64,000 nt of DNA from Boletus sp. NGJ (lineage: Eukaryota > Basidiomycota > Agaricomycetes > Boletales > Boletaceae), in the NCBI GenBank assembly GCA_019096195.1, contig JAGTXK010000012.1, forward strand, positions 124,001-188,000. Reading direction: 5' to 3'. The position numbers and the translations under genes were made by a program. The notes beneath the pieces were generated by a model that saw only the letters and a program-made list of their open reading frames with translations, was not told the origin of the DNA and searched no databases. Below are positions 1-64,000 of the stretch, one piece after another; the first letter of the stretch is position 1; every line of letters begins with the position of its first letter.

Positions 1-1197
1 CTTTTCCCGAAAATGCTGAAACCGTGAGTCGCCTGCACTTGCATGCCCGAGGCATAACCTGCAACGTAGTGACAGAATAGTTGCCCGATTCTTCACGAGC
101 GTTGATCAAAGCAACGAGCGTGGAAGGAAGCTTCTTGGACCATTAATCGAGGAGCGGCAAAAATACATCGATGAATATGGGAAGGAGTGGGCCGACAAGC
201 CTGTTGGTCAACCTCGTTCGCAGACGATATCCACACTCACTACCGGTTTCTTGATAGAACGACTTTCTATCATGGTTGATGGAAGAGGGAGAGGGTCCAG
301 ACTTGACTGTAAAGTCCTTGACAACCCGTATAATGGTTATCAATTTTGCGGCTATCCACGTAGGTCCCGATGTTGTTTCCTCTCGTATACTAATGACGCT
401 AAGATCTTTTTATTTCGCGGTTAGACGTCTTCCAATGTACGCTTTGAATTCATGATCCAGACCTAACTCGTTTGACTGACACCACATGACGTCGACAGAG
501 CTTCACTCATGCACTCTTCTACCTCGCAGCGAATCCCCAGTACATTCAGCCTCTTCGTGAGGAGGTTGATGCAATCGTGGGGAAGAACGGGTGGTCGAAA
601 GCTGCACTAGGCAAGATGCGAAAACTAGATAGCTTCCTCAAGGAGTGCCAACGTCTCAAAGGTATTGGCAGCAGTACGTGTCTCTCCATTCATCCGATCC
701 ATCAGATTATTCAACCCACTAGCGGGGCTGATGCGCAAGGCGTTGAAAGACTACACATTCCCGGACGGCACATTTGTACCAAAAGGCACCACGATCCTCG
801 CAGCCATGCGATCCATACACCATGATGAAAGGTTCTACCAAAACGCCCACGCATTCGAGCCCTTCCGATTTGCAGGCGTGCATGAAGAGGACGGCGAAGG
901 CGTCAAGTATCAATACTCGTCGACGACGACCGAGTATTTGCCCTTTGGACATGGTCGACATGCGTGGTATGGTCCTTCTCCTCCGTGTTCTCAACGACCA
1001 GTAAGGTTCACCGAGTGTATGCTAGCCCGGGACGTTTCTTTGCTGCAAACGAGCTGAAATCGATGTTGGCCCACGTCGTGGTGACGTATGATGTGAAGCT
1101 GGCAGAGAACGCGACGCCTCCGCGAACGCTGCGTTTCGCGACGGCGCTGATGCCTGATCCGAGTGCAAAGGTGATGTTCCGAAGGAGGGTTGACTGA
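1..1197 (+). CDS. Cytochrome P450 copy A, 3' part (cut by window edge)
   Basis: C-terminal half of a basidiomycete cytochrome P450, a heme monooxygenase normally tied to the ER and fed by cytochrome P450 reductase. Visible exons by alignment with the other copies: 1-23, 76-202, 258-359, 425-436 (a 12-base micro-exon coding TSSN), 499-673, 723-966, 1026-1197. Seen: I-helix stretch NFAAIH+TSSN+SFTHALFYLA, K-helix ExxR as ECQR, PERF-like PFRF, and heme loop FGHGRHAC-PGRFFA with the cysteine codon split by the last intron (967-1025). All visible exons stay in frame to the stop at 1195-1197, so this copy may be intact. The substrate cannot be told. It resembles fungal P450s often labelled ent-kaurene oxidase-like; that label is not proof of function. 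Confidence 0.9.
425..436 (+). other. 12-base micro-exon of P450-A
   Basis: Four codons (T S S N) between a TTAG acceptor and a GTACGC donor. Without it the I-helix would lack the TS(S) residues that follow the conserved AAIH. The same exon is found at 17009-17020, 29653-29664, 36101-36112 (-) and 55810-55821 (-). Confidence 0.8.
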
Positions 1198-2081
1198 ACG
1201 ATTCTCTCGTCCGTGTATTACATGCCCCAATTATAACTGAGCTAGATGAATGTTAACCTCGGTTTTCATTCCGGAACCCGTTCTTTGTCTTGCCTCGCGC
1301 GTTCGACTCTATGCCTCCTGTGCTGGCATTCATGTATGTATTCGATAAATCGTCTGGCGAGCTGAATGCAGTTGGCTTTTGATTCTGATTTTATGGCACA
1401 ATTGTCTGAGTGGTACAAGCCGACCCACAGTGCCTAGGTTTCCCTCGCATGGGACCTTCATGTTAGATTGTTACTGTTCAGTTCACCGTTACCGTCTCGG
1501 CACTCTGGGGGGCAGGTGAATATTTACAAGCAAGCAATTGTAACATTACCCCACTGTCCCACTGAGATGGTAGACAACGCGGTGAAAAGACAACCGGAAA
1601 GCCGTCGGCTTGTCGGCTTGTATGGGCTTAAGCAAGGACTGCCATCTCCTGTCTGTGCATCCGTCATGCGGTGTGGAGACTGAGCACCTTTTGAACCAGC
1701 GCTGGCAAACAAATAATGTCGTACGCTTCTCCCGAGACGTGTGTAGTACCGCTTTGGCTCTCATATGACATGATAATGGCGCACCATCAGGTTTTAATTC
1801 GCGTATAAGAAATCCAGTCGTTGGCATTCTCGCCTTCTTTGACATTCAGACACTGTCCTCTAATCCCAACCTAGTAAGCACATGTACTGCATTGAGTCAT
1901 CTCGATCAACGTGTCTCATCGTGTGTACCCGAGCGAACGCACAACATCCATGCGGGTAACCTGACAGAAATGGTAGCGTCGCCTGATCCTTGCTGATGCT
2001 GATCCACTATGAGTCTAAGAATGCAAACTAAAGGGCATCGCGCGCACCGTTATATGGACCCTCGTAGGCGAAGATTGAGGA
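1198..2081. other. Intergenic DNA with WD40 3'-flank repeat
   Basis: No supported gene. The part from about 1860 to 2080 repeats beside the 3' ends of the other WD40 copies (near 7120-7260, 11200-11340, 33860-34020 inverted and 51890-52010 inverted), so the duplicated unit extends past the coding region. Short frames around 1470-1850 show no recognisable protein; a piece near 1600-1650 resembles 58840-58890 in inverted orientation. Confidence 0.5.
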
Positions 2082-4143
2082 CTATACTCTTGTCGCACCT
2101 AATAGGGTGTGAGCTGTTACGGGGTCTATCATCACCGGAAAAAAACGCACTGGGTCGACTTCCTTTGCACCGACAGAGCCTTGTCTGCCACGCGACTCGG
2201 AGGTATTTTTCTTCGGATGCTTCGCCTTGGCAGGTGATTTGTCCTGCAACGGTGATGAATCCCTGCATACAGATCCGGGGAACAACGAACCTGTGGCCGT
2301 CTGACGGTTTTTGCAACAGCTCGCTACGATATGTCAGATACACCGCATTCAATCATCTATCGAGGGAAAAACACTCACTCGCTTACGTTTACCTGCAGCC
2401 ATCCACGAATGTCCCTCGTGCTTGTCATCCACTCTCACTGGGGAGTGGGAAGACGATCGACGATCGGCAGGCTCGCGCGACTTGCCGGAAAATCGACCTG
2501 GTCTACTATGTGAAGTGGGGTCCTTGTTACTCATTCTTTGTAACCACTTTTTGAATCTTGATCGGCGCTGGGGCGCTGACTCGACAGTATCGAGATTTAC
2601 CTCTGGGCGTGTCTCTGAAGAGGAAGGCGCTGGTACGGTATCTGGTTGTGGTACAGCATGGGATGGGCCTAGCGGTGGTGCCTCATGGGCCTCACGAGCG
2701 TCGGAAGTGGAGGGCGCGGACAGCGACTTCGGCAACGTCAAGACGGAAGTAAGAAAATAATATAGTGAGCACCAACCTCGTCATAATCGAACTCAGGGCC
2801 AGGCATGCTCGACCGTACCTCAGCCTATGCCACTGTGAGAACCTGCTTTGAGGGAGAAACGAACAAATTGGTACCTCTAGGAGATCATCTCCGCTGTGTC
2901 CTTCGGACTCAAGTGGGCTAGCTTTCGTATTTTCCTTTGTACATACAAATGGAGTCAGCGCAGCTCCTTCGGTGACGGAATTATCATATTCTACCTGAGA
3001 GGAGTTGGGTGCATTGGCGTCGGGGCTACCGGATGTCGAAGGCCGCTGGTCTTGCTGTATTTCATCGCGACTGCGTATCTAAACATCGACATGGGAGAGA
3101 GAATAAGGCTTACCTGACAATACTGCGACTATAAATGAACAGACACTTACATGGAATGGACCATACGAATCGGGGAGAATCTTGCTGAGATCACGAATGA
3201 CGATTTTCCCGTCGAATCGTCCAATTGCAAGGTGGATGTTGTCCAGGGAGATCGATATCGACCGTATATCTTCACTCTCCTCGATGACCACTGGCAGGTC
3301 AATGCGAGTAAGTGTCGTTGTGTCCAGGAGCGTGATTGATTGCTTTGCGAAGCTCGTGATGAATTTGCCGTTTGGTGCTAGAGCGATAGAAGGGACGTTG
3401 TTGTTGCCATCGTGGAGAATCTGTGATTCAGCAAGTTGGGACCCAGTGGAAACATCGAAAGCCTTGATTTTGTTGCCGTGGGACGCAGCGAAGATTTTTT
3501 GGGCATCGCTTGACCATGCAAGCGGAGCGGCTGCGAACCAGTTGGGTATGTCGGTATTGATGGTGATGAGCTTGTCACCGGTATGACTGTCGAAAATGCG
3601 GATTGAATTTCCACCCAAGGATGCAGTAGCGATGTGTTTGCCAGTCGGGGAGAATCGGAGTCCAGTGACGCGCGTCGTCATGTCCGAGCGGGCCAACGAG
3701 TCTCTCCCCACTCGTAATGCTCCAAATGCTCGCGTTTCCGTTGACAGTCCCAGTGGCAAGCCTGGTCGAATCTGGGGAGACGTCCACTGCCCACACGTCA
3801 TTGTCGTGCTCCACGTCGATGACCTTTTGCCAACGCATCTCTCCGTCCCACATGTTTACTCCCTCATCAGCCCCACACACTATCCACTTCTGATCCCGCG
3901 ACACAGACATGGCGTTTACGCCCATTCCCGTTTGCTTTCCGACCTCTTTGCCGTCTGCAAATCGCCATCGTTGTATCCCGCCATCGCCCCCGCCAAAAAC
4001 ATGCTTTCCGTCAGGGTGGAATGCGACCGCCCGTACCAGTGCAGAGCTACCAGTGTTAATGACTATTGTATGGTCTTATCGAACTGTCAGCATTGCTCAA
4101 TCACTCCTGAGAACTGTCACGCACTGGTATTCATCGACGACAT
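2082..4143 (-). pseudogene. WD40-propeller protein U1, frameshifted copy
   Basis: Copy of the local WD40 family, read from 4143 down to 2082. Exon 1 (4143-4125) codes MSSMNT; exon 2 (4074-3151) holds the seven WD40 blades; exon 3 is 3078-2995 and further small exons lead to a basic, Ser/Pro-rich linker (about 2740-2380) and a C-terminal exon ending in a hydrophobic stretch. Exon 2 carries one extra base near 3672, in the loop GHDD-RVTGLRF: blades 1-3 and 4-7 lie in different frames. Exon 1+2 length (943) is not a multiple of three, unlike U2 and U4. Everything else is spliceable, so the break looks recent. A sequencing error at this site is possible. Its C-terminal exon is of the U3 type and its linker of the U4 type. 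Likely role when whole: protein scaffold. Confidence 0.75.
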
Positions 4144-6279
4144 CCTTACCAGTGGTATTGTACACACTGATTGTCGGCTTTGAAGAGTGGGAGAACAAGC
4201 GTCTCAGTTTCAAACTCGTGGCACACAAACTTGCTGCATACGCACGCTTATTCTCCATATATATGGTCGCGCACTGCCTTGTGTCTTTGGCGCTTATTCT
4301 TACTCGAATCCCAACTACGTGACCTCGCTGCGAGCCTGCGACACGTAGCTTTGCCCTGGAATTTGTGAGCGTTCGTCATACTCAACTCCAGGACTCAGTT
4401 CACAACGTGAGCTTCGGCTGGCGATGGATCGGTGTCGGCAGAAGCGTGTTTTCGGGCTCCGTCGTCGAAGGGGCGCAAACACATGTTTGCGCATCTTGTT
4501 CAGCTTCTTCGACGACAGATCACTCTTTCGCACCTACTCTGTATCCTTTTTGCCCCACCCACCTGCACCCTCTGGTGTCTTTCCATCTCTCTTGCCCTGT
4601 CTGTACCATAGTCTGCACTGGTCAATTGAGCTGCTTTTCTTTCTTTCTTTGTGCACCCAGTCCTGCCTTCCAGCTGCATTGGGTCGGAGTTCTCGCCGCT
4701 CTGGCTCACAGCACACCTGTCAGTCAGGACAGATCTCTGGGCCCAAACCACCCAGGTCCCATCCTGGACTGCACCCAGCCCACCTAAGGAAGGCCTGTCT
4801 AGATCTGGACTATCCCACACTCTCTTCATTGCATCACACTAGTATTCCACTCACTAGCCTACTGCCCCCTCACCCTCGATGCACCCAGCCTGAAATGGGT
4901 GGATTAGACCAACTCATGACATGTGCCACACAAAATCATTCTCATAAACTTTAAAAGCCACAGTCAAATGTATGTTTGTGCAGCCACCTGGATCCAAAAC
5001 CACATTTGTTGGGCCATGTCTCTCCCTGGAACTTGAGTGGTTGTTCTCAAACACAGCCTCGTTAGCGTTCGTACTAGTATTCCCCTCGTATACTCACCAA
5101 CAAGTTGCCTTGTTCACCATGGCCAGATTGTCTCACAGACAGAGACATGAAAGCCACAGAATCACTGCAGATTGCTCTCAAATGCTGTCCTGAGGTATAA
5201 AAAGTGGATTCTACAAGCATAATATGCTCTGTGATCTTTGCACAACATTGTCTAATGTGTTCTACCACCATCTAGGGCAGGATTGAAATGCCGTATTTTT
5301 GATATTCCGATGACTCGGATCAGGCCAGATCCACAGCCCATTCACGAACTGTCGCAGCACTTTGATCGACGTCGAAGGCATCGCTCCAGTGCGCGAACGC
5401 TTACGCACGTTGTTGCTAGTACGTACCCCTCATGAAATTGACTGGACCATCGACACTGACAAGGTTGGTCCGATATGAATATTCCCTGCGGTCACTGATG
5501 TATGTCCTCTTGTTTACGCAAATCATTCTACAGTACGTCTTGCAAGCAGCAGAGAGAGCCTACATGGTTGGCAACTTCGCTTTCTCAACTAAACCTAGCG
5601 AGCAAGTTGGAAACACAAAGACAGTGAATCAAGACTCGAACTTCTGAACCCTGATCGATGATGTGCGTTTTTATGTATGCAGGTAGCACGGTCCGAGATG
5701 CGAAGATGATTTTGTGGACCTCATCCATGATCATGCTCTACAGAGAGGGGGCGAGTGTTTCGGTGACCATCTCCAGGGCAGCCAACCGTGATACTATCGT
5801 ACTATCATACTTGCAAAGTGAGTCGTATGCCACCTACTTTGCCTCGTTGCCCTGGAGTACGAACGGTCTCTTCTACATTCTCCAGCTACTCGTTAGTTGT
5901 CATATGACCTAACGTATGCGCCACCTCCGTACATACGAAGTATGTCATCACGGCCGTCCTCCTTGCAAGCCATCCCTCTGCTATCTACAATAAATCACTC
6001 CGACCCATTCATTCACCTCCTAGTCGATCATCCAGTCGTATTCTTCCTGATTCCCCCTGTTGTCCATCTTCCTCTGACGACTGTAGCAAATCTGGCTAGT
6101 GGCCCACTATGCTAGTGCCTGCCTTGGGGCATGGGAACTCTGTCAAAACCTTGATACAAAGTGCAAGGAACAAGACATTGAGCAGGAACAACCGTCTTCT
6201 ATTCCCGCAGTGGTGCACTCTTTCTTGACTCCTCCAGCAGAATACCGCCTGTCAACAATGCATCATCGCAGATCTAGGT
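4144..6279. repeat. WD40 5' flank and first copy of module M
   Basis: 4144-4540 repeats the 5' flank of the other WD40 copies (compare 9366-9640, 13453-13740, 31560-31740 inverted). About 4540-5050 is a pyrimidine-rich stretch absent from the other units, perhaps an insertion; no ends could be fixed. 5050-5920 is module M, shared with 9840-10500, 13900-14530 and 31080-31290 (inverted). On the + strand it includes exon-like pieces: one near 5310-5420 ending at a GTACGT donor (motif PIHELSQHFD) and one near 5475-5560 (motif YSLRSLMYVLLF). No unbroken gene model was found. 5920-6240 shows nothing recognisable. Confidence 0.5.
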
Positions 6280-6732
6280 TTGACATGCCCGCTCTCCCAA
6301 GATCCATCGGCGTCGCTTTCACTATGGCCCCACGAACTCAGCCCAGCGCCTTCTTCGCAGCCTGAAATAGCGCTTAACAACGTCCGCCAACGACGATTAA
6401 CCCCGCTTTCCGGAGTGACAAGTCGGACAAAGTGTCTGTTTCATCCACGCCACGCAGTTCTTATTCGATATGTGCCTCTTATCCATTCGATACCCGAATC
6501 CCTTTCAGTCAAGGAAGACTACAAGCCCAGTCGCCCTCGCACCGCCTCACATACCCCCGCGGTCAACGCTTCCGAGGATCGCTCCCAGCCTCCGCCCGTT
6601 ACGCTTGTAACTGCCATGTCCTCGATGTCAAATAAAATGGCACCGCACGGATTCCAACCATCATTGATGTCTAAACGTCCTTACAAGCAAGAGTTCCATC
6701 TGAGAGTGTCTTGCGGGGAACTTTACCAGTGA
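6280..6732 (+). CDS. Hypothetical 150-residue open frame, unknown
   Basis: An open frame of 150 codons from ATG at 6280 to the stop before 6733. The product is rich in Ser, Pro, Arg and Thr and looks disordered; no domain, signal peptide or membrane segment is visible. A second frame over 6432-6635 is equally Ser/Pro rich, so either could be the read one, or neither. Nothing similar was noticed in the other WD40 units. It stands alone between module M and the U2 gene. It may be chance or an exon of an unrecognised gene. Confidence 0.2.
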   Translation: MTCPLSQDPSASLSLWPHELSPAPSSQPEIALNNVRQRRLTPLSGVTSRTKCLFHPRHAVLIRYVPLIHSIPESLSVKEDYKPSRPRTASHTPAVNASEDRSQPPPVTLVTAMSSMSNKMAPHGFQPSLMSKRPYKQEFHLRVSCGELYQ

Positions 6733-7261
6733 CTCGAGTAGTGGACGTACGCCATTTACGCCTGCGATGGTGGTGACATCTGTGTGCGGTCAAAGGACGA
6801 TGTCAGTGATGTGGGCCGTATGATAAAAGGTCGGGGGCATGCGAAGAACTTGAGGGTGACGTTTTGGGTCCCACAGCCCATACGTGGCCAGGAGCGGGCA
6901 AACATGGATCTCACAGATAAGCAGAGAATGTCTGAAGGAAGACGCAGCGCGGCCAAGGCTGCGATCAAGGTTGTTCTCGTTGTTCTAAATAGGTGAATAT
7001 TGTGGATCCTAACCTCCGCGAGCTTATAGTAATAGGACTTGTACTGATACCGCGAGGGGACACGATCTCTCGAAGGATTGCACGGTTAATATCCATATGT
7101 TCGTGATTCAGTGTAGTATCTATGTCCCATCATGTGTACCTGAGCGAGAACATAACAACCACCCGGGGAACGTGATTGCAAGAGTAGCATAGTCTGATTC
7201 CTGTGGACGCTGAAGCGCTGTAAGTCGAACAATGTAGGTCAACGGAAAATAATGCGCACCG
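6733..7261. repeat. WD40 3'-flank repeat
   Basis: No clear gene. About 6780-7080 matches 34020-34290 in inverted orientation (shared string ACGTATGGGCTG and neighbours); frames on both strands are open for about 70 codons, but which strand, if any, codes is not clear. 7120-7261 is the 3' flank common to WD40 copies. Confidence 0.45.
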
Positions 7262-9365
7262 TTAGATGAACCCCCGTGGCCGAGGGTTGAGATGGATTGC
7301 TTGCTTGCTGCGCCTAATATGGGCATGAGTTGTCGTAATGAGGTCCATTATTACTAGAAAGAGACGCACTGGTGCTGCTTTCCTTGTATCCGTAGCACGT
7401 TCTCCGCTACGAGAAGCGACTTCGTTCGGCTGGTTAGGAATAGTAGCCTTGCTATATGATTTCTCCTGTGACGTGTGATGATTCAAGTTCTGTGCATACC
7501 GATCCAGGAGACAACGAACCTGTGGCCGTCTGACGTTTTTTGCGACCGCTCGCTAAGATATGTCAGATACTGCACCGATCATCTATCGAGGAAACACACT
7601 CACTCGCTTACGTTTACCTGCAGCCATCCAAGCAGGTCTTTCGTGCCTGTCATCCACTCTCACTGGGGTGTGGGAAGGAGAACGATGATCGGCAGGTTCG
7701 CGCGACTTTCCGGAAAGTCGATCAGGCTTGTGTGATGCCGGGTCCTTGTTACTCTTCCTTAACCGCGTCTGTAGCCACCTTTTGACCACGTTGCCCTTCG
7801 ATGACTCGAGATTTTGATTTTCCTCCTGACGTGTCTCTGGGGGGGAGTTTACTGGCAGGTCATCCAATGACTGTAACATGAGATGAGATGATCCAACTGG
7901 CACTATCTCATCCTCGCGGGGATCGACAGAGGATGCTGGTGACAGTGACTGCAGCAGTGTCAACATGGAAGTAAGGGGAGAATAAAGTAATCACCAACCT
8001 CATCATAGTCGAAGGATAGAGGAGCTGGCGTGTTGGATGGCACCTCGACCTATGTCATCGTTAGAACTCGCTTCGAGGGTGAAATGAACAAACTAGTACC
8101 TCGAGGAGATCGTCATTGTCTTTATTGTGTCCCGCAGACTCGAGCGGTCCAGATTTGTCAGTATCTTCCTGTTGTACGTAGGGAATGGAGTCAGCGTAGC
8201 TCATTTGGTGACGGAATGACAATATTTTACTGGGGAGGGGTTAGGTGCATTAGCATCGGGGCCGCCGGATGTGGAAGGCCGCCGGTCTTGCTGTACTTCG
8301 TCACGAGTGGATACCTATGCAATCTGTCAATATGCGAGGGAGAATGGGACTTCTGCGACTATGAATGAGCAGATACTTGCATGGAATGGACTATATGAAT
8401 TAGGAAGAATCCTGCTGAGATCATGAATGACGATTTTCCCGTCATATCGTCCAATCGCAAGGTAGCTATTGTCCGGGGAGATGGTGATCGACCGCAGTCT
8501 TTCGCTGTCCTTGATGACTCGGACCAGGTCGATGCGAGTAAGTGTTGATGTGTCGAGGAACGAGATGGAATCCAATGCAAAGGTAGTGATGAATTTGCTG
8601 TTTGGTGCTAGAGCGATAGAGGGGATGTTGTCATTGCTGTTATGGAGAATCTGTGATTCAGCAAGTTGAGACCCAGTGAAGACATCGAAAGCCCTGATTT
8701 TGTTGTCGCAGGACGCAGCAAAAATTTGCTGAGCATCGCCTGACCATGCAAGCGGAGTGCACAACCAGGTGGGTATGTCCGTATTGATGGCGATGCGCTT
8801 GTCACCAGTATGACTGTCGAAAATGCGGATCGCGTTTCTCCCCCAGCAAGCAGTGGCAATGAGCTCGCCAGTCGGGGAGAATCGAAGTCCAGTGACGCGG
8901 TCGTCATGACCGAGCGGGCCAACGAGTCTTTTCCCACTCGTAATGTTCCAAATGCTCGCGTCTCCGGTGTTAGTCCCAGTGGCAAGCCTGGTCGAATCTG
9001 GGGAGACGTCCACTGCCCACACGTCGTTGTCGTGCTCCACGTCGATGACCTTTTGACGCATCTCTCCGTCCCACACGTTCGCTCCCTTATCAGCCCCACA
9101 CACTATCCACTTCTGATCCCGCGACACAGACATGGCGTTTACGTCCATTCCCGTTTGCTTTCTGACCTCTTTGCCGTTTGCAATTCGCCGTCGTTGTATC
9201 CCGCCATCGCCCCCGCCAAAAACATGCTTTCCGTCAGGGTGGAATGCGACCGCCCGCACCACTTTAGAGCTACCGGTGTCCAGGATTATTTTATGGTCTT
9301 ACTGAACGTCAGCATTGCTCAATCACTCCTCAGAACTATCACGTACCTGTATTCATCGACGACAT
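7262..9365 (-). CDS. WD40-propeller protein U2, intact copy (573 aa)
   Basis: Predicted scaffold protein with one seven-blade beta-propeller. Exons on the minus strand: 9365-9347, 9297-8381, 8314-8231, 8168-8100, 8049-7999, 7948-7604, 7552-7520, 7465-7262; together 1722 bases, 573 residues plus stop, no internal stop. Residues about 10-310 hold the WD40 repeats, starting VVRAVAFHPDGKHVFGGGD; about 310-390 are acidic and polar; about 390-500 form a basic Ser/Pro linker (MVKRWLQTRLRKSNKD); the last exon has a hydrophobic run VRLFLVIMDLITT and a basic end HLNPRPRGFI. The start ATG is chosen because MSS-N-T is conserved in all copies and its exon splices in phase. Odd point: intron 2 has a GC donor (CAT|GCAAGT) where U1, U3 and U4 have GT. 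Without GC-AG splicing the protein would end soon after the propeller. Not an NLR: no P-loop or NACHT region is in front. Confidence 0.8.
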
Positions 9366-11435
9366 TCTCACCAATGGTGCACAATCGTCGGTTTCGCAGT
9401 GTCAAACAACAAGGTGTTTCGGTTGACTCGTGGTGCGCAAAGTTCAATACTGAAACCCGTTCCCTGATTCTCAATATGGTCTGTTTACGCACTGCCTCGC
9501 ATCTTCAACGCTTATACTTGGATTTCAGCTACGCGGACTCGCTGCGACAACCAGGTAAGCAATCATCATCCCCGAAGCTTTCCCTCGCTGCCGCATGTAA
9601 CCTACCTTGTCATTTGCGGGTGCTCATCATTTCGCGACTGCAGACCTCGATCAGTGCATCCGCATTCCACATACTGCGCACAAAATCCGACTCGTTCTCA
9701 TACATGACGTGGTCAAACTGCTGATAAATGTTTCCCATAAAACAGGAGACGATTGTACTTCTGTGCATCTACTTCAACCACGTCACATTCACGTGTATGC
9801 GCAGCCTGGGCGTTCTCCTATTTGTCTTTCTGGAGCTTCGATAGTTGCGCTCAGACATCACCTCATTGGCACTAACAATGCCTTCGTACACTCAACGGTA
9901 TGCGCGCGAGTGTGATCGATTGCAGGAGATTATTTAATGTGTACTACTGCCACTATCTGGCAAGATCAACGTCCCTGTGCGTGAACTATCAAAATACTTT
10001 GACCCATATCCAAGACTCGCTTCGGCGGGCGGACATTTACGCACCATCATGTAAGTTAGTACGCTTCCCTTCTCATGACGTTGACTGGACTACCGACATT
10101 GACGAGCTGACCAGACGTGAATATTCCTCGTGACCACGGATGGATGTCTGCTTGTTCGCACTACAGATTTCATTCTACGTCCTGCATGTGTCAGGAATGG
10201 CACGGCCAGCGATCTCGCGATCTATCAGCAGATTAGCCACACAAGCTTCGGGGATCAAGACTTGAGCTTCTGAACCGGACCGATCATGTATGGTCAGAGG
10301 TACAAGGATAATTTTGTGGATGTCATCAACGCTGCGACGTTTCTGTGCTAAAGAGCTCAACTCGTTTCACAGACTCTGTTTCCCTCTTCTTTGTCACTTA
10401 CTTTGCTTTGTATTTGCCGCTGCCCTGGGGTACAAGCGGTCCCTTTTACATCTTCCAAGTGCTCATCGGTTGTCACATTGGGTTCGCTAATATAGAAAAG
10501 TCTGAACCTCTTTCAATACCAAGTACTGAGTCGCCGATCGTTGTCCTCCCGAGGTACGAGTCTCTCTAGGATAATGTCCGTTCCGACACCTGTACACCAG
10601 TGGCTACATGCAACCCACCATCGGGCCCGCCATCCGATCCGTGCCAAACCTCGTCCTCGCGAGACGATGCATCCTCACACCAAGCCTCCGAATGCGAGCG
10701 CAAACGAAAACGGGATGGTGCAGAAGTGAAGGAACGTCTGGAAGGCATTGTTGAACCGAAAGGAGTGGGGGGAGACGCACGCGGAGAGAGAGCGATGGTG
10801 CGTTTCGGGAAAAAGTGGGACGAATCGACGTTATTGGCGGTTGGAGAGATCCGTATGTATTCTGATTCTCGCCAAGCTTTCGTTATTGACGTCTTATTAA
10901 TGCTATCATCATACACAGTCCTTCGTTCCTTGTGTGTACATGCGTCTGCGGTGTCGGGTCTGCGGATCCTTTGTGCCAGCCTTGGCAAATACTTAGATGT
11001 GTGTAGTGCAGCCCTGGCCCCGATACAGCGTGACGATGGCCGCGTGTCTCCCATATGCCTGAATGTTGCCTGAATGTCGACATGCCTGCCAAAGGTTGGG
11101 TTACGCGACCTCCTACCACACACGCCGGTTTTAGTCGATATTCTTTGTAATAATCAATCAATCCCAACCGAGGGTCTACATGTATGATGTACATACATAA
11201 AACACCTGGATCAATCTGTCTCATCGTGTGCACCTGAGCGAATACACAACATCCACGCGGGTAACCTGACTGCAACGGTAGCGTCGCTTGATCCTCGCTG
11301 ATGCTGATCCACTATAAGTCTAACAATACAAGCTAAAAGGACATCACGCGCACCGTTACATGGACCCTCGTACCCGAAGGTTGAGGTGGACTATTCTCTT
11401 GTTGCACCTGTGGGCGTGAACGGTCGTTATGAGTT
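9366..11435. repeat. WD40 5' flank, module M copy 2 and second unknown piece
   Basis: 9366-9640 is the WD40 5' flank. 9840-10500 is module M: near 9896-9935 + strand codons give RYARECDRLQEII, and 9962-10050 give KINVPVRELSKYFDPYPRLA then a perfect GTAAGT donor, so this was once an exon. 10370-10500 also recurs inverted at 59570-59760. 10560-10900 is a further repeated piece, found inverted at 52430-52740 and partly at 30650-30800; its + frame (157 codons from 10600) is rich in charged residues and contains MVRFGKKW, matched by VRFGKGG in the 52.5 kb copy. Stops and gaps differ between copies, so I cannot give a gene. 11100-11435 is WD40 3' flank. Confidence 0.5.
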
Positions 11436-13452
11436 CTACATCACCGGAAAAAAAAAACGCACTGGGTCTGCTTCCTTCGCGCCGACAGATTCATTCCCGC
11501 CGCGCGACTCGGAGGCATTCTTGTTCGGATGCTTCGTCTTGGAAGATGATTTGTCCTGCAACGCGTGATGAGTCCCTGCATACAAACCCGGGGCACAACG
11601 AACCTTTGAGTTTCCCCACGATGGCGCGACCGTTCGCTAGAATGATATGTTAGACACACCACGTCCGATAGTCTATCAGCGAAGAGCACTCACTGCCCTG
11701 CGTTGACCTGCAGCCATCCTCGAAGGTCCCTGTCTTGTGGCATCCACTCTCGGTGGTGAGTGGGAAGGAGATCGACGAGCCGTAGCCTCATGCGATTTTC
11801 CGGAAAGTCGATTAGGCTTGTGCGATGCTGGGTCCTTGTTACTCTTCCTCAATCTCGTCTGTACCCACCTTTTGACCATGTTACCCTTGGATGAGTGGAG
11901 ATTTTCCTCTTGACGTGTCTCTGGGGGGGAGATTACTGGCAGGTCATCCGATGACTGTGATGTGACATGAGATGATTCAACCGGCAGTATCTCATCCTCA
12001 CGGCGATCGGCAGAGGATGCTTGTGATAGTGACTGTAGCTTTGTCAACATAGAAGCAAGAGGAGGACAAAAATCACAGACCTCGTCATAGTCAAACGATC
12101 GAGGAGCTGGCGCGCTGGACGACGCCTCGACCTATGTCATCATTCAAACTTGCTTCAAGGGTAAAATGAACAAACTGGTACCTCGAGGAGATCGTCATTG
12201 TCTCTGTTGTGTCCCTCGAACTCGAGTGGACTGTTTTTCCCATGATCTTCCTGTTGTACATACACAATGGAGTCAGCACAGCTCTTTCAGTACCGGAATG
12301 ACAGTGTTCTACCGGGGAGGAGTTAGGTGCTGTGGCGTCAGGGCCGCACAGCGTCGAAGGCTGCTGGTTTTGTTGTACTTCCTCGCGAGTGGATACCTAT
12401 ATAATTTGTCAACATACGAGACAGAATGGGGCTTATCTGACATGCTGTAACTATGAATGAACAGACCCTTACATGGAATGGACCATACGAATCAGGGAGA
12501 ATCTTGCTGAGATCACGAATGACGATTTTCCTGTCAAATCGTCCAGTCGCAAGGTAGCCATTGTCTGGGGAGATGGTGATTGACCGTATCTCTTTGCTGT
12601 CCTTGATTACCAGGTCAATGCAAGTAAGTGTTAATGGGTCGAGAAGCAAGATGGAGCGTAATGCGAAGGTAGCGACGAATTTGCCGTTGGGGGCTAGAGC
12701 GATAGAAGGGACTTCGTTGTTGCTGTTATGGAGAGTCTGTGATTCAGCAAGTTGGGACCCAGTGGAGGTATCGAAAGCCTTGATTTTGTTGTCGTAGGAC
12801 GCAGCGAAAATTTGCTGAGCATCGCTTGACCATGCAAGCGGAGTGCACAACCGGGTGGGTATGTCGGTATTGATGGTGATGAACTTGTCACCGGTATGAC
12901 TGTCGAAGATGCGGATTGAATTTCCCCACCGGCAGGCAATGGCGATGTGCTCGCCAGTCGAGGAGAATCGGAGTCCAGCGATTTCGTTGTCAAGTTTGAG
13001 CGGGCCAATGAGTCGTTCCCCACTTTCGATGCTCCAAATGCTCGCTTCCTTGGCACGAGTCCCGGTTGCAAACCAAGTCGAATCTGGGGACACGTCGATT
13101 GCCCACACCTCATTTTCGCGCTCCACGTTGATGACCTTTTCATCCATCTCTTCGTCCCATACACTTGCCCCCTTCGTAGTCCCACACATGATCCACTTGC
13201 CATCCCTCGACGCACAAATGGCACGTAAGCTCATTTCCGTTTTCTCTCCGACCTGTTGACCGTCCGCGAGTCGCCATCATCGAATCCCACCCATGCCCCC
13301 GCCCAAAAAATGTTTTCCGTCAGGGTGGAATGCGACTGCATATACTCAGTCAGTGCGACCAGTGTCAAGGACTATCGTTTGGTCTTACTGAATTGTCAGC
13401 ATTGCTCGACGAATCTTCATAATTATCACGCACCGGTATTCGTTAACGACAT
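11436..13452 (-). pseudogene. WD40-propeller protein U3, broken copy
   Basis: Third WD40 copy. The start (MSLTNT, 13452) and exon 1 donor are kept, but exon 2 has two in-frame stops near its 5' end: TGA before VYAVAFHPD (about 13350) and TGA inside the first blade (GGIR-stop-WRL, about 13285). Blades 2-7 remain open from MSLRAICASRDGK at 13234 to about 12470, so a shortened product is conceivable. Linker is of the U2 type (SPPETRQEEN, MVKRWVQTRLRKSNKD). In the last exon the T-run coding Phe has 10 bases against 7 in U1, and a stop follows at 11436-11438, giving a shorter tail than U2 or U4. Intron 2 donor is GTAAGG. Host gene family; probably a pseudogene. Confidence 0.7.
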
Positions 13453-15100
13453 CTCTACCAGTGGTACACAAGCGCCGGTTTCGTAGAGTCAAAGAACAAG
13501 GTGTTTCGGTTTGCTCTACGTCCGCAAGTTGCTGTATAAACACGTTTCCTTTTTCTTGATGACTGGTTCATGCACTGCCTTGTGTCTCCGGCGCTTATTC
13601 TTTTTACTCGCATCCCAGCTAGTACGTGACCTCATCGCGACGACCAGGCAAGCAGTCAACATCAGAGAAACCTCCCCTCGCTGCGACGCGTAACCTTTCC
13701 TGGGATTTCCGAGTGCTCGTCATATCTCGGCTGCAGTCGATTAATGAGTGTACAATCCGCATTATACCAACTCGCGACATACCGCGGACGAAGGTTTTCC
13801 ATCCAATAGGAGACGAATGTCCTTCTGTGCACCCACTTCTACCGCGTCACATTCACATGTATGCGCAGCCTAGGCGTTTTCGCCTCCCTGGTGCTCGTAT
13901 CCTTGCGTTCAGACACCGCCTCATTGGCTCTGGCAATGTCCTCATACACTCAACGACAACTTCTCTGGCTCACCATGGCCGGACTGTCTACATGAATATC
14001 ACAGAATAGCCAGAGATGCTCTCAGGAGGTTAGACAAAGGTGTGGGATGCGGATCCTACGTACGCGGTATGCGCGTCAGTATGATCGATTGCACAACATC
14101 ATTTAATGTGTTCTGCTGCATCCCAGGAAGGAACGATGCACTGTACTTCGATATTTCGACAAACAGGCAAGATCGACGTCCCTGTTCATGAACTATCCCG
14201 GTACTTTGACCCATGTCCAAGGCTCGCCTGAGCGGGCGGACATTTACGCACCATGTAGCTGGTACTGTGCGCTTCCCTCGTGAAAAATACACCTTGCGAT
14301 CACTTATGCATGTCCTCTTGTTCGCACTACAAAATTCATTCTATGTCCTGCAGAAACGGTACACACGGTCAGCAATCTCGCGATCTCGATCAAGTTTAGC
14401 GAGTAGATTAGCTATTCAAGGACAGGAGATCTCGATCAAGACTTGAGCTTTGGAACCGGACCGATATCGATGGGTGTGTTAATGTATGCATGCAGCACGG
14501 TCAGAGATACGAGGATGATGAGTCTAACTGGAATAGCATTACATAGGCTCCCACGAACGAACCGAACTACCAGGAATCCAGGACCCCCCGCCAGCGATTT
14601 TCTGGTTCCTGTGCAGTACTGCGCTGGAGCTGGCCAGCGCGGATTCCTCTCCTAGGCGGGATTCGGCGACAATTGAGGCTCTATCGTCAAATACAAATGG
14701 TCCGGAGACGGCCGGGGGGAACACAGCAGTCACAGGATGCGCCCTTCATGAACTCTTACCCTCGTGCTCTTGCCAGCGTAAAATTAGTGTGACCAATTTA
14801 TTTACTGTCACTGACGCTGGTCATCGACAGATGACTCGCTGTGCATCTGATGACTGAACATTTTGGTGACAGGAGTGGGGGAATTACTTCTGCTATTGGG
14901 GTTGCTGACCACCTTTCCATGTAACACCTATGGTATACCGCAGGGCGTGCTGCTGCCCCTCACTGTGCATGCCCACAATTTCGCAGGTTTCTTCTTTCGT
15001 CATGAAACCTCTTGAGCCGTATGGATCATCGCAAGCTTGCTTGGCTGGGTTTCGTGTAAAGCAGTGCGAGTGGTGTCCGTGACACTGCCGAACGAGATTT
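13453..15100. repeat. WD40 5' flank, module M copy 3, then unassigned DNA
   Basis: 13453-13740 is WD40 5' flank; 13900-14530 is module M. Here + strand codons near 14075-14110 read RYARQYDRLHNII, 14160-14250 read KIDVPVHELSRYFDP before a GTAGCT donor, and 14290-14440 read LRSLMHVLLFALQ and ASRLAIQGQE. 14540-15100 shows no repeat partner and no recognisable gene. Confidence 0.45.
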
Positions 15101-15119
15101 CTTCCAAGAACTCATGTGT

Positions 15120-15677
15120 AATTTCGTTTCACTTGACACATCCTGACTTATCTCGCTGCCTTCTATGTCCGCATTCCAGATCCAGGTTTTCCTCATGGCG
15201 CCTCAGGGTTATAGTCTGATTTGCCATTCGGTGTTCCGATATACCCTTATGGATTCCTGCCTTATACGAACGGCCTTCCGGAGCTCCTGGCTTACGATCA
15301 ATCAATCAGGTTTCAGTCCAAGCCGGCGGCCGTAAGTTCCGCTCAACTAGCCTTTCACATAATATGAGAATTCTTCCAACTTGAAGATCCCAAGTTTCAT
15401 TTCGTTTCACTTGACACATTCTGACTCATCCCGCTCCCTTCTATGTCCACATCCAGGTATCCCCCCTGCCGCCTCAGGGTGATAGTCTGATTTGCCATTC
15501 GGGGTTCCGATATACCCATGGGTTCCTGTCTGATACGGACGGCCTTCCAGCGTCACTGGCCTACGATCAGTTGATCAAGTTTTAGATATTTTCCAACGTT
15601 TCCACGTTGGCCCAGGACTGCACTACATATTTAAGACGTCAGCTGGCGGCCGTAAGTTTCGTCAACCCACCTTTTCG
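15120..15677 (+). promoter_or_regulatory. P450-B upstream region with a tandem duplication
   Basis: A unit of about 270 bases occurs twice in tandem (about 15110-15345 and 15393-15660). Each has TTTCRTTTCACTTGACACAT, then GATTTGCCATTCGG, TTCCGATATACCC, CGGCCTTCC and CTACGATCA blocks, ending in GGCGGCCGTAAGTT just before the start codon or its lost counterpart. A TATTTAAG box at 15628-15635 lies about 45 bases before the ATG. The same blocks precede P450-C (24530-24830) and P450-D (27840-28301). Which blocks bind factors is unknown. Confidence 0.6.
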
Positions 15678-17776
15678 ATGATTTCACCACTGCTCGAGCC
15701 ACCTGCGGGCATCTTTGGTTGTATTGTTCTCGCCACTGCCCTTATCGTCGTCGTGAAGTGGTCCCAGTCTTCTAAGGTGAGTATGTCGGAAAACACTATG
15801 TTGCTCTCTTCGACGCTTATTTCCCAAGCTCGATCGTATACCCACAGTGGGGTCGAGTGGCTGGCTGGGCTCGTGGTGGGCCGTTTTAAAGTATCTGATC
15901 AACGCGACGGACATATTACAAGAAGGATATGAAAAGGTAAGTATAATGCTTCGCACATTTCATACCTGCTCACTCAGTGTTTCAGCACAAGTCTGCCCCA
16001 TTTAAGGTTACAGAACCATACCGCTGGGTAGTCGTTCTCAGCAACCGCGAACATGTGGAAGAATTACGGAGAGCTCCCGATGGCGCTCTCTCTTTCAAGG
16101 AAGCCGTTCATGATGCGAGTAACCATTCACTTAGTGAGATTAACTTGAACTAAATGTCGCTCACAGCAATTTAGCATGGAGTACACAACAGGAGCCAAAG
16201 TTCACTCTAACTCCTACCATACCCCGATTGTGAGAGCACAACTAACTCGGAATATCGAAGCATTGTATCCGGAAATCAAAGATGAGATGAGTACAGCTTT
16301 TGATGACGTATTGGATCTCAGGGGAAATGGTGAGTGTCCCGCTCCCATTCGTGTGCGCTATTCATGAATGTCTGGAACACCCAGAATGGAAGAGTGTGCC
16401 AGCGCTCAGCAGCGTGCAAAAAGTAGTTTGCAGAACGAGCAACAGAGTGTTCGTCGGACTTTCGTTATGTCAGCCTTTCAGCGATCTCCCTTTTTCTTTG
16501 TCCTTTACCCCAATTGTTCTAGGTCGTGACCCTGACTGGATGGATCTCAACATTCGATATGCCTTCGATATCATTAAAGGAGGGGCTATCATCGGGCTGT
16601 TCCCGAAATTGCTGAAACCGTGAGTCACATGCACTCGCCTTTCCGAGGGTAGCCTTGAAGGTAGTGATAGAATAGCTGCCCGGCTTTTTACGAGCGTTAG
16701 TCAGAGCATCCAGCGTGGAAGGAAGCTTCTCGAACCAATAATCGAGGAACGACGAAAATATATCAATGAATATGGGAAGGAGTGGGTCGATAAGCCTGTT
16801 TGTCAGCCTCGTTCACAGACGATATTGGCACTCACTATCGGTTTCTTAGAACGACTTTATATCGTGGCTAATGGAAGAGCATCCAGAGTTGATGATAAAG
16901 CCCCTGACAAGGACTATATTGGCTCTAAATGTTGCGGCTATTCATGTGGGTCCCGATGGCGTTTCCTTATACACTTTCGATGCTGAGATCTTTCGACTTC
17001 GCGGTCAGACGACTGCCAACGTACGCTTCGAACTCATGATGCAAACCTAACTTGCCTGATTGACACCAAATGACAGACCTTTACTCAGGCACTCTTCTAC
17101 CTCGTAGCCAATCCTCAATACATTCAGCCACTTCGTGAGGAGGTTGAAGGAATCGTTGAGAAGGAGGGATGGTCAAAGGTTTCACTAGCCAAGATGCGAA
17201 AGGTAGATAGCTTCCTCAAGGAGTGCCAACGATTCGAAGGCATTTCCAGCAGTACGTGTCTCTCCATTCATCCGATTCGTCACATCACTCAACCCACTAG
17301 CGGGGCTGATGCGCAAGGCGTTGAAAGACTACACATTCTCGGACGGCACATTTGTACCAAAAGGCACCACGCTCGTCGCAGCCATGTGGTCTATACAGCA
17401 TGATGAAGCATTGTACGAAAATGCCCACGCATTCAAGCCTTTCCGATTTGCAGACTTGCATGGAGAGGACGGCGAAGGTGTCAAGTATCAGTTTACGTCG
17501 ACGTCAACGGACTATTTAGTGTTTGGACACGGTCGGCATGCATGGTATGGTCTTTCTTCCTCCCTGTTTCCAACGACCATGAAAAACCGCTGATTGTATG
17601 TTAGCCCGGGACGTTTCTTTGCTGCAACCGAGCTGAAATCAATGTTGGCCCACATCGTGGTGACGTATGATGTGAAACTGGCGGATAACGCGACGCCTCC
17701 GCGAACGCTGCATTTTGCGACGGCACTGATGCCCGATCCGCGTGCAAAGCTCATGTTCAGAAGGAGAGTTGACTGA
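15678..17776 (+). CDS. Cytochrome P450 copy B, intact (501 aa)
   Basis: Complete P450 of normal length. Exons: 15678-15776, 15829-15936, 15986-16114, 16167-16329, 16385-16468, 16523-16619, 16671-16797, 16850-16945, 17009-17020, 17077-17251, 17301-17544, 17605-17776; 1506 bases, 501 codons plus stop, phases consistent throughout. Residues about 8-27 are a hydrophobic N-terminal anchor (IFGCIVLATALIVVVK) followed by a Pro/Gly hinge (TVGSSGWLG). I-helix NVAAIH+TTAN+TFTQALF, ExxR as ECQR, PFRF, heme loop FGHGRHAC-PGRFFA. Intron 2 has a GT donor and 49 bases; intron 3 has a GC donor (GAT|GCGAGT). The start ATG is the only one that keeps the anchor and matches copy D. Substrate unknown. Confidence 0.88.
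17009..17020 (+). other. 12-base micro-exon of P450-B
   Basis: Codes T T A N; bounded by GTCAG acceptor and GTACGC donor; needed to give the I-helix its normal length between AAIH and TFTQ. Confidence 0.78.
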
Positions 17777-19104
17777 ACGATTCCCTCGTTCGTGCATTCC
17801 ATGCCCCAATTCTTGCATTGCATTTACTCTCTTGCTTTCGTTGATTTTACTTTGACAGGAAAGAGTGAATGGGAAATAAGGTCGTGCGAGGCTCGATGAA
17901 TCTACATATGTTACCTGAAATTCTGTATCATTTGACTGACATCATCTGCTGTAACTGAGATGGATGAGTATCGATTTTGGTTCTCATTTTGACAACCCAA
18001 CCTTTTGTCTTGCCTCACATGTTTGTGTGCATCTGACACAACACCACCAAATGAGAATTCCGTTGGAGATGCAGCTGTTCATAGTAGTTACATCCTTTTT
18101 CTATAACCTGTAAAGGCCACTTGCATGGCAAATCACCCGCTCTGGTCTCCTCGGCAGCCTTCCTTGACTTGCACAACCTTTCCAATTCTGACACAGAAAC
18201 TTATATTCTATTTAGCATTGCATTTTGTGGCACAGTACAAACTCGTTTGATTGACAAAGAGTTGACATAGTTTCCGATGTTCTGGAACACATGATGCATG
18301 GATATCACACATTCTCTGTGCCATAACCAATCTCGGCTATCCAATCTGTTCTTGTTCAGATCGACACTGACGATCAGTTGAATCCTTTTCAAGATAGAGA
18401 TGGTCAACATACATACCAAGAAGAGTGCGACTGCAAAAGGGTGAAAGATCTCCCATAAACCATACATGCACTGCCTGAAGAAGGCATCTGAGAGGTTTTT
18501 TTTTACTGTCTTTTTCATGTGACTTGTCACCTGTGAGAAATTATGTCAATAAACATGCTTCACCTTCGGCACTATCTAACTCACCAACACCAACATGGAA
18601 TTCGATGGAAACAGTACCATTTGACTTGGACAGGTCAGGTGCATCCATCCATGGGGGACCGAACAAGAAATTCAACATTTTGGAGTTTCAGAATTTTTGA
18701 GATCTTGGGATTTGCTGATAAGGTATGTCTGGGCTTTTCTGTCACTGTTTGAGGCTTGAAACAATAACGTAGGCATGCTGCAAAGTCAGAAAACCAGTAC
18801 TAACATCCAATGGGTGATCATGTGCCTCTTAAAGTTCCTGGACCATGAATGGATTGGGATGTAGTTATACTTTCAATCTGCACTGCATGGACCACAATAC
18901 AGTGGCAAGTTTCCACCATATACCTAGAACAAACCATGACGAGAAAGCAAGATGTGTGATGTATTGAAAAAAAACAGAATAGCATCAATGAGTCAACATA
19001 TCATATGTTGATACTACTAATTGTTAGTTTGAGATAAAACATGCTTTTCTGCATTTATGGCCTATATATCAGTGTCCACATGTGACCTGATAATGATAGC
19101 AGTC
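17777..19104. other. CpG-poor, AT-rich DNA without a recognised gene
   Basis: Begins just after P450-B and opens a tract to about 24250 in which CG dinucleotides are very scarce while TG and CA are common. Short frames here carry no recognisable domain. Confidence 0.6.
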
Positions 19105-19635
19105 CTAACTTCCACCCCCAACCATGCTTGAAGTTCTGTCACTGAAACATATGTAGTCATGTGAAAGTTGCAAAATGTTGAGAAATCCTTTTGCTTCTAA
19201 GATGGGGCCAAAAGCAGTGAAGTCCACAGAGACACTGACATGTTGATTGCTCCATACATGTTGATTGAGAAATAAAAACCAATGTATGATGTCAGGAAAT
19301 GGTACAGTCTTAGTTGGATTTGCATTCAGTAGTTCCACTGTGAGAAGAGAAGATGTGGTAGGATATGATGTGTATCCAGTTGTTGTGTGGAGAGGCAGCA
19401 ATGATCCCAGAGGTGGAGGCAGATATCTAGGGTAACCATGTCTGCCCCATGGTATAGCAGGGGGCATAATGATCACAGGAGGGGGAGGATATGCATATGG
19501 TGCAGGTGCAGGCATGGGCATAGATGTGGGCTGCATTGTGTGACCAGTGGCCACTTCCTGCTCATCTTTCTTTAACCTCTTTGTCAATGAGAGCAACAAG
19601 AGGGGTTTCTCATTAACTGTTGCAGTTTTCTGCAT
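19105..19635 (-). CDS. Proline-rich hypothetical protein, 176 codons
   Basis: Open frame with a Pro/Met/Ala-rich first half (PAPAPYAYPPPPVIIMPPAI) and a more folded-looking second half (VPFPDIIHWFLFLNQH, then ILEAKGFLNILQLSHDY). The second half resembles, from memory, a short helical segment of uncharacterised Agaricomycete proteins that also carry a Zn2Cys6-like motif; such a motif lies about 1.5 kb upstream on the same strand (20980-21325). The two may be exons of one decayed gene. The tract is CpG-poor, which suggests repeat-type decay. Function unknown. Confidence 0.35.
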   Translation of the reverse strand: MQKTATVNEKPLLLLSLTKRLKKDEQEVATGHTMQPTSMPMPAPAPYAYPPPPVIIMPPAIPWGRHGYPRYLPPPLGSLLPLHTTTGYTSYPTTSSLLTVELLNANPTKTVPFPDIIHWFLFLNQHVWSNQHVSVSVDFTAFGPILEAKGFLNILQLSHDYICFSDRTSSMVGGGS

Positions 19636-20979
19636 CTAACTCACATGTTAGCATGTCCAGAAAATAATCCAGACCACATGTATAATTTGCAGTGCCCAAG
19701 ACACAATATGATTGTGTATCAAGGCATAACAGTCATTTGAGTTCTTGGGGCAATAGCAGTACACTGGACTCTCAGGTCCCTTTGTATGATCATCACATTG
19801 GTATTGCTTGTGGAGTGATTCAAATACAATCCTGCTATTCATCTGCCCCATCCAACTTGTTGTTTAATGATGTCCAAGTCTTTTTTGATGAAGATCCATT
19901 TTTCATGGAACCCTTTATATTCTGAAATATGAGTGACATGAAGTGACTCATGCACACACATACCACTTTATGATTGTTCATGGTGGACACATGAGTGGGT
20001 AGCTCAACTGACTCATTATTTCCTGAATCCTCAAAGATCACAAGAATAGGCTTGAGTGGTTGAGTTGATATCTTGCCACTAGGAAGAAACTAAGACATGA
20101 TAAGCACCCACATGCAATTCTTGAACATATCTAGCTCTTCATCTGACTGTATGGACATAAATGCAGCCTTTGCTTTGTCAGATTCCAGCTGATATTGCAG
20201 CTGGACATGTTGAGCATGTCAGTTTAGCTTTTCTGCAACAATCTTACAAAGGTCTTCAAGTATGATAGATGACTATATTTGAAAGGGGATGCTTGACACC
20301 TTTAAACCTTGAGATCATTGAACACAACACTGAATCTTGAAAACTGGTGGATGGTTTGTAAGATGATTGAATATGAGATGAAAAACAACAGACTACATGT
20401 TGTTGGATGGCCTTGATTATTTAAACCTGTAGGTGTCGCTGCTGGGGTGCCTTTGCTTCCCTTTTCCATAGGTTTGGTGGATCACTTTTGTTTAACTAGA
20501 ACCCTCATTGCTGGTGGCTTAGTACTAGCAAGTTGTTGACAAATGCTAGCTAGATTATCATCTGATAATTAATTCTCCATATCCAAGTCAGCTTTTGAAT
20601 GGCCTTCATCATCACTCTTCACATATAATATATTAAACTTATCATTATCTTAATGATGTATGTTACTAAGGAACTCTTTTGCATCTGAGTTAGTAGCATC
20701 ACTATTAGCATCTTCCATTTGATTATATTCAGTGGTCCAGTGATTGTAGAATTTAGTCAAAGGTGGAGGTAGAGATTTGAGCTGGTCAGGTACTGACTTA
20801 GATTCATCAACCTCAGAAAGAGGTACAAGGCTGCCCATTGAATGAATAGGCTCATGCACAGATGAACGATACTGACATTTGGTGGATTAAGTAGAGTCCC
20901 TGGATGGAGGGGGTCTCAACTGATCCACAGATGAACCTTGAGTGGTAGTCATGCTTTGCTGAATAGAACAGCTGCCTCA
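19636..20979. other. CpG-poor DNA between two minus-strand gene pieces
   Basis: Contains an open frame of 69 codons at 20859-20650 (-), acidic and Pro/Ser rich, that could be an exon of the decayed Zn2Cys6 gene. No other support. Confidence 0.3.
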
Positions 20980-21325
20980 TCAATTTCTAGACCCAGTAGG
21001 TTGGCTCTTGAGGTCAAGTGGGGGTGCACTGTTGCTGTGTGAATGCATATGGCTGTTTTGAATAACACACTCCTCAGAATGACCACTCTCAATGCATTTT
21101 TTGCATGTGATAGCACCAGGCATGAAGTTGCAGTGCACCTTGCATATGTGACAAGTTGAGCATGCTCCTCGTTTGTCTGTTAGCACATACATCAGCATTT
21201 ATAGACAGTAGATAATAGTATACAATACACTCACTATTCATAGTAGCCTGGGCTGGACTTGGATTAGTAGGTTTTTTGCATTTTCTGGGAGACATGGAGT
21301 CAAACAAGTGGATGTTGGAGCTCAA
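20980..21325 (-). pseudogene. Zn2Cys6-type zinc cluster fragment
   Basis: Two exons, 21325-21235 and 21176-20980, joined by a GTGAGT..ACAG intron in phase. The second begins NKRGACSTCHICKVHC and its six cysteines fit C-x2-C-x6-C-x8-C-x2-C-x8-C, the fungal binuclear zinc cluster that binds DNA. A Lys/Pro-rich leader (SPRKCKKPTNPSPAQ) precedes it. The frame ends at 20980, soon after the cluster, much shorter than a usual regulator (several hundred residues), so this is either a truncated gene or the 5' end of a decayed one continuing to about 19105. Surrounding CpG depletion favours decay. Confidence 0.6.
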
Positions 21326-21625
21326 GGATGTAGCAATGCACCATGCTGCTTTTATTTATGTGGCCTCATGTCGCAGAGGAGCCTAGGCTTGAATTGAGTC
21401 AGTTATTCATCCATGATAGATCTCAAAGTGTTAGAAAAAGACTTCCAGAAAGCCAATGTTGATTTTACATACTAAAGTTGGACAGCAACCACCAGCGCTG
21501 CATAAGTAAACATGTATGCATTCTTGTGACAAAACAAAATATTAATATTGCATAGGAGTGACAACAACAATAGTCCCATAGCAGTACTCTATACATATCC
21601 ATAGTGAGAACTAGCCATATGAATC
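21326..21625. other. CpG-poor spacer
   Basis: No gene or repeat recognised between the zinc cluster fragment and the transposase remnant. Confidence 0.4.
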
Positions 21626-22060
21626 CTAAGGCATGATTGAGTACAATGCTTTTAGCAAGGTAATATAAATCTCCTGATCTGACATGTCAGTCATCGCCAA
21701 TTGAGTGTATTCTCCATTGTGACAGAGATGATACTTCATTGCTAAGAACACGAGTTCAATTGTATTGAGATCTTGGGAATATGGTGGTAAGAATTCACAA
21801 CACATTCCTCTATATCATTATTAGGACAGAATCATCAAATGATAAAATAAAACATACCTGGATTCAATGAGTTCTATAATATCAGGATGCTTGTGGATCC
21901 GACAGTTATCCATGACAATGACAGAATTCAGTGCTAGATAGGGTTTCATGTTGTCCAGGAGTTGTTTGATGAATGTTATAAAAGAGTCTGTGCAAAATTG
22001 AAAGGAACAACCAACAAAGTGAAGAGTGAAGCCCAAACTCGATATCTCAGGTGTTGCCAT
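21626..22060 (-). mobile_element. Tc1/mariner-like transposase remnant (DDE domain, C-terminal half)
   Basis: Two exons, 22060-21858 and 21809-21626, joined in phase by an intron with GTATGT donor. The first has SVIVMDNCRIHKHPDIIELI, the second catalytic Asp region of Tc1/mariner (DDE_3) transposases; the second has LPPYSQDLNTIELVF, which holds the third acidic residue in the usual (P)PYSxDLNxIE setting. The N-terminal DNA-binding part and first catalytic Asp are not seen, and no terminal inverted repeats were found, so it is a dead internal piece of a plain DNA transposon. Confidence 0.7.
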
Positions 22061-22889
22061 TCACAGCAATATGCAAGAGGGAGAAGAGCAATTTCAAGGC
22101 TAAGGGGAAACATGGTACTCTACCAGCTACTTTATATACTACCGATAGTGGCACATAAACTGTGCTATGCTATGATGTCATAGGTACTGGGTATGACATC
22201 ACAGGAACGAAGAAATATTAGTGTCCAATAGTGAAAGAGAGAAATGGCGGAATAAGATGCATGTGGTATGCACATGTGAGTGAAAGGTAGTCCATAATGC
22301 TCTATATTGTGATATGTCAAGGAGATCTAATAAATAGGAATGGGGAGGGAAATGAAAGGTAATGCTTAAGGCATTGCATAAGTTGATTGTTGGATCTGGT
22401 ATTGAGATGGATCATATCGGGGATAGATCAGATCTTGTCTAATGTATCTAGGGGTCTGATAAATAGGTTAATCTAGTGTTGGCTTGATTAGTACTTGTGT
22501 AGGGTACCAAGCACTATGTCAGGTGTGATCTATGGGCCTTGTGTGGATACTGAGCACTGCGTCAGGTATGTCCACAGGGTGTTGTAGTTTAGAGGCATGT
22601 GGGCCTGTGTTTGTGGCAGTGAACACCAGAGTTAGCCATGAGGCTTACTTGGTGTCATAGATATAATGGGTATGACAAGGGTACTACTAGTGAAAGTGTA
22701 CTTGGGTGTGGGTGACGGTATGATGTATCATATGGTAAAGGATACAATGAGTGACTACTCTAGGTGTGTGCAGGGTAAGGTGGGGATGGAGCTTGGTGAA
22801 TGGTAGGTGAATGTATCATTTGTAGGTAGTGCGAGAGTATAGAGAGGTAGCAATAAATAACAGGTATCATGGGTGAACATTTCACTCTG
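22061..22889. other. CpG-poor DNA, nothing recognised
   Basis: TG/CA-rich sequence with many short TGTGG and GGTATG words; no gene, no clear repeat ends. Confidence 0.4.
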
Positions 22890-23460
22890 TATAACTAGTT
22901 TGCATCGTATGTATATGTCAATGGTATTTGCTCAAGATCCCTGGTGGGGGAGCAGGTGGCTGCATTAGTTCCATGGCAGCTTAGTATGTAGATAGGTAAG
23001 AGGGGGGTGTGAAGCCATGAACATGGTAAAAAGAATATAATATAGGTATGTAGATATGAATAACATGTGGTCCTGTGGGTGGTGTCCAGTTCAGATGCAT
23101 CAGGTTTGGGCAGGTTTTTTAGCATTGTGGGGCAGGTCATTTGTTGTTGTCTCATGGTGGGGAGAGGTTTCCATAAGTGTTTTGGAAGCACTTCATTTCA
23201 TGGATGAATTTGAGCATGTGCTTTATACAGTTGGGTTCCACCAGGAGACATGAGACATTTCTGGCCTTGCAATGGAGTTCTCTGTGCAGTTATGTGCAGG
23301 TGTTCTCGTAGTGGGGGCACTCAATCAGATTGTGCAAGATGGTCTCTGGCCAGTTCAGGCAGTGTGGGCATAGTGGTGAGGCAGCTTTTCCAATCTTGTT
23401 GAGGTGTTTGTTGATTAGGGCATGTGTAGTGCAGAGCTGGAATAGAATGGATCATTCCAA
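22890..23460 (-). mobile_element. LINE (non-LTR retrotransposon) 3' end remnant
   Basis: Read on the minus strand, about 23440-23150 translates as HALINKHLNKIGKAASPLCP followed by HCLNWPETILHNLIECPHYEN, the Cys/His segment (C-x2-C .. H-x4-C) found after the reverse transcriptase in Agaricomycete LINE polyproteins. Downstream residues LLVEPNCIKHMLKFIHEM fit the usual tail (basic helix ending before a short C terminus). Upstream reverse transcriptase and endonuclease parts are not present. At least one internal stop lies between the Cys/His segment and the tail. 5'-truncated, old and CpG-depleted. Confidence 0.6.
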
Positions 23461-24500
23461 ACTAAGCAAGACAGGTCAACATCCATCAGTACCAATACAT
23501 TGAATGAAAGCATCACAAACATTCATAATTAACCCAATGATTTGAAATCATTCTGGCACACAAGAGACACAGTCTGCAACAACATCATAAATCATTATTA
23601 GTGACTCTGTCAAAAAGAGATGCATGCAAAAGAACATGATCCAATAAAAACCAAACAATGCAATGAGGGAACAACATACAACATAGTATTTTGCCACATA
23701 CCAAATGTCTTGAGCCAACGAAATCTGTATGAACACCACAACAACAACTCATTAATAAATACTGTACCAATCATTGAAAACCCATTGTCATGTCAAATAG
23801 AAGTAGTCCCAGGAAACCATGCAACTCACAATTTGTCAGCAACAAGTCTGCACCATTAGAATATGCTTGATTCCTGTGCAGATTCATTACACAATGAATG
23901 ACATCATGCAATAACACCTCACCTTTGACACCTGAGGCAGATGAATGCAAACCAGAAGAATGCATATGGATGTGTGTAGAGAAGCAGTAGACCCTTCATG
24001 TGAAGGTATGCAGAACAAGAAATGTGTTGAAAGATGCTGAATGTTTTTTGATTGAGAATGACGATCAACAGTGAGAACAGGCATAAAGAACTATAATCCA
24101 GCAGCATCAGCACACATGATACATATATATATATATAAGAAAAGAGAGTACTCACACCTGCAAGCAGTAACAGAGAGCGACGCCCAGCAAACATGACAGA
24201 GAAGACGAAGACGACCGAGGAGGAGGAGTCAATGAGTGACACGAGACAGGAGAAATACCCACGCCACGCCCCAGAAACTATTTGTTCTTACCAACATTTC
24301 TCTATAATGAGTGGCAGAGAACGACCGTAGCGGGAATATTTCCTTATTTGGTACACTCTGACGATACACTACGTGTTCGCCTCGCGTACGACCTCTCCTC
24401 CAGTCCATTACATTCGACTGGAGGTAAGCACTACATTTATTCCTATGATACACTGACACTTACTTACTGTACCTGTAGCTCACCAGCTCGCTCGTTAGGT
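23461..24500. other. CpG-poor DNA and transition back to normal composition
   Basis: No gene recognised. A short (TA)n run lies at 24123-24137. From about 24250 CG dinucleotides become frequent again, shortly before the P450-C upstream repeat begins. Confidence 0.45.
24123..24137. repeat. TA microsatellite
   Basis: Seven to eight TA units within the CpG-poor tract. Confidence 0.8.
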
Positions 24501-24529
24501 CCGACTCACGCGCACGCTAACAAATTCTT

Positions 24530-24830
24530 CCAAGATCCCAAGTTTCATTTCACTCCACTTGACAAATTCTGACCCATCTCAGCGCTCCCTTCTATGTCCG
24601 CATTTGAGATGCCGGGTGCTCCCAATGCCGCCTCAAGGCCCAGGGCAATAGTCTGATTTGCCATTCGGTGTTCCGATATACCCATGTGGATTCCAGTCTG
24701 ATACGAACGGCCCTCCAGCGTCACTGGCCTACGATCAATTAATCGAGTTTCAGACTCTTTCCACGTTGGAGTTGACTACATATTTAATATGTCAGCCGGC
24801 GGCCGTAAGTTCCGTCAAACTAACTTTTCA
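24530..24830 (+). promoter_or_regulatory. P450-C upstream repeat
   Basis: Single copy of the block series seen before P450-B and P450-D (TTTCATTTCACT, GATTTGCCATTCGG, TTCCGATATACCC, CGGCCGTAAGTTCCG). The TATA-like box is TATTTAAT at 24781-24788. Confidence 0.6.
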
Positions 24831-25682
24831 ATGGTGTCTCCACTGCTCGACCCGCCGGCAGGCATCTTTGGTTGTGTTATCGTCGCCGCTGCCTAAGTTG
24901 TCATCGTCGTGAAAAGGTCCCAGCCTTCTAGAATTAAGGTAAGTATAGGTTTCCGAAAAGACTAAGTTGCTCTCCTCGACGCTCATTTCCCCAGCTTGAT
25001 CATATATCCACAGTGAGGTCGAGTGGCTGGCTTAGTTCGTGGTGGGCTGCAGAGCTCCACCGCTGGACAGTCATTCTCAGTAGCTGCGAGCATCTGGAAG
25101 AGCTAGTACGGAGAACACCCGATGACAGTATCTCTTTTATGGCAGCCAAACAAGACGTGATAATGATTTTATTCCAATGAGATTGACTTGTACTGAATTT
25201 CACCAACAGGTAATTCAGGGTGAGTATACAATGGAACCCGAGATAAACCATAAACCATTCCATTCCTCAATTGTGGCAACAAAACTAACTTGGAATATAG
25301 AAGCCTTGAATCCAGAAATCAGAGATGAGATCAGTACAGCGGTTTTTGACGACATATTGGATCTTAGGGGAAATGGTGAACATCCCGTCGCCCTCATTCG
25401 TGTGCGCTATTCATGAATATCTGGAACACCCAGAATGGAAGAGTGTGCCACCGGCCGGCAGCGTGAAAAAGGTGGTCAGCAGAACGATCAACAGAGTATT
25501 CGTCGGACTTCCATTGTATGAGCCTTCTCCATACGTTCTCCCTTTTTCTCTGGTTCTTACTTCAAATTTTCTACTAGTAGGCCGTCACCCTGACTGGATA
25601 GATCTCAGCATCAAATATACCCTCCTCGATGTCGTTAAAGGGGGGCAGGGCTATCATCGGGCTTTTCCCGAAATTGCTTAAA
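24831..25682 (+). pseudogene. Cytochrome P450 copy C, broken 5' half
   Basis: Matches exons 1-6 of copies B and D. Exon 1 (from ATG 24831) keeps SPLLDPPAGIFGCVIVAAA but then has a TAA stop inside the membrane anchor. The end of exon 2, intron 2 and the start of exon 3 are deleted, fusing SSWWA directly to AELHRWTVILSS near 25047. Exons 4-6 follow (tail about 25210-25682, ending GLFPKLLKP-like sequence with a GTGAGT donor) and then homology stops. Exons 7-12, including I-helix, ExxR and heme loop, are missing; instead a condensin gene fragment on the opposite strand follows. Cannot make a P450. Confidence 0.85.
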
Positions 25683-25799
25683 CCGTGAGTCACTTGCCCT
25701 TTCATGCTCTGTTTGCCAATGCTGCAACACGCCCTCGTTTGCTGCTGCCTCCTTGATATCGTTCAGTTTTTGCGTCGACCCCATCTAACGCCAGCGCGT

Positions 25800-27590
25800 C
25801 AAAAAGCTAGCTAGTCAGTTGCGCTTACGGTCGGCGTCTACCCTACGCATCTCCTTCTTCCTAAACTCTTGTATCTTTTCGTTCTTCGCCCTCCAGCTGC
25901 GTCTTGAGTGTGTCCAAATCGTCCGTTGAATTCTCCGCCGCCATCTGCGCAGCCTCCACCTTCTCCTTGAGCTCCTCCCAAATACTTGTTCACCTCGTCC
26001 AGCTGCTTCTGTAACTGATTGATCTCTTCGTCCGCATCCGCCACGGCAGTGGCGTTCCCTCACCACCATCGTCAGTTTCTCTATGTCCATCTCCAACTAG
26101 GGTCTCACAAGCGCCAATCGCTCATCCTTGCCCTCCAATCACCTGAGTGTTCTCGTCGCTTCTTCTAATTTCCTCGCCGCTTCTTCGCTCCTCTGTTTAT
26201 ACTGCCTCAACACCTTCGGTCTCAATGCATACGCTGCCACCTTAGAACTCATCCTCATCCCCCCACGAGCGAAGTGATTCCCACCACTAGACATCGTGCC
26301 AGACGAATCGATCAACTGGCTAGCGAGCGTAACGACACGCCACCGCGTTGAACTACCAAACGCGATCCAGTTCGCCTGCTCGAGGTCGTTAGCGACGAGC
26401 GTGTTCCCAACGGCTTTATAAAACGCAGGTAGGAATTTGGGATCTTTGGGCTTGATGAGGTCGTACAAGCGCGGGACGTTTTCCGGCGTCTGAATTCGTT
26501 GGTTGATGCGGTCAGTGGAAAGCTTCTCGAGGACCATGAAGAAGGCACGGCCGACGTTTTGCGTGCGGAGGAAGTTAATGCAGGCTTGTCATTGGGCGAC
26601 GGTGTCGACGACCATGTCGTGGAGTGCATCGCAGGCAGTGGAGATGGCAACGTCATATTTGTCGGGGATGGTTCCGAGACTGCCTAGGCGGCCATGCAGG
26701 AAGCATATGTGATTTGTATTCGGAGAGGTAGATAAGGAGGAGCACACACATGGAAACCGTCGATACGGCCGGCCCCAGTTTGTTTGAGATGAGTAAGGTG
26801 ATCCAGGACCTTGTTTTGCGACGTGCTGGCAGCTTGAGACGCCTTCGCCTCCTCTGTTCTCTGTCGAAGAGATGGCGCCTTGCCCCGCAACTCTTGTATA
26901 CGAGCCTGGGCATCCTACAAACGCAGACGATCGTGAGTAACGAGCGATTTTCGCGCAAAGAGTGCTTACATGGAAGTTCTTTGTGTGAGCCTGCAGGTCC
27001 TTTTGCAAAGTCACCTTCTTCGCCTTCAAATCGTTTAATTCATCGAGCTACAGCAGCAAAGTACCGCATCAAACGTGAGCGTCCTCAGCATTCTTGACCG
27101 TGTCCTTGAGCCCAGAAGCCTTCCTCGCCAATGCGTCCCTCTCGCTTGTCGCTACACCGATCCCTGCCTGCTTTGTATTCATTTTGGTGGTTCACCGTCG
27201 GAGCCCATTCTGCTTGGCCTCGATCTGATCGTGGAATACCTGCCGTCTTGTCTGTTACAAATGGGGGTCGAGACTCGACAGTCAGGTTACGTAGACGACA
27301 AGCATGCATAACGCACCTTTCAAACTATCTCGAATACTTTCGAGAACGTCCTCTTCCTTCTTCAAGTTTACCTCGTGATCCTCAATCTCCGCATGTTTAC
27401 GGTCGATCTTAGCAGTGCTCTCTTGGATCGTGCGCCCGGCCGCGGCTTTCGCTTGTTCGTCCTGAGGGGGTAATCAGACAACGTCTGAGAGGATTATACA
27501 CAAACAATGATAAAGAACGTACCTCCTGGAGTGTCTTTTTCAGCTGTAAGTTCCGCATTCCTGGACCCGAAAGATCCAACTCACTTCATA
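25800..27590 (-). pseudogene. Condensin subunit SMC4, internal fragment (coiled coil and hinge)
   Basis: Minus-strand pieces of SMC4, the ATPase of condensin that compacts chromosomes. From 27590 downward: coiled coil (KTQVFHDQIEAKQN, ATSEREALARKASGLKD), then KKVTLQKDLQAH, then the hinge: GRLGSLGTIPDKYDVAIST (about 26690-26600), NFLRTQNVGRAFFMVLEKLS, ENVPRLYDLIKPKDPKF, VGNTLVANDLEQAN, and the SMC4 hinge signature LIDSSGTMSSGGNH..RGGM near 26270, then returning coiled coil to about 25800. Neither the N-terminal Walker A head nor the C-terminal signature/Walker B head is present. There is a stop between VVDTVAQ and QACINFL and further stops or frame changes after the hinge. Introns are kept, so it is a DNA-level copy, not a retrocopy. 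The working SMC4 gene must be elsewhere. Confidence 0.85.
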
Positions 27591-27592
27591 AT

Positions 27593-27838
27593 GTGTGTTA
27601 TGTGAACCACACCGGTCCGGCTCATCCGAGTTTGACTGCTTACATACTGTTCCCTATTAATTTACCAGTGGACCCCTATGACGTTCAGTACATGGCTGCG
27701 GGTCGGTTCGATTTTTACATGCTCCTCGTTCCAGCTTTTGACCCCTTTCTCGTAGTTGCCCATAATAATCCCGATGACCTGAATCGCTTTTACCCAGCGG
27801 ACGTTTCGAGATGGATCCAGAGCTTTGCAGCGCCGTAG
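27593..27838 (+). CDS. Hypothetical 81-residue open frame
   Basis: Opens MCYVNHTGPAHPSLTAYILF and ends WIQSFAAP; no domain recognised. It lies between the SMC4 fragment and the P450-D upstream repeat, at a rearrangement junction, and may be a scrap of another gene. The stop abuts the start of the repeat block. Confidence 0.2.
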   Translation: MCYVNHTGPAHPSLTAYILFPINLPVDPYDVQYMAAGRFDFYMLLVPAFDPFLVVAHNNPDDLNRFYPADVSRWIQSFAAP

Positions 27839-27839
27839 T

Positions 27840-28301
27840 CCGATTGGCCATTCGGTGTTCCGATATACCCATGTGGATTCCTGTCTGATACGAACGGCCT
27901 TCCAGTGCTCCTGGCCTACGATCAATCGATCAGGTTTCAGTCCAAGCTGGCGGCCGTAAGTTCCGTTCAACTAGCCTTTCACATAATATGAGAATTCTTC
28001 CAACTTGAAGATCCCAAGTTTCATTTCGCTTCACTTGACACATTCTGACTCATCCCGCTCCCTTCTATGTCCGCATCCAGGTATTCCCCCTGCCGCCACA
28101 GGGTGATAGTCTGATTTGCCATTCGGGGTTCCGATATACCCATGGGTTCCTGTCTGATACGGACGGCCTTCCAGCGTCACTGGCCTACGATCAGTTGATC
28201 AAGTTTCAGATTATTTCCAATGTTTCCACGTTGGCCCAGGACTGCACTACATATTTAAGACGTCAGCTGGCGGCCGTAAGTTCCATTCAACTAGCCTTTC
28301 A
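27840..28301 (+). promoter_or_regulatory. P450-D upstream region, partly duplicated
   Basis: Second case of the doubled upstream unit: a partial first unit (about 27840-27990) and a full second unit (about 28015-28290). TATTTAAG box at 28252-28259, about 45 bases before the start codon, as in copy B. Confidence 0.6.
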
Positions 28302-30429
28302 ATGATTTCACCACTGCTCGAGCCACCTGCGGGCATCTTTGGTTGTCTTGTTGTTGCTACTGCCCTTATCTTCGTCGTGAAGTGGTCCCAGTCTTCTAAG
28401 GTGAGTATGGTATCTGAAAACACTATGTTACTCTCTTCGACGCTCGTTTCCCCAGCTTGATCGTATCCCAACAGTGGGGTTGAGTAGTTGGCTTGGCTCA
28501 TGGTTGGCTGGCTTTAAATATCAGACGAATGCACCGGACATTCTACAAGAAGGATATGAGAAGGCAAGTATAATGGTTCGCACATTTTATTCGCGCTCAC
28601 TCACAGCGTTTCAGCACAACTCTGCGCCATTCAAGATGGCAGAACTCCACCGCTGGACAGTCATTCTCAGCAGCCGTGAGCATGTGGAAGAACTACGGAG
28701 AACACCCGAGGACACACTCTCTTTTACGGAAGCTAAAAAAGAGGTGATAACTATTTTGGTCCAACGAGATTAACTTCAAGTTGTACTGAATGTCATCTAC
28801 AGGCGATGCAGGGCGAGCACACTCTGGGACCCGAAATTTACTATAATCCCTATCATATTCCGATTATGATCTCACAATTGACTCGGAATATCGGAGCCTT
28901 GTATCCAGAAATCAGAGACGAGATTACCATGGCTTTTGATGACGTACTGGATCTTACAGGCAACGGTGAGCACCCCGCTCTCATTTATGAGCGTTATTTA
29001 TGAAAACTCTGGAACAACCAGAATGGAAGAGTGTGCTGGCGCTCAGAAGCATGCAAAAAGTAGTTTGCAGAACGAGCAACAGAATTTTTGTCGGACTTCC
29101 ATTGTGTGAGCGTTCCCATGGTCTCCCTTTTCTTTCGTTCCTTACCTCAAATTTTCTAGGCCGTGACCCTGACTGGATAGATCTCAACATTCAGTATACC
29201 CTCGATGTTGTCAAAGGAGCCGCTATCATCCGGCGGTTTCCGCAGTTACTGAAGCCGTAGGTCGCTTGCAGTCGCCTGTACAAGCATAGCGTTGAACGTA
29301 GTGACAGAATAGCTGCTCGCCTTTTTACGAGCGTTTATCAAAACCAGCGACGCGGAAGGGAGCTTCTCGGTCCAATAATCGAGGAGCGACAGAAATACCT
29401 TAATGAGTATGGGAATGAATGGGCCGACAAGCCAGTTGGTCAATCTCTTCGCAGATGATAGCTGCACTCACTATCGGTTTCTTGATAGAATGACTTTCTG
29501 TCATGGTTGATGGAAGAGGCAGAGGGTTCAGAGTTGACAATAGAGCGCTTGACAACTCGTATATTGCTCATCAATTTTGCGGCTATCCATGTAGGTCTCA
29601 ATATTGTCTCCCGCATACTTGTGATGCTAAGATTTTTCAAATTTGCGGTTAGACGTCTTCTCAGGTACGCTTCGAATTCACGTTGCAGCTCAAACTTGCC
29701 TGATGGACGCCACATGACAGAGCTTCACTCATGTGCTGTTCTACCTCGCAGCGAATCGCCAGTATATTCAACCTCTTCGTGAGGAGGTTGAAAGAATCAT
29801 TAAGAAGGAGGGATGGTCGAAAGCTGCACTGGGCAAGATGCGCAAAGTAGACAGCTTCATCAAGGAGTGCCAACGACTCGAAGGCATTTCTAGTGGTACT
29901 TGTCTCTGCATTCATTCGACGCGTCAGCCACTCTGATAATTTAACCCATTAGTGAGTCTGATACGTAAGGCGATGAAGGATTTCACGTTCTCGGACGGTA
30001 CGTTTGTACCAAAAGGCACCTCGATCGTTGCAGCCGCTCGATCTATTCACTATGATGAAGCGTTCTACGAAAACGCCCACGCATTCGAGCCCTTCCGATT
30101 TGCCGACCTGCGAGAACAGGATGGTGAGGATGTAAAGCATCAATTCGTCTCGACGACGACCGAGTATTTGTCCTTTGGACATGGTCGACGCGCGTGGTAC
30201 GCTCTTTTGATCTCGCAATTTCAGACGACTACGAGAAGTCACTGATTAAATTGTTAGCCCGGGACGTTTCTTTGCTGCAAACGAACTGAAATCCATGTTG
30301 GTCCACGTCGTGATGACGTATGATGTCAAGTTGGCGGACGATGCGATGCATCCGCCAACGCTGTATTTTGGAATGGCGACCCTACCTGAACCAAGTGCAA
30401 AGGTCATGTTCAAAAGGAGGGTTGATTGA
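28302..30429 (+). CDS. Cytochrome P450 copy D, intact (503 aa)
   Basis: Complete P450. Exons: 28302-28400, 28456-28563, 28615-28743, 28803-28965, 29022-29105, 29160-29256, 29308-29434, 29489-29590, 29653-29664, 29721-29895, 29953-30196, 30258-30429; 1512 bases, 503 residues plus stop. N-terminal anchor (FGCLVVATALIFVVK), I-helix NFAAIH+TSSQ+SFTHVLFY, ECQR (ExxR), PFRF, heme loop FGHGRRAC-PGRFFA. Exon 8 is six bases longer than in copy B. Intron 2 (28564-28614) has a GC donor (AAG|GCAAGT) and is 51 bases with no stop, so keeping it would add 17 residues in frame. Upstream region is shared with B. Likely ER-bound monooxygenase; substrate unknown. Confidence 0.88.
28564..28614 (+). other. GC-AG intron 2 of P450-D, open in frame
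   Basis: Starts GCAAGT, ends TTTCAG, 51 bases, 17 sense codons. Counterparts: 37145-37195 (-) in E and 56856-56906 (-) in F, both GC and 51 bases and open; 15937-15985 in B, GT and 49 bases. Confidence 0.75.
29653..29664 (+). other. 12-base micro-exon of P450-D
   Basis: Codes T S S Q, bounded by GTTAG and GTACGC. Confidence 0.8.
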
Positions 30430-31739
30430 ACGATACCTTTTTCCATGTAATACAGGCCCCGTTTTTGTCCTGGATATTCTCTTCTTTTTCTTTCCGTTTC
30501 TTTACCAGAAACATTCGACGGGAAACAAGGATGCTGAGGCTCACTCTGTGCGAGTATGATAATCAACACAGTCGACTGTCTTGTAAATAGTCACTGAAAA
30601 CCCCCTTTCATTGTATTGTTGTCGATGACGTCCACAAAATCATCCTTGCATATTCTCGTCCGACCTCTTCCGATCCCACCATGTCTTCCAGACATTCCTT
30701 CGCCTCTGCGCGATCCCTAGCCGCATTTGAAAGCTTGGTGATATAATGCGGTTTCACTCGCGAGGACGAGGTCCGATACGGATGGGAGGGTGTATCCGAT
30801 GACGTGACTGCAGCCGCTGATAACGTAGCGGGATACCACTTCTCTTGGTTTTTTGTCTGAAGCCGTGTACACCCCCGCCGTATCCTTTTGCGTGCCAACC
30901 TACAAGATGAGCTGTTCGAAAAACATAAACCTGCGGTCGTATGTGAAATTTTGAGGGACTTGAGCGAGCGTCTTCCATGGGTTTTGTCACGTAGCGCAGT
31001 CAAGACATTGGGAAGGTATTTGGTTTCAAAGAATTGTTCGAGGAAGGTGGCGGTGAGTTCTTACTTATAAAGGGGAACGGTGTGATTTAGAGCTTGAACT
31101 GCCGTGAGAGGGGGTTGTAGAACACATTAGACAATGTCGTGCGCTCGTAGTATCCGGTTCCAATACCTCAACAGCGCGCTTGAGAGCAATCCGTGGTGAT
31201 TCTATAATTTTCGTGTCTCTGTGAGACAGTCTGGCCGTGGTGAACGAGGTAACTTGTCGCTGAATATACGAGGGGATTACGAACGCTAACGAGGATGTGT
31301 CTGAGAACGACGATGCAAGTTCCGGAGAGGTACCAACATGTGAATGCGACGTGGCTTGGGTGCACAGACATACATTCGACCGGAATTTGACCGCGCCCTT
31401 TACGAGAACACATGGGATCTTGTGCGGTGTCGCGAGTTGGTCTAATTGTACTACACTCATCGTCAACTGGTCGCGGAGTCGAGATATGACGAGCATTCAA
31501 CGCAAGTTCCACTACGCGTGGCAACGAGGGAAGGTTTCGCGGATGAGTTGACTGTCGCTACAACGAGGTCACATAACTGGGATCCAAGTCACGATAAGCC
31601 AAAGACACGAGGCAGTGCGCGAACAGACCATATGGAGAATAAGCGCGTATGCAGCAAATTCGCCTACCACGAGTAAACCAAAACATCTTGTTCTTCCACT
31701 CTTCAAAGCCGATTATTGTGTACAGTGCCATTGGTGAGG
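30430..31739 (-). repeat. Inverted module M and WD40 5' flank
   Basis: Mirror image of the DNA 5' of U1-U3, now on the left of the plus-strand U4 gene, so the divergent layout (module M one way, WD40 the other) is kept. Minus-strand frames: 31065-31496 (143 codons, with IESPRIALKRAVEVLEP) and 30608-31003 (131 codons, with FETKYLPNVLTALRDK just upstream and TSSSR..AEAKECLEDMVG later). The last part shares residues with 10600-10790. No complete gene model and no known domain. 31560-31739 is the U4 5' flank. Confidence 0.45.
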
Positions 31740-33855
31740 ATGTCGCCGACGAATACCAGTACGTGACAGTTCTGAGGAGTGGTCGAGCAATGCTGACAAT
31801 TCATAAGACCATACAATAGTCCTGGGTACTCGTAACTCTGAAGTGGTGCGGGCGGTCGCATTCCACCCTGACGGAAAGTATCTTTTTGGCGGGGGTGATG
31901 GCGGGATGCAACGATGGCGACTTGGAGACGGTAAAGAGGTCAGAAAGCAAACGGGAATGTGCGTAAATGCTATGTCTGTGTCCAGGGACCATAAGCGGGT
32001 AGCGTGTGGGACTGATAAGGGGGCAAGCGTGTGGGACGGGGAGATGCAGGAAAAGGTCATCGACGTGGAGGGTGATTCAGGAAACAAGGTGTGGGCAGTG
32101 GACATCTCCCCAGATTCGACCAGGCTTGCCACTGGGACCAACACCGGAGACGCGAGCATCTGGAACATTGAAACCGGGGAGAGACTCGTCGGCCCACTCG
32201 GTCATGACGACTATATCAATGGACTCCGTTTCTCCCCGACTGGCGAGCGCATCGCTACTGCATCCCAGGGGAGAAACGCGATCCGCATTTTCAACAGTCA
32301 TACCGGTGACAAGCTGGTCACCATCAATACCACAGTATCTAGCATGTTGAGCACTCCGCTTGCATGGTCAAGCAATGCCCAAAAAATTTTCGCAGCCTCC
32401 TACGACAACAAAATCAAGGCTTTCGATGTTTCCACCGGGTCCCAACTTGCTGAATCACAGACTCTCCATAACAGCAACAACGAAGTCCCTTCCATCGCTC
32501 TAGCCCCCAACGTCAAATTCATCGCTACCTTCGCAAAGCATTCAATCTCGCTCCTGGACACGACAACACTTACTCGCATTGGCCTGGTCATTGTTGAGGA
32601 GAGTGAAGTTATACGGTCGATATCCATCTCCCCAGACAATAGCTACCTTGCGATTGGACGATATGACGGGAAAATCGCCGTTCGTGATCTCAGCAAGATT
32701 CTCCCCGATTCGTATGGTCCATTCCATGTAAGCGTCTGTTCATTAATGGTTGCAGTGTAGATAAGCTACATTCTCCCCTGCATGTTGACAAATTGTATAG
32801 ATACCCACTCGCGATGAAGTACAGCAAGACCAGCGGCCTTCGACATCCGACGCCCCCGACGCCAATGCACATAACTCCTCCCCGGTACACTATTGTCATT
32901 CCGTCACCAAGGAGCTGCGCTGACCCCATTGTATATGTACAACAGGAAAATCCTGGGCAAGCTAGCCCACTCGAGTCCGAAGGACACAACGAAGATGGCG
33001 GTGGTGATCTGCTAGAGGTACCAGTTTGCTCATTCTCCCTCAGAGCGGGTTCTTATAGTGGCATAGGCTGAGGTGCAGTCGAGCATGCCTGACCCTGAGT
33101 TTGATTATGACGAGGTTTGTGATCACTATATTCTTCTCTTGCTTCCGTCTTGACGCTGCCGAAGTCGCTGTCCGCGCCCTCCACTTCCGACGCTCGTGAG
33201 GCCCAGCACGAGGCACCACCGCTAGGCCCATCCCATGCTGTACCACAACCAGATACCGTACTAGCGCCTTCCTCTTCAGAGACACGCCCAGATGGGAATC
33301 TCGGTACTATCGAGTCAGCGCCCCAGCGCCGATCAAGATTCAAAAAGTGGTTACAAAGAATGGGTAACAAGGACCACACTTCACATAGTAGACCAGGTCG
33401 ATTTTCCGGCAAGTCGCGCGAGCCTGCTGATCGTCGATCGCCTTCCCACTCCCCAGTGAGAGTGGATGACAAGCACGAGGGACCTTCGTGGATGGCTGCA
33501 GGTAAACGTAAGCGAGTGAGTGTTCTTCCCTCGATAGATGATTGGATGTGGTGTATCTGACATATCGTAGCGAGCGGTCGCAAAAAGCATCAGACGGCCA
33601 CAGGTTCGTTGTTCACCGGATCTGTATGCAGAGACTCATCACATATTACAGGATAAATCACGTAGCAAAGCTATTATTCCTGAACAGCTGAACGAAGACG
33701 CTTCTCGTAAGGGACAACGTACTACGGATACAAGGAAAGCAGCACCAGTGCGTCTCTTTGTAATGATAATGGACCTCATCACAATAGCTCACACCTATAT
33801 TAGGCGCAGCAAGCAAGTAATCCATCTCAACCCTCGGCCACGGGGTTTCATTTAA
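31740..33855 (+). CDS. WD40-propeller protein U4, intact copy (576 aa)
   Basis: Best-preserved member of the local family. Exons: 31740-31758, 31808-32727, 32801-32884, 32946-33017, 33067-33114, 33165-33515, 33571-33603, 33652-33855; 1731 bases, 576 residues plus stop, all introns GT-AG. Residues about 18-310 give seven WD40 blades (e.g. VVRAVAFHPDGKYLFGGGD, AVDISPDSTRLATGTNTGDA, ISISPDNSYLAIGRYDGK), enough for one propeller. Then an acidic/polar stretch (about 314-380), a basic Ser/Pro linker (about 380-500; RRSRFKKWLQRMGNKD) and a tail with a hydrophobic run VRLFVMIMDLITIAHTYI before a basic end. Likely a scaffold that binds partners through the propeller; the tail could touch a membrane. 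Linker is U1-like while the last exon is U2-like, hinting at exchange between copies. Confidence 0.85.
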
Positions 33856-34475
33856 TGGTACGGATTACTTTCAATCCACCTACATCACTCGACTTATAGC
33901 GGATCTCGATCAGCAACCGCAAGAATCAGGGTATGCTACCATTGCATTCACGTTCCCCGGGTGGTTGTTGTGCTGTCGCTCAGGTACACATGATGGGACA
34001 TAGATATTATACTGGATCACAAATATGTGGATATTGACCATGCATTCCTTCGAGAGTTCGTGTCACTTCGCAGTACCAGTCCGAGTCCTGATAAGCCTGT
34101 CCATGAAACCAACCTCGATCGCAGCCCAATTGGCCGCGCTCCGTCTTCCTTCAGACAGCCTCTGCTCATCCGCGAGAACCATGTTTACCCGCTCCCGGCC
34201 ACGTATGGGCTGCGGATCCTCACATCACACTCGGGTTCTTCGCATGTCCCCAACCTTTAAACGTATGACCCACATCACTGACATCGTCCTTTAATGAATC
34301 GTTCCCCTTGGTCAAGGCAATCGAGACGGTAATCGACTGACGACCGAGCAGTACATCTTCTCGTGTGGGGTTAACAGGGTTTTTTTTAGGCTTCATCTTG
34401 AGTTAACTTCGACGACGGGATAGGTTGACGGCCTCGATAGGTCGTTTCTCGTGCTACGTAGATGGTATTGATGAC
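33856..34475. repeat. U4 3' flank repeat
   Basis: 33860-34290 is the inverted counterpart of the U2 3' flank (6780-7261). 34280-34470 matches 53455-53690 (shared AAGGCRATCGARACGGTA and CGACGACGGGAT words). No gene model. Confidence 0.5.
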
Positions 34476-34925
34476 TCAGGCGGTTTTCCCATCGCACCGC
34501 CCTTGCCATATCTCTAGTACACGATCAAGATGCGGAGAGAAGTGAAGAAGATGAAGAGTTATCTGCGTGGGGCGGAGATGAGACGTTTCAGGCCGTTCTT
34601 CCAACTCGACAATGGTGTCGCCCGACTCCGTGCTGGATACTCTTGTCGACAGCCCTCCTGACAGTGTCGATGGAGACTGACGCCTGTCCAGCGTGATATC
34701 TTCAAATGTGATCTCTGTCGTACTTTCTACTTCTCGATCCAGTTTGTCGTTGGGATGCAGGATAGCGACCGCCCTTGGAGGATAGCGACCGCCCATTAGG
34801 GTAAACATGCGCAAGCCAAGCTCGGCCTCGGGCGGCATTAGATTCGGATTATACATCTGAGTCGTCCATTTGCAATAGCGCGATAGTATATAGCTCGGCC
34901 TGTACTGAGGGGATACAATAATCAA
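34476..34925 (-). CDS. Hypothetical 149-residue open frame, possible membrane-protein C terminus
   Basis: Begins IIVSPQYRPSYILSRYCKW and contains YNPNLMPPEAELGLRMFTLM, which loosely recalls the loop after transmembrane helix 9-10 in fungal MFS transporters (PEARL/PESRL-type). The rest is a polar, Ser/Thr/Glu-rich tail. No membrane helices remain, so if the likeness is real it is only a scrap. Part of the same DNA recurs at 53860-53960. Weak call. Confidence 0.2.
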   Translation of the reverse strand: MIIVSPQYRPSYILSRYCKWTTQMYNPNLMPPEAELGLRMFTLMGGRYPPRAVAILHPNDKLDREVESTTEITFEDITLDRRQSPSTLSGGLSTRVSSTESGDTIVELEERPETSHLRPTQITLHLLHFSPHLDRVLEIWQGRCDGKTA

Positions 34926-35337
34926 AGTCGTCGTCCCCGGCCCTCACAAGGGGGTCCGTCTGTGTGTTCTAAGTCACCCCGCGCCTTTCTTGTCTTACGA
35001 CACAGTTGATGCCATATCATTCCGCTCATTCTGTTGGTCCTCTGTCTTCACGTTCACGCGAAGATTGGGGGCTCATACACACATCCACTCTACAGACTTG
35101 CACGTCGTCGGAATACCTGATCGAGGAGGAAGCACTCGCGTCGATCGCTGCGTGTTCACGTTCTCGAGTATACAAAGAACACAGAATACAAATACAATAT
35201 TGACAATCGAACCATACACTTTCGAGTGAGGCATGTAGGTTCAGGGAATCCCGGTAACCTTGCTTCCCGTCCACAATTTGCAATAAAAATAAAAAGAGAA
35301 AGAGTCGGCGCATATAATGCACGTACAGGGGAATCGT
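34926..35337. repeat. 3' flank of P450-E, duplicated beside P450-F
   Basis: Counterpart of about 54760-55044 (shared GGAATACCTGA, GAGTATACAAAG, GAACCATACACTTTC words). Nothing coding recognised. Confidence 0.5.
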
Positions 35338-37456
35338 TCAGTCAACCCTCCTCCTAAACATGACCCTTGCACTCGGATCAGGTAGCCTCATCACCGCGAG
35401 ATGCAGCGTTGGTGGACGTGTTTCGCTATCCGCCAACTTGACATCATACATGATGAGGACGTGGACCAACATGGATTTCAGTATGCTTGCAACAAAGAAA
35501 CGTCCCGGGCTGACAAACAGTTAATGCTGTCTTGTCGTCGTTGGAAACAGTGAGAAAGGAAGAGCATACCACGCGTGTCGACCATGTCCAAAGGGCAAAT
35601 AATCGGTTGTCGTCGATGTAAATTGATACTTCATGCCCTCGCCGTCCTCTTCAAGCAAGTCGGCAAATCGGAAGGGTTCGAATGCGTGGGCGTTTCCGTA
35701 GTATTCTTCATCATAGTGTATAGATTGAATAGGTGCGAGCATTGTGGTACTTTTTGGCACAAACGTGCCATCCGAGAATGTAAAGTCTTTCAGCGCCTTG
35801 CGCGGCAGTCCCACTAGTGGAATAGCCTAAGAGGAGCTGACGGGGATTGAGAGAATGGAGAGACAAGTACCGCTAAAGGTGCCTTCGAGACGTTGGCACT
35901 CCTTGATGAAGCTGTCTACTTTTCGCATCTTGCCCAGTGCGATATTCGACCAACCTTCCTTCTCCATGGCTGCTTCAACCTCCTGACGAAGAGGTTGAAT
36001 ATATTGAGGATTTGCTGCGAGGTAGAAAAGAGCGTGAGTGAAGCTCTGTCATGTGGCGTCAATCAGACGTTAGAGCTTCAACAAGACATTTGAAGCGTAC
36101 GTGGGAAGTCATCTAACCGCAAAATCAAGGGATCTTAACGACGTCGCTATGCGAGTAGACAACATCGGAACCTACTTGGACAGTGGCAAAATTGCTGGCC
36201 AATATACGAGTTGCCAAGGACTTTACTGTTAACTCTGAACCTTTTGCCTCTTCCATCAACCATAACAGAAGGTCGTTCTATCAAAAATTGAGAGTGAGTG
36301 ATGATCCTCATCTGCAAAAGAGGTTGACCAACTGGCTTGTCGGCCCACCCATTCCCATATTCGTTTAGATATTTTTGTCGCTCCTCAATTATCGGACCAA
36401 GAAGCTTCCTGCTACGCTGGTTGTTTTGATTAATGTTCGTAAAGAATCGGGCAGCCATTCTATCACTACGTTGAAAGCTAGACCTCGGACGGGCAGTTAC
36501 AAGGAACTTACGGTTTCAGTAAGTCCGGGAACAATCCGATAATAACCGCTCCTTTGATGATATCGAGGCCATACTGGAGATTTAGATCTATCCAGTGAGG
36601 GTCACGGCCTAGAGGAGCTGAAGTAAGAAACAGAAATGGTGGGCGATAGCAAAACTTTCATAATGGGAGTCCGACAAACACTCTGCTGCTCGTTCTGCAG
36701 ACTAACTGTTGGACGCTGCTGAGTGCTGACACACTCTTCCATTCTAGGTATTCCGGACATACATCAATAGCGCACACGCATGAAAGCAGGATTCTCACCA
36801 TTGCACCTGAGATCCAGCACGTCATCAAAGGCCGCGGTGATCTCATTTCTCATTTCCAGGAGCAATGTTCCAATATTCCGAGTCAGTCGTAAGCGCACAA
36901 TCGGAACATGATAGGGATTGTGGAGAATTTCGGGTCCCATTGTATACTTGCTCTGAATGAGCTGTAGGTGATATTCAGTACAGGTTAGCCTCACCGGAAG
37001 AAAATAGTTACCCACATCATTTACGGCTTCCACGAAGGAGAGCGTATCATCGGGTGCTCTCTGTAGTTCATCTATATGCTCGCGGCTAGTGAGTACGACT
37101 GTCCAGCGGTAGAATTCTGCAACTTTGAATGGTGCAGGTTTGTGCTGAAATGGTGCAACTGAGTATGTACGAAATGTACAAGGTACCAGACTTGCCTTCT
37201 TATACCCTTCTTGTAAAATGTCCGGCGCATTGATCAGATACTTTAAACTGGCCCACCACGAACCAACCCAGCTACTAGACCCAAATGTGGGAATAGCATC
37301 AAGCTGCGAAATGGGTCAGGGTTGAGGAGAGCAAGTATTTCGGACAACTGCACTCACCGTAGAAGGCTGAGACAACTTTACGACGACAATGAGGGCAGCA
37401 AGAGCAACAACATAACTTGAGGTGCTCGCCAGTAGGTTGAGTAGTGAGGAATCCAT
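35338..37456 (-). pseudogene. Cytochrome P450 copy E, full frame but one splice donor lost
   Basis: All 12 exons are present on the minus strand: 37456-37358, 37303-37196, 37144-37016, 36961-36799, 36743-36660, 36608-36512, 36459-36333, 36277-36176, 36112-36101, 36045-35871, 35813-35570, 35509-35338; 1512 bases, open throughout (503 residues). Anchor SSYVVALAALIVVVK, I-helix NFATVQ+MTSH+SFTHALFY, ECQR, PFRF, heme loop FGHGRHAC-PGRFFV. The donor of intron 5 reads GAAAGT instead of GTGAGC (as in F), and reading on meets a TGA at once. Intron 2 is GC-AG. So it is a very young pseudogene or uses a rescue splice site. The N-terminus differs from the B/D type (MDSSLLNLLAS), defining an E/F subgroup. 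Confidence 0.75.
36101..36112 (-). other. 12-base micro-exon of P450-E
   Basis: Codes M T S H; same GTTAG acceptor and GTACGC donor as in the other copies. Confidence 0.75.
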
Positions 37457-38457
37457 TGAGAAGTGGGTTGGCGCACTTCCAGGCCGTTGACTGGCCTAAA
37501 ATATGTAGTCCATGACGCTGATAGAGTCAGACAGACTCATATGTACATAATGGAATGCCGTTATCTGAAACTTGATGGGCACCAAGGGACTCGGGAAAAC
37601 ACTACGTGGCCTGTCAGGCTGTCACCCAGAGGCAGAAAATCCAGATCTCCAATGTAGACCTACAAGACAGCGGAATATTGTGTCAACTGAAGGGAGTGTG
37701 ACATCAGAATTATTATTATTTCATTGATTTGGCGGTCCCACTACAGGCGATTGTGCATGGAGGCATTAAGTAGGCTTCATGCCGAAAGAAACTCAGCAGC
37801 CCGAGCTGATAGTTAGATATCTGAGACTGGAGGCCACACTGTAAAACGTACATGCACACTGAGCCCACTGTGAACGTTTGAACCTGGCAGTATCGGAATG
37901 ATGTCGCACGGTAATCACCTGACATGTCCTGACATATCAGGGAATGTCAGGGTCAATCAATGTGGTACTCGTGACTACCACGTGGTGTCGGACTGCATGA
38001 GTGTACAATTGCCGAACGCACTCTAAACCGAAACACCTTCGAAGCCGACGCTTGTGTGCTATTGGAGAAGATGCCGTCTACTGTTGTCCAGCAGGGTCAG
38101 GATCGCTTTTTTTCGGACAGTCCTAAATTTGGACAGCTGGGGTCCTCTCCCCGGCAGCGGGGTTCGGCAGTGAGTGAGCCGTGACCAACATCACACATTC
38201 AAATAAAATAATATACCTATGTCAGAAAAATGCCGGAGAACAAACATGCTGTGCACGCAATGCGCGGAAAGCGGCTGTGCCGTGCCCAGAGATCCATGGG
38301 TCGTGTCACGTGACTTAAGATTCTCAAATCACAAACAGCAATGCAGCACTTGACTGGCTCATTGCAGATGTGTCCCAAAAAGTAGAAGACCATGTTATGA
38401 ATGCAGCTATTGACACAACATGAGTTTTCAGGAACAGCCTGAGGGTAGGGTAGTTTG
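37457..38457. repeat. 5' flank of P450-E (segmental duplicate of 57169-57780)
   Basis: 37457-37672 is nearly identical to 57169-57384 (about three differences by eye); 37700-37930 matches 57590-57780 less closely. It contains the E promoter, with ACATATTTTAGGCC on the minus strand about 45 bases from the ATG. 37930-38457 shows no gene; the copia fossil starts at 38458. Confidence 0.6.
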
Positions 38458-38724
38458 TAAAGACTAGAGCGGGAACACGCTACTCTCAACACCGTAGTCG
38501 TATGGAGTGTATTGACAATGCGTACCTAGAGTGGGAACACGCTCTATGTTACAAGATGAGTAAGATACGAATATGAAACGAATAGTGGATACTCACACTC
38601 TCAACACTGCAGTCGTATGGAGTGAGGTGTGAGTGAGCATTCTCGCGATATAAGTATGCTTGGTTGATATGCCAAAGTCTAAATACGGTGTGGTGGAGTG
38701 TTTGTTGGATCGCTCGTTCCAACA
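38458..38724 (-). repeat. LTR of fossil A1 (267 bp)
   Basis: Matches the two LTRs of A2 (47947-48215 and 50650-50918). On the minus strand it starts TGTTGGA and ends CTAGTCTTTA. Confidence 0.85.
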
Positions 38725-41700
38725 CTCCTCCTCGATCCAACGATTGTAAACCGAGGTAGAGACAAGAGATAGACATGAAAATCATTTCAAATTTATACTC
38801 TGTTTGAAAGGGAGGGCTCCTCCTGCAGCATGGGGGTCACCTCTTGAAGGCCTAAAAGAGGACGAAGGCCTATGAAAGCTGGTCGGGGGAGGGCCTTTGT
38901 GAAAATGTTGGCCAGATTCTCCTTTGAGGGGATGTAGTGCAGTTGGATATTCCTGTCGTGGACTTTTTCTCTGACATAGTGATATTTGGTGGAGATATGA
39001 CGGGTACAAGAGTGGAAAGTTGGGTCCTCAGACAAGGTGATTGTACCTCGGTTATCGCACATCAGTGGCATCGCAGTCAGTTGAGGGAATTCAATGTCGT
39101 GCAACAGGGATCGCAATCAAATGCACTCTTGGGTCGCATTGCAGGCTGTGGCATATTTGGCTTCGCAAGTCAAAAGAGTGACACATTTCTGTTGGCAGGT
39201 GGCCCAGGTGATGGCCCCAGAACCGAGGTTGAAGCAGTAGCCGCCGAGTGAGTGTCTGGTGTCCAAACATGTGGCGAAGTCAGAGTCGGTGTAACCACGA
39301 ATATGTGCAGAGTTCTCCCCACCTAGTGTTAGGCAAAGCATGTGAGTACCTTTGAGGTACCGGACAACCCGCTTTGCAGCCTCCCAATGTATTCATCTAT
39401 AGCAGTCAGAGAAACAACACAATTGTTGCACAGCATAGCAAATGTCAGGCCTGGATCCTAGTGTGACGTACATGAGGGACCTGACCAACAACCAATAGGG
39501 AATGTGGTTAAGCTCAGCTGTGAGATCAGCATTCAGGGTGTCTGTCAGTTTGGTCAAATGGATCTGGAGGTCCATGGGGATGTTGCAGGGAAAAGCGTTA
39601 CTCAGGCTGAACTGTGCAATGATACGGTCAATGAGTGCTGTCTGAGAAAGGGAGACGGTTCAGGAGGGACGGTCTCATTTGATGGCAATTTCGACACAGA
39701 ATTGGGCAGTGCCATTGTCAGAGAATTTCCATACTGTTCTGAGTTCATCCTTGAATTCCTTTAAGGCCTCTGGAAGGTTCCCTATCATGAAGAAATCGTC
39801 AACATGGATGGCCACTATTACAGTCTTGTTTTCACGTCAACAGTAGTAGATGCAGTGTTCACATGCTAGATGGGTAAATCCCCATGTGGTAAGTTGTGAG
39901 TTAAGGGTCTGATTCCATACACGGCCTCCTTGTTTCATACCATAGAGTGCCTTTTGGAGTTCCCAGACCCACCCCTCCTTTCCGGCTTCCTTGAAACCTT
40001 TGGGTTGTTCCATATAGCAAACCTCATCAGGGTCCAGTACTCCATTCAGGTAGGCTGTTTTGATGTTGAGTTGTTCCATTTCCCAGTCAAGTGATGCTGC
40101 GATATGTGCGAGGATGTGGAAGAACTCAAGGCAGGCAGTCGGTGAGGAGGTTTTTGTATAGTCCTGGCTATATACCGCAGTGTATCCCCTGCATACATAC
40201 TGGGCCTTGAAGCGTGCAGGACGGCCATGTTCATCATGTTTAAGTTTGAATACGGGGCGCCCTCGCATGATCCTTTGACCTGGGGGTGCATGTGAGTGAG
40301 GGACAAATTTGTACACACCCATGTCTTGAAGGGATGAAAACTCCTCCTCAAGGGCGCGACACCACTCATTCACAAAGGGGGACTGTTGAGCCTCCAACCA
40401 CAAGGAGGGATCATCAGGGCAATGAGGGTTTAGGTCTGATGGGTGAATTATTGGAAGTAATGAGAATCTCCTCGTCAATGTCATCTGTATCCTCAGTGAC
40501 ACTTAGGCCAGGAAGGTCCACATCATTGGTGGGAGGTTCCGTTGTACCCACAAAAGGCACACCAATGCTTTCACATAAACGTCGCGAAGGTATGAGACGC
40601 CAAGATGAGTGCCGAGGAGAGGTGGGCACTCTATCAACATGGGCAGCACCACCTCCAATCGGGCTGTGTGCAGGAAGAGGGCTAATCAGCATGGCCGGCT
40701 TGATGCAAGGGGATCCATGAGTCTTAGAGGGTGTCTTGTGAGATTCAATGAAGGAGACATGGAAGGAGTTGAACACCTTCCCACTCTCACGGTGGAATAA
40801 ACGGTAACCAAGGGAATCCAGTGGGTAGCCGATGAGGACACACTTGATGGACTGGTCGTAAACTTTGGGGTTATGGCTGTTCTGGATAAAAGCAAACACT
40901 TGACAGCTGATTTCATGCAAATATGATAGGTCAGGTTTCTGGCCAAACCAGCATTCAAAAGGTGTAAGTCCACACTGTGATTTTACAGGTGTCCTGTTGG
41001 TCAAATAGCAAGCAGTTAACAGGAATTCATCCCAACGATTCACAGGTATGTTGCAGGCAGAGCGCATCGTGCGGGCCTTCCCCATAAGGGTGTGGTGCAC
41101 TCGCTCAATGCGACCATTTTGAGCAGAAGTGTGTGGTGCAGTAAATTGATGCATAGTACCATGGGAGGCAAACCATGTGCAGAGGGCAGTGCGTTTAAGC
41201 TCTCCATTGTCAGATTGTAATATTCCAACACAAAGGGCAGCCTCCTGTTCGTGGGCACGTTCCCAGGCCAGAAACGCGTTGCATGCATCTGATTTGGCAG
41301 CCAGGGGGATGAACCAGCAGTAGAAGGAGTAGTCGTCGATGATGTTCAAAACATACTTGTTACCACAAGAGAACACATGGTCTGGATGTTCCAAAAGGTC
41401 TACATGCACAATACCTAAATGATGGTCTGATCTTAATCCCTGATGCACGTTTCGGCACACTGCAATGCGTCTGTTTTCCTTTGATGTAGTGTTTACAAAC
41501 CCCAGGGGCAACCTGAAGGTTGGCATGAATACCTGTAGCATGGTTCTGTTTCAGTAGGTCATACACGGCATGAAAGTTGGCATGGCCCAACCAGGAGTGC
41601 CAAGTCTCCAATGTCGCCCCATGTGTCGCCAGCAGGGAGTGTTCTGCCAAAAGTTCACTGCCAGTAATCAAGTACAGCTGAGACGCTGTAAGAACGCCAG

Positions 41701-42895
41701 ATAGAAGCCGAGAGCCAGCGCGGGAATTGACCCAGCAAGTGCCAGCAGAGAAGTAAACAGTTCCCTGGGAAGAGGCTGTGAGTCGGGAGACAGAGATAAG
41801 ACGCACGGTCACCACAGGAACATAAAGGACGTTGTGGAGCATCAGATGAAGTCTCTTAGCAACCACAAGACAGATAGTGCCCAAACCAACAGCTTGAATA
41901 GATGATCCACCAACACCATTGATGTGGCACAGTGTGATAGCACATAAGGTGTAGAAGTCACCTGCTTGGTTGCTAATGTGGACAGAAGCACCACTGTCAA
42001 TGTAGAAGGGAGTGAGTGCAGGATCGATCGCGGACGGTTGTCGCTGTGTGGGCACATTACAAGCAAGGGTGGAGGGATTGACTGGATGTGAGTGAGTAGA
42101 CCAGTCCAAAGAGGCAGTAGGGGGAGTCAAGACCAGCAAGGCATTAAGTTCGAAATTGTTGCCGTCAGGTAGGGTGGTGATGTTAGCGAAGGGCAGGCTG
42201 TCACTTGCAAGTCCTACAAACTCAACAGACACAGAGGCTGGGACAGCGCCCCTGGTAAGTGGGGCAGAGTTGTTGGAAGACTGTGCCACAAATATGGCTT
42301 CATGAGTCACACTGTCCAAAATGTATGCTCGCCCACTAGTGTCATAATGAATGCCTGGTTTAGTGATCTTCACAACAGTGCCACCTTCTGGCTTGGGGTC
42401 TCGACCAGAGGTTCATTTTGCTCGCTTTTCAGTGATGATGGCATCTCTCTGGCCAGCACGGCCCCCACCCTCACACCAGCATTGATCTGTAGTATGTCCA
42501 TGTCTGCCGCAGTTTCCACAACAGACAGAATGGCCCAGAGTGGAGCAAGTTGAACACTTCTTTGGATTCCCTTTGTTGGTCTTTGTGGTGGTAGTGGCTA
42601 GGGCAAGAGACTGTTGTTTCTTTTCACTGTCAAGTAGTTGTTGTTCCATTTTAAGGCAATGGAACATGTGTGTGCTAGTGTAAGGTTCATTGGCGGTGCT
42701 AGCATTGATACAGTTGGCAATGTGGTTGCACAACAAGGGGAACTCGCTGGAGAGTGCATTCATAAGGATAATAAGGCAGAAGTTGTCCTCTTTGGGGATG
42801 CCAATAGCATATATGCAGGCAACCAGGTCTTGAACCTTGGTGAAGCCACATGCAACTATCCGGGCCTTGTACCATTCCACATTTCCATTCTGATC
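38458..42895 (-). mobile_element. Ty1/copia fossil A1
   Basis: Minus-strand copia element in pol order gag - protease - integrase - reverse transcriptase - RNase H. Parts: 3' LTR 38458-38724 with a purine-rich tract beside it; RNase H about 38.8-39.4 kb; reverse transcriptase about 39.4-40.5 kb (IKTAYLNGVL, IHVDDFF); integrase about 40.7-41.7 kb; protease about 42.0 kb (YIDSGAS); gag zinc knuckle C-x2-C-x4-H-x4-C about 42.5 kb. No 5' LTR: its 5' end abuts fossil B1. Broken, with a handful of breaks. It still has many CG dinucleotides, so it is younger than A2 or less affected by CpG decay. Confidence 0.85.
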
Positions 42896-44456
42896 TCATT
42901 TAATCCAGAAGACCAGTTTTGAGGTGATCTGAGTTACTGCCTCTGGAATGAGTACAGTTTCATAGATATGGTTTGAGTTGAGGCTTTGGAGTTCCTCTTC
43001 TATGGCAGACTTCCACAACTCCTTGTCCTGTCCAGAGTAGGCTTCCTTTAAGGTTATCAGAAGTGACTCATCAGAAGATGATCTTGCAGATCCAGTGAAT
43101 AAGAAATCCTCTATTGAGGCAGCAAATGCTCCTGGAAGTTTTGGATCATCCTCTGAGGGTTCCAGAATGTGTGGTTGCACTTCCTTCTTTCAATTTTCTC
43201 ACCTTGCTGCTTCCTCCTGTATAGTGTGTTTATAGTCTTGGCTTTTGTTCACCAGTTTGCATTGGTGATGGCTTCGTTGCACGGTAGGTGGAGCAGGAGC
43301 AGAACCTGGAGCAGAAACAGGACCTGGGGTAGAGCCCAGAGCAGGAGCAGGACCTGGATCTGGAGCTGGAGTAGAAGCTTTGTCTATCTGGAGTTGGTCC
43401 AGATGTTCAGCAGGTTCCTCAATACCAGGGCTGACTGGATGGAGGTCCTCCACAGAGATAGGAATGTCTCCCACTGGTCTGGGATTGAGTGGAGGTCGAT
43501 GCAGAAGTGTCCCATGGAGCAGATTCAGCTCTAGAGATTTTTCCGGATTTATTGAAGATGACATGGCAACTGGAGATAATGTTCCACCACTCTATATCAA
43601 GGAGTTTGTAGACTTATTGTCAGTGAGTGTATCCTATTATGGTGCACTTTCTCTCATGCAGCTGGAATTTTCCTCCACATTGTTCCTTTGGTGTGTGTGC
43701 ATATGCCAGACATCCAAAAGGTCAGAAAAAGGTCAGATCAACCTGGCAATTGAAGAATACTTGGTAGGGGACTTTGCCTCCAAGTTCAAAGGTTGGGCTC
43801 TATGTGGTGGTATAGGCAGCAGTGGACATGGCATCGGCCCAAAAGGACTTTGGGAGTTTGGATTCCTCCAGCATGGTGTTCACTAATGTGGCTAGTGTTT
43901 GATTCATCTGCTCTGCAAGTCCATTTTGCTCTGGGGTGTATGGAGTGGAGGTTTCAAAATGTATGCCATCAGTCCAGAGAATGCCTTGTTTGTATATTCC
44001 ATGCCTCCATCACTGTGGACAAACCTGGTATAGTTTGGAGAAATCCTCCTATCCTATCTCCATCTGGAGGATGGTTTGGACATCTATTTTCCATTGGTTA
44101 TAGATTTGTAGTGCTTCACTCTTGTGTTTTATGAAGTAGACCCAAGGAAAGTGACTGAAATTATCAACAATGACTAACCAGAACCTGTAACCTTCATGTG
44201 ATCTCAGAGTTATTGGGCCTCCAATATCTGTGTGCACCGTCTCTAGGAGGCAAGTAGTTCAAGGTCCATCCTGAAGTCTGAAGGGTAGCTTCTTCATCTT
44301 TCCAAGTGTGCATGCCTCACAGAATGCAGGCATTCTGGAGAGTGTGTCAATTCCTTGGAGTTGGTTGGACTTTATCATGTGCTGGATCTGGTTAATGGAT
44401 ATATGTCCCATCCGCTGGTGCAGGAGGTTTATATCAACTGTTGCATGGGCTGCTTC

Positions 44457-45475
44457 TGTTATGCCTGGTAACAATGGTGACACATTCCCGTATAATCCCC
44501 CTGTTGGATTATAGGACTAGCAGGACTTGAGGAAGATTACTTAACCTCCAGAGGCCTGAATATCCTCTGACTGGGGACTGACTGCTAGCTTTATGTAGAG
44601 TCCTCTCGTTACCTCTACGACCGATGGCGGAGTCTCGGATTTACCATGGAATCCCAATCCTATAAGAAGGGTGGGCAGACCGGTGTGCAGGCCTAGGAGC
44701 AGTAGCCTTCCGTCTGCTGATTCCTAGGGCTTACTGGGCCTAGTATCGGTGGCGGAGTCCCGATGTATGAGTGCCGGTGGCGGAGTCCCGGGCTTGCTGG
44801 GTCAGTGGCGGAGTCCTGACCGACGATGACCAACCTCTGTTGGTCGTTGGAGTTGCCGAAGCTTTAGAAGCCTGTTACGGCAACAACAGCGCACAAGTGC
44901 GAAGTGATGAGAAGGATTATCACGAGCACGAGGGCGAGCACCTCCAGATCGCGGGAGAAGGCTTCTGAGGTGAAGTGGAACCTTTTAGCGGGAGAAGCAG
45001 TAGATTACACGGGAAGGAGTGTAGATCTAGGTTAAGGTTACATGAAGGGCCCGCGTCCCTATTTATAGGCCTTACCCATCTAGGGCAGGCTTCATGACGA
45101 ATATAGTAATGTTTAGTCGTAGATGAAAGATTACTATAAACGGATCAGGCATGAGTCTAATGGGGAAAGTAGGAGTACTGGGCTATGTGCAAGAGAGCAT
45201 AGCCAAGGAGGCAATGTCTATGATCAGATCAAAAAGGAAGAAGGCATGTATCAAATGAAATGGAAAGGCGATGTCCATGCCAAACGGGTAGGTTCCTAAA
45301 GAGGAAGTTACGAATAACTTCCTAGAAAGGTAGTTCCAGATGGGGCAATGCCTGGGTTGGTGTCGCGGGGGAATCCCAGGGGAATCCCTGGTCAGAGTCG
45401 AAGAATAGGTCGTCCCATAGTCCTACGGGGGGAGAAGGAAGGGGAAAAGATGTACCCCCTTCGGTAACCATAACA
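44457..45475. mobile_element. Solo LTR inserted into fossil B1
   Basis: 1019 bp starting TGTTATG and ending CATAACA, flanked by a 5-base target duplication GCTTC at 44452-44456 and 45476-45480. Copia B1 sequence resumes on both sides. It is GC-rich, has TATTTATAGG at about 45060, and carries four GGCGGAGTC words at 44620-44820. No coding part is present, as expected for an LTR left by LTR-LTR recombination. Superfamily not determined; a non-autonomous element cannot be excluded. Confidence 0.75.
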
Positions 45476-46930
45476 GCTTCCTTTTGATCATTTAGAATGA
45501 CACATGCATGGTAGAGGCCATTTCTGTGTCTGGCAATCAAAACAGTTTTCTGGTCCTTCTAAATGTAACATGCACTGGAGTTTGCTGGGAATATAGTGGA
45601 GAGTCCAGCAGAAGCGAGTTGGTTTACAGAGATCAGTGAGATTCAGAATTCTGGAATTAGAAGAACATTCGATAGTACAATTTCAAAAGTCTTTCTGGAC
45701 ACCTGTGACATGAGTGGCACTGTTCCAATTCTGATTGCATATGCTTCAGAGTTATCCCCTAGAGTTACCAGACATGGTGGGTTCAGCAGATGGTAGGTTT
45801 GGAACCAGGATTAGTGAGGGACCATGTGTAATGATGCTCTGGAGTCAATGATTAGGGTTTTTCTTCCACTATTAGTTTGCTCAGATGATGAGTAGGCATG
45901 AATCTGCTGAATTAAGGACTGAAATACATTTTCTCGGACTACATTCACAGAGTCTGGAGGATCTGGAGTCCCTTCCATTGCATTTGCCTTCTCCTTTCCC
46001 TATCTCAGCTTCTTAAATGCCCCATTCCTCAAATCTGCAATCCATTTCTTATAGGAGGTGCAGTCAGTGGAGTTGTGGGTGGAGGACAAGTGGTGCTCAC
46101 ACCAGGCGGACACATTTGGAGGGTGGATAGAGGGTTTCCGTGTGCTGGAGGCTTTCATCGCTGACTCCGAATGTTTAGATAGGTGTAGGCAGGTGTCTTC
46201 TACAATGATCCAGGTTTCTACCACATTGAAGATTAGTTTTCTATCCTCCGTGGTATTGATAAGGGATGACTTGAATAGTTTCCATTCTAGAGTCTTTGGA
46301 AGAGAGTTCAGGAGAATGAAAGCCATGACTTTTGAATCCATAGCAAACTTTATGGTGGCAAGGTGGGACTTGGAGGTCCAGAGTGATGCAATGTGTTCTG
46401 AAATTTTGGAGTTTCCATCCCAGGCAACATTAAAGAGCTGCTGAAAAATGTGGAAAGCGAAGAAGACACTTGGAGCATCAAGGAGTGACACAAGTTTCTC
46501 CCATAGTTCTTTAGCAGAACTGCAGGACTCAGTCTTGAGTAGGAGTGTGTTGGAGATATGCTCCTATATGATGCCATGGGCTTTTTCATCACATTTCTGC
46601 CAGTCACAGATGTTAGAAGATGTTACTCCAGTGGTTCTGAGGACAGATTTAATGTCTGTGCCAGAGACAACTCCATAAGCTTTGCTGCTTCAGAGTTTTC
46701 AGGTGACCTTTACCTTCCATAGTGGGAAGGCTTCGGGTCCAGTTAGGATTTTGTCACTTCAGATATTATCTGATGTCATGTTTGAGTGATAGGATAGGGT
46801 GAGGTGATAGAAGAAGAATTTGTTTTCTGACAGCTGTTAGATAGCTGGTAGCTGGAGTGATAAGATGTATCTGAGGTGCACTGAGGAATGCACAAGTTTG
46901 ATTGAGTTGTTTGGTCAGATTGCGCCAACA

Positions 46931-46942
46931 GGGCTCATAACC
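46931..46942 (-). other. Primer-binding site of fossil B1
   Basis: Minus strand GGTTATGAGCCC, complementary to the anticodon arm of initiator tRNA-Met (GGGCTCATAACC). Same in A2 and B2. Confidence 0.7.
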
Positions 46943-47941
46943 TATCAAAAATTTGAAACCTCAAAGTTCCAGAGTCAAGCAGAGCTAGTGTAAACTGGAG
47001 TAGACCAGTGGTATTTTATTACAGCTATTATGTCAGACACACCGGCTGTGTCCAACACATCCACTGCACTTACTACAGATCCATCAAATGCCAATGTGAA
47101 TGACAGCCCTATTGCTATTTGCAACATTGCCAATATTAGCACCTTATGTGATGACATATTACATACAAGACATAGATACATTTGACTTCACATCAACTGA
47201 AGAACTTTTCATCAATGCACTTACATAGTCATAGGATAGAAATGACTCTCAAATAGTAAATTGGAGTTTGAGGTGGTATTTGGTTGAATTTCAATCAAGA
47301 CAGACACATTTCATGACAAGACAAGTATAGCATATGTATAAAGGGCAACTAGAACCTTAGTGATGGAATAGGGCAACAATGAATAATGTACCAGAACACC
47401 ATGAGCCAACAACAATGAAAGGGAGAGACAATAGCAAGGAGACGATGGCATACCAGAACACCGTGAGCTCATGACAAGAAAAGGGAGACAATGCATACAG
47501 GCCTCATGTGCACTTCATTGAGTGTTAATGAGTCGTTTGAATAGGGTAATGATGGATAACATACCAGAATGCCACAAACAAGTGACAACAAAGAAAACAA
47601 GAGAGAATCAGTGGGAAAATGATGCTGACAATGATGAAAAAGATGAGAGAGGGTGGGGAGACAATGCACACAGCAATAAAAGAAGCAAGAGGGGGTGGGA
47701 GATGCACAACAATAACAACAACAGAGAGCAGAAAAAGAAGTGTGGGAGATATATCAGGGGCCCTCTTGGTGGTATACCTGAACAGGGCACGGAAGGAAAC
47801 ACTGCCAGTGAGCCATGGCCCATGTGCACAGCATGGGGGACATGTGGGACAGGATGGAGAGCAGTGCCATTAATGGTCCTGAGTGCACCCTGAGCCCCTA
47901 GCACTTAGGACTACTAGGAAGAGGCTACTTTCTCTAAGTTA
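46943..47941. repeat. Remnant 5' region of B1 and degenerate tandem repeat
   Basis: 46943-47250 probably holds the B1 5' LTR, not delimited. About 47380-47690 has roughly three diverged copies of a unit of about 100 bases built around TACCAGAACACC and GACAACAATGAAAG-like words. 47700-47941 is unassigned; GCTTA at 47942-47946 is the A2 target site. Confidence 0.4.
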
Positions 47942-47946
47942 GCTTA

Positions 47947-48215
47947 TAAAAGGACTAGAGCGGAAACATGCTACTCTCAACACCATAGTTGTATGGAGCA
48001 TATTGACAATGTGTATCTAGAGCAGGAACACGCTCTACGTTACAGGATGAGTAAGATATGAATATGAAATGAATAATGGATACTCACACTCTCAACACCA
48101 TAGTTGTACAAAGTGAGGTGTGAGTGAGCGTTCTTGCAATATAAGTATGCTTGATTGATATGCCAAAGTCTAAATATGGTGGGATGGAGTGTTCATTGGA
48201 TTGCTCGCTCCAACA
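47947..48215 (-). repeat. 3' LTR of fossil A2
   Basis: 269 bp, TGTTGGAG at its start and CTTTTA at its end (minus strand); a purine-rich tract lies beside it at about 48216-48230. Confidence 0.85.
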
Positions 48216-50637
48216 CTTCTTCTTGAACCAACGATCGTAAACCAAGACAGAGACAAGAAATAGATCAGAAGTAAGATAAGGAAAGGAAAGAACAGAAAAG
48301 CAAAAATCACTTCAAATTTATACTCTATTTGAAAGGGAGGGCTCCTCCTGCAGCACAGGAGTCACCTCTTGAAGGCCTAAAAGAGAACAAAGGCCTATGA
48401 AAGCTGGTCAGGGAAGGGCCTTTGTGAAAATGTCAGCCAGATTCTCTTTTGAGGGGATGTAGTGCAGTTGGATATTCCTGTCATGGACTTGTTCTCTGAC
48501 ATAGTGATATTTGGTGGAGATATGACGGATACGAGAGTGGAAAGTTGGGTCCTCAGACAAGGCAATTGTACCTCAGTTATTGCACATCAGTGGCGTTGCA
48601 GTCAGTTGAGGGAATTCAATGTCGTGTAACAGGGATTGCAACCACATGCACTCTTGAGTTGCATCACAGGCTACAGCATACTCAGCTTCGCAAGTCAAAA
48701 GAGTGACACATTTCTGTTGGCAGGTGGCCCAGATGACAGCCCCAGAACTGAGGTTGAAGCAGTAGCCACTAAGCGAGCATCTGGTGTCCAAACATGCGGC
48801 AAAGTCAGAGTCAGAGTAATCACGGAGATGTGCAGAATTCTCCCCACCTAGTGTTAGGCGAACCATGCAAGTACCTTTGAGGTACCAGACAACCTGCTTT
48901 GCAGCCTCCCAATGTATTCATCTATAGCAGTTAGAGAAACAACACAATTGTTGCACAGCATAGCAAATGTCAGGCCTGAATCCTAGTGTGATGTACATGA
49001 GGGACCCAATCAATGACCAATAGGGAATGTGGTTAAGCTCAGCTGTGAGGTCAGCATTCAGGGTGTCTGTCAGTTTGGTCAAGTGGATCTGGAGGTCCAT
49101 GGGGATGTTGCAAGGGAAAGCATTACTCAAGCCGAACTGTGCAATGACATAGTCAATGAGTGCTATATGAGAAAGGGAGACAGTTCAGGAGCGACAGTCC
49201 CATTTGATGGCGATTCTGACATAGAATCGGGCAGCGCCATCATCAGAGAATTTCCATACTGTTCTGAGTTCATCCTTGAATTCCTTTAATGCCTCTAGGA
49301 GGTTCCCTATCATGAAGAAATCATCGACATGGATGGCCACTATTACAGTCTTGTTTTCGCATCAACAGTAGTAGATGCAGTGTTCACATGCTAGACGGGT
49401 AAATCCCCATGTGGTAAGTTGCGAGTTAAGAGTCTGATTCCATACACAGCCTCCTTGTTTCATACCATAGAGCGCCTTTTGGAGTTCCCAGACCCACCCC
49501 TTCTTTCCAGCTTCCTTGAAACCTTTGGGTTGTTCCATATAGCAAACCTCATCAGGGTCCAGTACCCCATTCAGATAGGCTGTTTTGATGTTGAGTTGTT
49601 CCATTTCCCAGTCAAGTGACACTGCGATATGTGTGAGGATGTGGAAGGACTCAAGGTGGGCAGTCAGCGAGGAGGTTTTTGCATAGTCGTGGCCAGGGCG
49701 AGAGACTGTTGTTTCTTTTTGCCATCAAGTAGTTGTTGTTCCATTTCAAGGCAACGGAACACGTGTGCACTAGTATAAGGTTCATCGGCAGTGCTAGCAT
49801 TGATACAGTTGGCAATGTGGTTGCGCAACAAGGGGAACTCGCTGGAGAGTGCATTCATAAGGATAATAAGGCAGAAGTTGTCCTCTTTGGGGATGCCAAT
49901 AGCATATATGCAGGCAACCAGGTCTTGAACCTTGGTGGCAATGGTAGTAAGACAGTCAGCTTGTTGAAATTGGACCTCAAAAGCTTCTTGTATAAGGAGG
50001 ATTTGGGTGACTGGTCTGAGTTTCTTGTGTCAAGTCTGTAAAGTGTCCTAAGTGATTTTGGCATTCGTGAGGCTGTGCAAGTGGTGCACCTCTTTGCAGG
50101 TGCATCTGGTTTCAATCGCGGCAATAATGCACATGTTGTTGAGTTTCCAGATTCTGGTGCCTAGGGTGTCATTGGGACAAGCTTTGAGACCCAGGATGTA
50201 GCTGCCACATGAGTTAAGGAGGAAATGGCATCTCATCACTTCGGACCATGTGGGCCAGTTGTGTTTGGCCATGTCAAGGGTTTTGATTTTCTCTAGGTCA
50301 CTGAGACTGAGCTTGATTGCCTTGAGGGTTGATGTGGTAGAGATGGCAGGCTCTTGGCTATTGGAGTCTTCATTGGAAGAGCTCATGATGACAGTGGGCG
50401 TGTTCTGGGAGGTAGATGGGACTGGCACGTTTTGGCTGTTCTTTGATGATGCTCTAGTTTTCCCTTTCAGCATGTTTGTGTCCATGCTGGTAGGATGGTC
50501 AGAGGGTCAGCGAGGTGTATGTAGGTGTGCTGGGTCATGGGGTTCCCAAAAATGGGAGTTTTGATTGAGGGTGTGCTCGAAGATTGTGTGTTGCTCTAGC
50601 AGGTGAGGGGAGGATGGTCCTTCAGGTCAGGACGTCA

Positions 50638-50649
50638 GGGCTCATAACC
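50638..50649 (-). other. Primer-binding site of fossil A2
   Basis: GGTTATGAGCCC directly next to the 5' LTR; half-tRNA(iMet) type known from copia and Ty5. Confidence 0.75.
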
Positions 50650-50918
50650 TAAAAGGACTAGAGCGGAAACACGCTACTCTCAACACCATAGTCATACGGA
50701 GTATATTGACAATGTGTACCTAGAGTGGGAACATGCTCTACATTACAGAATGAGTAAGATACAAATATGAAATGAATAATGGATACTCACACTCTCAACA
50801 CCATAGTTGTATGGAGTGAGGTGTGAGTGAGCATTCTCACAATATAAGTATGCTTGGTTGATATGCCAAAGTCTAAATACGGTGGGATGGAGTGTTCATT
50901 GGATTGCTCACTCCAACA
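50650..50918 (-). repeat. 5' LTR of fossil A2
   Basis: 269 bp, pair of 47947-48215. Confidence 0.85.
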
Positions 50919-51129
50919 GCTTAGGATTTGGAGCATGATTTATCACTGGGGTGTGGAAAACTGCTTAGCGAAGCCAAATAAAGAAGGATGACACATTTCG
51001 GCATTGTTCTTTATAAGGCTTCTTTTTCGGGCGTGTTAGGTGGCAGCGGTACCAGGACCCGGGACTCAGCACCGCAATCTCATTTTTATTACCAAAAATG
51101 GACGCTGTTCGAAAAAGTGATACTGACCC

Positions 51130-51830
51130 TGCTGGACAACGGTAGCCGTCGACAAATACCGGTGGGTGACAATTCTGAGGAGTGACTGAGCGATGTTGAC
51201 GGTTCAATAAGACCGAACGACAGTCCTTGACACCGGTAGCTTTGAAACGTGTGTTTGCAGTCGTGTTCCACCCTGACGAAAAGTATTTTTTGGGCGGGAG
51301 TTACAATAGGATTCAACGATGGCAAATGAAGACCGCGAAATGAGTTGTGCTATCACGAGGTTTTAATAATTAATTTCGCGTTTAGAATGTCATTTTTGGC
51401 CAGCCTAAATTCTGCAAAATGCGTCGTGTGTGTCTTGAATCGAAGGGAAAGTAACCCACAGAATGATTTGGTCGAAAGGCTTGCGTGCCATTTCTGTGTC
51501 GAGAGATCAGAAGCGGATAGTGTGTGGGTCTCTGAGATGTGTCAAAAGGTCATCAAACGTGGAGAGCGACAACGGGGGAGCGTAGAGTCGATTGGTACTA
51601 CTCGGACTCACTAGTACCCAGGAACTTTCGGCATGATGTGAAGGCGGCCGATATGAATCATGACAAGGCCATTTGTCGGAGGACAAACTATTATTGCACG
51701 TGATCTATAATGATAAGAATCAGAACTTCTGTCATCAATTAACTGATAGCCGAGTAAAAACCTCACAACGGGGTGTGGGCAGTTGACATATCCGACTTGT
51801 CACTTGGGACTGACGAGTCTGAGCCAGGCG
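51130..51830 (+). pseudogene. WD40-propeller relic U5
   Basis: Degraded 5' part of a fifth WD40 copy. Seen: the exon 1 region with a GGTGGGTGA donor (about 51155), the exon 2 start TVLDTGS at about 51220, VFHPDEKYFLGGSYNRIQRW in another frame (about 51262-51320), VCGSLRCVKRSSN-like remains and finally GVWAVDIS..LSLGTDE near 51775-51825, after which homology stops. Several frame changes, inserted DNA between blades and no blades 4-7, linker or tail. Dead copy of the host family. Confidence 0.65.
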
Positions 51831-53180
51831 GCAGTGCTGGCGGCGTCCTTGCTTGCCTCCTGGCTCCCTCGCATCGAGCGCTTCGCCTGCTACCATTTCG
51901 CTCAGGTTACCCGCATGGATGTTGAGTATTCGCTCGGGTACACGATGAGACGCATTGATTGAGGTATCTCAATAATGCAGTACATGTACTCATTAGGTTG
52001 GCATTAGAGGACAGTTTCTGATCGATTAGACCTGTTGCGGACTTGACGAATGTCAAATTAGATGAGGATGCGCCTTAGGATGTCGCACAAGCCAACTTTT
52101 GGCAAGGACGCCAACGTCTGGATATCCGATGACATATCAGTTACATGAATTAAACCTTGATGGAAGGGCATGAGTTTACATATCCATATCATCCAAACAG
52201 TCGAGAGGTGCGCCATCACCATGTCATATGAGAGCCACAGCAGCACTACACACGGCTCGGGAGGAGAGTCAGAAGACGATGTTAGCGATAGGCCATGTAT
52301 TACCGATGTACGATGATAAGACTATCCGAACTGTTGTTTAGCAAGTTGTCAGAACATGTCCATCGTTGCCTTCTCCTTCTCGCGCTGTTGCTACCTACGT
52401 TTCTCTTCGAAACATTTCAAACAGCATCCCGTCGTGCTATGTTCTCGTAGACGTCAATAACAAAAGCTTGACGAGAATCTGAACACATACTGGTCTCTAA
52501 AACTATCTCACCTCGATTTGTCCCCCTTTCCCGAAACGCACCGTCGTTTTCTCTCCGCGCGTTTCTTCTCCAACACTCACTCTCGTCCTACTTCTTGAGG
52601 TCTGGTATGGATAGGAAGGCAGGTCCTGACTAGGGGTCCTGTGAACACGACCACCGCCAACCCTCAAGGGATGGTACGTCCTCGAATAGTAGACTTCCTC
52701 GTGTGCGGCCTGCAGTGTGTTGGCATCCGCACTCAATCCTCGTCAGCAAACGACTACTTGTAAGTGTATGAGCTAGATGAGGCTGAACTCAGCGAACACC
52801 ACATCTGGTACGATGGGATATCGTCACGCGTGAACGGCACCGCACTAGTGAGCAAGTAGATTGGTGTATGCGCACCTTTGCGCTCCCTTGCTTGGGAGTT
52901 CGTTAAAGTACTGCCGTTTTCGAGATACAAGGCGAGCTCAACTTGTCTAACATAGTAAAGACGTACGTCTTTGAGCCATACTCTGAATTCATTGTGTTTC
53001 GGACTCTGAGATGCTGTCCTGGGTGGAAGAGGTCATAGTGAGCGTCTCCGTGGGTAGTTTGGGTGTGTTATTTCTGGAAGGCTTTGCCCAAATATAGGCA
53101 TGACCGTTGACAAACTCAACTGTCCCCGACTGGGGCCTCGAAACATCATGTTGTCGCTGACTCAGTAGCACCCAGAACGT
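51831..53180. repeat. WD40 3' flank scrap and piece of the second unknown repeat
   Basis: 51890-52010 is the inverted WD40 3' flank (like 1860-1985). 52430-52740 is the inverted counterpart of 10560-10900; its minus frame (77 codons from 52736) has LPSYPYQTSRSR and VRFGKGG in common with that copy. The remainder shows nothing. Confidence 0.5.
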
Positions 53181-53640
53181 CGGCGGCGAGTGTCGTCGCA
53201 ACACTGCGAGATACATTTGCCTCGTTTCATGATATCGGAGATGACGTGGAGGAGCGATCAGACATCTTGGGGCACGTCCCAGCTTGCTGTCACTGGACTC
53301 GGCTATAGCGCCATTAGAGTTGGCGTGCACCCTCGAGAATGCATCAAGAATCAGCCCGTCCTTAGCAGATGAGACCGCCATGCTGAGTACGAGACAGAAC
53401 CGTGGTATGTCACTGACCAAGCTCGGTTTACCAACTCATCGCTGTTCGCAGTGCTTCGCTCTATCGAAGTGGACCTGTCCTCTAACGAATTGTTCCGCTT
53501 GGCCAAGGCGATCGAAACGGTAGTTGGTAGACCGCCGAGCGTGTCCGACGTGGTATGTGCATCCTCTCGTGTGTTTTACTGGCTTTTTGCAGGATTCATA
53601 TTGAGTCAATCTCGACGACGGGATGTATTACAGCTTTGAT
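53180..53640 (+). other. Exon-like sequence of an unknown gene
   Basis: About 53284-53403 reads LELACTLENASRISPSLADE to a GTATGT donor; after a GTTCGCAG acceptor (53450) the frame continues LRSIEVDLSSNELFRLAKAI, then VVGRPPSVSD before another GTATGT donor at about 53553. Two clean splice signals and a helical, charged peptide suggest a real but partial gene. The second piece recurs in damaged form at 34285-34350. The opposite strand is also open for 143 codons (53420-52989), so strand choice is not certain. Confidence 0.3.
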
Positions 53641-55044
53641 AGGTCGTTTCGCATGCTACGTAGATGGTAATGGTAGTTCAGATGAGTTCCCCATCACGCC
53701 TACAACGTTTTTGTGCTGACTTGGCCGGTCCTCAGCTAGGGTCTTTGGCAGGGGTTTGTCATGACTCGTGACCCACATCACTCGTTGCACCATCACTGCT
53801 ACCTCCTTTGATGCCCTTGCTATGTCTCAAGATGAAGCGCTCAACTCCGTGTTGGGCACTCTTGCCTGACGGAGTCGATGGAGGTGTAACGCCTGTCCAA
53901 GTGCGAGATCTTTAATTATGATCTCTGTCGTACTTTCTACTTCTCGATGCAGTCTGTCGTTGGAGAGTATGTGTCATCAGTTTCACGCTCTACCTTCTCA
54001 TCACTATTTTCCGCTCACCCTGTTGGGATTTGTCCTCTGTCTTCATGGTCTCCCAATCGTCATCACGACACGCAAGAGTAATTATCTCGGATGGATGATT
54101 GTTATCTCCATTCCGCTATCGAAAGACATTTTCCCTGCTGGCACTCCGACGACTTCTCGTGAGCTCAAACCTGTCGGGTGAATTCGAGTCCTCCTATCAT
54201 GAAGCGATGAGCCGAATTTGAGTGGGAACTTTGGTGGATGAGCGTTATGCAGTTCGCGTGACTCTACGCTCGACCGTACGAGAGGTGAGTGCACGTCCGT
54301 TCGAATGGGCAATCAACTAATCATTTTGAGAATGCCTTTTGTTCAGCACATTGTCGTTGCCGTTGACATTGCACAAGCACCGGTGAATATGGTGGCCGAC
54401 GGGGAACACGAGGAAATGAACACAGCGCCATTGACGTGTATTGTGCTCGTTGGTCGGATGGGTCGCGAGCCACCGTGACACCCTGCAGCGAGGCTGTTGC
54501 TCTGGATCTGCTGGGGGAAGGGAATCGGGCCCAGGCCGTAGGTAATCAGTACTTCCTCAATTGCTGGTAAGTCACCAGGGGGCTCTCCGATATCAATGCA
54601 ACTATAATCTCATACTTATTCCCTACGACAAAGTGACCGATGCGGCGACGACGGGCTCGGTGCATGCTAACACCGGCGGGGGGGGCTGCAGTCACCTCCG
54701 AGTGCCTGTACAACTTGAAATGTTCAGGCTGATTGGGGGGCTCAGGGACACATTCACTCACGCTGTCGGAATACCTGACCGAGGAAGCGCTCGCGTGTCA
54801 CGTTCTTGAGTATACAAAGGATACAGAATACTATCTATCACAGTTGTTATCACAGTGGTGAAATAAACACAGTCACCGGCGAACCATACACTTTCAAGTG
54901 AGGCATGTGGGTTCATAATTTAGGGAGCCTGGCAACCTTATTTCCCATCCACACTTTCTTCCAAAAAAAAACAAAACAAGGAGAGTAAAAAAAAAGTAAT
55001 GCATGAATGGGAGCATAGAATGCACGTACAGCTGGGGGACTCAT
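53641..55044. repeat. Direct repeat partner of 58030-58830
   Basis: 54040-54790 matches 58030-58830 in the same orientation with the same block order: GGCACTCCGACGACTTCTCG, ACGGGGAACACG, GGCCCAGGC.GTAGGTA, GGTARGTCAC. 54760-55044 is the 3' flank shared with P450-E. No protein recognised. Confidence 0.5.
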
Positions 55045-57168
55045 TCAGCCAACCCTCCTCCTAAACATGAGCCTTGCATTCGGATCAGGTAGCATCGCCA
55101 CGGCGAAATGCAGCGTTGGTGGACGCGTCTCGTTGTCCACTAACTTGACATCATACATCGTGACGACGTGGGCCAACATGGATTTCAGTATGTTTGCAAC
55201 AAAGAAACGTCCCGGGCTGACAAACAGTTAATGCTGTCTTATCGTCATTGGAAACAGCGAGAAAGAAAGAGCATACCACGCGTGTCGACCGTGTCCAAAG
55301 GGCAAATAATTGGTTGTCGTCGATGTAAATTGATACTTCAGGCCCTCGCCGTCCTCTTCACGCAAGTCGGCAAACCGGAAAGGCTCGAATGCGTAGGCGT
55401 TTCCGTAGTATTCTTCATCATAGTGTATAGATTGAATAGGTGCGAGTATCGTGGTACCTTTTGGCACAAACGTGCCATCCGAGAATGTGAAGTCTTTCAG
55501 CGCCTTGCGCGGCAGCCCCACTAGTCGGTTGGATAATGTGAGCAAATGACGGGCATCTAAAGAATACAAAGGCAAGCACCGCTCAAACTGCCTTCGAGTC
55601 GTTGGCACTCCTTGACGAAGCTGTCTACTTTTCGCATCTTGCCCAGTGCAACCTTCGACCAACCTTCCGTCTCAATGACTGTTTCAACCTCCTCACGAAG
55701 AGGTTGAATATATTGAGGATTTGCTGCGAGGTAGAAGAGCACGTGGGTAAAGCTCTGTCATGTGGCATCAATTAGACGTTAGAGCTTCAACAAGACATTT
55801 GAAGCATACGTGGGAAGTCGTCTAACCACAAAATCAAGGGAATTCAACGTCATAAGTATACGAGCAGATATCATCGGAACCTACTTGGACAGTAAGAAAG
55901 TTGCTGGCCAATATACGAGTTGTCAAGGACTTTACTGTCAACTCTGGACCCTCTGCCGCCTCCATCAACCATGATAGAAGGTCGTTCTATCAAAAACTGT
56001 GAGTGAGTAGTGATACTCATCTGTGAACGAGGTTGACCAACAGGCTTGTCGGCCCACTCATTCCCATACTCATTTAGTGACTTCTGTCGTTCCTCGATGA
56101 TTAGTCTAAGAAGCTGCATTCCGCGCTTCTTTCTTTGGTTAATGTTCGTAAAGAACCAGCAAGCCACTCTGTCACCACGTTGAAAGCTAGACCTCGGACA
56201 AGCGGTTACAAGCGACTTACGGTTTCAGCAAGTCCGGGAAAAATCCGATAATAACCGCCCCTTTGATGACATCGTTGCCATACTGGATATTGAGATCTAT
56301 CCAGCCAGGGTCACGGCCTAGAGTGGTTGGAGTAAGAAACAAAGGAATGGGGGACGATGGCAAGGCTCACACAATGGGAGTCCGACAAACACTCTGTTGC
56401 TCGTTCTGCAGACTAACTGTTGGACGCTGCTGAGTGCTGACACACTCTTCCATTCTGAGTATTCCAGACATACATCAACAGCACACATGCATGAGAGCAA
56501 GATGCTCACCATTGCACCTGAGATCCAGCACGTCATCAAAGGCCGTGGTGATCTCATTTCTCATTTCCAGAGGCAAGGTTCCATTATTCCGAGTCAGTCG
56601 TAAGCGCATAATCGGAACATGATAGGGGTTGTGGAGAATTTCGGGTCCCATTGTATACTTGCTCTGAATGAGCTGTAGGTAACATTCAATACATGCTACT
56701 CTCACTAGAAGAAAATATTTACTCACATCATTTACGGCTTCCATGAAGGAGAGCGTGTCATCAGGTGCTCTCTGTAGTTCATCTATATGCTCGCGGCTAG
56801 TGAGTACGACTGTCCAGCGGTAGAATTCTGCAACCTTGAATGGTGCAGGTTTGTGCTGAAACACTGCGAGTGAGCATGTACGAAATGTACGAGGTACCAG
56901 CCCTGCCTTCTTATACCCTTCTTGTAAAATGTCCGGCGCATTGATCAGATACTTTAAACTGGCCCACCACGAACCAACCCAGCTACTAGACCCAACTGTG
57001 GGAATAGCATCAAGCTGGAAAAATGTGTCAGGGTTGAGGAGAGCAAGTATTTCGGACAACTGCACTCACCGTAGAAGGCTGAGACAACTTTACGACGACG
57101 ATGAGGGCAGCAAGAGCAACAACATAACTTGAGGTGCTCGCCAGTAGGTTGAGTAGTGAGGAATCCAT
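55045..57168 (-). CDS. Cytochrome P450 copy F, intact frame (503 aa)
   Basis: Complete P450 of the E/F subgroup. Exons on the minus strand: 57168-57070, 57014-56907, 56855-56727, 56672-56510, 56454-56371, 56317-56221, 56168-56042, 55986-55885, 55821-55810, 55754-55580, 55520-55277, 55216-55045; 1512 bases, no stop. Anchor SSYVVALAALIVVVK, I-helix NFLTVQ+TTSH+SFTHVLFY, ECQR, PFRF, heme loop FGHGRHAC-PGRFF. Intron 2 has a weak GC donor (GCAGGG) and is 51 bases and open, so a 17-residue longer form is possible. Exon 7 differs strongly from E and from all other copies (ACWFFTN for AARFFTN, MQLLRL for RKLLGP), while exons 1-4 are almost identical to E. Function of this copy may be relaxing. Confidence 0.8.
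55810..55821 (-). other. 12-base micro-exon of P450-F
   Basis: Codes T T S H; GTTAG acceptor, GTATGC donor. Confidence 0.75.
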
Positions 57169-58900
57169 TGAGAAGTGGGTTGGCGCACTTCCAGGCCGTT
57201 GACTGGCCTAAAATATGTAGTCCATGACGCTGATAGAGTCAGACAGACTCATATGGACATAATGGAATGCCGTTATCTGAAACTTGATGGGCACCAAGGG
57301 ACTTGGGGAAACACTACGTGGCCTGTCAGGCTGTCACCCAGAGGCAGAAAATCCAGATCTCCAATGTAGACCTACAAGACACTTGTCTGGAAAGAATCTG
57401 AAACCTATGAACGCGTGATATACCCACTATAGGGCCATAGCCTTAGGCTGTAAGCGCAGGTGGTCAGGAAAACACCGGATAGCCATATAGTGAGAATGTA
57501 GAAGATCCGGACCTCCAGCGTGGACCTACAAGCAGCGAAATGAGTAACGCTGTGTCAAAGGAAGGGAAAGTAACCTTGGAGTTTGGCGGTCCCGCTACAG
57601 GCGATTGTGCATATTGTGTCCGTTGTGCATGTGGCGACCAATCATAGAAGGCGTTCAGTAAGAGGTGTCGTGCCGAAAGAAACTTACCAGCCCTTGCTAG
57701 TTAGATATCTCAGACTGTAGATATGCCACACTCGGGCTGTTAAACATACAAGCACAGTGAGCCCATGAGCCCAGTGGTGAGTCTAACGTATCGTTCCAAC
57801 CCACGGGTCGCGACATCGTGGGGAAGACAAGAGGTTCACTGTACCAAGTGTGTGCAGGGACTCATCACACGACACAGCGACACTGGGCTCATAGTGTATC
57901 AGCTGTTGGACTCAAACGATTACTTAGTTGTTCGTACTCACATAATCGTAGCGGTGTTTATTTACCCGCTCGTCTGTTCGTTCCACCTCAGTTGCTTGTC
58001 ATAGTCAACCGAGTCTTACGTTGCTGCATCAGCATCAGCAAGGATCAGGCCTATGCATTCTGGCACTCCGACGACTTCTCGCAAGCTCAACTGCGTCAGG
58101 TTACTGGCAGCAAGGGTGGTGAACACGAAGACAATCCAGGTGAATTCGACTCAGCTGAGCTGAATTTGATCGGGAATGTCATTGGAAGAGTAATTGGGAA
58201 TACCTCCTCGTCAGCATATTGCCGTTTGACATCGCATAAACATCCGATCGGTGACAGTTGCGGCCCACGGGGAACACGGAGGAATAATCCCAGTGTCACC
58301 GACATGCGCTCTACAGAATTACATTTTGTATACACTACTCGCGTTACCGTAGGGTCGTCCGTTATCGCGCTTATCAATATGTTGCGTTCAACAGGGCTCT
58401 GCCAGCAAGCTCGCTGGAATGGTTGGATGGGGTCGCAATGTCACCGGTCGGATATCTTGTCTTGTGCCTGTCGCTGTCAAATCAGAACATTGGGCCCATC
58501 AGACTTTGCCATGCACGTTCGGTTCGGAACCAGCACCATGGAATGAAGTACTAGCAGGAGCTATACAGTACCATCGATAAGGGGGCCGTAACGCAGGCAT
58601 CCCGGATAGAGGTAGCTGCTCCGAGTCGGTTTGGGGGAAGGATTGAACTGGGGCCCAGGCTGTAGGTAGTTCTTCAGTCGATGGTAGGTCACTAGGAAGC
58701 TCTCCAATGTTAATGCTACTGTAATGCCATACTATACTTAACACTTAGGATGAAGTGAGTGATGCGGTATTGGTTGGACGCTCGGTGCGTACTTCCACCG
58801 GGGGAGGGCCGTATCCACCACGCGGCTGTGAAGCTCCCGAAACCAAACGGTTTGCCTCGCAGCCTTTGCTCAAGCTCACACAAGCCGACAAGTTGACGGT
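57169..58900. repeat. 5' flank of P450-F and repeated intergenic blocks
   Basis: 57169-57384 is the near-identical partner of the P450-E promoter region. 57590-57780 continues the duplication. 58030-58830 is the direct repeat of 54040-54790. No gene recognised. Confidence 0.55.
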
Positions 58901-61289
58901 GTTCTAGACACCTTTTCACCGCGAGTGTATACCACCTCTAGCCACGCCCACGCATCTCTGAGCAAAGACGACAGACAGCATGTATCGCAGCCTGTCCTTG
59001 TTGTCATCCTCAGAATCTTGCAACACGGTCGCCAGCATCGAGACCGGTTCAACGAAAGTCATCCGTGCAATAGTCAATGTTACAGATCTGATACATGGCA
59101 AGAAGCTAGGGAAATAAACAAATAAACACCAACGAAATGAACATCCAAAAAGCGTACGAGACACACTGGCGGACATTTCCCATGATGTTGCCCTTGGTAC
59201 AGCTCTGTGTAGTCAAAGTGATTAGAATCACCCTCGGCGAGTATCAACTGAGTCGGCCCCGCCACATATTTCACTGTGTAGTATATGCAGGTGGTAACGA
59301 CACAACGATACTATCACCATTTCTTCAATTTGCGCGTCAAGGTGGACACAAGAATAGTATGTGTCTTGAGCACGCGATGATGTCCTCATTGAGTGTCACT
59401 GGTTCGATACTGTGTATTGGGGGTTGGTCGTGACAAGAAGGTCCTCGTGATAGACGGGTTCCATGCAGCCACTGGGGTTCTAGTGTGTCAGAACAGACAT
59501 TACCCTAGACTGAGTGGAGACCCGTACCTCAGGACGATAATGATTGGCGAGTCAGTGCTGAAAAAAAGGTCCTGACTTTTTCTATATTTTCAAACTCGAT
59601 GCAACAATCGTTGGGTATCTGGAAGAGAAGTAGAAGAGACCGTTTGTACGCCCATGACAGCAGAGAATACGAGACAAAGTAGAAGACAAAGAAGAGGAAA
59701 ACAAAGTCTATGAAACGACTTGAGCTCTTTAGCACAGAAACATTGCAGCGAGAATTATACTAGCTTACGGCCAGACCAGAGAAGTCCCCGCATCAGTAAA
59801 TTCACAGCATTCTTTATTTGGCTTGTCCGGTGCTTCCCGCGTCTAATTTGTCTCGTGACATAATGTTAGTACCGTAAGTCAATCAAGGCGGATACATAGA
59901 TGAGGTCTACCAAGTCTTTACCTGTTTATCAGTCTTTACTGTACTTTTCACATGAGTTGTCCACATGGGAAAATTGGTCTTTGAAACATGTTCTATCTTT
60001 CATTGACTCCACCTGCTCAACCACTCACCAGATTTTGTCAGAAAGGATGCTGTTCAACTCAGATACTGAAACATCTTTCCCTTACTTCGATAAACACCTA
60101 TACCACTTAGCTAACGGACATCCCATGAATGATTACAAATTAGCTAACACCTAAGTCTCGACCCCATGTCTAGGCCCATGACATCATCCCCACGTCACAG
60201 AACACCCTAGAACATTACATCATTATTCTAGCATGTTCCATACCAGCCCTAATGTTAGTCTGTGCTCATACTCCATAGTATGAATAGTAGTGTATTCTGT
60301 AGTAGATATGCATTCTTGGAATTGTCATTCTATGCTTTGGATATTACCTTTGGGTGATCCTTCGTGTTGTTGGCCCTTTTCCTTTCAAATTCCAAGAATA
60401 CTCCTTGGTCGCTGGGCACTTTGCCCCCCAACTATCTTCCCCCATCACCACTGCCTCGCTGTTGTCCTTAACAATGAGCTTAAATCCCTTTCACTACTCC
60501 CCTCTCCCTGCATTTATCTGCTAGGACAGTTGTAGACCCCTTGGGCAATCCTATTTAGAAGAACCTAAGGAGTTTGATTAGTGATAGATGGAATCCCAGC
60601 CTATTTAGGTGGTTGTGGGTGTCGAACACAGGCTACAACTAGTGGAGACAATAAGGAGATTGGAGACCACTTGGTTCCACCTTACTACCCTCACACTCTT
60701 CCCACTTTCTGTTCTTGCGACCCTTAGGCTTAGAGGAACCCACTGGTGCATGTGACACACCTGAGTAGACCCTTGCTGAAACCATCACACATATGCTTGT
60801 CTGGTGTTATAAATACAGATAATGTTGCTATTGGGCATAGTGACAATATTTACCCATAATCAAATCCTGAACCATTCTGAAATCACATCCTGGAACCTTT
60901 AGTTCCAAGAGTTGCTTCAAAGATTTTCCCATGCCCTTCCGCAGGTTCCAAGATGGTCATTTTGGAACTGCTCCAAAACTGTTTCCAAAACTTTCCCATG
61001 CTTATTCCAAACTCGGAATGAGCTTTTATTACAGTTAGACTTCCCATCATTTCTTAGCTGATATTTACATATATTATGCTTCTCTTGAGCCTGTTCATAT
61101 AATATTACATATAACATAATATGAGCATACCTCCACCCATAGTATATATAGTTTCCACTCACTGACACACACCTCAGTCGTTTTCACCCTCTTAGGTAGC
61201 AGCTGAGGTGAGTCTCTTTTTACTTATCATTTACCTGTAGCTAATGTACTGTAGTCTTGGGCATTCCTGCCCTTTCTTAGATTCTGTCA
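58901..61289. other. Gene-poor DNA; right part probably includes the 5' LTR of fossil B2
   Basis: 59570-59760 is an inverted piece of module M (like 10370-10500). From about 59800 the sequence becomes CpG-poor. 61142-61152 has a TATATATAG box, and the stretch ending TTCTGTCA at 61289 directly precedes the primer-binding site, so the 5' LTR of B2 ends there; its start could not be fixed. Confidence 0.45.
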
Positions 61290-64000
61290 GGTTATGAGCC
61301 CTATTGGTGCAAGCTAAATAGTAACACTCAGTGACAACTCAATCTCACCTTGCACATCCCTGAGTGCACCTCAGTTCATCACGAACTCACTTCCACACCT
61401 TCCACCATGTCTTCCTCAGACACCATTCATCCAGAGGAAACCCCCACTGTACCAAACAATTATGAAATCTGGAAGGTTTGCATCTCAGCAAAACTTCATG
61501 CTGAAAAAGGTTTTGGCGTTACTACTGGAACAGACGTAAAGCCTGTTGTCAGCTCACCAAGTGTTGCTACCACTTCTGATGTCCGTGAATGGTAGCAACG
61601 TGATGAGAAGGCTTATGACATTATTTAGCAATGCATCTCCAATGCCCTTCTAATGAAGACTCACACCTGCTCCAGTGCCAAGGAACTCTTTGATGCTCTC
61701 ATAAAACTCCATGAAAGCCCAAACATCTCCTCCACCTTCTACCTTTTCCAACAACTCTTCAGTAGTATATGGAATGGGACTTCTGCTGTTGTCAAACACA
61801 TCTCCACACTTCGAACAGTGGAAGCTCACCTTGCTGGAATGAAGTTTTCAGTGGACAACAAAGTCCTTTCATTTATTCTTCTAAACTCCCTTTTGAAAAC
61901 TCTAGAATGGAAAATGTTCAAATCTTCTGTCATCAACACTATGGAAGACAGCAAACTCACCTTTGACACCATAGAAATCCAGATCACTGCAGAAGATGCA
62001 TGGCTCTACCCTTTCAGCCATTCTGAGTCTACCATGAAAGCTTCCAAACATTTCAAATCATTGACTCGTCCCTCAAACACCTCTTTCTAGTGTAAGCACC
62101 ACCTCTCATCAATCCATAACTTCTTCAACTGCAACACATACAAAAAGTGGGTCTCTGAGCTAAGAAAAGGAGGGTTTAGGAAGTTGGAGAAAGGAAAGGA
62201 TAAGGCAAATGCAGTGGAGGAAACTCCAGATCCTCAAGATATGGCGAACATAGCTAGAGAACATGTATCTCGCTCCACAATGCAATGTGTTCATGCCTAC
62301 TTGTCATCTGAACCTAAAAGCAGTGAAAGCAACACACTAATCATCGATTTTGAAGCATCTTCACACATTGTTCCTCATTGCTCTTGATTCAGAACGTACC
62401 ATTCATTACACCCTCCTCATTCTGTAACCCTCAGAGATGATTCCAACACCATGGCTATAGGAATTGGAACAGTACCACTTATCTCACAAGTGTCTGAAAC
62501 CACCTATGAGATAATTCTATCTGATGTTCTCCTGATTCCTGAGTTCTGGATCTCCCTCATCTCTGTGAACTGACTTGCTTCTGCCAGTCTTTCCACTACC
62601 TTTCTGGCCAGTTCTGACATGTGCTATTTTTGGAAGCACTGGAACACCATATTTGCTGCCACACAGAAAATTGGACCATATCATGCAAGGATTAATTCAA
62701 ATGATCAGAAGGAAGCAGCACATGCCACAGTAGACATAAATCTTCTACACTGACATATGGACCATGTCTCAGTTCACCACATTCAACAGATGGTGAAACC
62801 TGGACAACTCCAAGGGATAGACACACTAAGTGGTTCACCAACATTTTGTGAAGCATGTATCCATGGAAAGATGAAGAAACTATCCTTCAAACTTCAAGAT
62901 GGATCTTGCACCACTTGCCCACTTGAAATGATCCACACAGATGTTGGAGGCCCAATAACTCCAAGATCCTGGGAAGGCTATAGATTTTGGATTGTCATTG
63001 TAGATGACTTCACCCATTTCTCTTGGGTCTACTTCATAAAACACAAAAACAAAGGACTTGGAATCTACAACCAGTGGAAAACAGATGTCAAAACACTCCT
63101 TTGCACTGAGATAGGACAAGAGGACTTCTCAGAATTCTATGTCAAGTTTGTCAGAAGTGATGGATGAACTGAGTATGTCAATAAGGCATTCTGAAGTCAG
63201 TTCCGAACCGATGGAACACTCCATGAGATCTTGGCTCCATATACTCTGGAACAAAATGGATTAGTGGAACAGATGAACCAGATCCTATGTACTCTTGCAA
63301 ACACCATGCTAGAAGAATCCAAACTTCCAAAGTCTTTCTGGGCCGATGCAATGGCCACTGCTGCTTATGTTACTGCACGGAGCCCAACTTCTAGACTTGA
63401 TGGAAAGGTACCCTACCAAGTCTTTTTCAATTGCCAAGTCGATCCCTCCTTCTTTTGACCTTTTGAATGTCCAGCATACAGTATATATACACACCAAAGA
63501 AACAATGAGGAGGGAAATTCCAACCACATGGAAAGAAATGCATCATGATTGGATACATGTATGAACAACAAGCCTATAAGCTCCTGGACATAGAACATCA
63601 AACTATCATCTCCAGTTCACATATTACTTTTGATGAAACCGGAACCATCTCTGGGATTGAGTCAGCTCCATGAAATGGCCCTGCTGTTGAGGGACAGTGG
63701 GAGGGCCTAATTCTAGAGCATCTTTATCAATCAGAGAACAACAGTGGAGATAATGAAGACTGCTGTCCATCCAATTCTGGACCAGTGGGAGAAGATGTAG
63801 CTCCAGCAGATGTTTTCAAACGACCAGCAAGCCCCGCCATACTAGAGATTATAGATCAATTTGAACAAATTGTATATGACCACACTGAGCAGTGTGAGCA
63901 TGGCTGACCTCAATTTGTATGACGGGACCAAGCAGGGCAGAGGTAATCAAGTACCAATGTAGACAACCACACTGCACAGGGTGAGGGTGACTGGCCTCAA
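61290..64000 (+). mobile_element. Ty1/copia fossil B2 (runs off the window)
   Basis: Plus-strand copia element related to B1. Primer-binding site 61290-61301 (GGTTATGAGCCC); gag from about 61.4 kb (YEIWKVCISAKLHAEKGFGV) to about 62.2 kb; protease region about 62.35 kb; pre-integrase and integrase about 62.65-63.45 kb (VDINLLH, HTDVGGPI, WVYFIKHKNK); start of the linker and reverse transcriptase region to the window end. Broken, with several breaks in the part visible. CpG-poor, so old. Confidence 0.8.

Follow-up and report, generated by a model that had tools for sequence, protein, structure and literature searches.

Tiny exons in the I-helix region of fungal P450 genes are already known. In the P450ome of Phanerochaete chrysosporium, micro-exons of 2-10 amino acids were found in nearly one-third, and that survey proposes a role for them in alternative splicing (Doddapaneni et al. 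2005, PMC1184071). A recent account by Nelson and Syed (2026, PMC12940212) places an 8-nt exon inside the I-helix sequence AGHETT of CYP5141A1 from the same fungus, and describes multiple examples of micro-exons in the I-helix oxygen-binding motif.

Here we analyze a 64,000-nt stretch of DNA from Boletus sp. NGJ (the window), which holds six copies, A to F, of one P450 gene. Five of them contain a 12-nt stretch that we interpret, with a probability of about 0.92, as a coding micro-exon that is included constitutively, the ninth of 12 exons, in a small and partly duplicated family of P450 paralogs. As judged from the DNA sequence, it is a real micro-exon of the type already described. We did not find this exact four-codon exon named in the literature searched, which did not extend to the web list of Nelson and Syed, and I-helix strings such as AAIHTT retrieved no relevant published text.

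Results

The gene models use a hand-made model of copy B, micro-exon included, as the template, from which the other copies were derived by spliced protein-to-DNA alignment (Table 1). The preliminary description had counted five complete copies of 501-503 residues with every phase matching, and this count has to be revised. Just three copies, B, D and F, are complete, at 503, 505 and 503 residues, each open throughout and each needing one GC donor; copy A is a 3' part only, and copy E lacks a GT where the intron-5 donor should be, a position that the aligner bridged across an in-frame stop. Exon sizes are the same in the three complete copies except for exon 8 of B (96 instead of 102 nt) and exon 7 of F (127 instead of 133 nt). 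Copy F is without the usual intron-6 acceptor, and its model takes the next AG, 6 nt further on, with the loss of two residues in frame.

Table 1. Positions of the P450 copies, the 12-nt stretches and the introns flanking the copy B micro-exon in the window.
Feature	12-nt sequence and peptide	Position	Strand	Details
P450 copy A		4..1194	+	only the 3' part, from within exon 6 through exon 12 and followed by TGA; the 5' part lies beyond the window
P450 copy B		15678..17773	+	503 aa in 12 exons, followed by TGA; GC donor (GCGAGT) in intron 3
P450 copy C		24831..25679	+	frameshifted fragment without I-helix region
P450 copy D		28302..30426	+	505 aa in 12 exons, followed by TGA; GC donor (GCAAGT) in intron 2
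P450 copy E		35341..37456	-	no GT at intron-5 donor place, frame meets stop
P450 copy F		55048..57168	-	503 aa in 12 exons, followed by TGA; GC donor (GCAGGG) in intron 2
Putative micro-exon, copy A	ACGTCTTCCAAT = TSSN	425..436	+	AG/GT flanks, phase 0/0, Pfam
Putative micro-exon (exon 9), copy B	ACGACTGCCAAC = TTAN	17009..17020	+	AG/GT flanks, phase 0/0, Pfam
Putative micro-exon, copy D	ACGTCTTCTCAG = TSSQ	29653..29664	+	AG/GT flanks, phase 0/0, Pfam
Micro-exon-like stretch, copy E	ATGACTTCCCAC = MTSH	36101..36112	-	Met at I-helix Thr position
Putative micro-exon, copy F	ACGACTTCCCAC = TTSH	55810..55821	-	AG/GT flanks, phase 0/0, Pfam
Intron 8, copy B		16946..17008	+	63 nt, GTGGGT...TCAG, open in frame
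Intron 9, copy B		17021..17076	+	56 nt, GTACGC...ACAG, CTAAC branch-like site

GC donors occur in four introns, on the plus strand at 16115-16120 (B intron 3) and 28564-28569 (D intron 2) and on the minus strand at 37195-37190 (E intron 2) and 56906-56901 (F intron 2). The intron-2 GC donor is common to D, E and F; B has GTAAGT there. Copies E (35208-37669) and F (54880-57381) lie within a 2.5-kb duplication, 88.7% identical and in the same orientation, and the intron-5 donor GT that is present in F is absent in its duplicate. Copy E is probably a pseudogene, to judge from the absent intron-5 GT donor, the stop and the Met that replaces the I-helix Thr, although the missing GT may instead be a sequencing error. 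When full-length D was used as a tblastn query, nothing of copy C matched past residue 224, before the I-helix; copy C is therefore uninformative on the micro-exon.

Elsewhere in the window, a segment of ~2.4 kb is present four times, its copies 72-83% alike (1898-4326, 7123-9547, 11203-13633 and, on the minus strand, 34000-31561), and encodes a protein that appears WD40-repeat-like by eye. Two retroelement-like copies, Copia-type by eye and 88.5% identical, lie between E and F (38451-40168 and 47940-49693). Together with the short introns and the duplicated P450 genes, these Copia-like copies would point to a basidiomycete, probably a fungus of the mushroom type.

The four copies scored, A (on its 3' part), B, D and F, all belong to the cytochrome P450 superfamily (Pfam PF00067), with scores of 167.3-178.5 bits against a gathering cut-off of 22.8 bits. 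By eye, the models of A, B, D, E and F all contain ECQR (K-helix EXXR) and ACPG (heme Cys-X-Gly), motif names that we take from Nelson and Syed (PMC12940212). The R of the heme motif FXXGXRXCXG is H in A, B, E and F (FGHGRHACPG) and R only in D.

The 12-nt stretch is preceded by AG and followed by GT in all five copies (A, B, D, E and F), and in each it amounts to four codons with phase 0 at both ends. Its encoded peptide starts with T[ST] in four copies and with MT in E. We recovered all five 12-mers and their peptides, with their AG/GT flanks, just where the preliminary description had placed them. The exon junctions that it gave, AAIH or TVQ on one side and SFTH on the other, hold on the upstream side (AAIH in A, B and D; TVQ in E and F) and hold downstream except in B, which has TFTQ.

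Intron lengths argue for an exon at this place. Intron 8 measures 62-65 nt and intron 9 measures 55-62 nt across the copies, and without the micro-exon they would fuse into single introns of 139 (A), 131 (B), 130 (D), 130 (E) and 130 nt (F). Compared with these 130-139 nt, the 40 other introns span 42-61 nt (mean 53.4, sd 4.5), in a set that leaves out copy C and whose minimum of 42 nt is the aligner-forced intron 5 of copy E. Among in-frame, open internal exons that leave both introns at least 40 nt long, the 12-mer is the sole candidate in four of the five copies, and copy B offers one extra candidate of 33 nt that is present in B alone. We also shuffled each merged intron 5000 times, preserving dinucleotides and leaving its ends in place. 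An in-frame open 12-nt exon of any kind arose in 1.4-7.3% of the shuffles and one coding for T[ST]xx in 0.02-0.3%, percentages that are not to be multiplied because the copies are paralogs with common descent rather than independent trials. The 12-mer with its flanks is more than chance. At the sequence level, it has the attributes by which fungal P450 micro-exons are recognized: an internal exon within the range of 2-10 codons, canonical splice sites, and the completion of a motif.

The Pfam profile agrees well with this structure. Scores against PF00067 with and without the micro-exon were 175.9 and 157.0 bits for A (3' part), 178.5 and 160.0 bits for B, 171 and 153.6 bits for D, and 167.3 and 148.7 bits for F, a gain of 17.4-18.9 bits in the four of five copies scored. 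Alternatively, there may be no micro-exon at all, with exon 8 either extended to a downstream GT donor (a VGPD-type extension) or joined directly to exon 10. In-frame open extensions are available in all five copies, a five-codon option is found in four (A, B, D and E), and in A (VGPD) and E (VGSD) an extension of exactly four codons would also restore the length of the helix. However, no single extension length is offered by all copies, F providing only one of 12 codons, and the extensions lose the I-helix Thr. Their scores of 159.1 (A, four codons), 155.2 (B, five), 154.4 (D, five) and 151.2 bits (F, 12) fall below the micro-exon model by 16.8, 23.3, 16.6 and 16.1 bits, respectively. Since the alternative in A is as long as the micro-exon model and nevertheless scores lower, the Pfam gain does not come from length alone. 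We rejected the alternative donor on its inconsistent lengths and lower Pfam scores, and consider a gene structure lacking the micro-exon exceedingly improbable.

The I-helix oxygen-binding motif of P450s has the form [A/G]GX[D/E]T[T/S], and its Thr acts in oxygen activation. The corresponding letters are AAIHT[S/T] in A, B and D, LTVQTT in F and ATVQMT in E, so that LTVQ and ATVQ replace AAIH in the last two. Set against the motif form, the Thr falls within the micro-exon in four of the five copies, and other residues take the places of the Gly and the acidic residue. The AAIHT form of the I-helix resembles that of CYP512 or CYP503-clan fungal P450s, to which these genes may be related. With copy D as the query, the first micro-exon codon aligns to the I-helix Thr of solved P450s in all four PDB alignments listed, among 262 matches. 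The Thr of these structures stands in the contexts AGHETSS, AGQHTSS or AGHHTSS; three of the listed alignments are ungapped around it, and one has a 2-residue insertion in the target just past the four residues. It is thus supported that in four of five copies the conserved I-helix Thr is encoded by the predicted micro-exon of four codons, and that this exon gives the helix its normal length. The restored helix length claimed for this exon agrees with the Pfam scores, the alignment of the Thr to solved P450s and the logic of the intron lengths. The further claim that the exon supplies the oxygen-binding motif finds the same kinds of support for the Thr of four copies; copy E has Met there.

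Nucleotide conservation of the 12-mer was rejected as evidence, as its mean pairwise identity of 0.74 is not above that of its surroundings (intron 8, 0.70; intron 9, 0.81; exon 8, 0.78; exon 10, 0.85). The five-copy alignment has no gap columns in the 12-mer or in exon 10, three in intron 8, nine in intron 9 and six in exon 8. The spliced aligner, given the template with and without the micro-exon, returned score differences of +3 (A), +10 (B), -3 (D), -4 (E) and +2 (F), and is indecisive between the models because it penalizes each extra intron; in copy E the full template passed over the micro-exon and took other sequence there. With the aligner indecisive and the 12-mer not extra conserved, four lines of evidence carry the case for the micro-exon: its fit to the Pfam profile, the dinucleotides at its splice sites, the lengths of the introns and the homology of the Thr. 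Searches for relatives with back-translated patterns, in collections that are not fungal, matched 6 stretches of viral contigs and 63 of bacterial and archaeal genome contigs, and confirmed none in either.

The copies could also be decaying, to the point that the micro-exon has lost its importance in the majority. Copy C is a frameshifted fragment, and copy E combines Met for Thr with the lost intron-5 donor, unless these reflect sequencing error. Moreover, the I-helix of F is altered, with LTVQ in place of AAIH, and its intron-6 acceptor is shifted; a GC donor is required in each of B, D and F, and duplications and retroelement-like copies are present in the window. Yet B, D and F are open to their TGA, and dN/dS lies at 0.25-0.39, below 0.4, in all ten copy pairs (0.39 for E versus F), pairwise values that would still be compatible with a recent loss of constraint. 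These ratios leave out exons 4-7 for all copies, cover A on its 3' blocks only and omit C. On balance we find general decay unlikely.

The preliminary description went on to suggest that the micro-exon is an on/off switch: inclusion would give an active P450, and regulated skipping a protein four residues short in the I-helix, inactive or altered. It was right that skipping preserves the frame, as the exon has phase 0/0 and its length of 12 nt is divisible by three. Also in its favor, P450 genes are enriched among the alternatively spliced genes of Schizophyllum commune (PMC5034255), splice variants of CYP63A1 have been reported in P. chrysosporium (PMC1184071), and Trichoderma Xlr2 has a switch-like micro-exon of 20 nt (PMC11121469). 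On the other hand, among the coding-region events counted in assembled transcripts of S. commune, exon skipping makes up 1% (PMC5034255), and skipping here needs an intron of 130-139 nt, more than twice the local norm. A junction-based count from the same study records 1,527 skipping versus 7,851 alternative-site events in coding regions (PMC5034255). Since the two counts differ, the base rate of skipping is low by assembled transcripts and not negligible by junctions; neither count says that skipping is regulated.

Splice-site strength bears on the same question. In a first matrix the acceptor upstream of the micro-exon scored below all 43 other acceptors, in all five copies. That matrix was unfair, because it held paralogs of every other intron and none of intron 8. 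When each intron position was left out in turn, the signal disappeared: the intron-8 acceptor ranks fifth from the bottom among 11 positions (mean 1.8, range -0.8 to 6.2). It is second highest when only the last 5 bases are scored. Intron 5 of E was left out of both matrices, and the four introns of C entered only the first. We rejected a weak acceptor as a mark of regulated inclusion, and splice-site strength around the micro-exon is unremarkable when fairly compared. Skipping rates in the literature are mixed (PMC5034255). The proposed switch gains no support from the present analysis, and we regard it as very unlikely. It is just as hard to believe that regulated inclusion adds or removes the oxygen-activation Thr family-wide, toggling between catalytic and dead, possibly decoy, P450s.

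Retention of intron 8 would have different consequences among the copies. In B (16946-17008) it would insert 21 residues with no stop; in E and F (63 nt each) it would introduce a stop, and in A and D it would shift the frame.

Discussion

We consider constitutive inclusion, by way of intron definition, the most probable mode of splicing of the micro-exon. We propose that introns 8 and 9, both of ordinary short length (62-65 and 55-62 nt), cut the I-helix codons only four codons apart, which would leave the segment between them as a tiny exon. Each short intron may be recognized across itself, by intron definition, so that the size of the micro-exon would be no obstacle; this accords with a review stating that short introns are recognized across themselves and that exon length hardly matters (PMC8624252). 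Because 12 nt would hardly accommodate two splicing complexes at once, the two removals may take place in sequence, perhaps intron 9 first and intron 8 second. CTRAY branch-like sites, present in intron 9 of all five copies and in intron 8 of one, weakly suggest that order. The mature protein would then read [AAIH]-[T(S/T)(S/A)x]-[SFTH], in which the first codon of the micro-exon encodes the oxygen-activation Thr.

The main consequence concerns annotation. If exon 9 escapes a gene caller, the resulting P450s would be too short by four residues and would lack the catalytic Thr, and these could be misread as dead enzymes. Published cases agree with the earlier warning that such exons can be missed by gene callers (PMC12940212, PMC11121469).

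Several features of this locus recur in the described systems. The P. chrysosporium P450ome (PMC1184071) shares the micro-exon size class, the short introns and the tandem duplicated P450 genes, and its speculation on alternative splicing resembles that of the preliminary description; unlike the present analysis, it is a genome-wide survey. Trichoderma Xlr2 (PMC11121469) likewise has a fungal micro-exon in a functional motif that automatic annotation missed, but that exon has 20 nt, which is not a multiple of three, lies in a transcription factor gene, and is included in transcripts in a glucose-dependent manner. In Fusarium CYP621A (PMC12940212), a micro-exon also completes a conserved P450 motif, and a double-length intron forms part of the argument, as it does here; in contrast, that exon is a single nucleotide in the PKG motif of an ascomycete gene, with SRA reads behind it. 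CYP5141A1 (PMC12940212) is, like the genes described here, a basidiomycete P450 with a tiny exon within the I-helix oxygen-binding motif. Its exon comprises 8 nt (gg/cac/gag) and lies just before the Thr, whereas the exon here would comprise 12 nt in phase 0/0 with the Thr first. The present locus may add a P450 family in which the codon for the catalytic Thr itself opens a 12-nt exon, and in which one paralog, E, has Met at that very codon together with another sign of decay.
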